Source of the DNA: a virus
Length of the DNA stretch: 32,065 nt
Strand: one strand, 5' to 3'
Virus record (IMG/VR): IMGVR_UViG_3300050011_000379
Span: 1 to 32,065 of that record
In this document: piece after piece, positions 1 to 32,065 of the stretch
How the letters are laid out: every line of letters starts with the position of its first letter
Position numbering within the stretch: the first letter of the stretch is position 1
The notes under the pieces: generated by a model
What the model saw: only the letters and a program-made list of their open reading frames with translations
What the model was told of the DNA's origin: nothing
Databases searched by the model: none
Program-made: the position numbers and the translations under genes

Positions 1-291
1 CTCGATGGCGGCCAGCGGCCGCCCCTCGCCGTAGGGCACGTGCACGAGCACGGACCTGGCGATGTCACACGCAGCCAGGATGATGGGCAGCTTCAGCTCC
101 GGGAACCGGCCGGCGAGCCAGAGCATGTCCTGCGGCCGCTCACAGGCGGCCCAGAGGGCCGCCGGGTCGCCGGGCTCGCTCGCCAACCAGCTCATCGTCG
201 CCGAGCAGGCCTGCTTGCCGGTGAGGAACACCAACAGCTGCTCCCGGGTTAGGCCGCTCGGGCCTACGGGTTTTACTGTCTCAGTGGTCAT
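1..291 (-). CDS. Imm-like small protein, C-terminus cut off by the window edge
   Basis: Only the first 97 residues are present; the gene runs off the left edge. The start is ATG at 291, with GAGGAG about 9 nt upstream. The run WAACERPQDMLWLAGR, then ILAACDIARSVLVHVPYGEGRPLAAIE split over a helix-like stretch, matches from memory a widespread bacterial and phage family often named putative immunity protein (Imm5-like). That name comes from association with polymorphic toxins; the molecular function is unknown. A good sigma-70-type promoter lies just upstream (316-345), so it can be transcribed apart from the chaperonin block. No toxin gene is visible next to it. The family assignment is moderate and the function is not claimed. 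Confidence 0.55.
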   Translation of the reverse strand, partial: MTTETVKPVGPSGLTREQLLVFLTGKQACSATMSWLASEPGDPAALWAACERPQDMLWLAGRFPELKLPIILAACDIARSVLVHVPYGEGRPLAAIE

Positions 292-315
292 CGGTGTTTC
301 TCCTCTCGTGCTGCG

Positions 316-345
316 ATTGTACACCTACGCGCCAGCGGTTGTCAG
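316..345 (-). promoter_or_regulatory. Sigma-70-type promoter for the Imm-like gene
   Basis: On the minus strand CTGACA (340-345) is followed after 18 nt by TACAAT (316-321), close to the TTGACA/TATAAT consensus. It lies just after the stop codon of the Trp-rich small gene and 25 nt before the start codon at 291. Confidence 0.55.
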
Positions 346-617
346 GGCCTGGGGTCCTTGAGCTGGAGCACCCAGCGGTGCCGGGGCCAGAACGTGGGTA
401 TCCAGCCGGCGAACCACCCCGTGAGGGGCGTCACGGGGAAGAACAGGGAGAACCCGTCGGGCCAGAGGAGGAAGGGCAGCCGACCATCCGGGGAGAGCTG
501 CGGCTGGTAGTTGTACTCCCCGCAGAGGCGGAGGAACAGCCACTGCAACACCAGAAAGTTCAGCCACCCGACCCAGGACTCGGGCGCCCACTGCGGCCAC
601 CATCGGGGGTAGTTCAT
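342..617 (-). CDS. Trp-rich small protein, possibly membrane-associated
   Basis: This encodes 91 residues from an ATG at 617, only 3 nt after the chaperonin stop codon, with AGGGG upstream, so the two are probably co-translated. The protein is very rich in Trp, Phe, Leu and Pro (about 12 Trp) and has few charges. A hydrophobic stretch WVGWLNFLVLQWLFLRL at about residues 15-31 and another aromatic stretch around residues 50-75 could touch or span a membrane. Almost every codon ends in G or C, as in neighbouring genes, which supports this frame over the overlapping one. I recognise no family. Confidence 0.55.
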   Translation of the reverse strand: MNYPRWWPQWAPESWVGWLNFLVLQWLFLRLCGEYNYQPQLSPDGRLPFLLWPDGFSLFFPVTPLTGWFAGWIPTFWPRHRWVLQLKDPRP

Positions 618-620
618 GGG

Positions 621-2501
621 TCAACCCCTGTCATCAGCAGGATTCGAGCCATTGTCCTCGCGCCCGTACTCGGCAGCCGCCCGGGCCTCGAGCAGCTCCA
701 TGTCCCGGTTCCGGTTGAAGACCACGGTGCCACCGAGCGTCCCCAGGAGCGAAGCAATCGAGAGGGCGTTCCGCAGCGCCTCCAGCACCGCCGGTGTGCT
801 GTCGAGGATGCCCCCCTGGAAGGCGTCGACGTGCTTCTGCTCCAGGCAGTCGTAGACCAGGGGGTGGAACACCAGCGTCTGGAGCCCGCCCTGGTCGTTG
901 CCCTCCACCTGGGGCTCGCGGATGGACTTGAGGATGGGTGCCTCGATGGCCAGGGCCTCGTCGGTGTCGACGCACCCGGAGTTCTGCAGGAGCTTCTCGA
1001 AGGGCATGCGCAACGCGGGGATGAGCGTCCCCTCAAGGATGGGGTCGGCGAGGTCCCGCAGCTCCTCGCAGACCTTCAGCAGCGTCCAGCACCCGCCGGG
1101 GAGGCAGCCGTGCTTGATGGTCCCACGGACGGCGCAGACGCTGTCCTCGGCGCGGTCGCGCTTCTCCTTCAGCTCGCCGTTGCTGGCGCCGACGACCTTC
1201 AGCCGGGCTATGCCCCCGGTGAGCTTCGCCAGGCGTTCCTGCACCAGCTGGGCCGTGAACTGCGACGGGGCGCCGCGCATCTGCTCCACCACCGCGGCCT
1301 CGCGCTGGAGCACGCGCTCCTCCCGGGCGGCGAGCATCTCCTGGACCTCCTGGGGGTCGTCCACCCCGGACTCGCGCATGATGACGTTCGAGCGCCAGCG
1401 CCCGACCTCCAGGGTCCTGACCCCGCGGCCGATGTGCAGGAGCTGCGCCTGCTCCAGGGGCACGCCCGTCTGGTCGAGGATGGTCGCGCCCGTCAGCGCC
1501 TGCAGGTCCTCGAGGAACTGCAGCTGCGCCCCGGGCTCGGCCGTGCGGGGTGCCGCCAGGGGGAAGGCCTTCATGGTCGCCGCGTCCCGGAAGTTCACCG
1601 CCAGGCCCGTCAGGGCGTCGTCGCTGAACTCCGTGGCGACGATGAGCAACGCCGGGAACTTGTCGAGGCTCGCGTCCGCGCCGCGCTGGAACTCGTTGGC
1701 GACCTTCTGCATGATGTGCACCAGGGACGCGAAGCTCGAGACGCGTCCGTGGTAGAGGAGCACCCCGGGGTTGTCCATGACGCAGCGCTGTGACCCCGGG
1801 TCGTTGATGAAGTCCGGGGCGAAGCGCAGGCAGCAGTCCTCCAGGCCCAGGCCCACGGGAAAGCCGTTGATGTGCTCGACCTCGTAGTGGCTGTTGCCGC
1901 TGCTCTCGGCGATTGTCACGTTTCCGCTGTCGCCCACGAGGTCGAAGCACTCCATGACCGCCTTGGCGAGGTCCGCGTCCCCGTTGGCGCTCACCCGGGC
2001 CACGGCCTCCAGGAGCGCGCGCCCCCGGGGGCTCTCCAGGTCGGCCTTCACCGCCAGGGACTTGACCAGGGGCTCGATGGTCTGCCGGAACGTCCGCTCC
2101 AGGAGCCGGACCACGCGCTGGGGGCTGACCTTGGGGTTGGCCCGGCAGTAGCTCTGCAGGCGCTCGACGATGGCGTACGCCAAGACCGTCGCCGTGGTGG
2201 TGCCGTCGCCGGCCTCCGAGGCGGTGCGAATGGCCGCGTCCCGAGAAGCCTCGAGGATGCTGTGCTGCACCGGGTCCTGGTAACCCAGTGACCTCATTAC
2301 GGTAACTCCGTCCTTGGTGACCATCGCCGGGAGGTTCCACTCCTGGCGCTCGATGAGCACCGGACACCCGCCGGGGCCGAGGGTGGCGCCCACGATGTCC
2401 GCGATGTTCCGCATGGTCTTGAGGACCAGCGCCTCGAGGGGAGCGCCCTTGACCTCGATGCGCTTCGCCGCCGACTGGGCTTTCGCCGTTTGAAAGGCCA
2501 T
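621..2501 (-). CDS. groEL: GroEL-type (group I) chaperonin, phage-encoded
   Basis: This 626-residue ATP-dependent folding chaperonin starts at ATG 2501, where AAGGAGG sits 9 nt upstream; the longer reading to 2546 has no such site. Group I signatures are visible: TLGPGG at 40-45, TKDGVTV at 62-68, the ATP-binding GDGTTTAT at 98-105, AEDSVCAVRG with the hydrolysis Asp near 453 (E. coli D398), LPGG at 467-470 and GILDSTP near 564-570. It is longer than bacterial GroEL (about 545 residues). An extra charged helical stretch lies around 385-425, and the C-terminus is acidic instead of a GGM-repeat tail. Known phage GroELs fold phage proteins in single- or double-ring assemblies. A possible co-chaperonin lies at 7331. 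The family call is firm; the substrates are unknown. Confidence 0.92.
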   Translation of the reverse strand: MAFQTAKAQSAAKRIEVKGAPLEALVLKTMRNIADIVGATLGPGGCPVLIERQEWNLPAMVTKDGVTVMRSLGYQDPVQHSILEASRDAAIRTASEAGDGTTTATVLAYAIVERLQSYCRANPKVSPQRVVRLLERTFRQTIEPLVKSLAVKADLESPRGRALLEAVARVSANGDADLAKAVMECFDLVGDSGNVTIAESSGNSHYEVEHINGFPVGLGLEDCCLRFAPDFINDPGSQRCVMDNPGVLLYHGRVSSFASLVHIMQKVANEFQRGADASLDKFPALLIVATEFSDDALTGLAVNFRDAATMKAFPLAAPRTAEPGAQLQFLEDLQALTGATILDQTGVPLEQAQLLHIGRGVRTLEVGRWRSNVIMRESGVDDPQEVQEMLAAREERVLQREAAVVEQMRGAPSQFTAQLVQERLAKLTGGIARLKVVGASNGELKEKRDRAEDSVCAVRGTIKHGCLPGGCWTLLKVCEELRDLADPILEGTLIPALRMPFEKLLQNSGCVDTDEALAIEAPILKSIREPQVEGNDQGGLQTLVFHPLVYDCLEQKHVDAFQGGILDSTPAVLEALRNALSIASLLGTLGGTVVFNRNRDMELLEARAAAEYGREDNGSNPADDRG

Positions 2502-2505
2502 GTAG

Positions 2506-2814
2506 TTACGCCTCCTTGGACCTGGGGATGAGCTTGAGGACACCACGACGGAACCCGTGGCGACCGGCCACGGGCAGGCCCAGCGCCGGCGAGAAGGGCA
2601 CGCGCTCCAGCTCCCCCGAGGCCTGGAGGTCGTGCACGTAGTTCAGCACCACCCGGCGGGCGTGGACGGTCTCCCCAAGGGAGGTCTCCAGGTGCTCGAG
2701 GATGTCCCCGGTGGTGGCGATGCAGATGCCATCCCCCCGGGCACGGCTGCGCAGGAAGTCCAGGACCCCCTGGACACGAGTGGCCCGAAAGGCCTTGGGG
2801 TGGAAGCTCTTCAT
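2506..2814 (-). CDS. Small protein, possible winged-helix regulator
   Basis: This encodes 102 residues from ATG 2814 and is the first gene of the leftward block, ending 4 nt before the chaperonin start. The pattern RVQGVLDFLRSRA, TTGDILEHL, ARRVVLNYVHDLQASGELERV looks like a winged-helix fold: a first helix, a helix-turn-helix whose recognition helix is VVLNYVHDLQ, then the usual turn before a wing. A basic tail follows. The extended -10 promoter at 2822-2838 would give a leader of only about 6-7 nt without a normal ribosome binding site. It could regulate the divergent control region, but this rests on pattern reading only. Confidence 0.5.
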   Translation of the reverse strand: MKSFHPKAFRATRVQGVLDFLRSRARGDGICIATTGDILEHLETSLGETVHARRVVLNYVHDLQASGELERVPFSPALGLPVAGRHGFRRGVLKLIPRSKEA

Positions 2815-2821
2815 GGTCGTA

Positions 2822-2838
2822 GCCCCTACTGTAGCACA
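2822..2838 (-). promoter_or_regulatory. Leftward extended -10 promoter, class TGTGCTAYAGT
   Basis: The minus strand reads TGTGCTACAGTAGGGGC, identical over 17 nt to the rightward copy at 3413-3429. TGC followed by TACAGT fits an extended -10 element; no good -35 is seen. It would drive the winged-helix, chaperonin and Trp-rich genes. Confidence 0.65.
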
Positions 2839-3070
2839 ACCCCGGAGCCAGAGTGTGGAATACCGGGTGTTGCCTCGCCAGGCACTGCTGCACGTCACGC
2901 GCAACACCCGTCAGAAACGCGTATCCAAACTCCTGACAAGTGCTTTCAGGGACTTGCACCAAGCCTCAAGGGCTTGAGGACGGTGGGCAAGCACACCGTA
3001 GTGAACACAAGGGGTTAGAGCGCACAGTGAGGAATGCCATGGACTTAGGTCAAAAGTGACGAAACCAATC

Positions 3071-3117
3071 GTGCGCATTACCCACTTTTGGGTCGATTTT
3101 GTGCGCATTACCGACTT
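3071..3117. repeat. Two direct repeats GTGCGCATTACC-N-ACTTT
   Basis: Copies begin at 3071 and 3101, 30 nt apart, about three helical turns, so both lie on the same DNA face. They are 12 identical bases followed by ACTTT after one variable base. The spacing suggests a protein-binding pair (operator or iteron). Confidence 0.6.
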
Positions 3118-3412
3118 TCCCCAGTGTTCTCGCCCAGAAAGGCCACTTAGAGGTCGGAGCTGGTTTGGCGCTACTAAGGACCGCGCGTGAGTACCCACGT
3201 GAGGGCCCACGTGAAGTAGTGAGGATGCTCGCGTGAATGTCCTCTTAAATTTAGATTAACTAGATAGTATCTGTATTTAGTATGGATTAAGAAGAAATAG
3301 AGCTATTATATAAGGCTTACTTTTGTATAGCTAGGTCTGGGTTCTAGGGCGATGTCACGACCTGGGGTGAAAGTCAGGCCGAAGGCAAGAACTCGAACAT
3401 TCTCCGAGGGTC

Positions 3413-3429
3413 TGTGCTACAGTAGGGGC
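3413..3429 (+). promoter_or_regulatory. Rightward extended -10 promoter, class TGTGCTAYAGT
   Basis: TGTGCTACAGTAGGGGC is identical to the leftward copy at 2822-2838. TACAGT ends at 3423, so transcription would begin near 3430. GGAGGT at about 3432 then serves the kinase gene at 3448. A five-codon frame MEVH begins at about the predicted first base; I take this as chance. Confidence 0.65.
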
Positions 3430-3447
3430 ATGGAGGTGCACTAGACC

Positions 3448-4110
3448 ATGCTCGTTTCCTTTGTCGGCAGCCCCTGCTCGGGGAAGACCACGACGTCGGC
3501 GATGCTCTTCGCCAAGCTCAAGGCCGGTGGCGTACCCGTGGAGAACGTCCAGGAGTACGCACGCTTGTACATCGCCAAGAAGCGCTTGGCCTACCGAGCC
3601 AAGGGCGAGGTCTTCACCAGCGAGCACCTGCAGGACGATGACCAGTGGAACATCATGAGAACACAAGCGGAATGGGAGTTGTCCCTGGACGTGAGCCTGG
3701 AGGACCTGCCAGGGTCCTTGGTGGTGTCCGACAGTTCGGCCCTGAACTCCCTGCTGTACATGAGCGCCGGCAAGCGTGAGGCTCACGAGGTCAAGTTCCT
3801 GGCGAAGAAGCTCCGCGCCCGGACGGCACTGATTTTCTACTGTCGGCCCGTGGACGTCTCCTCGGCTGCGGTCAAGGAGAAGGACCCCAATCGTGTCCAC
3901 TCCCGGGCCCAGGCCGAGGACCTGGACACGCAGTGGCCGGACCTCCTGAAGGCCTGGGGCTTGGGGAGCTACGTCCTCCTCGAGGGGAGTCCGGAGGCGC
4001 GGCTGGCCCGGGCCTACCAGAACGTCAACACCCGCTTGTCCATGATGGTCACCCAGGCTGTCAAGGCCGAGCAGGCCTCTCCGTCCCCCACGTCGCCCCC
4101 GCAGGTCTAG
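3448..4110 (+). CDS. P-loop NTPase/kinase of the NadR/AAA_28 type
   Basis: This encodes 220 residues from ATG 3448, with GGAGGT 10 nt upstream. It has a Walker A loop GSPCSGKTT at 7-15 right at the N-terminus, and the segment LVVSDSSALNSLLYM near 91-105 fits the Walker B/substrate region of NadR- and Ttd14-like kinases. The late segment EGSPEARLARAYQNV fits their C-terminal helical part. Members phosphorylate nucleosides or small cofactors, and some phage copies have unknown substrates. It is first in the rightward operon and 3 nt before the helicase. The fold call is good; the substrate is unknown. Confidence 0.75.
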   Translation: MLVSFVGSPCSGKTTTSAMLFAKLKAGGVPVENVQEYARLYIAKKRLAYRAKGEVFTSEHLQDDDQWNIMRTQAEWELSLDVSLEDLPGSLVVSDSSALNSLLYMSAGKREAHEVKFLAKKLRARTALIFYCRPVDVSSAAVKEKDPNRVHSRAQAEDLDTQWPDLLKAWGLGSYVLLEGSPEARLARAYQNVNTRLSMMVTQAVKAEQASPSPTSPPQV

Positions 4111-4113
4111 CCC

Positions 4114-5616
4114 TTGTCGCTCCGGCTCCAGACCCCGGTGGTTCTGCGCATCGCCGGCCACCCCCGGGAGGCCTTGGAGCCGCTGCTCACGTACCGGGAC
4201 AAGAGCGTGGACTTCGAGCTGCAGCGCCTGCGGAACAGCGTCTACCTGCGGGACAAGCTCGGCCCCCAGGGCTACGCCGAGCGTGTCGAGGAGCTGAAGG
4301 CCCAGAGGAAGCCCTGCCTGCTCTTCGAGGACGCCGAGGGCCTGTGGACGTACTCGGGGTTCGCGGCCATGCTCGAGCAGAAGCTGGGCGAGCCCAAGGC
4401 CCTCAGGGAGTTCCCGCTGCCCGCCCCGCGGCCCCTGGCCCTCCATGGGCCCCTGGCAGCCCGGGACCCGCGCCCGTACCAGCTGGAGGGCAACCAGGCG
4501 CTCCTGGGGGCAGTCCATGGGGCCGTTGAGGAGGGGACCGGGCTCGGCAAGTCCTTCCAGGCGCTGTTGCTGGTCGCCCACCACGGGCTGAAGACCGTCG
4601 TCATGGCCCCGAGCAAGAACATCGCGGAGCAGCTCCACGAGGACTTCGTGTCCGCCTTCGGCAAGGGCAAGGTGGGGCTCTTCGGCGACGGCAAGCACGA
4701 GTACGGGAAGCTCATCACCGTGGCCATCGCGGCTTCGCTGACGCGCTTGGAGCCCGGGAGCCCGGCCTGGGAGGTCCTGTCCACGGCCCAGGTGTTCATC
4801 GCCGACGAGAGCCACCTCACGCCCGCGAAGACGCTGCAGAAGGTCTGCTTCGGGCTCCTCGCCGGCGCTCCCTACCGGTACTTCTTCTCGGGGACGCAGT
4901 TGCGTGGCGACGGCGCCGACCTCCTGCTCCAAGGCATCACCGGCAAGGTCGTCTTCGGCATGAGCGTTCGTCAAGGCGTGGACCAGGGGTGGTTGGCGCG
5001 GCCGTTCTTCCGCATGGTCCAGGTCGGCAGCGACAAGAAGTACTACAACCGCGACGCCGAGCGCATGACGAGGGTCCATCTCTACTACAACCAGGACGTC
5101 ATCCGTGCCGCGGCCGCGCTCGCGAACAAGAGCGTGTCCTTCCTCGGGCACCAGGTCCTGATTCTCGTCCAGGAGCTGGAGCAGTTCCAGGTCCTGCTGC
5201 CCTGGCTCAAGCACTCCGTGAGGTTCGCCCACGGCCCGGTGGCCAAGGCCGACCTCAAGTACGTGCCTGAGGCGTACCAGAAGTGTGACGTCAAGGCCCT
5301 GGTGAAGGCCTTCAACGCCCGGGAGTTCCCCATCCTCGTGGGCACGTCCTGCATCTCCACGGGCACGGACATCCAGTCCGCGGAGCACGTGATTTGGTTG
5401 CGGGGCGGGAAGTCCGAGGTCGAACTCCGTCAGGGCGTGGGCCGGGGCACGAGGAAGGTCGACGCCAAGCGCTTCTTCAACTTCAGTGACTTCTGCGTCC
5501 GCGTGGCCGCCCTGCAGGAACCCACGTGCGTGGAGAAACACGCCTTCGCCCGCGCCGAGATTCTCCAGGGCATCTACCCGAATTCCTTCAAGGAGGTTCC
5601 CCGTGGGAGCTGCTAA
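4114..5616 (+). CDS. Superfamily 2 helicase, UvsW-like
   Basis: About 500 residues, probably starting at TTG 4114, just after the kinase stop; GCAGGT upstream is a modest ribosome binding site. The SF2 motifs come in order: a Q-like RPYQLEGNQ near 120, Walker A EEGTGLGKS near 139-147, motif Ia VVMAPSKN near 162, Walker B FIADESH near 228-234 (DESH box), motif III FFSGT near 258, and motif VI RQGVGRGTRK near 450. The first 110 residues are a separate N-terminal region. T4 UvsW, the best-studied relative, unwinds branched DNA and controls the switch from origin- to recombination-dependent replication. The gene overlaps the sigma-like gene by 14 nt, so expression is coupled. Confidence 0.85.
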   Translation: MSLRLQTPVVLRIAGHPREALEPLLTYRDKSVDFELQRLRNSVYLRDKLGPQGYAERVEELKAQRKPCLLFEDAEGLWTYSGFAAMLEQKLGEPKALREFPLPAPRPLALHGPLAARDPRPYQLEGNQALLGAVHGAVEEGTGLGKSFQALLLVAHHGLKTVVMAPSKNIAEQLHEDFVSAFGKGKVGLFGDGKHEYGKLITVAIAASLTRLEPGSPAWEVLSTAQVFIADESHLTPAKTLQKVCFGLLAGAPYRYFFSGTQLRGDGADLLLQGITGKVVFGMSVRQGVDQGWLARPFFRMVQVGSDKKYYNRDAERMTRVHLYYNQDVIRAAAALANKSVSFLGHQVLILVQELEQFQVLLPWLKHSVRFAHGPVAKADLKYVPEAYQKCDVKALVKAFNAREFPILVGTSCISTGTDIQSAEHVIWLRGGKSEVELRQGVGRGTRKVDAKRFFNFSDFCVRVAALQEPTCVEKHAFARAEILQGIYPNSFKEVPRGSC

Positions 5617-6709
5617 GGCTGCCGGTGGGAACTTCGGCGTGGACATGGAGGGCTTCCAGCTCTTCCTGACGAACCTCGCGCGCGCCAAGGCCGAGTACCC
5701 GGACCCGCCGACGCCCCTGGAGCAGTACCTGAAGCAGAAGCGGCAGATGCAGACCCTGGTGGCCCTGGAGGGGGAGTTCCGGCGCGCGCTCTGCGCCCAC
5801 TCGAGGGGCACGTGGGTGTACCAACGCTTCGTCAAGTACATCTGCGAGGAGCGGAGGAACATCCTCGACGCCCGGCCGTACTTCCGCCACCGCCAGGAGT
5901 TTTTCACCGAGGAAATTTCCCGGGCGCTGAAGAAGCGCAACGACAAGGCGCTGCAGCGCTTCCACGTGAATTTCCAGTTCATCCGCTTCGTCATGCGCCT
6001 GCGGGCGTGGAAGCATGGCTCCCCCATCTCGCGCATCTACCGCAAAATTGACGCACTTCGCGCCGAGCTGGTGGAGACGAACATGCCGCTGGCGCTCAAC
6101 CGCGCGCGCATCTTCGGCAAGTCCACGCCGCCCTCGCACCTGGCGCACATGGACCTGGTGCAAATTGCCGCCGAGGGGCTGACGACGGCCGTGGACAAGT
6201 ACTGCCTGCCGTTCAGCGCCAGCTTCCGGGACGTCATCATCGGGCGAATCGTCGGGAACCTCATCGAGGCCTACAGCGAGACCCTCATCCACTTCTACCC
6301 CACGGACAAGCGGAAGCTCTATCTGGCGTTGAAGTTCGCGTGCAAGCACGTCGGCGGCGTGGACTTCGAGCGCCTGGCCAAGCAGGTCAACGAGTGGGTC
6401 CGGGGCGCGTACAGCACCACGGCGCCGGAGCTGGCGGACCTCATGGCCGCTGCGTCCTGCGTCAGCGCCGACACGGGGACCGTCATGGGCAACGATGGTG
6501 GCGGGGACGGCGCGCTCGCGGCCTCGGTGCCGAAACTCATCGACCGCTTCGCCGCCCCGGACGACACCCGGCCGGATGTCCGCGTCGAGGCCCGACAGGC
6601 GCTAACGGTCATGCAGGGGGTCATCCACCGTGAGGGCGTGCTCACCCTCAGGGAGCAGAAGCTCCTGCGCCTCAGGGGGGTTGCTTTTCTCTCCGAAGCT
6701 GTGCTATAG
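5603..6709 (+). CDS. Divergent phage RNA polymerase sigma factor
   Basis: The start is GTG 5603, with AAGGAGG 7 nt upstream inside the helicase end; 368 residues. Residues about 155-240 follow sigma-70 region 2: ELVETNMPLALNRARIFG (2.1), then HMDLVQIAAEGLTTAVDKY (2.2-like; compare DLIQEGNIGLMKAVDKF), then SFRDVIIGRIVGNLIEAY (2.3/2.4-like). Residues 235-265 resemble region 3 (DFERLAKQV), and LTLREQKLLRLRG near 347-359 resembles the first part of region 4. The protein then ends nine residues later, so the region 4.2 helix-turn-helix that reads the -35 box is missing. The first 150 residues are charged, helical and unfamiliar. This is the layout expected of a late sigma such as T4 gp55 that uses a -10-only promoter. 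Confidence 0.7.
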   Translation: MGAAKAAGGNFGVDMEGFQLFLTNLARAKAEYPDPPTPLEQYLKQKRQMQTLVALEGEFRRALCAHSRGTWVYQRFVKYICEERRNILDARPYFRHRQEFFTEEISRALKKRNDKALQRFHVNFQFIRFVMRLRAWKHGSPISRIYRKIDALRAELVETNMPLALNRARIFGKSTPPSHLAHMDLVQIAAEGLTTAVDKYCLPFSASFRDVIIGRIVGNLIEAYSETLIHFYPTDKRKLYLALKFACKHVGGVDFERLAKQVNEWVRGAYSTTAPELADLMAAASCVSADTGTVMGNDGGGDGALAASVPKLIDRFAAPDDTRPDVRVEARQALTVMQGVIHREGVLTLREQKLLRLRGVAFLSEAVL

Positions 6710-6710
6710 T
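6681..6710 (+). promoter_or_regulatory. Promoter for the small-protein/GroES-like block
   Basis: TGTGCTATAGT at 6700-6710 is the third copy of the extended -10 class. TTGCTT (6681-6686) lies 18 nt upstream of TATAGT and may serve as a -35. The sigma gene's stop codon TAG lies inside the -10 hexamer. Confidence 0.65.
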
Positions 6711-6733
6711 CTCGAATACCAGGAGGAGCACCC

Positions 6734-7003
6734 ATGATTCTCAAGTTCAAGGTCGTGTCGATTTCTCTGCAGGATGGCTGTGGCAAGCCCATGGATGGTC
6801 CTCCGCTTTACTCCGTATGCCTTGGCCGGGCCGTGGATGGGAAGACGTGCGCCCCCTACGGCACCCGACTGGTAATCGAGCTGAAGCCTGGAGACGAGGC
6901 CGAGTACCGGCTCGGGGACATCATCGAGTTCATGTCCATTGCTCCTGGGTGCTCGTCCGGGGGGCCGGACTACGAGTTCGTCGACGAAGGCACAGAGAAG
7001 TAG
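6734..7003 (+). CDS. Small protein of unknown function
   Basis: This encodes 89 residues from ATG 6734 with AGGAGGAG 5-10 nt upstream. It is the first gene after the promoter at 6681-6710. It reads as a compact, mostly beta protein with four Cys (positions about 16, 30, 39 and 72) and an acidic end. The segment LVIELKPGDEAEYRLGDIIEF hints at a beta-barrel turn, but I recognise no family. Three nt separate it from the next gene. Confidence 0.6.
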   Translation: MILKFKVVSISLQDGCGKPMDGPPLYSVCLGRAVDGKTCAPYGTRLVIELKPGDEAEYRLGDIIEFMSIAPGCSSGGPDYEFVDEGTEK

Positions 7004-7006
7004 GCC

Positions 7007-7327
7007 ATGGCCATCAAGAACCCCTACGAGCGCCCGGGCATCATGGGCACCCACTACGAGGGCTGCGGGCGCGCGCACAGCGCCTGCGCCTTCGAGGAGG
7101 GTGTGGCGGCTGTGCTGCACCGCCTCGAGGAGATGGTGGAGACCGCCGGGGAGGTCACCTTCACTCGGCGCGCCGAGACCCCTCGGAAGCGGAAGTGGAG
7201 GGTGGAGCTGGACCTGGGGCTGGGGCAGCTGTCGGGCTTGACCGCCAAGGACTTTCGGGCGCTCTTCGAGTGTGCCTGCGCGGTCGCCGCCGTGCAGAAG
7301 CTCGACACCAACGAGGAAGAGGAGTAG
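7007..7327 (+). CDS. Small protein of unknown function
   Basis: This encodes 106 residues from ATG 7007. The N-terminal part has His/Cys-rich text (THYEGCGRAHSACAF) that might bind a metal. The middle has a basic segment RRAETPRKRKWRVELDLGL, and the protein ends in NEEEE. It is tightly packed between two small genes in the same operon (3-nt gaps each side). No family recognised. Confidence 0.6.
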   Translation: MAIKNPYERPGIMGTHYEGCGRAHSACAFEEGVAAVLHRLEEMVETAGEVTFTRRAETPRKRKWRVELDLGLGQLSGLTAKDFRALFECACAVAAVQKLDTNEEEE

Positions 7328-7330
7328 CTC

Positions 7331-7663
7331 ATGGAAGCCAATCCCCAGTCGGGGCAGATTGCCGTCGAGCCCTTCGTGTCCACGACCATGGAGAAGCACG
7401 TCGTCCTGGGCGTGGCCATCATCGACCAGCGCCAGTACATGGCGGCCCTGAAGGTCGTCTTCGGGAACAAGGACTTCTGCGCCGGGGACACCGTGTACTT
7501 CGAGGGGGGGCAGTGCGCCTCCCCCTGGGCGAAGCGCGTCTACGAGTTGCGGGGCCAGAAGTTCGTGCTCGCGCCGACGAACCTCGTCATCCTCGTGGAC
7601 CGTGCTCCCGTTGGCGCACCGCCGGTGCTGCCGCCCGCAGGGCCTCCCGGAGACATCGCCTGA
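7331..7663 (+). CDS. GroES-like co-chaperonin candidate
   Basis: This encodes 110 residues from ATG 7331. The second half fits the GroES/gp31 beta-barrel: KDFCAGDTVYFEGG (compare VKVGDIVIF in GroES), then YELRGQKFVLAPTNLVILVD (compare the EEVLIMSESDILAIV ending). Before it, STTMEKHVVLGVAI is where GroES has its mobile loop, and VVL could play the part of the IVL contact. Length is close to GroES (97) and T4 gp31 (111). A GroEL gene in the same window makes a partner expected, but the identity is low and the first 20 residues do not align. It overlaps the next start codon as ATGA. Confidence 0.45.
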   Translation: MEANPQSGQIAVEPFVSTTMEKHVVLGVAIIDQRQYMAALKVVFGNKDFCAGDTVYFEGGQCASPWAKRVYELRGQKFVLAPTNLVILVDRAPVGAPPVLPPAGPPGDIA

Positions 7664-8661
7664 TGTCGACGCGATGCCTGTACATCGGAGACCCGCACGT
7701 CTGTCCTACCGAGCTGGACGATGCGGATGCGCTGATGCGCTGCGTCTCCGACGCTGTCGTCGCCCATCGGCCGGACCGTGTCGTCTTTCTCGGCGACGAA
7801 TTTCACACCCATGCCATTGTGCACCTGGAGGTCATGCACTGGTGGGTGGTCAACCTCCTGTCCCTCGGGGTCAGGGTTCCCACGTGGGTACTCGTGGGCA
7901 ACCACGACAAGTGTGGCAACGGCCGCTCGGACATCCACGCCCTGGAGCCGATGAAGCACATCCCCGGGGTGACGGTCGTCGAGGCCCCCGTGGAGTTCCT
8001 CCCCGGGGTGCTCGTGCTCCCGCACATGGACACCTGGGAGGGCTTCCGAACGGCCTGCGAGCAGAACCCCGTGCCGGTGGCGGTGTGCCACAACACCTTC
8101 AAGGGCACGACGCTGGAGAACGGGTTCTACGCCCCCGATGGGTTCGACGTCACCACGCTTCCCCAGGAGATGTTCCTCAGCGGGCACATCCACACCCCCC
8201 AGGAGTTCGGCAAGGTCTGGTATCTCGGGGCTCCTCGTTGGAGAATAGCCACTGACGCCAACGTCGACCGAGCGCTCTGGCTGGTGACGCATGGGGACGA
8301 CGGCCGCGTGGTCGCCCGGACGCCGTTGGACACCGGCACCTACTGCCGGCGCATCATCAACGCCGACGAGGTCGAGGGAGGGCAGCTCGACCCCGAGGGG
8401 TACGACACCAAGAAGGACGACGTGCGGCTGACCATCACCGGCTCGGAGGCCTTCCTCAAGGCCTCGGTGCCCGTGCGCACCGCCCAGGGGTTCCGCGTCC
8501 GTACCGTGAAGGTCGGCGCCGGGGCAGTGGCTCGGGTCCGCGAGAGCGAGGGCATCCCCCAGGCGTTCCGGAAGTTCGCCGGCGCCTACGAGTGCAAGCG
8601 CGGTACCCCCAGGGACGTGCTCCTGCGTCTCGCCGCGGAGAGGTTGGCCACCGGTGGGTAA
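7663..8661 (+). CDS. Metallophosphoesterase, Mre11/SbcD-like
   Basis: The start is ATG 7663, overlapping the previous stop as ATGA; 332 residues. Calcineurin-type metal motifs appear in order: GDPH (D10, H12), GDEFH (D45), GNHDK (N80, H81), a His in VAVCHNTF and SGHIHTP. This order is typical of Mre11, SbcD and T4 gp47, the nuclease halves of repair complexes that process DNA ends. The last 100 residues are a separate cap or C-terminal region. No SbcC/Rad50-type ATPase partner lies in this window. Codons for residues about 100-120 (7961-8023) occur again, inverted, at 30326-30388. Confidence 0.82.
   Translation: MSTRCLYIGDPHVCPTELDDADALMRCVSDAVVAHRPDRVVFLGDEFHTHAIVHLEVMHWWVVNLLSLGVRVPTWVLVGNHDKCGNGRSDIHALEPMKHIPGVTVVEAPVEFLPGVLVLPHMDTWEGFRTACEQNPVPVAVCHNTFKGTTLENGFYAPDGFDVTTLPQEMFLSGHIHTPQEFGKVWYLGAPRWRIATDANVDRALWLVTHGDDGRVVARTPLDTGTYCRRIINADEVEGGQLDPEGYDTKKDDVRLTITGSEAFLKASVPVRTAQGFRVRTVKVGAGAVARVRESEGIPQAFRKFAGAYECKRGTPRDVLLRLAAERLATGG
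7961..8023 (+). repeat. 63-bp inverted repeat, copy in the phosphoesterase gene
   Basis: These 63 bases recur as their reverse complement at 30326-30388 with one mismatch. Here they are in frame and encode IPGVTVVEAPVEFLPGVLVLP within the phosphoesterase fold, so this is the likely source copy. Confidence 0.9.
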
Positions 8662-9073
8662 CGCGACCATGGTGGCCCTCCTGGAGGCCAGGCAGGCGAC
8701 ACGCCTCACGGGGACGCTGGACACGCTCCAGGAGCGCCAGCTCGTCATGTGGGGCCGCGTGGCCTTCGAGGCGGGCTTCGGCCTGGCCTGGGACGGCGCC
8801 ACGCGGACCGTGGAGTACGACCTCGAGCCGAACTGCGTCTACACGGGGCAGCGCTGCTCCGCCGTGGAGGCATCCATTAAGGACCTCCTGGGCCGGGAGT
8901 GGCTGGTCACGGTCAAGCTCCGGGACGTCAAGGTCTTCGTGGGTACCCGTGAGGACATCCTCCGGCCTGACCCCAATGACGCGCAGAAGCTCATCAAGCG
9001 CCCGTTCCAGCCCCCGGTGCCTGGCGCCGAGGCGTTGGTCCCGCCCCGGCGGGAGGTCAAGCCCGGTGGGTGA
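8654..9073 (+). CDS. Protein of unknown function upstream of the terminase genes
   Basis: About 139 residues if read from GTG 8654, which overlaps the phosphoesterase stop. An internal ATG at 8669 is an alternative start. The next gene begins at the same kind of GGTGGGT overlap, which favours GTG. The middle contains YDLEPNCVYTGQRCSAVEASIKDLL split by a turn, and WLVTVKLRDVKVFVGTRED looks like a pair of beta strands. No family recognised. Confidence 0.55.
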   Translation: MGNATMVALLEARQATRLTGTLDTLQERQLVMWGRVAFEAGFGLAWDGATRTVEYDLEPNCVYTGQRCSAVEASIKDLLGREWLVTVKLRDVKVFVGTREDILRPDPNDAQKLIKRPFQPPVPGAEALVPPRREVKPGG

Positions 9074-9809
9074 CGAGGTCCAGCCTGGAGCGGCCGCGCC
9101 CCTGGTGGTGGTCCCCGCCAGGCCCGAGCCTACGCCCGAGGAGCAGCTCGAGGCGGAGGTCCTCACGGAGTTCGAGCGCCAGACCCTGGGCATCTACCGC
9201 CAGGACGGGCGGCCGCACTACCCCGTTGGCCCGGCGCTGCAGGCACAGCTCTTCGAGCTGTTCCTCCTGGGCACGGGCTGCGAGGAAATCACGAAGCTCA
9301 ACCCCGGGTTGGGCCTGGCGCAGGTCCTCGAGGCCCGGCTGGCCTACCGGTGGGACGACACCAAGGCCAGGTACCGGGACGACCTCATGGGCGCCGCCAA
9401 GGACCGCGCGACGCAGACGCTCCTCGAGGCCGCGGACTTCCTGCGGACCAACCTCTCGGTGGCCCACCGGAGCTTTGCCCGCAAGGCCAAGAAGTTCCTG
9501 CAGACGGCGAACCCCAAGGACCTGCCGAACTTCAGCACGGCCTCGAGGCTCAGCTGGAAGCAGTACCGGGAGTGCCTGGAGCTACTCTTGAAGCTCACGG
9601 GCATGGCCCCCCCGGAGAAGAAGACCGTCAAGCACGAGCACTCCCTGGTCCCGGCAGCGCCGGTCCCCGGGGGTGTGGTAGCCCCTGCCGGTGAGCCCCC
9701 GGGCTTGCCACAGGAGCTGCCGGCGTCCTTCACCCCGGGGGCGGCGGCCCTGGCCCTGGCGGCCATCGAGAAGGCCATGCAGGACCGGCAGGTCAAGCCC
9801 CCGCGGTAG
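9066..9809 (+). CDS. Small terminase subunit candidate
   Basis: The start is GTG 9066 with GGAGGT 10 nt upstream, overlapping the previous gene by 8 nt; 247 residues. After a Pro-rich start, QLFELFLLGTGCEEITKLNPGL followed by LAQVLEARLAYRWDD reads as a helix-turn-helix of the kind found in phage small terminases (a hydrophobic helix, EI-K turn, then a recognition helix ending near W). A long helical middle (about 110-180) could form the ring-building oligomerisation part, and a Pro/Ala-rich tail ends in a helix. Position directly before the large terminase supports the call. Small terminases diverge fast, so this is an inference. Confidence 0.5.
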   Translation: MGDEVQPGAAAPLVVVPARPEPTPEEQLEAEVLTEFERQTLGIYRQDGRPHYPVGPALQAQLFELFLLGTGCEEITKLNPGLGLAQVLEARLAYRWDDTKARYRDDLMGAAKDRATQTLLEAADFLRTNLSVAHRSFARKAKKFLQTANPKDLPNFSTASRLSWKQYRECLELLLKLTGMAPPEKKTVKHEHSLVPAAPVPGGVVAPAGEPPGLPQELPASFTPGAAALALAAIEKAMQDRQVKPPR

Positions 9810-9824
9810 AGCCCCGCCGGCCGG

Positions 9825-9831
9825 CAATCTC
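9825..9831 (+). promoter_or_regulatory. CAATCTA-class motif, variant CAATCTC
   Basis: GGCAATCTCC lies between two rightward genes, with the same GGCAATCT core as the other late copies but C for A at the last base. The next plausible start codon is ATG 9868. Confidence 0.4.
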
Positions 9832-9867
9832 CCTGATGCCGAGGAGACCCGGCTACCGGAGCCCGAG

Positions 9868-10200
9868 ATGAACGACGACAAGGCCGCGACCATCACCACC
9901 GAGGAGCTGGCGGACTTCATCTTCCGCCACAGGCTCGCGTGCCTGGCGAGCGGCGAGGGTGGGCTCGTGGACCCCGTGCCCATGGGCGCCCTGGAGAAGC
10001 TCTTCCTCGAGGAGTGGGCCCTGGATGCGGCTCGCCGCCACAAGAGCCGCGAGGCGTACCTGCTGGTCCAGGCGGACGCCCGGGACCGCCTGCAGGCGCT
10101 CGTCGCCAAGGTCTACGAGGAACACGCCCGCGAGGTCGTGCTGCAGGGCCTGGAGGTCCAGGCCGCCATGACCCCCAAGGTCAAGCCGCTCTGGAACTAG
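9868..10200 (+). CDS. Small helical protein of unknown function
   Basis: This encodes 110 residues from ATG 9868; the ribosome binding site is weak. The text is almost all helix: TTEELADFIFRHRLACLA, then ALEKLFLEEWALDAARRHKS, then DARDRLQALVAKVYEEHARE. It lies directly before the large terminase and after a CAATCT motif. Helical proteins here may be second small-terminase-like or packaging factors, but nothing specific is seen. Confidence 0.55.
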   Translation: MNDDKAATITTEELADFIFRHRLACLASGEGGLVDPVPMGALEKLFLEEWALDAARRHKSREAYLLVQADARDRLQALVAKVYEEHAREVVLQGLEVQAAMTPKVKPLWN

Positions 10201-10208
10201 GCGCGGGG

Positions 10209-10215
10209 CAATCTA
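10209..10215 (+). promoter_or_regulatory. CAATCTA motif before the large terminase
   Basis: GGGCAATCTAC lies in the 21-nt gap after the previous stop codon. The motif ends exactly 6 nt before the GTG start at 10222. There is no normally spaced ribosome binding site, so a message started by this motif would be leaderless or nearly so. Confidence 0.6.
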
Positions 10216-10221
10216 CGGGGG

Positions 10222-13200
10222 GTGCCCCCCCCGACAATCGACGAGATTCTTCGCAAGGCCCTGTGGGCGCCCTGCGAATCCAAGGAGGCCCTCGGGCGGT
10301 GGGTGAAGCTCGTCCTCGGCGTTGACCTCCCCGATGGGCACGTGGACGCGAGCAGCACCTCCTCCCCGCTGGAGATGCTGTGGGAAATCTACAGCACGTG
10401 CCGGGCCAACGGCACGGAGGCCGACCGCTACATGGCCTACGCGGCCCGGACGGCGCTGAAGACCCTCACGGCGTCCATCTTCGAGGTCCTGTGCCTGGTG
10501 CACCTGGACCGGGACGTCGTCCACCTGGCGGCCATCGTGGACCAGAGCCAGAAGGCACAGGATTATTTCAACGCCTTCTTCAACAGGCCGATGCTCCGGG
10601 ACTTCCGGACCTCGAAGACCACGACCTACCTGGAAATCACGAGGTACGTCCACGTCGTCACCGGGGAGGTCCTGTCGCCGCCGGCCTGGAAGGCCCTGCA
10701 GACGGACGTCGAGCGCCAGGACTACGACGTCCACGTGGGGTACATCGACATCACGGCCTGTACCATGCAGGGCACGAACTGCTGGGCTGACGGGTCGACG
10801 GTCAGGACCAAGGACCGGGGCTTGGTGGCCATCGAGGAGGTCCGGGTCGGGGAATCCGTGTTGGGCTGCGACCTCCACACCGGCGAAGACGAGTGGATGC
10901 CCGTGGGGGGCCTCACCTCCACCTCGGAGAAGTGCGCCCTAGGGCTGACCTTCGAGGACGGCGCCCGGCTCTTCCCCTCCGAGGACCATCCGATGTTCAC
11001 AGACGTCGGGTGGCTTCGCGCTAGGGGCATGAAGTCCTACTTCAAGGTTGCCTGTCGTCCCGCCGAGGAGAGAGCGCCTCGGCACATGCTCCCCCCGGTG
11101 GAAATCCAGACCGAGCCAGAGGTAGTGAATCCAGCGTCTGTGCTTTTGGGTACGTGTTTGGGCGATGCCTCTCTTTCTTGGCCTAGGGGACGCACCGGTA
11201 AGCCCTACGGGCAAGGTCCACGACTGCACTTGCGGCACTCCGAGGACCAAGAGCACCTGCTTCGTGCCGTTGAGCGGGCCGTCAGGGCCTTTGGGCTGCG
11301 GTGCTCCACCGGGGTGTTGAATCGTGATTCTAGTGGGTACGAGACCGACCAGGAACACCTGTGGTTGTCTTCCTCCGTGTCCGAGCGGCTTGTCGACCTC
11401 TACCGGCTCCTGTACCCGAACGGGGTCAAGACCATTACCAAGGAGCTGCTGGAGCTTCTCGACGCAGAGGCTCTTGCGTATTGGATTATGGACGATGGCT
11501 GTGCCAGTCACTTGAACCCCGTTGTTGCCAAGGACCATCCGGTGACGCTGGCCACCTGCTGCTTCTCCCCGGGGGAGCACGAGTTGATGGTGGAGTTCTT
11601 CCGTTCGAAATGGGGGCTCGCCGCCAAGAGGGTCGTGCAGGGTCGCCACTCTTTGTTGGTATTCGACATGCGAAGCTCGAGAGCCATCGCTGACCTTGTG
11701 GCTCCCTTCATGCTCCCCTCGATGAAGTACAAGCTCCCTGTCCCCCAGTCGATGGCCGACAGCGAGTGCCTTTCCTGCGGAAGGACCACCTCGACCTGTG
11801 CCTCGGGATTCCCTCGGTGTGGTCACTGCGGCACCGGCGAGGTGAAGAGCCAGAGGTACCACGGAAAGCTCGTGAAGAAGCTAAGGGGTATGTGCACGGC
11901 GACCGTCGTGGGGATGGAGTTCTACGGTAAGGCTCGCCTGTGGGACCTTCACATTGACACCGACAAGCCCCATCATCGCAACTTCTGGGTCTACTGTGGG
12001 GCCCGGCGCTTCCTGGCCCACAACAGCAAGCACGCGGCCGTGCTCGTCGTCGACGAAGTGGATGTAATCGAAGGGGAAAAGGTACGGGCGTACGAGCAAG
12101 CAAAAGCAATTCCCGACGCCCAGCGTGGGAAGAATCCCTTCGTGTTGTACATCAGCACGAGGAAGACGAACTTCGGCAAGGTCCAGGCGGAAATCGACGC
12201 CGCGGAGACCACGGGCCTAGTGGTCCGGCACTGGAACATCATCGACGTCACGGAGCCCTGCCCGGCGAGCCGTCACGAGCCCGGGAAGCCCCACGTGGTG
12301 CTGTACCGCAGCGAGAAGACGCTGAGGGTTCTCACGGAGCCGGACTACGCGGCCCTGGACGAGAACCGCAGGAAGGACTTCGAGCCCCGGGAGGCCTTCT
12401 GGGGGTGCCAGCACAACTGCAAGCTCTTCGGCCCCTGCGAGGGCCGTCTGGCCATCGTCCGCACGGACCGCAAGGCGACGACGATGAAGCGCCTGGGCAA
12501 CGTGACGTCGATGCTCCGGGCCATGAGCACGGAGATGGTCATCGCGGAGCTGCTGTGCCGGAAGCCGGGCACGGAGGGCCTCATCTACCCGAGCCTGGAC
12601 CCGGACGTGCACCTGCTCACGGCGGCGCGCATGGCCGAGGTCATCCTCGGGGAGCACGTCGCCGAGCCCTTCTACCAGGAGCAGCTCGTGGAGCTGATGC
12701 TCGCCCGGGACTTCCGGCCCGTGGCCGGCATCGACTTCGGGTACAGCCACAACTTCTCCCTGGTCCTGGGGTTCACCGACGGGAACCGGCTGTTCGTCGT
12801 CGACGCCTACAGCCAGCCGGAGCTGATGCCCGACAAGCAGGTCGCGGCGGCTCTGCGGTACCTCCAGCCCCTGCAGAAGGAGGGGCTCAACCCCAGGTTC
12901 TCGGCGCGCATCTACCCCGACACGGCCAACCCGCAGATGATTAAGGTCCTCATCGAGGCGGGGCTGCACTGCGTCCGCTGGCAGAAGACCCCTGGGTCGG
13001 TGCTCGCCGGCATCGAGGCCATGCGCGTCTCCCTGGGGACCCTCGTGGGCCAGCCGCAGCTGCTCTTCCTCCGGGGCAACGAGCGCGTGGAGTTCTTCTT
13101 CCAGCGCCTGTCCCAGTACAACTGGAAACGCGAGGCCGACGGCCGGCCCTCGGACGTCCCCAATGACGTCAACGACGACGAGTGTGACGCCACGCGTTAT

Positions 13201-13503
13201 ATGGTACAGAACGTTCTCGGGAAGTACTCGCACCTCGTCGTCGCCCCGGACGCCGGCGTGGACGTCGACCCCCATGGGGCGGCGGTGAACATCCACCGGC
13301 AGCTCGTGGGCATGCCCGGGCGTCCGTCCCCGTCGGGCCTGGCGGCCGTCAGCCCGGAGGTCGCGGCGCAGCTGCACTGGAACCAAATTGCGGGCCAGGT
13401 GGGTCTGCCCCAGGTCAACCCCGGGGAGACCCGGGCCGCCGTCAAGGGCTCCCTCGGGGACACCAGCCACGGGCGCCGTGGCACGTTTTCGTACGACATC
13501 TAA
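10222..13503 (+). CDS. terL: Terminase large subunit containing an intein
   Basis: The precursor is 1093 residues from GTG 10222; removing the intein (residues 187-601) leaves 678. The N-extein is the packaging ATPase: AARTALKT near 74-81 sits where the Walker A loop belongs but is atypical, and AVLVVDEVD just after the intein is Walker B. The C-extein carries the RNase H-like nuclease that cuts concatemers: GIDFGYSHNFSLVLGF near 836, PDTANP near 899 and DECDATRYM near 988 supply the acidic residues. The protein works with the small terminase at the portal. Intein codons are less GC-biased than extein codons, a sign of separate origin. The call is firm; the unusual Walker A is a reading by position. 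Confidence 0.9.
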   Translation: MPPPTIDEILRKALWAPCESKEALGRWVKLVLGVDLPDGHVDASSTSSPLEMLWEIYSTCRANGTEADRYMAYAARTALKTLTASIFEVLCLVHLDRDVVHLAAIVDQSQKAQDYFNAFFNRPMLRDFRTSKTTTYLEITRYVHVVTGEVLSPPAWKALQTDVERQDYDVHVGYIDITACTMQGTNCWADGSTVRTKDRGLVAIEEVRVGESVLGCDLHTGEDEWMPVGGLTSTSEKCALGLTFEDGARLFPSEDHPMFTDVGWLRARGMKSYFKVACRPAEERAPRHMLPPVEIQTEPEVVNPASVLLGTCLGDASLSWPRGRTGKPYGQGPRLHLRHSEDQEHLLRAVERAVRAFGLRCSTGVLNRDSSGYETDQEHLWLSSSVSERLVDLYRLLYPNGVKTITKELLELLDAEALAYWIMDDGCASHLNPVVAKDHPVTLATCCFSPGEHELMVEFFRSKWGLAAKRVVQGRHSLLVFDMRSSRAIADLVAPFMLPSMKYKLPVPQSMADSECLSCGRTTSTCASGFPRCGHCGTGEVKSQRYHGKLVKKLRGMCTATVVGMEFYGKARLWDLHIDTDKPHHRNFWVYCGARRFLAHNSKHAAVLVVDEVDVIEGEKVRAYEQAKAIPDAQRGKNPFVLYISTRKTNFGKVQAEIDAAETTGLVVRHWNIIDVTEPCPASRHEPGKPHVVLYRSEKTLRVLTEPDYAALDENRRKDFEPREAFWGCQHNCKLFGPCEGRLAIVRTDRKATTMKRLGNVTSMLRAMSTEMVIAELLCRKPGTEGLIYPSLDPDVHLLTAARMAEVILGEHVAEPFYQEQLVELMLARDFRPVAGIDFGYSHNFSLVLGFTDGNRLFVVDAYSQPELMPDKQVAAALRYLQPLQKEGLNPRFSARIYPDTANPQMIKVLIEAGLHCVRWQKTPGSVLAGIEAMRVSLGTLVGQPQLLFLRGNERVEFFFQRLSQYNWKREADGRPSDVPNDVNDDECDATRYMVQNVLGKYSHLVVAPDAGVDVDPHGAAVNIHRQLVGMPGRPSPSGLAAVSPEVAAQLHWNQIAGQVGLPQVNPGETRAAVKGSLGDTSHGRRGTFSYDI
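10780..12024 (+). other. Intein with LAGLIDADG-type endonuclease, inside TerL
   Basis: 415 residues. The N-terminal splicing residue is Cys (CWADGSTV, block A). Block B is at EDHPMF. The end is FLAHN followed by extein Ser, so splicing would use Cys1, the terminal His-Asn and Ser+1. Two dodecapeptide motifs, LLGTCLGDASL and LAYWIMDDGC, mark a LAGLIDADG homing endonuclease domain. Between that domain and the C-terminal splicing blocks lies an extra Cys-rich segment, CLSCG with CGHCG about 15 residues later, which could be a DNA-binding zinc ribbon. The insertion point, GTN-SKHAAVLVVDEVD, lies just before Walker B, a conserved site typical for inteins. Splicing looks intact from sequence. Confidence 0.93.
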
Positions 13504-13508
13504 GCCGG

Positions 13509-13515
13509 CAATCTA
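13509..13515 (+). promoter_or_regulatory. CAATCTA motif before the virion-portal unit
   Basis: CCGGCAATCTAGG begins 6 nt after the terminase stop codon. Here a 25-nt leader with AGAGGAG follows before ATG 13541, so this copy would give a normal leader. Confidence 0.55.
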
Positions 13516-13540
13516 GGCTCCGAAGAGGAGAACCGCCTCC

Positions 13541-14536
13541 ATGCCCTCCATGAACCTCCACATCGGCATCCTCGGCTACGAGGACAGCCCGCAGACGTCG
13601 GCACCGAAGCTCGTCGACGTGGACTGGCGCCGGGACCTCCGGGGCCTCGCCCTGACGACGTCCTCGGGCCGAATCCCCCTGGCGCCCGTGGACCCCGGCG
13701 CTGCGGTGACGGTCTTCTCGGGGACGCGAGCGCTGGGCGTCGACGGCACCACGACCTTCACGGTGTCGCAGTCCAAGCTGTCCCCGAGCCAGTACTTCCT
13801 GACGTGGACCGGCGGCACCGCCCCGGGGTTTCGCACCGACCGCGGGCTGACGCTCAGCGGCTCCACGCTGGCCGTCACGCCCCAGGGCAATGGGTCCGTG
13901 CTCTTTGCCGTCACCGCCGGTGGGGGCGTCTTCACGGGCCTCGTCGCCGGGGACAACGTCTTCCTCCCGGGGCTGAGCACAGGCGCGCCCGCGGGGCCGT
14001 TCAGCCCCGGCAACGAGGGCCTGTGGGTGGTGCTGTCCCTGACGGATGCCTCGGATGTCGTGCTCGTGCGTCCTCCGGGTAGCTCCTCGGGGTCCGCGGC
14101 CCAGACGGGCGTGGTCGTGACGGACAACGCCCAGTTCCAGGGCTTCTCCGCCGACGGGGTCCAGGCCGGGGACGAGGCGGACATCAGCGCCGGCGTTGGC
14201 TCGCCGTCGCCGCTCCTCTCCACCTTCGACGTCCTCGCGGCCACGGCGCAGCAGCTGACGCTGGTGTCGACGAACCCCCTGCCGATGGTCACGGGGTTCA
14301 CCCCCACGGCCGCGGGGCTCTCGTGCTACTCCCAGGGCTACGACTTCCTGTACCTGGAGGCCGACCAGGAGTGCGCCGTCCGGACCAATGGTGACGCCGG
14401 GTCGACGCAGCGCCTCGGCCCGTGGAGCCCCGGCACCCCGGGCTCGTACCTGAAGACCGGGCCGACGTGGTCGCTCGTGGTCGTGAACCGGAGCATCAAC
14501 CCCCTGAACCTCCTCGTCATCGTCGCCGGCCTGTAA
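13541..14536 (+). CDS. Beta-rich virion protein, likely decoration or fibre-like
   Basis: This encodes 331 residues from ATG 13541, with GAGGAG 10 nt upstream. The composition is Gly, Ser, Thr, Val and Pro with short alternating strands and no long helices, as in phage decoration, fibre or head-surface proteins. The sequence VFSGTRALGVDGTTTFTVSQ and the closing segment SLVVVNRSINPLNLLVIVAGL are typical of strand pairs. It sits between terminase and portal under a late motif. I recognise no family. Confidence 0.6.
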   Translation: MPSMNLHIGILGYEDSPQTSAPKLVDVDWRRDLRGLALTTSSGRIPLAPVDPGAAVTVFSGTRALGVDGTTTFTVSQSKLSPSQYFLTWTGGTAPGFRTDRGLTLSGSTLAVTPQGNGSVLFAVTAGGGVFTGLVAGDNVFLPGLSTGAPAGPFSPGNEGLWVVLSLTDASDVVLVRPPGSSSGSAAQTGVVVTDNAQFQGFSADGVQAGDEADISAGVGSPSPLLSTFDVLAATAQQLTLVSTNPLPMVTGFTPTAAGLSCYSQGYDFLYLEADQECAVRTNGDAGSTQRLGPWSPGTPGSYLKTGPTWSLVVVNRSINPLNLLVIVAGL

Positions 14537-14547
14537 GGACCTCGCCC

Positions 14548-16860
14548 ATGGCCTCCAGGCTTGACCCCATAGCCAGCTTGACCCCGTTTGCGAAGTCCTG
14601 CATCGAGGCCCTGGTGGGCCCCCAGGGCGGTAGCGGCTCCCTCACTCAGGCTGCGCCCGCCGCCCGCCCCGCGCACCAGATTCGCGTGCAGTTCGCCGAC
14701 CCCGCGGGCATGGAGGCCTTGTCGGAGATGCAGAAGTCCGAGGGTCCGCCTTCGCTGACGAAGTCCCTCCTCAACGTCCTCAACCGCGGCACCGGGGACA
14801 CCATCGAGAGGTTGGCCTTCGAGGTCGACCCTCAGCAGGTCAACCAGTACCAGAGCCTCTACCGGGCCAAGCTCAGGCTCATCCCCGACAACCTGCTGAA
14901 GCGCATCGCCATCCAGGACGACCTCGTGGCGGCCATCCTCAATGCGCGCCAGCGGCAGATGCAGAGCTTCGGCATGCCCCCCAAGGACCGCTTCTCCAAG
15001 GGGTTCACCATCGAGCCCAAGCCCGGGGTCATGGACGAGCTGGACGGCGAGAAGAAGCGCGAGCTGCAGCGCCGCATCGACGACGTCACGCAGAGGCTCA
15101 TCACCTGTGGGTCGACCTCGAAGTGGGGTGACCACGACCGGATGACCCTCAGCACGTACCTGAACATCAGCACCCGCAACGGGCTCTGCGTGGGCCGGCT
15201 GGCCACGGAGGTCATCTACGTCGACGACGCCGACACGGGCAAGCGGAAGTTCCACAGCTTCCGGCCCATCGACGCCGGGACCATCTACCGCGCCAGCCCC
15301 CAGCAGGAAGCCGCCGAACAGGTCCGCCAGGCGGCACGGCTCCAGCTCGAGCAGCTGAAGAACCACAAAATCCTCGCCGAGAAGTTCGACGTCAGTCGCC
15401 TGGAGAAGAACGAGTACACCTGGATTCAGGTCATCGACGGCCAGCCCCGGCAGGCGTTCACCGCCGAGGAGTGCCTGGTCCACAGCTTCTACCCCTGCAG
15501 CGACGTAGAGCTGGAGGGGTACCCGCTGACGCCCCTGGACACGGTAATAGAAGCAGTCACTACACACATCAACATTACAACGCACAATAAGATGTATTTT
15601 CAAAGTGGGCGTGCTTCCAGGGGAATGTTGGTCATCAAGGCCGAGGGGGGTGTCGACGAGACGGTCATCGCCCGCGTGCGCCAGCAGTTCAACGCGAGCA
15701 TCAACAGCGTGAACAACAGCTGGCGCATGCCCGTCTTTGGCGTCGGCGCCGATGAGGACGTCACCTGGTCGCCCATCGACAGCGGTGGCCGGGACATGGA
15801 GTTCCAGTACCTCAGCGACAACACCGTGCGCGTGGTCCTCTCGGCGTTCCAGATGTCCCCGGAGGAGTTGCCTGGCTACGCTCACCTCTCCCGAGGCACG
15901 AACAACCAGGCACTGAGTGAATCGAACAATGAATACAAGCTTGAAGCAGCTCGAGATGTTGGTATCAGGCCGCTGCTCCAGGAGTTCGAGAACTTCTTCA
16001 ACACGTGCATCTTCCCCCTCTTCGACGAGAACCTCGCGAAGTGCTGCCGGCTGCAGTTCGTCGGCCTGGACGCCGAGACCGCGGAGAAGGAGAGCGTGCG
16101 CATTGGCACGGACCTTCCGATTCACGGGACCATGGATTGGATTCTCGACCAGGTCGAGAAGAAGCCCTTGGGCAAGCCCTGGGGCGGGGAGTTCCCGCTT
16201 AACCCCCAGTGGCAAGCCGTCGTGGACAAGTACATCCCCGTTGGCGCTGTCATGGAGCACTTCTTCGGCATGGAGGGTGCGGCTACACGGCCCGACCTTC
16301 AGTACCCGCGTGACCCGTTTTGGTTCCAATATCAACAGCTTCTGGTGCAGACGCAGATGATGCAGCAGCAGGCTGCCGCCGGCGGTGGTGGTGGACCCCC
16401 AGGCGGGGGAGATGCAGGCGGTGGAGGTCCTCCTCCGGATGGTGGCGGTGGTGGTGGCGGTGGCGGTGGTGGCGGTGACCCCAAGGCTTCCGGCGATGGG
16501 GGCAACACAGCTCCCCCTACGGAGAAGCAGGCCACGAGTGCCTCCGAGGCCGAGGGCAAGGCCTCTGTGAGCGCTGGCGGGTCCTCTGCGGCTACGCAGG
16601 CTGCCGGCGGGGGCAGCAAGCCTGGGTCGGCTTCGAAGGTCCCCACAGGTCCCCTGACGACGGCCGTGGGCCAGCTCCTGGACACCATGGGCCAAGGGCA
16701 GGGCCTGGGCAAGTCCGAGAAGCAGCTCAGCCCCGAGCATAAGCGTCTCCTTGCCCAGCAAAAGCTGACAGTTGCCAAGGCCTTGGAGGGCTTCGAGGCT
16801 GACGGCGAGCGCTTCCTCAAGGATGTCCTGGCGCTGACGGGCGCTCATCAGGCATCATAA
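14548..16860 (+). CDS. Portal protein
   Basis: This encodes 770 residues from ATG 14548 (AAGGA upstream). The portal is the dodecameric ring at the head vertex through which DNA is packaged and ejected. Support comes from LIPDNLLKRIAIQDDLVAAIL, a typical early helix pair of large portals split by a turn, then NKMYFQSGRASRGMLVIKAEG, the FQMSPEELPGY turn, and ALSESNNEYKLEA followed by an FENFFNTCIFPLF helix, all usual in this family. After about residue 610 the tail is low-complexity: two poly-Gly/Pro tracts (about 12 Gly in a row) and Ala/Ser text, then a helical end. Two segments (15541-15600 and 15901-15965) have much lower GC than the rest. Position after the terminase fits. Confidence 0.85.
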   Translation: MASRLDPIASLTPFAKSCIEALVGPQGGSGSLTQAAPAARPAHQIRVQFADPAGMEALSEMQKSEGPPSLTKSLLNVLNRGTGDTIERLAFEVDPQQVNQYQSLYRAKLRLIPDNLLKRIAIQDDLVAAILNARQRQMQSFGMPPKDRFSKGFTIEPKPGVMDELDGEKKRELQRRIDDVTQRLITCGSTSKWGDHDRMTLSTYLNISTRNGLCVGRLATEVIYVDDADTGKRKFHSFRPIDAGTIYRASPQQEAAEQVRQAARLQLEQLKNHKILAEKFDVSRLEKNEYTWIQVIDGQPRQAFTAEECLVHSFYPCSDVELEGYPLTPLDTVIEAVTTHINITTHNKMYFQSGRASRGMLVIKAEGGVDETVIARVRQQFNASINSVNNSWRMPVFGVGADEDVTWSPIDSGGRDMEFQYLSDNTVRVVLSAFQMSPEELPGYAHLSRGTNNQALSESNNEYKLEAARDVGIRPLLQEFENFFNTCIFPLFDENLAKCCRLQFVGLDAETAEKESVRIGTDLPIHGTMDWILDQVEKKPLGKPWGGEFPLNPQWQAVVDKYIPVGAVMEHFFGMEGAATRPDLQYPRDPFWFQYQQLLVQTQMMQQQAAAGGGGGPPGGGDAGGGGPPPDGGGGGGGGGGGGDPKASGDGGNTAPPTEKQATSASEAEGKASVSAGGSSAATQAAGGGSKPGSASKVPTGPLTTAVGQLLDTMGQGQGLGKSEKQLSPEHKRLLAQQKLTVAKALEGFEADGERFLKDVLALTGAHQAS

Positions 16861-16865
16861 ATACT

Positions 16866-16876
16866 TGTGCTATAGT
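16866..16876 (+). promoter_or_regulatory. Extended -10 promoter private to the homing endonuclease
   Basis: TGTGCTATAGT is the fourth copy of the early-type class, lying 6 nt after the portal stop codon. The hexamer ends 8 nt before ATG 16885, so the message would have nearly no leader. It gives the endonuclease its own early promoter within late genes. Confidence 0.6.
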
Positions 16877-16884
16877 AAGGGGTT

Positions 16885-18336
16885 ATGGACGTCTCCGTCG
16901 TCACCACCGAGGCCAAGGTCAAGGATGCCCTGCGGGGCTGTGGCTACGAGTTCGTCTCCGGTGAGCTTCGAAGCCGAAAATCGGTCTTCACGTACAAGTG
17001 CCCGAAGGGACATTCTGCCAAGTCATCTGTGGATAATTTTCTCACCGGCAAGCGATGTTGGGATTGCGCGGCCCTGGCTCGAGCTGCTGGATGTCGTCTT
17101 GGTCTAAAGGATGTAGCTGCGGTCCTTGCTTGCGATGGGTACGTCCTGCTTGAGTCCGAGTACGTCAACAACCACACATCTATGGCGTGTCGGTGTCCGC
17201 GTGGACACGTCTGGCGCGTGTGCCTGAACAACTTCAACCTTGGCCGGCGATGCGTCGTGGACTCTTGTGGAGATGGTCGCATTCACGGGTCGACGATGCC
17301 CTTTGCTGAGGCCGTTGTGCCAATCCTCGAAGCCGGATACGAGATTCTGTCCGGTGAGGTCGATTTCGAGAATACCCATTCTCGAGTGACATTGAGGTGT
17401 CCACAGGGGCACTCTCCATACGAGGTTCAGATTTACAATTTTCGCAATGGCCGCCGCTGCCCGGGTTGCGCTTGCCATTCCTCAACAGGGGAACGCGAGC
17501 TACGAGATTTTTTTGTGACGTTGGCACCGGATGCCGTATCTAATCGTACGGCCCTTGGGGTCGAGGTCGACGCACTCTCGTCTAGTCTCAAACTGGGTCT
17601 GGAGTACCACGGCTTGTACTGGCACTCCGAAGCTGCAGGCAAGGCCAGGCGCTACCACGCTGACAAGGCAGACGCTGCCGATGCTCATGGCGTGAAGCTC
17701 TTGCAGTTCTTCGAGGACGAGTGGCGGGACAAGCGCCCGCTGGTTGAGGCCCTAGTAACCAAGGCTGCTGGGGCGGTAACACTGGAGAAGCACCACGCTA
17801 GGGCTTTGACATGGCGCGAGGTTTCTGTGCAGGAACGCCGGGGCTTCTTCGAGGCCAACCATCTCCAAGGTGACGCTCGGGCGTCCGTGGCTTGGGGGCT
17901 CTTCGCCGGCGAGCAGCTGCTGCAGGTCCTCTCTCTTCGAAAGGCGGGGTACACCGGCGGCAAGCCCTTCTGGGAGATAGCTCGCACAGCTACGAAGACC
18001 GGTGCGCAAGTCGTCGGTGGTCTCTCGAGACTCCTGGCTCACGCCAAGCCCTGGCTGGTCGCCCGTGGCGTCCAGCAGCTCTTCACCTTTGCGGACCGGC
18101 GCTACTCCCAGGGGAAGTCCTACCTGGCCGTGGGCTTCACGCCGCTGGGCAAGACCTCCCCGGGATACGCCTACACGGACTTCCACTCGCGGCGTCATCG
18201 CTTTGCCCTGAGGAAGGACAAGGAGTGCCCCGTCGGCATGGGCGAGCGCGAGTACCGCCTTGCGCAGGGTCTGCATCGAATCTGGGACGCGGGCCAACTG
18301 AAGTTCGTCCTGGACCTGAGCACCGACCATGCCTAG
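16885..18336 (+). CDS. Free-standing homing endonuclease, zinc-ribbon repeats plus EDxHD/Vsr-like nuclease
   Basis: This encodes 483 residues from ATG 16885. The N-terminal part holds three repeats of about 65 residues, each with a zinc-knuckle start (YKCPKGH, CRCPRGH, LRCPQGH) and a later Cys pair (CWDC, CVVDSC, CPGC); these usually read DNA. Then VEVDALSSSLKLGLEYHGLYWH and HADKADAADAHGVKLLQFFEDEW resemble the Vsr/EDxHD nuclease core of I-Bth0305I-like phage enzymes. The last 180 residues are a further domain (YTGGKPFWEIARTAT, FTFADRRYSQGKSYLAVGF) often seen after this nuclease. Codon use is less GC-rich than the structural genes. It lies between portal and MuF genes and overlaps the latter's start by 8 nt. 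Family call good; exact target unknown. Confidence 0.75.
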   Translation: MDVSVVTTEAKVKDALRGCGYEFVSGELRSRKSVFTYKCPKGHSAKSSVDNFLTGKRCWDCAALARAAGCRLGLKDVAAVLACDGYVLLESEYVNNHTSMACRCPRGHVWRVCLNNFNLGRRCVVDSCGDGRIHGSTMPFAEAVVPILEAGYEILSGEVDFENTHSRVTLRCPQGHSPYEVQIYNFRNGRRCPGCACHSSTGERELRDFFVTLAPDAVSNRTALGVEVDALSSSLKLGLEYHGLYWHSEAAGKARRYHADKADAADAHGVKLLQFFEDEWRDKRPLVEALVTKAAGAVTLEKHHARALTWREVSVQERRGFFEANHLQGDARASVAWGLFAGEQLLQVLSLRKAGYTGGKPFWEIARTATKTGAQVVGGLSRLLAHAKPWLVARGVQQLFTFADRRYSQGKSYLAVGFTPLGKTSPGYAYTDFHSRRHRFALRKDKECPVGMGEREYRLAQGLHRIWDAGQLKFVLDLSTDHA

Positions 18337-19177
18337 ACAGCCGATGGGCGCCACCGCCCAGGACATCATCGGCCGCAAGGTGGACGCGCTTTTCGACGCC
18401 CTCAAGCTCCGCTACCTGGGCCCGGGGGCGTTCCCCCGCGGGGACAAGTCCTTGGTCCTGGCCTGGCACGCGCCGGAGCTGTCGTTGCCGGGGGTGTTGC
18501 GCAGCGCCTCCGCCCTGGAGGGTGTCCGGCCCGACCCGGGCACGGAGGACACGCTGGTGCGCCTCGCCTCGGGGTTCCTGGACGCCACGAGGGAGCGCAC
18601 CAAGGCGCAGGTGCTCCGGGCCGTGACGTCCTTCCTCACGCAGGCCCAGACGTCTGGCGTCAAGACGAACCTCGAGACGGTGCTCGGCGGGGAGCTGGCG
18701 AAGGTCTTCGCGGACACGCGCAAGCAGGTGTTCACCGTCCTCGACGCCGAGACGGCGACGGCGAAGAACGTCGGGCTCATGGACGGGCTCACGAGGGTCA
18801 ACGCGCACCTAGGCATTGCCGACCCCACGGTGTACTTCGTCGTCGTCCACGACGCCGAGCTATGCCAGGAGTGCCGGGCCATCCACCTCCTCGAGGACGG
18901 GCTCACGCCGAGGCTGTGGCTGCTCTCCGAGGTCGTCCAGGGCTACCACAAGCGGGGCGTCGACCGGCCTTCTATTGGCGGACTTCATCCGCATTGTCGT
19001 TGCACCCTGTGCTCGCTCATGCCCGGCTACGGGTTCACCGCCGGCGGCATGGTCGAATACAAGTCCCCGGACTGGAACGAGTTCGAGCGCCAGCGGGGTC
19101 TGGGGAAGAGCGAGTTGGGCGTCGTAGACCTCGTGAAGGGTGTGGCTACGCTGGCGCGCACCGAGAAGGTCGAGTAG
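18329..19177 (+). CDS. MuF/SPP1 gp7-type head morphogenesis protein
   Basis: This encodes 282 residues from ATG 18329, which lies inside the end of the homing endonuclease gene. The MuF signature is near residues 172-224: HDAELCQECRAIHLLEDG, then GGLHPHCRCTLCSLMPGY, where the Cys/His set probably binds zinc. The N-terminal part is helical. Proteins of this type are minor head components that associate with the portal and can enter the host with the DNA. Directly following the portal is the usual place, apart from the inserted endonuclease. Overlap with the intruder means its ribosome binding site now lies within foreign DNA. Confidence 0.8.
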   Translation: MPRQPMGATAQDIIGRKVDALFDALKLRYLGPGAFPRGDKSLVLAWHAPELSLPGVLRSASALEGVRPDPGTEDTLVRLASGFLDATRERTKAQVLRAVTSFLTQAQTSGVKTNLETVLGGELAKVFADTRKQVFTVLDAETATAKNVGLMDGLTRVNAHLGIADPTVYFVVVHDAELCQECRAIHLLEDGLTPRLWLLSEVVQGYHKRGVDRPSIGGLHPHCRCTLCSLMPGYGFTAGGMVEYKSPDWNEFERQRGLGKSELGVVDLVKGVATLARTEKVE

Positions 19178-19183
19178 CGCTCT

Positions 19184-19190
19184 CAATCTA
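19184..19190 (+). promoter_or_regulatory. CAATCTA motif before the kelch-like gene
   Basis: CTCTCAATCTAGG lies 6 nt after the MuF stop codon. It is followed by a 50-nt leader with a hairpin (19200-19216) before ATG 19241. This copy lacks the GG usually seen before CAATCTA. Confidence 0.5.
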
Positions 19191-19199
19191 GGGGCTGTC

Positions 19200-19216
19200 C
19201 GCATCTCGCGGATGCG
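19200..19216 (+). other. Hairpin in the leader of the kelch-like gene
   Basis: CGCATC and GATGCG pair around a 5-nt loop TCGCG. No T-run follows, so it is not a simple terminator. It could protect the 5' end of the message or space the ribosome binding site (AAAGGGTG near 19226). Confidence 0.4.
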
Positions 19217-19240
19217 AACGTCCCTCGAAAGGGTGCTCCC

Positions 19241-21667
19241 ATGCTCGGCTGGCAGACCTCGACCTCCGTCCTCCCCGTAGCCCTCTCTGGTCACGAAGCC
19301 TTCGCCTTCGGGCGCCGGGTGTTCGTCCTCGGTGGCACCCCGGATGGCGCCACGGCCAACCCCCAGTGCTACTCCGCGGTCGTCTCCCAGGGCGGGGACC
19401 TCGGGCAGTTCCAGGCCACGGCCTCGGTTCCGCCCTCGCTGGAGACCGGCGGCACCCTCATCGACTTCGGGTTCGCGCAGAACCCCAGCCGCAAGGACCT
19501 CGTGTACGTCCTCGGGGGCAGCGACCCCACGGGGGCCACGCCCTACGCGGGGACGTTCATCGGCCGTGCGAACACCGACGGGGGCCTGACGTGGACCCCG
19601 GGGCAGCCCCTCCCGGCTCCCCTGGCGGGCGTGAAGGCCGCCATCTGCGGGGACTGGCTGTACGCCATCGGCGGGGACCCGTTGAGCGGAGCCACCGTGG
19701 GCATCGTCTCCGCCGTCGCCGGGGACATCGCGCTCGCCAAGGGCAGCGGCAACGCCGTGACGTTGACGCTAAGCGTCAACACCGTCCCCGCGGAGACCGT
19801 CAACGCCGCGGCCACGGTTGCCGCCGGGCAGGCGCAGGCGAGCCTCGCGAACACCCCGACGGTCGTCGCCGGCCCGGAGGCTCAGCCGAGCCTCAACGGC
19901 GTCGGCGGCATCACCACGGTGTACACGAGCACGCCCGCTCACACGAAGCTCGTCCCTGGCACGGTGGTCCTCACGGAGACTGACAACGGGGGCGGCAACG
20001 GCCCTTGGACGGACGACGGCGCCGGGAACATCGCCGCCGCCGGAGCCGACGGCTCGGGGGATGCCTTCACGGGCACCGTGAATTACGTCACGGGCGTCAT
20101 CACGTTGACGTTCGCCATTGCCTCCAACGCGGCGACGCGCTTCACGCTGGCCTACAGCTACGACGCGGCTCTGGTGTTCACCACGACCCCGCATGCCCTG
20201 CTCGTTCCGGGCACGGTGGTGTTGCACGACAGTATCGGGCCCTCCGGGCCCTTCACCGACGACGGCGCCGGGAACATCTCCGGGACTTCCGCTGGGCAGG
20301 CCTGGACGGGGGTCATCAACTACGTCTCGGGGCTCATTACCATGACCTTCGCGGTTCCCCCGTCCGCTTCGGCCTGGACTGCGGACTACCACTGGCGGAA
20401 CGCCACGACGGTGTTCACCACGACCCCGCATGCCCTGCTCGTTCCGGGCACGGTGGTGTTGCACGACAGCGCCGGCCCCACGGGACCCTTCACAGACGAC
20501 GGCTCGGGGGCCATCTCCGGGACGTCCGGCGGCCAGGCTTGGACGGCGACCGTCAACTACATCACGGGTCTCATTACCCTGACCTACGCCGCGGCCCCCA
20601 CGGCCGCGACCTGGACCGCGGACTACCACTGGGACGCGAGCATGTCCCTGGCGCATACCCTGGCGGACCCCACGCCCGTGCTGTCGACGGTCATCCTCTA
20701 CGACGGGGTCACGCACTTCCCCGCGGTCGCCGGGGTCTTCGCCGGGGGCACGAGCTTCGGCGCCCCCTGGACGGGGACCGTGGACACCAGCGGCCACGTG
20801 GCCATCACCTTCACGGGCGTCCACCCGCCGGCCCTGGGGGTCTTCACCGTCGCCTACCAGTTCTCGGCGTTCACGTCCGGGCAGGTCGCCGGGGAGTTGC
20901 TCGTCATCCCCAGCTCGTCGGTGCTCGTCACCACGGGGCCGCACGCCACCAATGCCGGCGTGTACCAGGTCACGGGCACGAGCAGCTCCACGGTCATCCA
21001 CGCGACCAAAATCCGGAACATCGGCGACACCGCGGTGGTGACGGCCCCCGTGACCCAGGCCGCGGTGGCCGTGGGGGCGACCGGGGACGTCGAGGTCGCC
21101 GCCGACGACTTCCCGGCGCTGGCCTCGGTCTTTGCCGCCAAGCTCCAGTCCGACGGGAGCCTGGGGGCGTGGGTGCGCGGCACCGACTGCCCGGCGGCCT
21201 TCACGGGCACGCCCTTGACCGGGCACCTGGCGCTGGGCACGCGCAAGTACCTGTACGTCGTCGGCGGCCAGCCCGAGGCCGTCGGTGGGTCCCAGCTCAT
21301 CTACCGGGGCACGCCCGAGGCGGGCACCACGGGCTTCAACATCAAGTGGGACCTGCAGGGCTTCGGGCTCGACGGCATCCGCGTCGGCGCCGGGGCACCG
21401 ACGCTCTTCCCCGGGAAGTTCATCGTCGCCGGCGGGAGCACGGACGGCACCGCGGCCAACGCCCTGGCGACCTGCGACGAGAGCCTCGCGAATCCCGACG
21501 GCAGCGTTCGCGCCGCCTCCCAGGGGTCCCAGCTCCCGGCGCCGGTGCTCGGGCCGAAGCTCGTGGTCTGCAACGGCTGGCTGTTCTCCATCGGCGGCCA
21601 GGACGTCTCCGCGGTTCAGCTGGCGACCATCGCCCAGGCGCAGCTCCAGTCAGACGGCAGCTTCTAG
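19241..21667 (+). CDS. Kelch-like beta-propeller virion protein with inserted repeat domains
   Basis: This encodes 808 residues from ATG 19241. Kelch-type blades appear at the start (AFAFGRRVFVLGGTPDGA, DLVYVLGGSDP, GDWLYAIGGDP) and again at the end (KYLYVVGGQPEAVGG, FPGKFIVAGGSTDG, NGWLFSIGGQDVS). Between them lie three copies of a beta domain of about 80 residues, with core text LVPGTVVL, GPFTDDG, GxISG, GQAWT, VNYxxGLIT and WTADYHW; the first copy is the most divergent. Such repeats are common in phage fibres and appendages. The protein is probably exposed on the virion, for binding host surface or sugar. It is the only gene of its CAATCTA unit. Confidence 0.7.
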   Translation: MLGWQTSTSVLPVALSGHEAFAFGRRVFVLGGTPDGATANPQCYSAVVSQGGDLGQFQATASVPPSLETGGTLIDFGFAQNPSRKDLVYVLGGSDPTGATPYAGTFIGRANTDGGLTWTPGQPLPAPLAGVKAAICGDWLYAIGGDPLSGATVGIVSAVAGDIALAKGSGNAVTLTLSVNTVPAETVNAAATVAAGQAQASLANTPTVVAGPEAQPSLNGVGGITTVYTSTPAHTKLVPGTVVLTETDNGGGNGPWTDDGAGNIAAAGADGSGDAFTGTVNYVTGVITLTFAIASNAATRFTLAYSYDAALVFTTTPHALLVPGTVVLHDSIGPSGPFTDDGAGNISGTSAGQAWTGVINYVSGLITMTFAVPPSASAWTADYHWRNATTVFTTTPHALLVPGTVVLHDSAGPTGPFTDDGSGAISGTSGGQAWTATVNYITGLITLTYAAAPTAATWTADYHWDASMSLAHTLADPTPVLSTVILYDGVTHFPAVAGVFAGGTSFGAPWTGTVDTSGHVAITFTGVHPPALGVFTVAYQFSAFTSGQVAGELLVIPSSSVLVTTGPHATNAGVYQVTGTSSSTVIHATKIRNIGDTAVVTAPVTQAAVAVGATGDVEVAADDFPALASVFAAKLQSDGSLGAWVRGTDCPAAFTGTPLTGHLALGTRKYLYVVGGQPEAVGGSQLIYRGTPEAGTTGFNIKWDLQGFGLDGIRVGAGAPTLFPGKFIVAGGSTDGTAANALATCDESLANPDGSVRAASQGSQLPAPVLGPKLVVCNGWLFSIGGQDVSAVQLATIAQAQLQSDGSF
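20173..20232 (+). repeat. 60-bp exact direct repeat, copy 1
   Basis: The 60 bases at 20173-20232 recur exactly at 20410-20469, 237 bp (79 codons) downstream and in frame. They encode VFTTTPHALLVPGTVVLHDS, so the repeat domain was duplicated recently or is kept uniform by gene conversion. Confidence 0.92.
20410..20469 (+). repeat. 60-bp exact direct repeat, copy 2
   Basis: Second copy of the unit at 20173-20232. Recombination between the two would remove exactly one 79-residue domain without a frameshift, giving length variants of the protein. Confidence 0.92.
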
Positions 21668-21687
21668 GCCCTCGGGTCTACCGGGCC
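21667..21687 (+). terminator. Weak hairpin after the kelch-like gene
   Basis: GGCCC (21667-21671) can pair with GGGCC (21683-21687), with a small bulge and an inner GG-CC. Only ATTTCT follows, so an intrinsic terminator is possible but weak. Confidence 0.25.
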
Positions 21688-21718
21688 ATTTCTGGTAGGA
21701 CTTCGTAGCCCGTAGAGA

Positions 21719-21725
21719 CAATCTA
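21719..21725 (+). promoter_or_regulatory. CAATCTA motif before the HNH endonuclease
   Basis: GAGACAATCTATGG. The motif ends exactly 6 nt before ATG 21732, as with the terminase and protease genes, and no ribosome binding site fits between. Confidence 0.6.
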
Positions 21726-21731
21726 TGGTCT

Positions 21732-22355
21732 ATGAAAACTCCACTTTCTGAAGAGCAGAAGACCGCCAAGCTCGAATACAAGCGCGAGCTGGCCCGTCAG
21801 CGTTCGGCCCGGCGCCGGCGAGAGAACCCCGAGAAGGCTCGCGCAGAGGCCAGAGAGTGGCGCAAGAAGAATCCCGAGAAGGCTCGTGCAATTTCTAAAC
21901 GAACTCGAGAGAAGAACAAAGACAAAATCCGGGCTAGCCAACGGCGATGGGTGGAAGAGAATCGCGAGTACGTTCGTTCCCAAGGGAAGGCACGCTACTT
22001 ACGAACCAGAGATACGGTTCGTGAAGCGAACTGGTTTAAGAGCTACGGCATTACTCCTGAGTGGTATGTCGCTACGCTGGCCGCTCAGGGTGGTGGCTGT
22101 GCAATATGTGGCGCCACCGCCCCTGGTCATGGAAGCTTCTTTTGTGTCGACCATGACCACAAGACCGGTGCCAATAGGGGATTACTCTGCCTGCACTGCA
22201 ATGTCGGTCTTGGTAATTTTAGAGATGACGTAGGACTTCTTGTTCTGGCTGAGGGGTACCTCAGACGTCATCTCGGAGCCGAAGCCCTACCGGAAATCGC
22301 AGAGAGCCGTCCCCGGTTCGCCCTTGGAATTGCACCTCAAGCTGGCGTCCAATAG
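21732..22355 (+). CDS. HNH endonuclease, recombination endonuclease VII type
   Basis: This encodes 207 residues from ATG 21732. A highly charged N-terminal helical region has repeats of the ENPEKAR.. type (31-37 and 47-53). Then comes the endonuclease VII module: CAIC at 123-126, VDHDHKTGANRGLLCLHCN at 139-157 (catalytic His-Asp plus the second Cys pair of the zinc site), and NFRDD. T4 endonuclease VII resolves branched DNA; many stand-alone relatives with such N-terminal repeats are homing nucleases, which I think likelier here. Codon use is less GC-rich than in neighbours. The last 32 codons lie antisense over the 3' end of the ligase gene, so the C-terminal tail is probably not native to the family. 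Confidence 0.8.
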   Translation: MKTPLSEEQKTAKLEYKRELARQRSARRRRENPEKARAEAREWRKKNPEKARAISKRTREKNKDKIRASQRRWVEENREYVRSQGKARYLRTRDTVREANWFKSYGITPEWYVATLAAQGGGCAICGATAPGHGSFFCVDHDHKTGANRGLLCLHCNVGLGNFRDDVGLLVLAEGYLRRHLGAEALPEIAESRPRFALGIAPQAGVQ

Positions 22356-23373
22356 CGAGGGAGGGGGCCGTTACGTACTTCCGGAGGTCGGCTAGAGCGC
22401 CCTTCATCTTGACGCGAAATTCCGTGCCTGTTTGTGTTTTGCAAACAAAGATGGCCTTGTCGGACATCTTCCCGCGGCCGGACTCCACGCCAACTATGAG
22501 GAACTCCTCGGAATCGAAAACTTTTACTTTCTGTAGGTCCACTGAGCGCTTGTTGACGTACATCCCCTTGGCGTTGCGGACCATGAGGCCCTCGTAGCCC
22601 AAGGCGAGGAAGCGCTCGAACGCCAGGAGCATGTCATCCTCGTCGGCGACCTTGAGGGTCTTGACGGTGACCAGGGGGCTCTCGAGCTGGAGCGAGGCGA
22701 GGATGTTCTCCCGCTCCTGGAAGGGGGTGTTGTCCATCGCCAGGTCGTAGATGTGGTACTGTACGGCGTCCCCGCCGGCCTTGGGCTCGGGGTTGCGGAT
22801 GAAGGACGTCAGGTCCTCGAAGTTGTCCCGGTAGTCGTGGTTGTACAGCTCTCCGTCGAACGGCCCGCAGAAGCCCGTGGCTATGGCGAGCCTCTTCACG
22901 GCGGCGTTGATGTGCGGCAGCCCGGTGACGGGCTTCCTCGTTCGTGACCACAGGTGGGCCTCGCCATCTTCGTCGATGGTGGCGATGCACCGGTGGCCGT
23001 CGAACTTCGGCTGGACGTAGGCGGGGAACACGATTTTGTGCCCCTGCTTGGAGAAGGTGTGCGCGAGCATCGGCGCGAGCCCACCCTCGATGCAGGCGTC
23101 AACCTTGCCAGCTTCGGCTTCCTCAATGGTCTTGACGTAGCCCTTCTTCAGCTGCTTTTCCCACTTGGCCTGGGCTTCAGCATTTGCTTGAGCCTCAGCG
23201 TCGGTGGCGTTGGCCTTGCCGAGGTTCTTCCCTTCGGAGATGACGTCCATGGAGGTCTGGAGTTTGCCCCCGACCTGGCCAAAGGTCGTCCAGATAACGG
23301 CGCCCTTGGTGAGGATGGCCCAGCTCTGCAGGGCGCCAGTGCTGGTCTTCTTGAAGAGTGTCGGGAAGTTCAT
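22261..23373 (-). CDS. ATP-dependent DNA ligase with WGR-like N-terminus
   Basis: This encodes 370 residues from ATG 23373, overlapping the previous stop as ATGA. Residues about 10-80 match the WGR-like domain of phage ligases (LQSWAILTKGAVIWTTFGQVGGK, ISEGKNLGKANATD, split by a turn). The nucleotidyltransferase core has motif I QPKFDGHR with the AMP-accepting Lys at 123, motif Ia WSRTRKPVTG, motif III FDGELYNHD, motif IV EGLMVRN and motif V LQKVKV. The C-terminal OB fold ends in FQGRTGDGSLRFPVGLRLR. It seals nicks in replication and repair. It is the last gene of the leftward block, and its 3' end overlaps the convergent HNH gene by 95 nt. Confidence 0.9.
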   Translation of the reverse strand: MNFPTLFKKTSTGALQSWAILTKGAVIWTTFGQVGGKLQTSMDVISEGKNLGKANATDAEAQANAEAQAKWEKQLKKGYVKTIEEAEAGKVDACIEGGLAPMLAHTFSKQGHKIVFPAYVQPKFDGHRCIATIDEDGEAHLWSRTRKPVTGLPHINAAVKRLAIATGFCGPFDGELYNHDYRDNFEDLTSFIRNPEPKAGGDAVQYHIYDLAMDNTPFQERENILASLQLESPLVTVKTLKVADEDDMLLAFERFLALGYEGLMVRNAKGMYVNKRSVDLQKVKVFDSEEFLIVGVESGRGKMSDKAIFVCKTQTGTEFRVKMKGALADLRKYVTAPSLAIGRQLEVQFQGRTGDGSLRFPVGLRLRDDV

Positions 23374-23651
23374 GACCGCTTGCTCGTGGGCCAGAGGAGG
23401 AGGCGCGCGTCCCAGAGCATCTTCCCGGGGATGACCATCGCGGCCTGGGGGCCGGTGATGGTGATGCTGAGGGTAATCCCGACCCCGGCCTCGTACTTCA
23501 TGAAGGCCGCCTCGTGGCTGCCATCGGCACCTCGGCGTGTGCCCGTGCACTCCATCCCTCGCGCGAGCAGCGACACCGCCCCTGGCGTGGAGTCCGGGTA
23601 GACTTCCAGGCTGGACTTCTCCTTCTCCTTCTTCTTCGCAAATGGCCACAT
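23370..23651 (-). CDS. Small protein of unknown function next to ligase
   Basis: This encodes 93 residues from ATG 23651 with AAGGAGG 8 nt upstream. After a Lys-rich start (MWPFAKKKEKEK) it reads as a small beta protein: SHEAAFMKYEAGVGITLSITITG, then QAAMVIPGKMLWDARLL. Its stop overlaps the ligase start codon, so the two are coupled. No family recognised. Confidence 0.65.
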   Translation of the reverse strand: MWPFAKKKEKEKSSLEVYPDSTPGAVSLLARGMECTGTRRGADGSHEAAFMKYEAGVGITLSITITGPQAAMVIPGKMLWDARLLLWPTSKRS

Positions 23652-23653
23652 GG

Positions 23654-23920
23654 TCAGACCTCCTTGCTCATGATGGCCGCCATCACCGAGGAGTTGGTGC
23701 ACTCCCCGCTGCGGATGAACTCCATGGCCTGGCGACCATAGCTGCCCTGGAGTTGCCACACCAGGTGGGTATCGATAAGGCGCTGGAAGAGCGCCACCGC
23801 CTGCTCGTGGTCCAGGCGGCCCTCCTCGTAGGCAGAGACGAGGTGGGGAATGGGCACGGGCACAGGCTCGCACTTCTTGCGGGTGTGCCGGGTCGCGGGG
23901 TCCAGGGGGGTCGAAGTCAT
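23654..23920 (-). CDS. Small phage protein, LIDTxxxWQLQGSYGR family
   Basis: This encodes 88 residues from ATG 23920. The segment ISAYEEGRL-like (VSAYEEGRLDHEQAVALFQ), then LIDTHLVWQLQGSYGRQAM, matches from memory a small protein common in unrelated phages (a domain of unknown function, with the pattern GxLxxxExxxLFQxLIDTGLxWQLQGxYGR). No activity is known. The family is usually found among early genes, as here. Gaps on both sides are 2-3 nt. Confidence 0.65.
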   Translation of the reverse strand: MTSTPLDPATRHTRKKCEPVPVPIPHLVSAYEEGRLDHEQAVALFQRLIDTHLVWQLQGSYGRQAMEFIRSGECTNSSVMAAIMSKEV

Positions 23921-23923
23921 GGT

Positions 23924-24121
23924 CTACTTGCCTCCATTCTTGCGGTTGGCCAGCAGGGCTGCTCGGACGGTCTCCGCGGAGAAGCGGAGCTTGACGCCGT
24001 GGTGCTCCAGGTGGTCGTTGATGAGGTCCGCCATCTTCACGGCCTTGCCGGCTTCTTCCTGACAGCCCACGCAGAGCCCGGACTCTCCTGCGCCGGCGCT
24101 GCAGTTCGTGCACTGGGCCAT
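23924..24121 (-). CDS. Small zinc-ribbon protein
   Basis: This encodes 65 residues from ATG 24121. It opens with MAQCTNCSAGAGESGLCVGC, two CxxC pairs 14 residues apart, a probable zinc ribbon. It continues with a helix (MADLINDHLEHHG) and a second (SAETVRAALLANRKNGGK). It may be a small nucleic-acid or protein-binding factor of the early block. No exact family recognised. Confidence 0.6.
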   Translation of the reverse strand: MAQCTNCSAGAGESGLCVGCQEEAGKAVKMADLINDHLEHHGVKLRFSAETVRAALLANRKNGGK

Positions 24122-24123
24122 GG

Positions 24124-24669
24124 TTAGGCTCCTGTCTTGCGGAAGACAATGGCTTCGTGGGTGAGTTCCAGCTCCGTGCGGACGAGGGCTACCCTGGCGA
24201 TGCGTGCGGACATCAGGTCCCGAGCCGAGCCTCCGTGATACATTCCTGGCGCGGTATCCTGGGGGTAGTAGTCGCGGTCGTGGGGCATGGCTGCTTGAAT
24301 GGCTAGCTCGGCGGTTCGGAGGGTCTCGCAGGCGTGCTCCAGCTGGGCCAGGAGGTCCGCCTCGCTGGTGCCGTTGGAGTGCACCGTGGGGACGGCAAGT
24401 GGTCCGGGGACGTCGACGACGCGCTCGCCCTCCTCCTCGAGCTGGCGTCCCGCCGCCGAGCGCAGCTCCCGTAGGTCGTCGGCGTTGAGGCTCGCGCAGG
24501 CCATGAGAAATGGTGCCTTGGCCCCGCGGGTGGCCTGGTGGAGGTTCCCCCGGACTTGAAGGCACCAGCTTTGCGAGGATTGACGGTAGAGCCGGATGGC
24601 ACCCTCGGGCTTGATGTCCGGTAGCTTCTTTGCTTCGGTGGGGACTGGCCGGTAGAAGTTTTCGCTCAT
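24124..24669 (-). CDS. Protein of unknown function, early block
   Basis: This encodes 181 residues from ATG 24669, which follows the stop of a 28-codon remnant by 2 nt. The N-terminal part has short beta strands (AIRLYRQSSQSWCLQVRG) and then helices. The central part LLAQLEHACETLRTAELAIQAAM and the end RIARVALVRTELELTHEAIVF are amphipathic helices, possibly a coiled coil. No family recognised. Confidence 0.6.
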   Translation of the reverse strand: MSENFYRPVPTEAKKLPDIKPEGAIRLYRQSSQSWCLQVRGNLHQATRGAKAPFLMACASLNADDLRELRSAAGRQLEEEGERVVDVPGPLAVPTVHSNGTSEADLLAQLEHACETLRTAELAIQAAMPHDRDYYPQDTAPGMYHGGSARDLMSARIARVALVRTELELTHEAIVFRKTGA

Positions 24670-24671
24670 GG

Positions 24672-24758
24672 CTAGGCGACCTTCTTCTCCACGGGGGTGT
24701 TCTCCGTGGAGTACAGCGGGGGCAAGGACTTCATCGCGGCTTTGGTCATGAGCTTCAT
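24672..24758 (-). pseudogene. 28-codon remnant matching the N-terminus of DUF2958
   Basis: ATG 24758 opens MKLMTKAAMKSLPPLYSTEN and stops eight codons later at TAG. From memory the DUF2958 family begins with kLmTkel-kxLPpLYsTe and goes on with a VxVKFFxP strand and about 80 more residues. The match stops exactly where that strand should begin. Neither of the other two frames downstream continues the family. It still has a near-consensus promoter (24795-24823) and may persist as a leader peptide for the gene at 24669. Confidence 0.5.
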
Positions 24759-24794
24759 GGGGCGGTCTCCGGGGTTCGGGTGGCGTCTGTGGTG

Positions 24795-24823
24795 AGTATA
24801 GGCCCCTTCGGAGGCGGTGTCAA
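24795..24823 (-). promoter_or_regulatory. Near-consensus sigma-70 promoter
   Basis: On the minus strand TTGACA (24818-24823), 17 nt, then TATACT (24795-24800). It would drive the leftward early block from the DUF2958 remnant to the ligase. Confidence 0.85.
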
Positions 24824-24826
24824 GCC

Positions 24827-25261
24827 CTATTCGGAATAGGTCATGGTCCAGAACGGCGCCGGCCGCTCGTCGTCGACCTGGCACCTGGCCCCGAGGGGCT
24901 CCATGGGCTCGGCCTTGCCGGAGAAGACGTTGAACTTCTGCAGGACCGCGGAGGAGAAGTACTCGAAGCTCCGGCTTACCATGACCACGGGGTCCTGCCC
25001 GGGGCGCACGTGCCGCCAGGCCTCGACGGTCTGCTTCTGCTCGAAGACGTCCACGGCTCCGTCCTTGACCTTGACCTTCGCGAGCATGGCGTCCACGAGG
25101 GCCTGCAGTTCCTCGGCGGCCAGGGGCTCGAGCTGGTCCTGGGCGAGCTTGAAGCACTTGGACTTGACGGTGCGGTTGCGCCCGAAGACCCCGCGGACGC
25201 GGAGGCTGTACTCGAGGACCTTCTGGGGCTTGCCTGGGGTGGGGACGGCGGTGGTCGTCAT
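24827..25261 (-). CDS. Protein of unknown function, first gene of the leftward early block
   Basis: This encodes 144 residues from ATG 25261 with AAGGAG upstream. The start is Thr/Pro-rich, followed by strand-like KVLEYSLRVRGVFG, a helix QLEPLAAEELQALVDAML, and the end ARCQVDDERPAPFWTMTYSE. It has its own promoter at 25300-25328. The stop is 4 nt before the -35 of the next promoter. No family recognised. Confidence 0.6.
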   Translation of the reverse strand: MTTTAVPTPGKPQKVLEYSLRVRGVFGRNRTVKSKCFKLAQDQLEPLAAEELQALVDAMLAKVKVKDGAVDVFEQKQTVEAWRHVRPGQDPVVMVSRSFEYFSSAVLQKFNVFSGKAEPMEPLGARCQVDDERPAPFWTMTYSE

Positions 25262-25299
25262 GGTGGGCTCCTTGGTGCGAGGTTCACGCTGCAGGACGG

Positions 25300-25328
25300 A
25301 GTGTATACCCCCCGGGAGGCCCTGTCAA
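25300..25328 (-). promoter_or_regulatory. Near-consensus sigma-70 promoter
   Basis: On the minus strand TTGACA (25323-25328), 17 nt, then TACACT (25300-25305). GGGCTTGACA is shared with the promoter at 24795-24823. It lies back to back with the CAATCTA motif at 25347. Confidence 0.8.
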
Positions 25329-25346
25329 GCCCTTTCGGTGGTGCGG

Positions 25347-25353
25347 CAATCTA
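25347..25353 (+). promoter_or_regulatory. CAATCTA motif before the protease fusion gene
   Basis: GCGGCAATCTACC. The motif ends exactly 6 nt before ATG 25360, and no ribosome binding site is present in between. Confidence 0.6.
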
Positions 25354-25359
25354 CCCCCT

Positions 25360-28300
25360 ATGCTTGACCTGGACAAGATTCACGGAATGGTGGTTGACGG
25401 AATTTGTGCGTCTGCTGCGGTAGACAGTTCAGGAGAGGTGCTCGACATCCGCGGCGCCGACTGTAGCGACATGTACAATAACACCTGCCCGATTAATTAC
25501 GAGCACAAGAATCCTGACGACCCCGGGAACTCCGCGTTGGACATCGTGGGGCGCATTGTCTACGGGAAGAAGCTCTACTCCCTGGACGACTGCGAGACCT
25601 CCAGGCAGAAGGAGTTCTTCGAGAAGGTCAAGCTCCCGTGCATCTACTTCATCGGCGTGCTCGCCGACGAGGCCGGGCACCTGGGCGCGCAGTCCGCGGC
25701 CGCGCTCATCCGCAACGACGTCGCCAACGGCTTCGTGCCGCTCTGCCGCTGGAGCGTGGAGGGCAGTACCTTGGAGACTGCCGACAGCGGTCACAAGCTC
25801 GTGCGCTCCGTCGTACGCAGGGTGGCCCTGACCCTGAAGCCGTGTAATAGAAGTGTACAAACTGGGATTCTCGCCGACCCCGCGGCTCCCCCGAAGTTCG
25901 AGGTCAAGACGAAGGTCGACAAGCCCACGGAGGACCTCCTGGCCGGGCTGGCGGAGAAGCTCACCGCCAAGTCGACGTTCAAGTCCGAGGCCGACGGGCT
26001 CATGTACCGGAAGCTCGGCAGCTCCTGGGAGGACGCCTACGACCCATGTGTGAAGGCCCTCGAGGCCGGCATGCCCACGGGCGCCCCGTCGACGCTCACT
26101 GGCGGGGCCGCGCTCCAGCGTGAGGACATCTCCGAGCGGGCGCGGCGCATCCACGACGTCACGAACCGCGCGAAATCCGTCGTAAGGGACTGGTGGGGCT
26201 CCGGGGGAAAGGACGACATTCGGACCGTGCTGAAGATGCAGCTCCCCGAGGTCAGCCCGGAGTTCATCGAGCGTTTTTCTAGCGTCGTCGATGACTACCG
26301 GTTGAAGAACGCCGGCAAGGGCATGCTCAAGGTCGAGGACCTCCTGGACTTCTCGAGCCTGGAGAAGCGCGCCAAGGCCAAGCCTCCGGAGGAGTTGCCC
26401 GTCCAGGACAACGTCGAGCCCGAGGGCGGGGGTGACACGGACTTCGACACGGAGGCCCTGGAGGCCAAGGCCGGCAAGACCCAGCTGCCGCCGCCGAGCA
26501 AGTACCTGGAGGCGCACCGGCACCTCCCGGGGCCGCTGCCGACGCCCACCAGCCGCGCCCGGGCGTACTTCGACCCGGACAAGGGGGTGCTGCACACGCA
26601 GCTGGGCAGCTACCCCATGGCCATCCCCAGCGACGCCATGTACCGGGCCATCCTCGAGTCCCCGGCGGTGCAGCGTCCCCACGAGGAGGCGATGCGTCAC
26701 TGGCTGCACCTGCACAAGCTCCTCGCCGCGGGGAAGCTCCCCCCGGAAGTCATGATGCACGCCGCGCTCTTCTCCGGGCAGTCCAGCAGCGAGAAGGTCC
26801 CCATGCAGGAGATAGGTTTCTCGCATCTCCAGGACCAGATTGCCCGCGGCGCCGACCCCTCGCGGCCCGGTGGCGTCGGGAAGCATCACATCGCCGCCTA
26901 CAAGCAGGGCATCCTCGGCAACTCCGGGCTGCCGGAGTTCGAGCGCGAGCACTGGGCCGGTCCGGGGGGAGACGCGACGCGCGTCGGCCCGGATAGCGTC
27001 ACCGGCAAGCCCGAGGGCGCGCAGGCGTCGATGATGTACCCGACGCAGAAGGTCGACAACATCCTCAGCTACCACGAGCTGCACCCGGACCTCGTGAGGC
27101 TCCTGGGCCAGCACGGCGTCGATGCCCGGACCATCGCGAACAAGCTCATCCAGCAAAAGCAGGACGCGCGGAAGTACGCGGGCGTGGCCGCCCGCAAGGA
27201 GAAGGGACCGCTGGGCGTGCGCCAGCCGAGCTTCCAGGAGGCCACGGGCACGTCCCGGGTCCCGGGGTTCGCGCCGAAGACCATCCGGTACATGCTCGGG
27301 ATGATGGGTGCCGGGAACGCCCACGTCCCGGACACGCACTTCATCCGACACGTGTTCGGCCTGCCGACGGACTCCCAGGTCCGGGACGAGACCGAGGCGG
27401 AGCTGGGTCGGCCGCTGGGACCGGGTGAGAAGCCCTACGCGCCGAACGCCCACCTGAAGAACGTCATGTGGTACGGCCCCGGGGCCGGGCACATCGGCGA
27501 CGCCATCGACCGCTTCTACGGCGCCCACCACCCGGCGGTGGCCATGGTCCGGGACCGTTACGGGAAGCAGCTCGCCGGCCCCGACCAGGCCATCTTCCCG
27601 GGGTTCTGGGCGCACTGGCTGTCCATCGCCCCCCACGAGGGTCAGCAGGGCATCGCCAACTACGCGAGCAACGCCGAGACGAACCACAGCGTGTACTGGC
27701 GTGCCGTCGAGCACGTGCTCCAGCACTACGGCCTCAACGAGGACCTCGGCAAGGGCGAGGTGGGCCTGCACGACGCCGGCTCGGCTCCCGAGGGTATCCG
27801 GGCGCTGCCTCTGCACATGCGCACGTTCCTCGCGCAGAAGTCCATGGAGGGCCTGCTGGGGGAGACCCCGGCGTCGCTGTTCTACGCGCAGAAGCTGTTG
27901 CCGATGCTCCTCGCGGCCAAGCTCGGGGTCACCACCAGCGCCCCCGCCGCCGCGGCGGCCGTCGCCAAGGCCGAGGCCCTGGCGGTGAACCTCGGGGCGC
28001 TGACGCAGGCCCTGCGCAAGGCCGAGGAGGACCAGCAGGCCGGCGTGGAGACCTACCAAGGGCAGCGCGTCAAGCCTGGCTACTTGCACATGGCGTCCCC
28101 GCATCCTAAGACCGGCGAGCAGCGCTTCGTCGTCCTGGGTGCGACGCCGCGGGAGTTCGTGGGCCACTGGCCGTCGTCCCCGGAGAAGCTCGAGAGCGTG
28201 CACATCGACGACAGCCTGGAAGGCTTGCCGCCGTATCACGTGCTCGCATGGCCAAAACCCGCGGAGAGCAAGTCCTTCGTTATCCAGGCCGAGCACGGCA

Positions 28301-29244
28301 TCCCCGAGGTGACGCACCACCCGGAGCAGAAGCGCCTGCTCCACGGCCTGCGCACCGAGACTCGCGCCTCCGCACCGGCTCACGCCATCGGCCGCGGCAT
28401 CAAGGGCGTGCACGAGAACGCCTTCAGCCGCCCCGGCGATGCCTTCTGGACGCAGGGCCCCGCGGGCCAGCCGGTGTTCGTGAAGCGCAGCCTCGACACC
28501 AACACCAAGGACTTCGACGAGGCGCGACGCGAGGCGGCCTACTACAACCTCGGCAAGGAGTACTTCGGCCTAGGCGACTACCTGACGCCGACGGCGGCGT
28601 ACACGCACCCCATAACGGGGCAGAACTACAGCGTTTCCGAGGGCGTCAGCGACGCCGAGCACTGGGACGAGAAGTCCGAGGCTCACAGGGCCGTGCTCGC
28701 CGGGCTACACGGTGCCGGAGAGGCGGACAAGCTCCAGCTGATGAATGGCATCATGGGCAACACCGACAGGCACGGGCACAACTACGTGTTCTCCAAGGCG
28801 GCACGCGGGGGACTGAAGCTCATCGACCACGGGCGCACGCTCTTCCACAGTGAGAACCGCGGCTTCCGGCCGGCGGCGTACATGTGGCATCACCTGGACC
28901 CGAGGAACCCCTTCATGCACTCCGCGGTGCCCGTGCATCCCCTGGCGCAGCAGTGGCTCCACGGGCTGCCTACCGCGGGTATCGTCGCAGCTGCAGCTGC
29001 CTCGGGGATGTCCAGCGCGTACCAGCTGGAGCTGCTCGAGCGCCTCACGACGGCCAAGGCGGTCCTCAGGGCTAACCCCAGTGCCACGTACAACGACATC
29101 GGAGACGGCATCTACCGCGTCAACGAGGTCTCGCGGCGCCTACGCGCAGACGCCTCCTCCGCGGCGCAGGCCGCGCCCGCGGTACCGCCAGTGCCGGAAA
29201 CCCAGCCAGCGCGTAAGCTCCGAGGCGACGCTCATGCCAAATAG
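25360..29244 (+). CDS. Prohead protease fused to HhH-GPD glycosylase-like and HipA/PI-kinase-like domains
   Basis: 1294 residues from ATG 25360. Residues 1-180 resemble T4 gp21-type prohead proteases: INYEHKN (His 49), LPCIYFIGVL, then CRWSVEGSTL (probable Ser 132) and RRVALTLKPCN. Residues about 180-380 are helical, charged linker. Residues about 380-800 hold a second domain; VPGFAPKTIRYMLGMMG (634-650) and VPDTHFIRHVFGL (656-668) resemble the helix-hairpin-helix and catalytic Asp of endonuclease III, with Lys 640 and Asp 658 at the catalytic places. Residues about 1030-1200 look like a HipA/PI4K-type kinase: FVKRS (Lys 1042), DEARRE, GNTDRHGHN (Asp 1136, Asn 1141), LIDHG (Asp 1156). The protease call is good, the kinase fair, the glycosylase-like region tentative. 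It overlaps the next gene by 11 nt. Confidence 0.7.
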   Translation: MLDLDKIHGMVVDGICASAAVDSSGEVLDIRGADCSDMYNNTCPINYEHKNPDDPGNSALDIVGRIVYGKKLYSLDDCETSRQKEFFEKVKLPCIYFIGVLADEAGHLGAQSAAALIRNDVANGFVPLCRWSVEGSTLETADSGHKLVRSVVRRVALTLKPCNRSVQTGILADPAAPPKFEVKTKVDKPTEDLLAGLAEKLTAKSTFKSEADGLMYRKLGSSWEDAYDPCVKALEAGMPTGAPSTLTGGAALQREDISERARRIHDVTNRAKSVVRDWWGSGGKDDIRTVLKMQLPEVSPEFIERFSSVVDDYRLKNAGKGMLKVEDLLDFSSLEKRAKAKPPEELPVQDNVEPEGGGDTDFDTEALEAKAGKTQLPPPSKYLEAHRHLPGPLPTPTSRARAYFDPDKGVLHTQLGSYPMAIPSDAMYRAILESPAVQRPHEEAMRHWLHLHKLLAAGKLPPEVMMHAALFSGQSSSEKVPMQEIGFSHLQDQIARGADPSRPGGVGKHHIAAYKQGILGNSGLPEFEREHWAGPGGDATRVGPDSVTGKPEGAQASMMYPTQKVDNILSYHELHPDLVRLLGQHGVDARTIANKLIQQKQDARKYAGVAARKEKGPLGVRQPSFQEATGTSRVPGFAPKTIRYMLGMMGAGNAHVPDTHFIRHVFGLPTDSQVRDETEAELGRPLGPGEKPYAPNAHLKNVMWYGPGAGHIGDAIDRFYGAHHPAVAMVRDRYGKQLAGPDQAIFPGFWAHWLSIAPHEGQQGIANYASNAETNHSVYWRAVEHVLQHYGLNEDLGKGEVGLHDAGSAPEGIRALPLHMRTFLAQKSMEGLLGETPASLFYAQKLLPMLLAAKLGVTTSAPAAAAAVAKAEALAVNLGALTQALRKAEEDQQAGVETYQGQRVKPGYLHMASPHPKTGEQRFVVLGATPREFVGHWPSSPEKLESVHIDDSLEGLPPYHVLAWPKPAESKSFVIQAEHGIPEVTHHPEQKRLLHGLRTETRASAPAHAIGRGIKGVHENAFSRPGDAFWTQGPAGQPVFVKRSLDTNTKDFDEARREAAYYNLGKEYFGLGDYLTPTAAYTHPITGQNYSVSEGVSDAEHWDEKSEAHRAVLAGLHGAGEADKLQLMNGIMGNTDRHGHNYVFSKAARGGLKLIDHGRTLFHSENRGFRPAAYMWHHLDPRNPFMHSAVPVHPLAQQWLHGLPTAGIVAAAAASGMSSAYQLELLERLTTAKAVLRANPSATYNDIGDGIYRVNEVSRRLRADASSAAQAAPAVPPVPETQPARKLRGDAHAK

Positions 29245-31177
29245 CGGCGACACGTACTCTGTCTTCAGGCTCACCCACGGCCAGCATGGCCTCGAGCACC
29301 AGCTCGCCGGACGCTTCTTCTTCGACCCCGAGGGAGCCATTGTCGTCCTTGAGGACTACCACGGGCTGTTGCAGGGCCTCAGCGGCCCGGTGACGTCCGC
29401 CAGCCAGGCGCTGCTGGCCTCGCTGTCGCGCAGCGCCTACACGGAGGTCGTGCGCACGGCCGACCTCCACGATGGCAGCCGCCCGGAGTTGCTGCCCGAG
29501 GTCGACACCGGACCAGCTTCAGGGAATGCCCTCCAGGGTGCCCCAGTGGCTCCAGGCGGCGTTCCCCAGCTCCCGCCCGTGTGGGACTACCACCGTCCGG
29601 GCATGGAGACGCCGTCCTGCCTGGAGTGGCACCGGGGCACAGGCACGGCCCTCCTCAACGGCCAGGCCCTGGGGGACGAGGAGCTGCAGCAGCTGCTGCA
29701 GAACCTCGCCGAAGGCACGGCGACCCTCAGGTACCGGGGTACTGCTGCCCTTCCCGGCGTGGCAAAGATGGAGGCCGCCCTCGGCGGCGAGCCCTTGCTG
29801 CTGCTGCAGAAGGGCGAGGACCCGGCCAACGACGACCTCGAGGAGGACGCCGGCATGCCCGGGGTGGGCAACAGGTACGCGTACGCACAGTGGCTACCCA
29901 AGGCCGGCCCCGGCGGCGTGCACCTGGCGCTGGACGCCAACAACTTCTCGGCCGTCAACGAAGCCTACGGGCAGAAGGTCGGGGACGAGGCGCTGGCGGC
30001 CATCGGCAGGGCGATGCGCTCCGCCCTCGGGGAAGTCGCGGGGAAGAAGGAGACGCACCTCTTCCGCCTCGGCGGCGACAACTTCATGGCGTACGTGCCC
30101 ACGTTCGAGCACGCGGCGCACTTCGCCCGGGCCCTGCGGTCCCGCCTGGAGGCCATCCCCGCCGTGGGGGGCACGCACCAGCTGGGGATGTCCTTGGGCA
30201 TGGGTGACAGCCCCGGGGTGGCCCAGAGGTCCTTGCAGGAGCACCGCGCCACCCCTGGGGCTAGAGACGCTGTCCTGGGGGCACACAGTCTGGTCCCGGG
30301 GCATACTCACGGGTTTGTCGGCACCGCGGGAGCACGAGCACTCCGGGGAGGAACTCCACGGGGGCCTCGACGACCGTCACCCCGGGGAGAGGTTCCGTCT
30401 CTGGACGCCGCGCCGACGGCCACGCTCCAGCGTCCCCACGAGGAAGCGCCACACGTGGGCCCCACGAGCTGCACCGCGGGTAACCCCGACTGTGGGCGTG
30501 ACGCCAAGGAGATGGACGCCGAGACCCGAGCCGAGATTCTCCAGAGCGACGTCGACGAGCCCCTACCTGGTGCCAGTCGTTGCCCGAGGTGCTTGGGCTG
30601 GGCGGAGAAACCGAAGTTCCAGTCGCTCCAGGGCGGCGGCCAGACCACGGCTCCGACGTCCCCGGGGCTGAAGCTCGTCAAGGCCGAGGGAAACCAGCGG
30701 GGACTGTGCCCCGCGGGGAACCCCAGGTGTTTGGAGGAGACCGCGCATTGGGATAGTCTTGGGCCGGAAGAGAGGCAGTACCATGTGGGCCCCTTCAGCG
30801 GCGAGGGGGACATCCCGGCTTTGCGGGGGGAGCAGCAGTGCCCCGGGTGCCTGGAGTGGAGCAACCCTTGCCCTGCGGGCAATCCTGACTGCCGCGCCCA
30901 AGGGTGGGACCTTAAGGGGGCCGATGAGGGTTACTTGCAGCAGCACTTTCCTGTGCCCAAAGGTGAGGAGCACCAGGTTTGCCCGCGGTGCCATGAGACT
31001 CCGTCGACGGTCAAGACCAGGCCCGTGCCGACTAGGGGTTCTGGTTTTGCTGTCGACCAGCTGGCCGTGGACCGGGCTCTAGCGGCCCATCGAGCCGGGA
31101 AGCCTCCTCCTCCGGTGGTTCTTCCCGGCGGCGGCCAGACCACGGCTCCGGCGTCCCCGGGGCTGAAGCTCGTCTAG
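29234..31177 (+). CDS. GGDEF-like protein with three tandem zinc-binding repeats
   Basis: 647 residues from ATG 29234. Residues about 205-335 follow the GGDEF fold: MPGVGNRYAY, VHLALDANNFSAVNEAYGQ (metal Asp 234), VGDEALAAIGRAMRSAL, then FRLGGDNF (278-284) and HQLGMSLGMGDS. The signature is GGDNF instead of GGDEF, the usual Lys after the NF is Ser, and no RxxD inhibitory site is seen, so cyclic-di-GMP synthesis is doubtful. Residues 412-590 hold three units, each C-T/P-AGNP-D/R-C followed 25-35 residues later by CPxC, likely zinc sites. Residues about 365-405 contain DNA copied from elsewhere in the genome. The gene overlaps the protease fusion and is probably a virion component. GGDEF call good; role unknown. 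Confidence 0.68.
   Translation: MPNSGDTYSVFRLTHGQHGLEHQLAGRFFFDPEGAIVVLEDYHGLLQGLSGPVTSASQALLASLSRSAYTEVVRTADLHDGSRPELLPEVDTGPASGNALQGAPVAPGGVPQLPPVWDYHRPGMETPSCLEWHRGTGTALLNGQALGDEELQQLLQNLAEGTATLRYRGTAALPGVAKMEAALGGEPLLLLQKGEDPANDDLEEDAGMPGVGNRYAYAQWLPKAGPGGVHLALDANNFSAVNEAYGQKVGDEALAAIGRAMRSALGEVAGKKETHLFRLGGDNFMAYVPTFEHAAHFARALRSRLEAIPAVGGTHQLGMSLGMGDSPGVAQRSLQEHRATPGARDAVLGAHSLVPGHTHGFVGTAGARALRGGTPRGPRRPSPRGEVPSLDAAPTATLQRPHEEAPHVGPTSCTAGNPDCGRDAKEMDAETRAEILQSDVDEPLPGASRCPRCLGWAEKPKFQSLQGGGQTTAPTSPGLKLVKAEGNQRGLCPAGNPRCLEETAHWDSLGPEERQYHVGPFSGEGDIPALRGEQQCPGCLEWSNPCPAGNPDCRAQGWDLKGADEGYLQQHFPVPKGEEHQVCPRCHETPSTVKTRPVPTRGSGFAVDQLAVDRALAAHRAGKPPPPVVLPGGGQTTAPASPGLKLV
30326..30388 (-). repeat. 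63-bp inverted repeat, copy in the GGDEF-like gene
   Basis: Reverse complement of 7961-8023 from the phosphoesterase gene, 62 of 63 bases identical. Read rightward here it encodes low-complexity Arg/Gly/Pro text, unlike a folded domain, so this copy looks secondary. Confidence 0.9.
30632..30679 (+). repeat. 48-bp direct repeat, copy 1
   Basis: The 48 bases recur at 31127-31174 with one mismatch, 495 bp (165 codons) downstream and in frame, encoding GGGQTTAPTSPGLKLV here. The two copies bracket the second and third zinc repeats. Confidence 0.92.
31127..31174 (+). repeat. 48-bp direct repeat, copy 2, at the gene end
   Basis: Copy of 30632-30679 ending one base before the stop codon; it encodes GGGQTTAPASPGLKLV, the final 16 residues of the protein. 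Recombination between copies would delete two zinc units in frame. Confidence 0.92.
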
Positions 31178-31983
31178 TCCCCGCACTCGCAGGGCCCGAT
31201 TTCGATGGGCTCCCGGGGGTTGACCTTCCTCTTGAGTCCCCCCAGCTGTACCAGGTCCTTGAGCAGGTACTGGACGCGGTCCCCTCCCCGCAGGATGCCA
31301 TGCCCGAACTCCGCCTCAAGGCCCACGCGTTGTGCGAAGACCTCCGGGGCGTGCTCCGCGACCTTCAGCCAGTAGGCCATACCGCCCTTGACGCAGCCCA
31401 CGCAGTTCGCGTGGTCGCTCCACGCGTACATCGCCGACGGGCAGACGTGCATCTCCTGCTGGCAGTAGTCCACGGCCATCTGCTTGGTGGCCTTCTCCTC
31501 AATCATGGGGAAGCGCGCCACGTAGCCGTCCTTCTCGGCTTTCATCGCCGCCCGCTGGACGCGTGGCGTCTCCTTGGCGGAGAACCCCAGGACCTTGACG
31601 ATGTCCTGGAACCCGGCGGCGCGCAGCTCCGCGAAGAACTTGTCCCCCTGCTCTTGCTTGAGGATGCGCGAGCACATGGCGTTCTGGTTGTTGCCCAGGA
31701 AGCCCTCGTCGCGGAAGACCTCGGTGACCGAACGCCCGTCGCTGCGCTCGTAGATGGGCATACGTAGTGCCACCGCCATCTCCGCGAGGAAGCGGTAGGT
31801 GTCCTCGTGCTCCTCGCGGGTGTCGTGCCAGAGGAGGAGCACCTCGTCTCTCGGGAAGTTCCGCAGCGCCCAGCCAGCGCACCAGCTGCTCGTGACGCCC
31901 CCGGAGAAGCCGACGACGACGGCCCTGCGGCTCGCCGACAGGGGTGGGGTCGTCAGGATGGTCTGAACTAGGTGGTGGGGCAT
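31174..31983 (-). CDS. PAPS reductase/PP-loop (adenine nucleotide alpha-hydrolase) family protein
   Basis: 269 residues from ATG 31983, which has GGAG 6-9 nt upstream; a longer in-frame reading to 32019 conflicts with the end of the upstream gene. The PP-loop GFSGGVTSSW lies near residues 24-33. LLLWHDTREEHEDTYRFL is the usual second strand and helix, and the Cys in NAMCSRILK matches the conserved CxxxLK area of PAPS-reductase-like proteins. A later set CPSAMYAWSDHANCVGC and the end CECGD could hold a metal or Fe-S cluster. Phage members are common but mostly uncharacterised; some relatives (DndC) act in DNA phosphorothioation. No dnd partners are seen. It converges on the GGDEF gene, both stops sharing one CTAG. 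Confidence 0.75.
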   Translation of the reverse strand: MPHHLVQTILTTPPLSASRRAVVVGFSGGVTSSWCAGWALRNFPRDEVLLLWHDTREEHEDTYRFLAEMAVALRMPIYERSDGRSVTEVFRDEGFLGNNQNAMCSRILKQEQGDKFFAELRAAGFQDIVKVLGFSAKETPRVQRAAMKAEKDGYVARFPMIEEKATKQMAVDYCQQEMHVCPSAMYAWSDHANCVGCVKGGMAYWLKVAEHAPEVFAQRVGLEAEFGHGILRGGDRVQYLLKDLVQLGGLKRKVNPREPIEIGPCECGD

Positions 31984-32065
31984 TTGCACTCCACGTCGTC
32001 CGCCGGCGGGGCCTCGCACGTCCTGCGGATGGCGTCGAACAGCTCCGCGCAGGCCAGGGCGCCGA
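31968..32065 (-). CDS. C-terminal end of an unidentified gene, cut by the window edge
   Basis: The last 31 codons are seen: GALACAELFDAIRRTCEAPP, then ADDVECKCPTT and TAG. The composition is natural and the reading overlaps the next start codon by 16 nt, as is common here. Too little is left for identification. Confidence 0.5.
   Translation of the reverse strand, partial: GALACAELFDAIRRTCEAPPADDVECKCPTT

Follow-up and report, generated by a model that had tools for sequence, protein, structure and literature searches.

The Fusion Gene and Its Relatives

The window analysed here, that is, the whole 32,065-nucleotide stretch of viral DNA, carries on its plus strand an open frame with an ATG start (25360..29244) encoding a 1294-residue fusion protein; in order, this comprises a prohead protease, a copy of the N-terminal arm of the coat protein (MCP), a short helical segment, an OGG2-like glycosylase, a small β domain and a PI4K/HipA-like kinase. 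A portal gene lies upstream of the fusion and the window ends before any MCP; on the other side, a GGDEF-domain gene (29234..31177, plus strand; PF00990, E 1.2e-10) overlaps the fusion by 11 bases and has GGDNF as its active-site motif, most relatives having GGDEF.

The window protein alone is nearly uninformative: Pfam, PHROGs and PDB sequence searches with it gave almost no matches and, in the initial scan, a single-sequence query against viral contigs found no relative. What can be said of the modules is thus owed to the collection of relatives. Alignment queries against viral contigs gave 8 loci and later 19, so that the known relatives are these 19 IMG/VR loci and the cultured Myxococcus phage Mx1, whose full-length homologue (WNM70322.1, 1239 residues, annotated as “putative prohead protease”) shares 31.8% identity with the fusion (E 2e-134). 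The frame at 25360-29244 is therefore not a chance one. The phage group carrying it is of the myxobacterial type. No relatives were found in bacterial and archaeal genome contigs (one scan) or in plasmids. No paper on a protease–glycosylase–kinase fusion came up in the literature, and the announcement of the Mx1 genome is silent on it.

The first-pass annotation had described a single frame joining three modules, and this is confirmed: the frame is uninterrupted in the window and conserved in Mx1 and the 19 loci, with protease, glycosylase and kinase together in one frame in Mx1 and in loci L005-L008, L011, L012, L016, L018/L019 and L020. As the modules share a frame across relatives, a hidden frameshift that falsely joins them is excluded, and a stop or frameshift between them is likewise ruled out within 25360-29244. 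Such a break was one of two outcomes named in the first-pass annotation as speaking against it; the other, modelled folds unlike those of HhH-GPD proteins and kinases, did not arise either.

Protease Domain and Head-Gene Setting

Residues 9-178 (25384..25893, plus strand) form a prohead, or head maturation, protease domain with His49 and Ser132 as two residues of its catalytic triad, both invariant in all 20 protease domains of the family. By sequence, the domain appears closest to the SPO1-type head maturation proteases (phrog_1028), a profile matched by 14 of 20 members (best E 1.5e-7) and for which the window member alone falls below threshold. The earlier assignment to a gp21-like protease thus holds as regards a prohead protease and its two catalytic positions, but the closest type is that of SPO1; no sequence link to T4 gp21 (peptidase S77) was found, and a Pfam search of all members matched no peptidase family. 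The surrounding genes are also those of a head cluster; in Mx1 the fusion lies between portal and MCP, the MCP of the related phages matches SPO1 gp6.1, and the order in SPO1 is portal, protease, scaffold, MCP. No paper on the specificity of SPO1-type proteases was found in the literature.

A Copy of the Coat-Protein Arm

Just behind the protease domain, residues 232-258 (26053..26133, plus strand; KALEAGMPTGAPSTLTGGAALQRED, beginning KALEAG) repeat the peptide that forms the MCP N-terminus in related loci, and autocleavage is predicted after Lys232. Wherever a related locus extends as far as the MCP, a hidden Markov model (HMM) of this arm matched the fusion and the MCP and no other protein; over the whole Mx1 genome, where the MCP arm reads KAMEAG, it again found only these two (E 1.5e-21 and 2.8e-17; next 1.3). 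The L010 fusion carries a degenerate copy that escapes the model. Arms of fusion and MCP within a phage are more alike than those of different phages, and in SPO1, too, protease and MCP share this peptide. The rule of cutting after Lys is derived from a deposited chain of another phage, PDB 9row, an SPO1-type MCP that falls 24 residues short of 5lii in length and whose first residue comes directly after the equivalent arm Lys. The arm copy is followed by a helical segment (residues 258-320; 26131..26319, plus strand) that is kept in nearly all members and, on visual inspection only, looks like the C-terminal tail of SPO1 gp3.2.

The Glycosylase Module

Residues 423-776 (26626..27687, plus strand) make up the predicted core of an OGG2-type HhH-GPD glycosylase, with Lys640 (27277-27279) and Asp658 (27331-27333), also on the plus strand, as its putative catalytic residues. 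The AF2 model of this core (pLDDT 78.7) superposes on 3knt with a Z of 15.2 and an rmsd of 3.1 over 204 of the 205 target residues, followed by 3fhg and 3n0u (both Z 15.1) and by hOGG1 (Z 9.8); each of the top eight structural matches is an HhH-GPD glycosylase or else the DUF2419 queuine salvage enzyme, and the best unrelated structure stays below Z 5. These fold matches came from VIA-align; the Foldseek ranking was uninformative, with no match below E 0.1 for the same model. On the modelled fold, the closest solved relatives would be the OGG2 8-oxoguanine glycosylases. Sequence profiles do not reach the module: no Pfam glycosylase profile matched it, including PF22175, which does recover OGG2 in three control genomes, and hhalign against E. 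coli Nth gave a weak probability of 8%, the catalytic residues nonetheless falling in register. The initial proposal of an HhH-GPD-like region with Lys640 and Asp658 at the positions of the endonuclease III pair is thus borne out, both by the fold and by the two residues, invariant in 17 of 17 members and aligned with Nth K120 and D138.

The Kinase, the β Domain and the GGDEF Neighbor

The C-terminal kinase domain, of PI4K-II/HipA-like type, spans residues 980-1255 (28297..29124, plus strand). PF00454 is matched by 10 of the 11 kinase-bearing members (best E 7e-8), the window member alone scoring 14.3 bits against a cut-off of 27.1, and the predicted model resembles PI4KIIb (Z 16.6), CtkA (12.9), HipT (12.4) and HipA (10.9). 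Four catalytic residues had already been picked out (Lys1042, Asp1136, Asn1141 and Asp1156), together with a kinase-like domain; 10 of the 11 kinase domains carry the whole set, with Glu1058 added, and the one in L008 is degenerate. Between glycosylase and kinase lies a small β domain (residues 895-962; 28042..28245, plus strand), delineated by HMM matches in the fusions; a related segment opens some GGDEF proteins, with weak matches inside those of L004 and L008. The kinase is an optional module, absent or degenerate in some members, and a GGDEF domain may take its place: in five relatives (L009, L014, L015, L017 and L021) it is fused right after the glycosylase.

Predicted Cleavage Sites

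The linkers of the fusions are rich in the motif K-[SAG]-E, with 39 occurrences where 9.8 would be expected (7 and 9.9, respectively, for the reversed motif) and with the motif at 45 of 759 linker Lys versus 6 of 753 core Lys, in a test where the linkers are of low complexity and, being homologous, are not independent. The same motif marks the head-gene cluster of Mx1 (22 against 8.0 expected) and not the remaining proteome (25 against 31), while the K-[SA] dipeptide discriminates less well: by it alone, no head protein clearly stands out across the Mx1 proteome. In SPO1, K-[SA] is enriched in the scaffold, where 14 occur and 4.8 are expected, but not in the sheath. Among the processing sites predicted in the window, K798-G-E (27751..27759, plus strand) sits in a disordered loop just behind the glycosylase core (AF2 pLDDT about 45), its Lys being invariant in 17 of 17 members, with a small residue next to it and usually Glu after that; K887-A-E (28018..28026, plus strand) lies in the linker preceding the β domain, and its Lys is kept in 8 of 8. 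The arm copy behind the protease and the enrichment of K-[SAG]-E in the linkers are both new relative to the first-pass annotation, and they support its suggestion that the fusion may cleave itself and that the attached modules may be packaged.

A Probable Self-Processing Capsid Polyprotein

The fusion is probably a capsid polyprotein that processes itself: cuts after Lys within the prohead would free a glycosylase and a kinase, both to be carried in the virion and ejected. The N-terminal SPO1-type protease would join the prohead and cut after Lys at K-[SAG] sites: at Lys232, inside the copy of the coat protein's maturation arm, and at Lys798, Lys870/887 and Lys208 in the interdomain linkers. 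Within the head, the two enzymes, a glycosylase of OGG2-like and a kinase of PI4K/HipA-like type, would thereby become separate proteins; they would travel in the virion and enter the host along with the DNA, where the former may act on damaged or modified bases of phage or host DNA and the latter may phosphorylate some host target. These cuts, packaging, ejection, activities and targets are predicted from sequence, modelled folds and motif enrichment.

In a different and unlikely reading, the fusion would serve mainly in assembly or scaffolding, glycosylase and kinase folds being reused as DNA-binding or core-building parts of the prohead that are removed or stay inactive, and neither would reach the host. 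Other SPO1-type phages have a scaffold beside the protease or fused behind it, the L008 kinase is degenerate and a second copy in L010 is only partly alignable; moreover, the propeptides of prohead proteases mostly exit the head after cutting in known phages, so that release is no proof of retention. However, Mx1 already has a separate scaffold-like gene (18798-19670), the catalytic residues of both enzymes are conserved as described above, and the swapping of kinase and GGDEF modules fits a cargo role better than a scaffold.

It is rather improbable that the modules work in the producing cell late in infection, for example by repairing phage DNA or, during assembly, by phosphorylating proteins of the capsid or the host, with the fusion serving only to link head assembly with their expression or placement. 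Catalysis could well be conserved without ejection, and the genes stand within the head cluster with a nucleotide-cyclase gene adjacent or fused; yet the cut sites predicted here look like the prohead maturation site and, within Mx1, are over-represented in the head cluster alone, which suggests processing within the prohead. That the glycosylase likeness reflects only a common helical arrangement in an unrelated head protein is very improbable, for against the missing profile match and the weak hhalign and Foldseek results stand the top eight structural matches described above, three of them at Z 15 across the whole target, and the invariant K-18-D pair in register with Nth.

The self-processing polyprotein may belong to a general cargo system, an extension that is more tentative: the coat arm would act as a docking and cutting tag, the protease would also cut other head-cluster proteins at K-[SAG]-E, and one head would deliver glycosylase, kinase, nucleotide cyclase and ADP-ribosyltransferase. 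In the Mx1 head cluster, candidates for the same processing are a GNAT-ART-NUDIX-ParB-like protein (24404-28843) and a GNAT-kinase protein (28851-30710).

Phage enzymes borne in the head are known, and how such cargo is sorted and readied is understood for few systems. Here, maturation protease and enzymatic cargo come as one gene, with a predicted rule for the cuts and, in the coat-protein arm, a visible address; together, these could allow cargo to be predicted from sequence in SPO1-type phages, a prediction testable in Mx1, which is grown on Myxococcus xanthus. A packaged glycosylase, if true, would be an unexpected route to protect or attack DNA as infection begins.

Comparison with Known Systems

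Polyvalent phage proteins (Iyer et al. 2017, PMC5512222) similarly gather several effector-type domains in a single protein, and for their kinases, ARTs and GNATs a delivery into the host is proposed. The fusion differs in bringing its own processing protease, and no capsid-arm cleavage signal is described for polyvalent proteins in the text of PMC5512222 covered here; a search through the paper for glycosylase and HipA found neither, and “prohead” and “protease” only within a reference title. With the OGG2 glycosylases of M. jannaschii, S. solfataricus and T. maritima, the module shares the HhH-GPD fold across the full target and a catalytic-type Lys/Asp pair spaced by 18; in contrast to them, it is missed by sequence profiles (identity 6-12%), has extra C-terminal helices and lies in a capsid polyprotein. 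The kinase has the fold and the Lys-Glu-Asp-Asn-Asp catalytic set of the PI4K type II, HipA and CtkA kinases, but is phage-encoded and fused to a protease.

Processing of ejected proteins by a prohead protease has precedents: that of SPN3US removes its own C-terminal propeptide and also processes ejected proteins, cleaving after A-x-E, and in T4 the ejected proteins Alt and IPs are processed by a prohead protease, as cited in the same papers (PMC7411985, PMC10052503). In the SPN3US/phiKZ and T4 systems, as proposed here, the protease thus acts on proteins co-ejected with the DNA and, in SPN3US, on itself; however, protease and cargo are encoded by separate genes, and the A-x-E of SPN3US contrasts with the Lys predicted for the fusion. 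SPO1 gp3.2 (Herelleviridae) has a related type of protease, the same position between portal and MCP and an MCP-arm copy behind the protease; while the SPO1 protein ends after 256 residues with a short tail, the fusion adds about 1000 residues of enzyme domains.

The fusion frame and its relatives

The first-pass annotation had described one 1294-residue frame joining several modules, and this holds for the 32,065-base virus record: the frame at 25360-29244 (+) starts with ATG, is open throughout, and has a homologue along its whole length in Mx1, a cultured Myxococcus phage (31.8% identity, E 2e-134), annotated 'putative prohead protease'. With the window protein as lone query, database searches were nearly empty except for this homologue; alignment-based scans recovered 19 IMG/VR loci with relatives, several on contigs of 165-172 kb, and neither a single scan of genome contigs from bacteria and archaea nor a plasmid search found any.

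One-frame members share the module order protease, capsid-arm copy, helical segment, glycosylase-like domain, beta domain and kinase, the small beta domain before the kinase being present in most, not all, of them. This arrangement, with a GGDEF gene next, is found in the window, Mx1, L005, L006, L007, L008, L011, L012, L016, L018/L019 (identical across the matched region) and L020. The fusions of L003 and L004 lack the kinase and also precede a GGDEF gene; in L009, L014, L015, L017 and L021, GGDEF is fused where the kinase otherwise stands; the L013 locus ends at a contig edge. In L010 the modules are spread over two consecutive genes, the first encoding protease and glycosylase and the second an incomplete repeat of the glycosylase domain ahead of the kinase; this repeat (L010:14275-16308) is degenerate, and by inspection its catalytic Lys looks lost. 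The GGDEF protein adjoining the fusion in the window (29234-31177) reads GGDNF; because most relatives retain the active motif, this head-cluster protein may be an active nucleotide cyclase in those that keep it.

Protease and capsid arm

His49 and Ser132 are invariant across 20 protease domain sequences, and phrog_1028, named 'head maturation protease', is matched by 14 of the 20 members at E values down to 1.5e-7. The gene order portal-protease-MCP (major capsid protein) is that of SPO1, with a portal upstream of the fusion in the window and an MCP of SPO1 gp6.1 type adjoining it in relatives. No member matches a Pfam peptidase family, leaving the proposed link to T4 gp21 unsupported by sequence. 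The protease domains of three members also show a weak match to phrog_617, labelled 'major head protein', with E 4e-4 at best. An HNH/CapR-type endonuclease gene and an endonuclease VII gene (window 16885-18336 and 21732-22355) are inserted into the head cluster, portal on one side and protease on the other; Mx1 has neither annotated at the corresponding places. At window 10222-13503, a terminase large subunit frame (terminase portion matching phrog_5653) is split by an intein-like HINT region with a LAGLIDADG endonuclease (PF03161, E 2e-22).

Directly behind the protease, window residues 232-258 carry the arm peptide K-A-L-E-A-G-x-x-x-x-A-P-x-x-L-x-x-G-x-A-L-Q-x-E-D; in relatives, the MCP of the same phage opens with this peptide as well. 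At loci reaching the MCP, an arm HMM gave two matches per locus, fusion and MCP, and nothing else, apart from the degenerate L010 fusion copy, which it missed; in the entire Mx1 genome it matched only these two (E 1.5e-21 and 2.8e-17; next E 1.3). The arm Lys is invariant in 37 aligned copies, and copies within one phage are more similar than between phages (permutation p 5e-5, phylogeny ignored). As in the fusion phages, SPO1 gp3.2 (the head maturation protease) and MCP have the arm element in common, and both proteins carry it in Lysinibacillus LysYB1, Pseudomonas Dolphis and Yersinia fHe-Yen8-01; because these protease/MCP pairs have it too, the arm copy is older than the fusion. An arm common to protease and MCP was not found described in the open-access literature.

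Glycosylase and kinase modules

The HhH-GPD-like region proposed earlier was borne out by structure prediction and fold search. An AlphaFold2 model from 17 sequences (pLDDT 78.7) fits three OGG2-type 8-oxoguanine glycosylases at VIA-align Z 15 (3knt: rmsd 3.1, 204/205 residues); next come hOGG1 (9.8), the queuine salvage enzyme of DUF2419 (8.4) and AGOG (6.0), and unrelated rows start below Z 5. Foldseek alone missed the OGG2 match. All 17 sequences keep Lys640 and Asp658, along with Gln483, Glu484 and further residues, and the suggested equivalence of the Lys/Asp pair to that of endonuclease III agrees with a statistically weak hhalign alignment to E. coli Nth (probability 8%, P 0.004) that sets Lys640 on Lys120 and Asp658 on Asp138. 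As no Pfam glycosylase profile matches, the assignment rests on predicted fold and catalytic residues, by which the module is a putative OGG2-type HhH-GPD glycosylase.

Insertions interrupt this domain in L008 and L010; L008:11414-12601 and L010:11987-13249 match an intein splicing domain (PF14890, E about 2e-6, below the Pfam cut-off), and a further one at L010:11288-11956 has no Pfam match. These insertions, read as inteins, lie within or adjoining the conserved SPNTPVPMQE motif.

The HipA/PI-kinase-like domain was likewise recovered: 10/11 kinase-bearing members match PI3_PI4_kinase (best E 7e-8), and the model (pLDDT 75.9) fits PI4K-II with a VIA Z of 16.6 and a Foldseek E of 4.7e-5, ahead of CtkA (VIA Z 12.9), Fam20C1 (12.6), HipT (12.4) and HipA (10.9). 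The predicted residues Lys1042, Asp1136, Asn1141 and Asp1156, together with Glu1058, are all kept in 10/11 kinase domains; in that of L008 only two of these five remain.

Predicted cutting after Lys

Two PDB entries carry a SPO1-type MCP, 5lii the full-length protein (463 aa) and 9row a chain of 439 aa; the two differ by 24 residues when aligned to SPO1 gp6.1, and the 9row chain therefore begins directly after the arm-motif Lys. From these deposited sequences we take cleavage to fall after Lys, ahead of a small residue; no literature on such cleavage of SPO1-type MCPs was found. Under this rule, taken over from another phage's MCP, candidate sites in the fusion are the conserved Lys-small residue pairs at 232, 798 and 887, the catalytic Lys640 being a further such pair; Lys798, invariant in 17/17, sits in a low-confidence loop directly behind the glycosylase core.

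The candidate motif K-[SAG]-E occurs 39 times in fusion linkers versus 9.8 in shuffles (highest of 500, 19) and at 45/759 linker Lys versus 6/753 domain-core Lys, counts that are not independent observations because the linkers are homologous; control motifs are not enriched there (E-[SAG]-K 7 versus 9.9, R-[SAG]-E 5 versus 5.9, K-[VLIF]-E 8 versus 8.3). Mx1 head-cluster ORFs hold 22 versus 8.0 expected, and the remaining 191 ORFs show no excess (25 versus 31). The SPO1 scaffold likewise has a K-[SA] excess, absent from its tail sheath. The Mx1 GNAT-ART-NUDIX and GNAT-kinase proteins have several K-[SAG]-E sites between domains and one within the NUDIX domain. The former, a 1479-aa protein at Mx1 24404-28843 with GNAT, ART-PolyVal, NUDIX and ParB-like domains and mostly interdomain motifs, is possibly another cargo polyprotein. 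The phage with this ART-bearing head-cluster protein also has an NAD salvage pair, annotated nicotinamide-nucleotide adenylyltransferase and nicotinamide phosphoribosyltransferase (OR576727.2, 124119-124673 and 126021-127421).

A proposed cargo polyprotein and its precedents

The fusion is best read as a cargo polyprotein cut in the prohead: it would enter through its protease and arm and be cut there after Lys, which would set glycosylase and kinase free as cargo to be ejected. The combination had been thought to be without described precedent, and the open-access literature indeed yielded no description of a glycosylase or kinase joined to a prohead protease. Related processing is described in other phages: SPN3US gp245 cleaves off its own C-terminal propeptide and also processes ejected-mass proteins, and T4 Alt and internal proteins are cut by gp21 and then ejected (PMC7411985, PMC10052503). 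Polyvalent proteins (PMC5512222) are already a known kind; so are protease-processed ejection proteins, and it is alongside these that the fusion is counted.

Follow-up and report, generated by a model that had tools for sequence, protein, structure and literature searches.

A 63-bp inverted copy of a phosphoesterase gene segment within the GGDEF-domain gene of a phage related to Myxococcus phage Mx1

The DNA analysed here (the window) is a 32,065-base IMG/VR virus record, probably a fragment. Translated comparison with Myxococcus phage Mx1 (OR576727) indicates that it comes from a related phage. The Mx1 proteins match the window in tblastn at 30–54% identity, and the genes for helicase, sigma factor, phosphoesterase, terminase, portal, prohead protease and nucleotide cyclase (GGDEF) lie in the same order and on the same strand in both. 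Among viral contigs the closest group of relatives stands at 36–46% identity, and when the first 25 kb of the window were searched against the phage collection, nothing close to identical turned up, in sets from which records very similar to the window may be missing. The prohead protease and the GGDEF protein are encoded by adjacent genes in the window, Mx1 and the relatives L040 and L042 and by one long ORF in the relatives L037, L038, L039, L041 and L043; the pairing adjoins the capsid genes. The large terminase gene (ORF 10222–13503) has an in-frame interruption of ~410 codons at 10780–12021 that is absent from Mx1. This segment has a Hint-like start (CWADGSTVRTKDRG), a LAGLIDADG_2 endonuclease domain (PF03161, E = 2e-22) and an LAHN end followed by S, and on these motifs we assign it as an intein with a homing endonuclease.

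The GGDEF-domain ORF (29234–31177, + strand; PF00990, E = 1e-10) corresponds to two adjacent Mx1 genes joined together (WNM70323 and the nucleotide cyclase WNM70324), plus a long C-terminal extension. The last motif that it has in common with its relatives is AHSLVPGH (30281–30304; AHSLVPGHEGPLP in L037 and L039). Most of the relatives' proteins end no more than ~70 residues from this motif, which takes the general form AHS(L/A)(V/L)PG(H/R/S)EGP, and their tails beyond it are short, Pro/Ala-rich and poorly alignable. The protein in the window diverges from them after AHSLVPGH, and 21 bp downstream begins a 63-bp segment, described below, that none of the relatives' GGDEF proteins carries; their length and sequence vary from about that point on. 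Because the tails of the relatives are of this kind, the segment sits in tolerant sequence.

Three Cys modules (C-x-AGNP-x-C ... CP[RG]C), zinc-ribbon-like in appearance, occupy 30470–30991. No relatives of this Cys-rich part were found in viral contigs, phages, PHROGs, Pfam or the PDB. The Cys-rich modules (30470–31177) could instead be translated separately, from a GTG at 30455 that has GAGGAAG just before it. Upstream, the GGDEF motif itself (30071–30085) reads GGDNF; it is GGDEF in Mx1 and in all nine Mx1-type relatives. The fourth residue of this motif is catalytic in diguanylate cyclases, and the domain encoded in the window may be inactive, to judge by the substitution.

The 63-bp segment at 30326–30388 (21 codons on the + strand of the GGDEF ORF) matches the reverse complement of 7961–8023, ~22 kb away, at 62 of 63 positions; the sole mismatch, at 30342, is T in the copy and C in the donor. 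The pair scores 111 bits in a BLASTN self-comparison of the window. As a chance baseline we used 60 fourth-order Markov simulations of the full 32,065-base window, in which the top repeat of any kind reached 51 bits and the maxima averaged 36. The match is therefore not a product of chance, in agreement with the sequence-only reading that had described 30326–30388 as an inverted copy of 7961–8023. That reading was also right to place the copied text within the phosphoesterase fold and the copy between modules, which here are the GGDEF domain on one side and the Cys-rich part on the other. The bases immediately outside the 63 bp do not match the donor flanks on either side. A palindrome, CCCCGGGG, is present twice in the donor (7962 and 8001) and once at the right end of the copy (30380). 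An exact 27-mer search among viral contigs returned no other carrier of the copy.

The composition of the 63 bp differs from that of the sequence on either side. GC contents at the three codon positions are 0.74, 0.49 and 0.89 in the native part of the ORF before the copy, 0.90, 0.95 and 0.38 inside it, and 0.81, 0.59 and 0.81 in the 81 bp downstream. Read in the GGDEF frame, the 63 bp have a codon score of −1.06 per codon; read in the donor frame, on the opposite strand, they score +0.52. In the linker that follows (30389–30469), where the coding signal of the GGDEF frame resumes, the score is 0.22 in that frame and negative in the other two forward frames. Since the codon statistics drop over the length of the segment and are restored downstream without a change of frame, the segment is an out-of-frame insert: 21 stop-free codons that are foreign to the GGDEF frame, beyond which the native frame resumes. 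The competing possibility, that the insert pushed a native tail out of frame and fused the gene to a separate Cys-rich one, was set aside, as codon scores on both sides favor the present frame. In-frame deletions were also scored against a profile of relatives to locate the insertion; the exact 63-bp deletion ranked 558th of 1,991, and the 63 bp was thus not singled out by this approach.

The donor segment, PGVTVVEAPVEFLPGVLVLPH (7961–8023, + strand), belongs to a calcineurin-like phosphoesterase gene (PF00149; homologous part of the ORF 7657–8661, + strand) that is collinear with its Mx1 homologue, the two proteins being 36–38% identical. In an alignment of nine phosphoesterases, the window's own and eight homologues with that of Mx1 among them, the segment falls at one common protein position. 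The phosphoesterase ORF is unbroken and aligns with its homologues, so that a near-identical inverted copy coexists with an intact source, and the GGDEF relatives carry nothing resembling the antisense text of the segment. Because the segment is native in the phosphoesterases and absent from the GGDEF relatives, the alignments indicate that copying ran from the phosphoesterase to the GGDEF gene. No close relative with an empty site, in which the same flanks are joined without the insert, was found; the tails of the known relatives are very divergent.

We consider a single inverted templated insertion, made by a template switch or by microhomology-mediated repair, to be the probable origin of the 63 bp. 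In its favor are an identity far above chance, a donor that is native in the phosphoesterase homologues, codon statistics that are foreign to the GGDEF frame inside the copy and native-like on both sides of it, the lack of the copy in the relatives' GGDEF proteins, a gene order that agrees with Mx1, and the occurrence of CCCCGGGG in both donor and copy. During replication or break repair in the tail, a nascent 3′ end would have switched to a strand of the phosphoesterase gene, been extended there by 63 nt in opposite orientation and then switched back. A candidate landing microhomology is the CCCCGGGG palindrome at the copy's right end; as the bases just outside the copy are unlike the donor, this role is conjectural. 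The insert could have persisted because it has no in-frame stop, leaves the reading frame unshifted and occupies a change-tolerant tail, and it need not have a function. Template switching had been offered as one possible cause on first reading, and we retain it as a likely one for a short, near-identical inverted copy that left both its source and the gene order intact.

Inverted templated insertions at breaks and template-switch (MMBIR-type) insertions have been described in yeast and human cells (PMC11724301, PMC8421209). These events resemble the present one, in that a short inverted segment derives from a template at another site and the source remains intact. The inverted duplications in PMC11724301 are, however, mostly ~5–34 bp in length and arise by a foldback mechanism, whereas here 63 bp come from 22 kb away, in a phage, by a mechanism that we infer. 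The quasipalindrome template-switch mutations of E. coli share inverted copying by a template-switching polymerase, but they are local (PMC7202029, PMC6357072), occurring between the arms of a nearby imperfect inverted repeat, and the phage donor is 22 kb distant. A quasipalindrome mutation was rejected for the window on the grounds that the two sites are 22 kb apart and the sequence outside the shared 63 bp is mismatched. No phage example of a long-range inverted templated insertion was found in the part of the literature covered.

The alternative that fares best is an artefact, in which the 63 bp came to lie in the GGDEF gene through a chimera formed during amplification or library preparation, or through a wrong path of the assembly. 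The source is an IMG/VR virus contig, and the ~1.7 kb from the copy rightward to the contig end has no relatives to confirm that it belongs to the genome. Against this, the sequences that border the copy are on both sides other than those bordering the donor in the phosphoesterase gene, so one wrong join at the shared 63 bp would be insufficient and two independent ones would be needed. One base differs inside the copy, the frame is open, and the codon signal is back in frame after it. We regard an artefact as unlikely, though as a possibility to be taken seriously.

A second alternative takes the linker to be a patchwork that a diversification process has assembled from short pieces of several phage genes, copied in repeatedly. 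It draws on the clustering of three matches within the last 850 bp of one gene: the 63-bp copy, a 17-bp match to the protease gene and a 48-bp direct repeat. The 17-bp match, CAGCGTCCCCACGAGGA, is exact between 30428–30444 and 26671–26687 and encodes QRPHEEA in the same frame, as the sequence-only reading had it. Its 34 bits are at chance level, however: 1.2 pairs of at least 34 bits are expected per simulated window, and so we treat the match as a chance one that is no evidence of copying. An exact k-mer count gives just one other 17-mer pair outside longer repeats. The density of weak repeats in the stretch is likewise unexceptional (9, against a simulated mean of 5 and maximum of 15). Within the linker only the 63 bp exceeds chance, contrary to the view of it as an assembly of phage-gene copies.

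The self-comparison for further short copies thus yielded nothing more in the linker, but it did reveal a real repeat in the same gene that had gone unremarked. This 48-bp direct repeat, at 30632–30679 (GGGQTTAPTSPGLKLV) and at the C-terminus, 31127–31174 (GGGQTTAPASPGLKLV, then the stop), is identical at 47 of 48 positions. Its two copies share a frame, reading GGGQTTAP[TA]SPGLKLV. In the window as a whole, only the 63 bp, this direct repeat and a tandem repeat at 20.0–20.6 kb are clearly above chance. The tandem repeat lies inside ORF 19241–21667 and consists of adjacent ~223-bp units, 20173–20395 and 20410–20632, that are 84% identical; a third, weaker piece is at 20000–20036.

Self-comparison of relatives was no more favorable to a patchwork. 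Comparable inverted copies were absent from Mx1 (169.6 kb) and three other relatives (G001, 68 kb; G002, 31 kb; G007, 86 kb), in which we found no inverted repeat of at least 48 bits over ~354 kb in all, and the earlier suggestion of diversification by short-patch copying is not sustained. A wider comparison over 550 kb of kin loci, partly the same sequence, gave one inverted 46-bp pair, in L043. It lies at 566–611 and 11575–11619, reads TTGACATTTAATCG[GT]TAAATGGATATATTAAAT, and is intergenic, lying just upstream of two ORFs; we rejected it as a comparable case because it looks like a promoter or operator element. With one significant patch from another gene in the window and none alike in the relatives compared, there is no evidence of a copying or diversification system, and we hold a patchwork origin to be very improbable.

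The orientation of the copy allows for a role in trans. Both genes are read from the + strand, and a 63-nt stretch of the phosphoesterase message could therefore form a duplex with the GGDEF message, with cleavage or a translational block as the outcome. In RNA the pairing would be continuous over the 63 positions, the lone difference forming a G-U, with a predicted duplex energy of −159 kcal/mol. Any inverted copy of this length would pair likewise, however, the C-to-T change that yields the G-U is a common type of mutation, and the copy was found in no relative examined. That such pairing is what the copy does seems very improbable to us, and we judge it just as doubtful that it lowers phosphoesterase expression as a form of cross-regulation born of a copying accident. 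Finally, the idea that the segment was duplicated in the course of a large inversion with its ends at these sites, which would suit copies that are inverted and 22 kb apart, deserves almost no credence: gene order and strands from helicase to GGDEF match those of Mx1, which excludes such an origin unless a second inversion restored the order, and an inverted state of the intervening segment relative to kin was rejected on the same collinearity.

Taken as the single templated insertion that we favor, the 63-bp copy looks real and is an ordinary mutation rather than the work of a new or dedicated system. If reads confirm it, it would be a clean long-range inverted templated insertion, and a recent one judging by its identity to the donor. 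A phage gene would in that case have gained 21 codons of new protein sequence from the antisense text of another.
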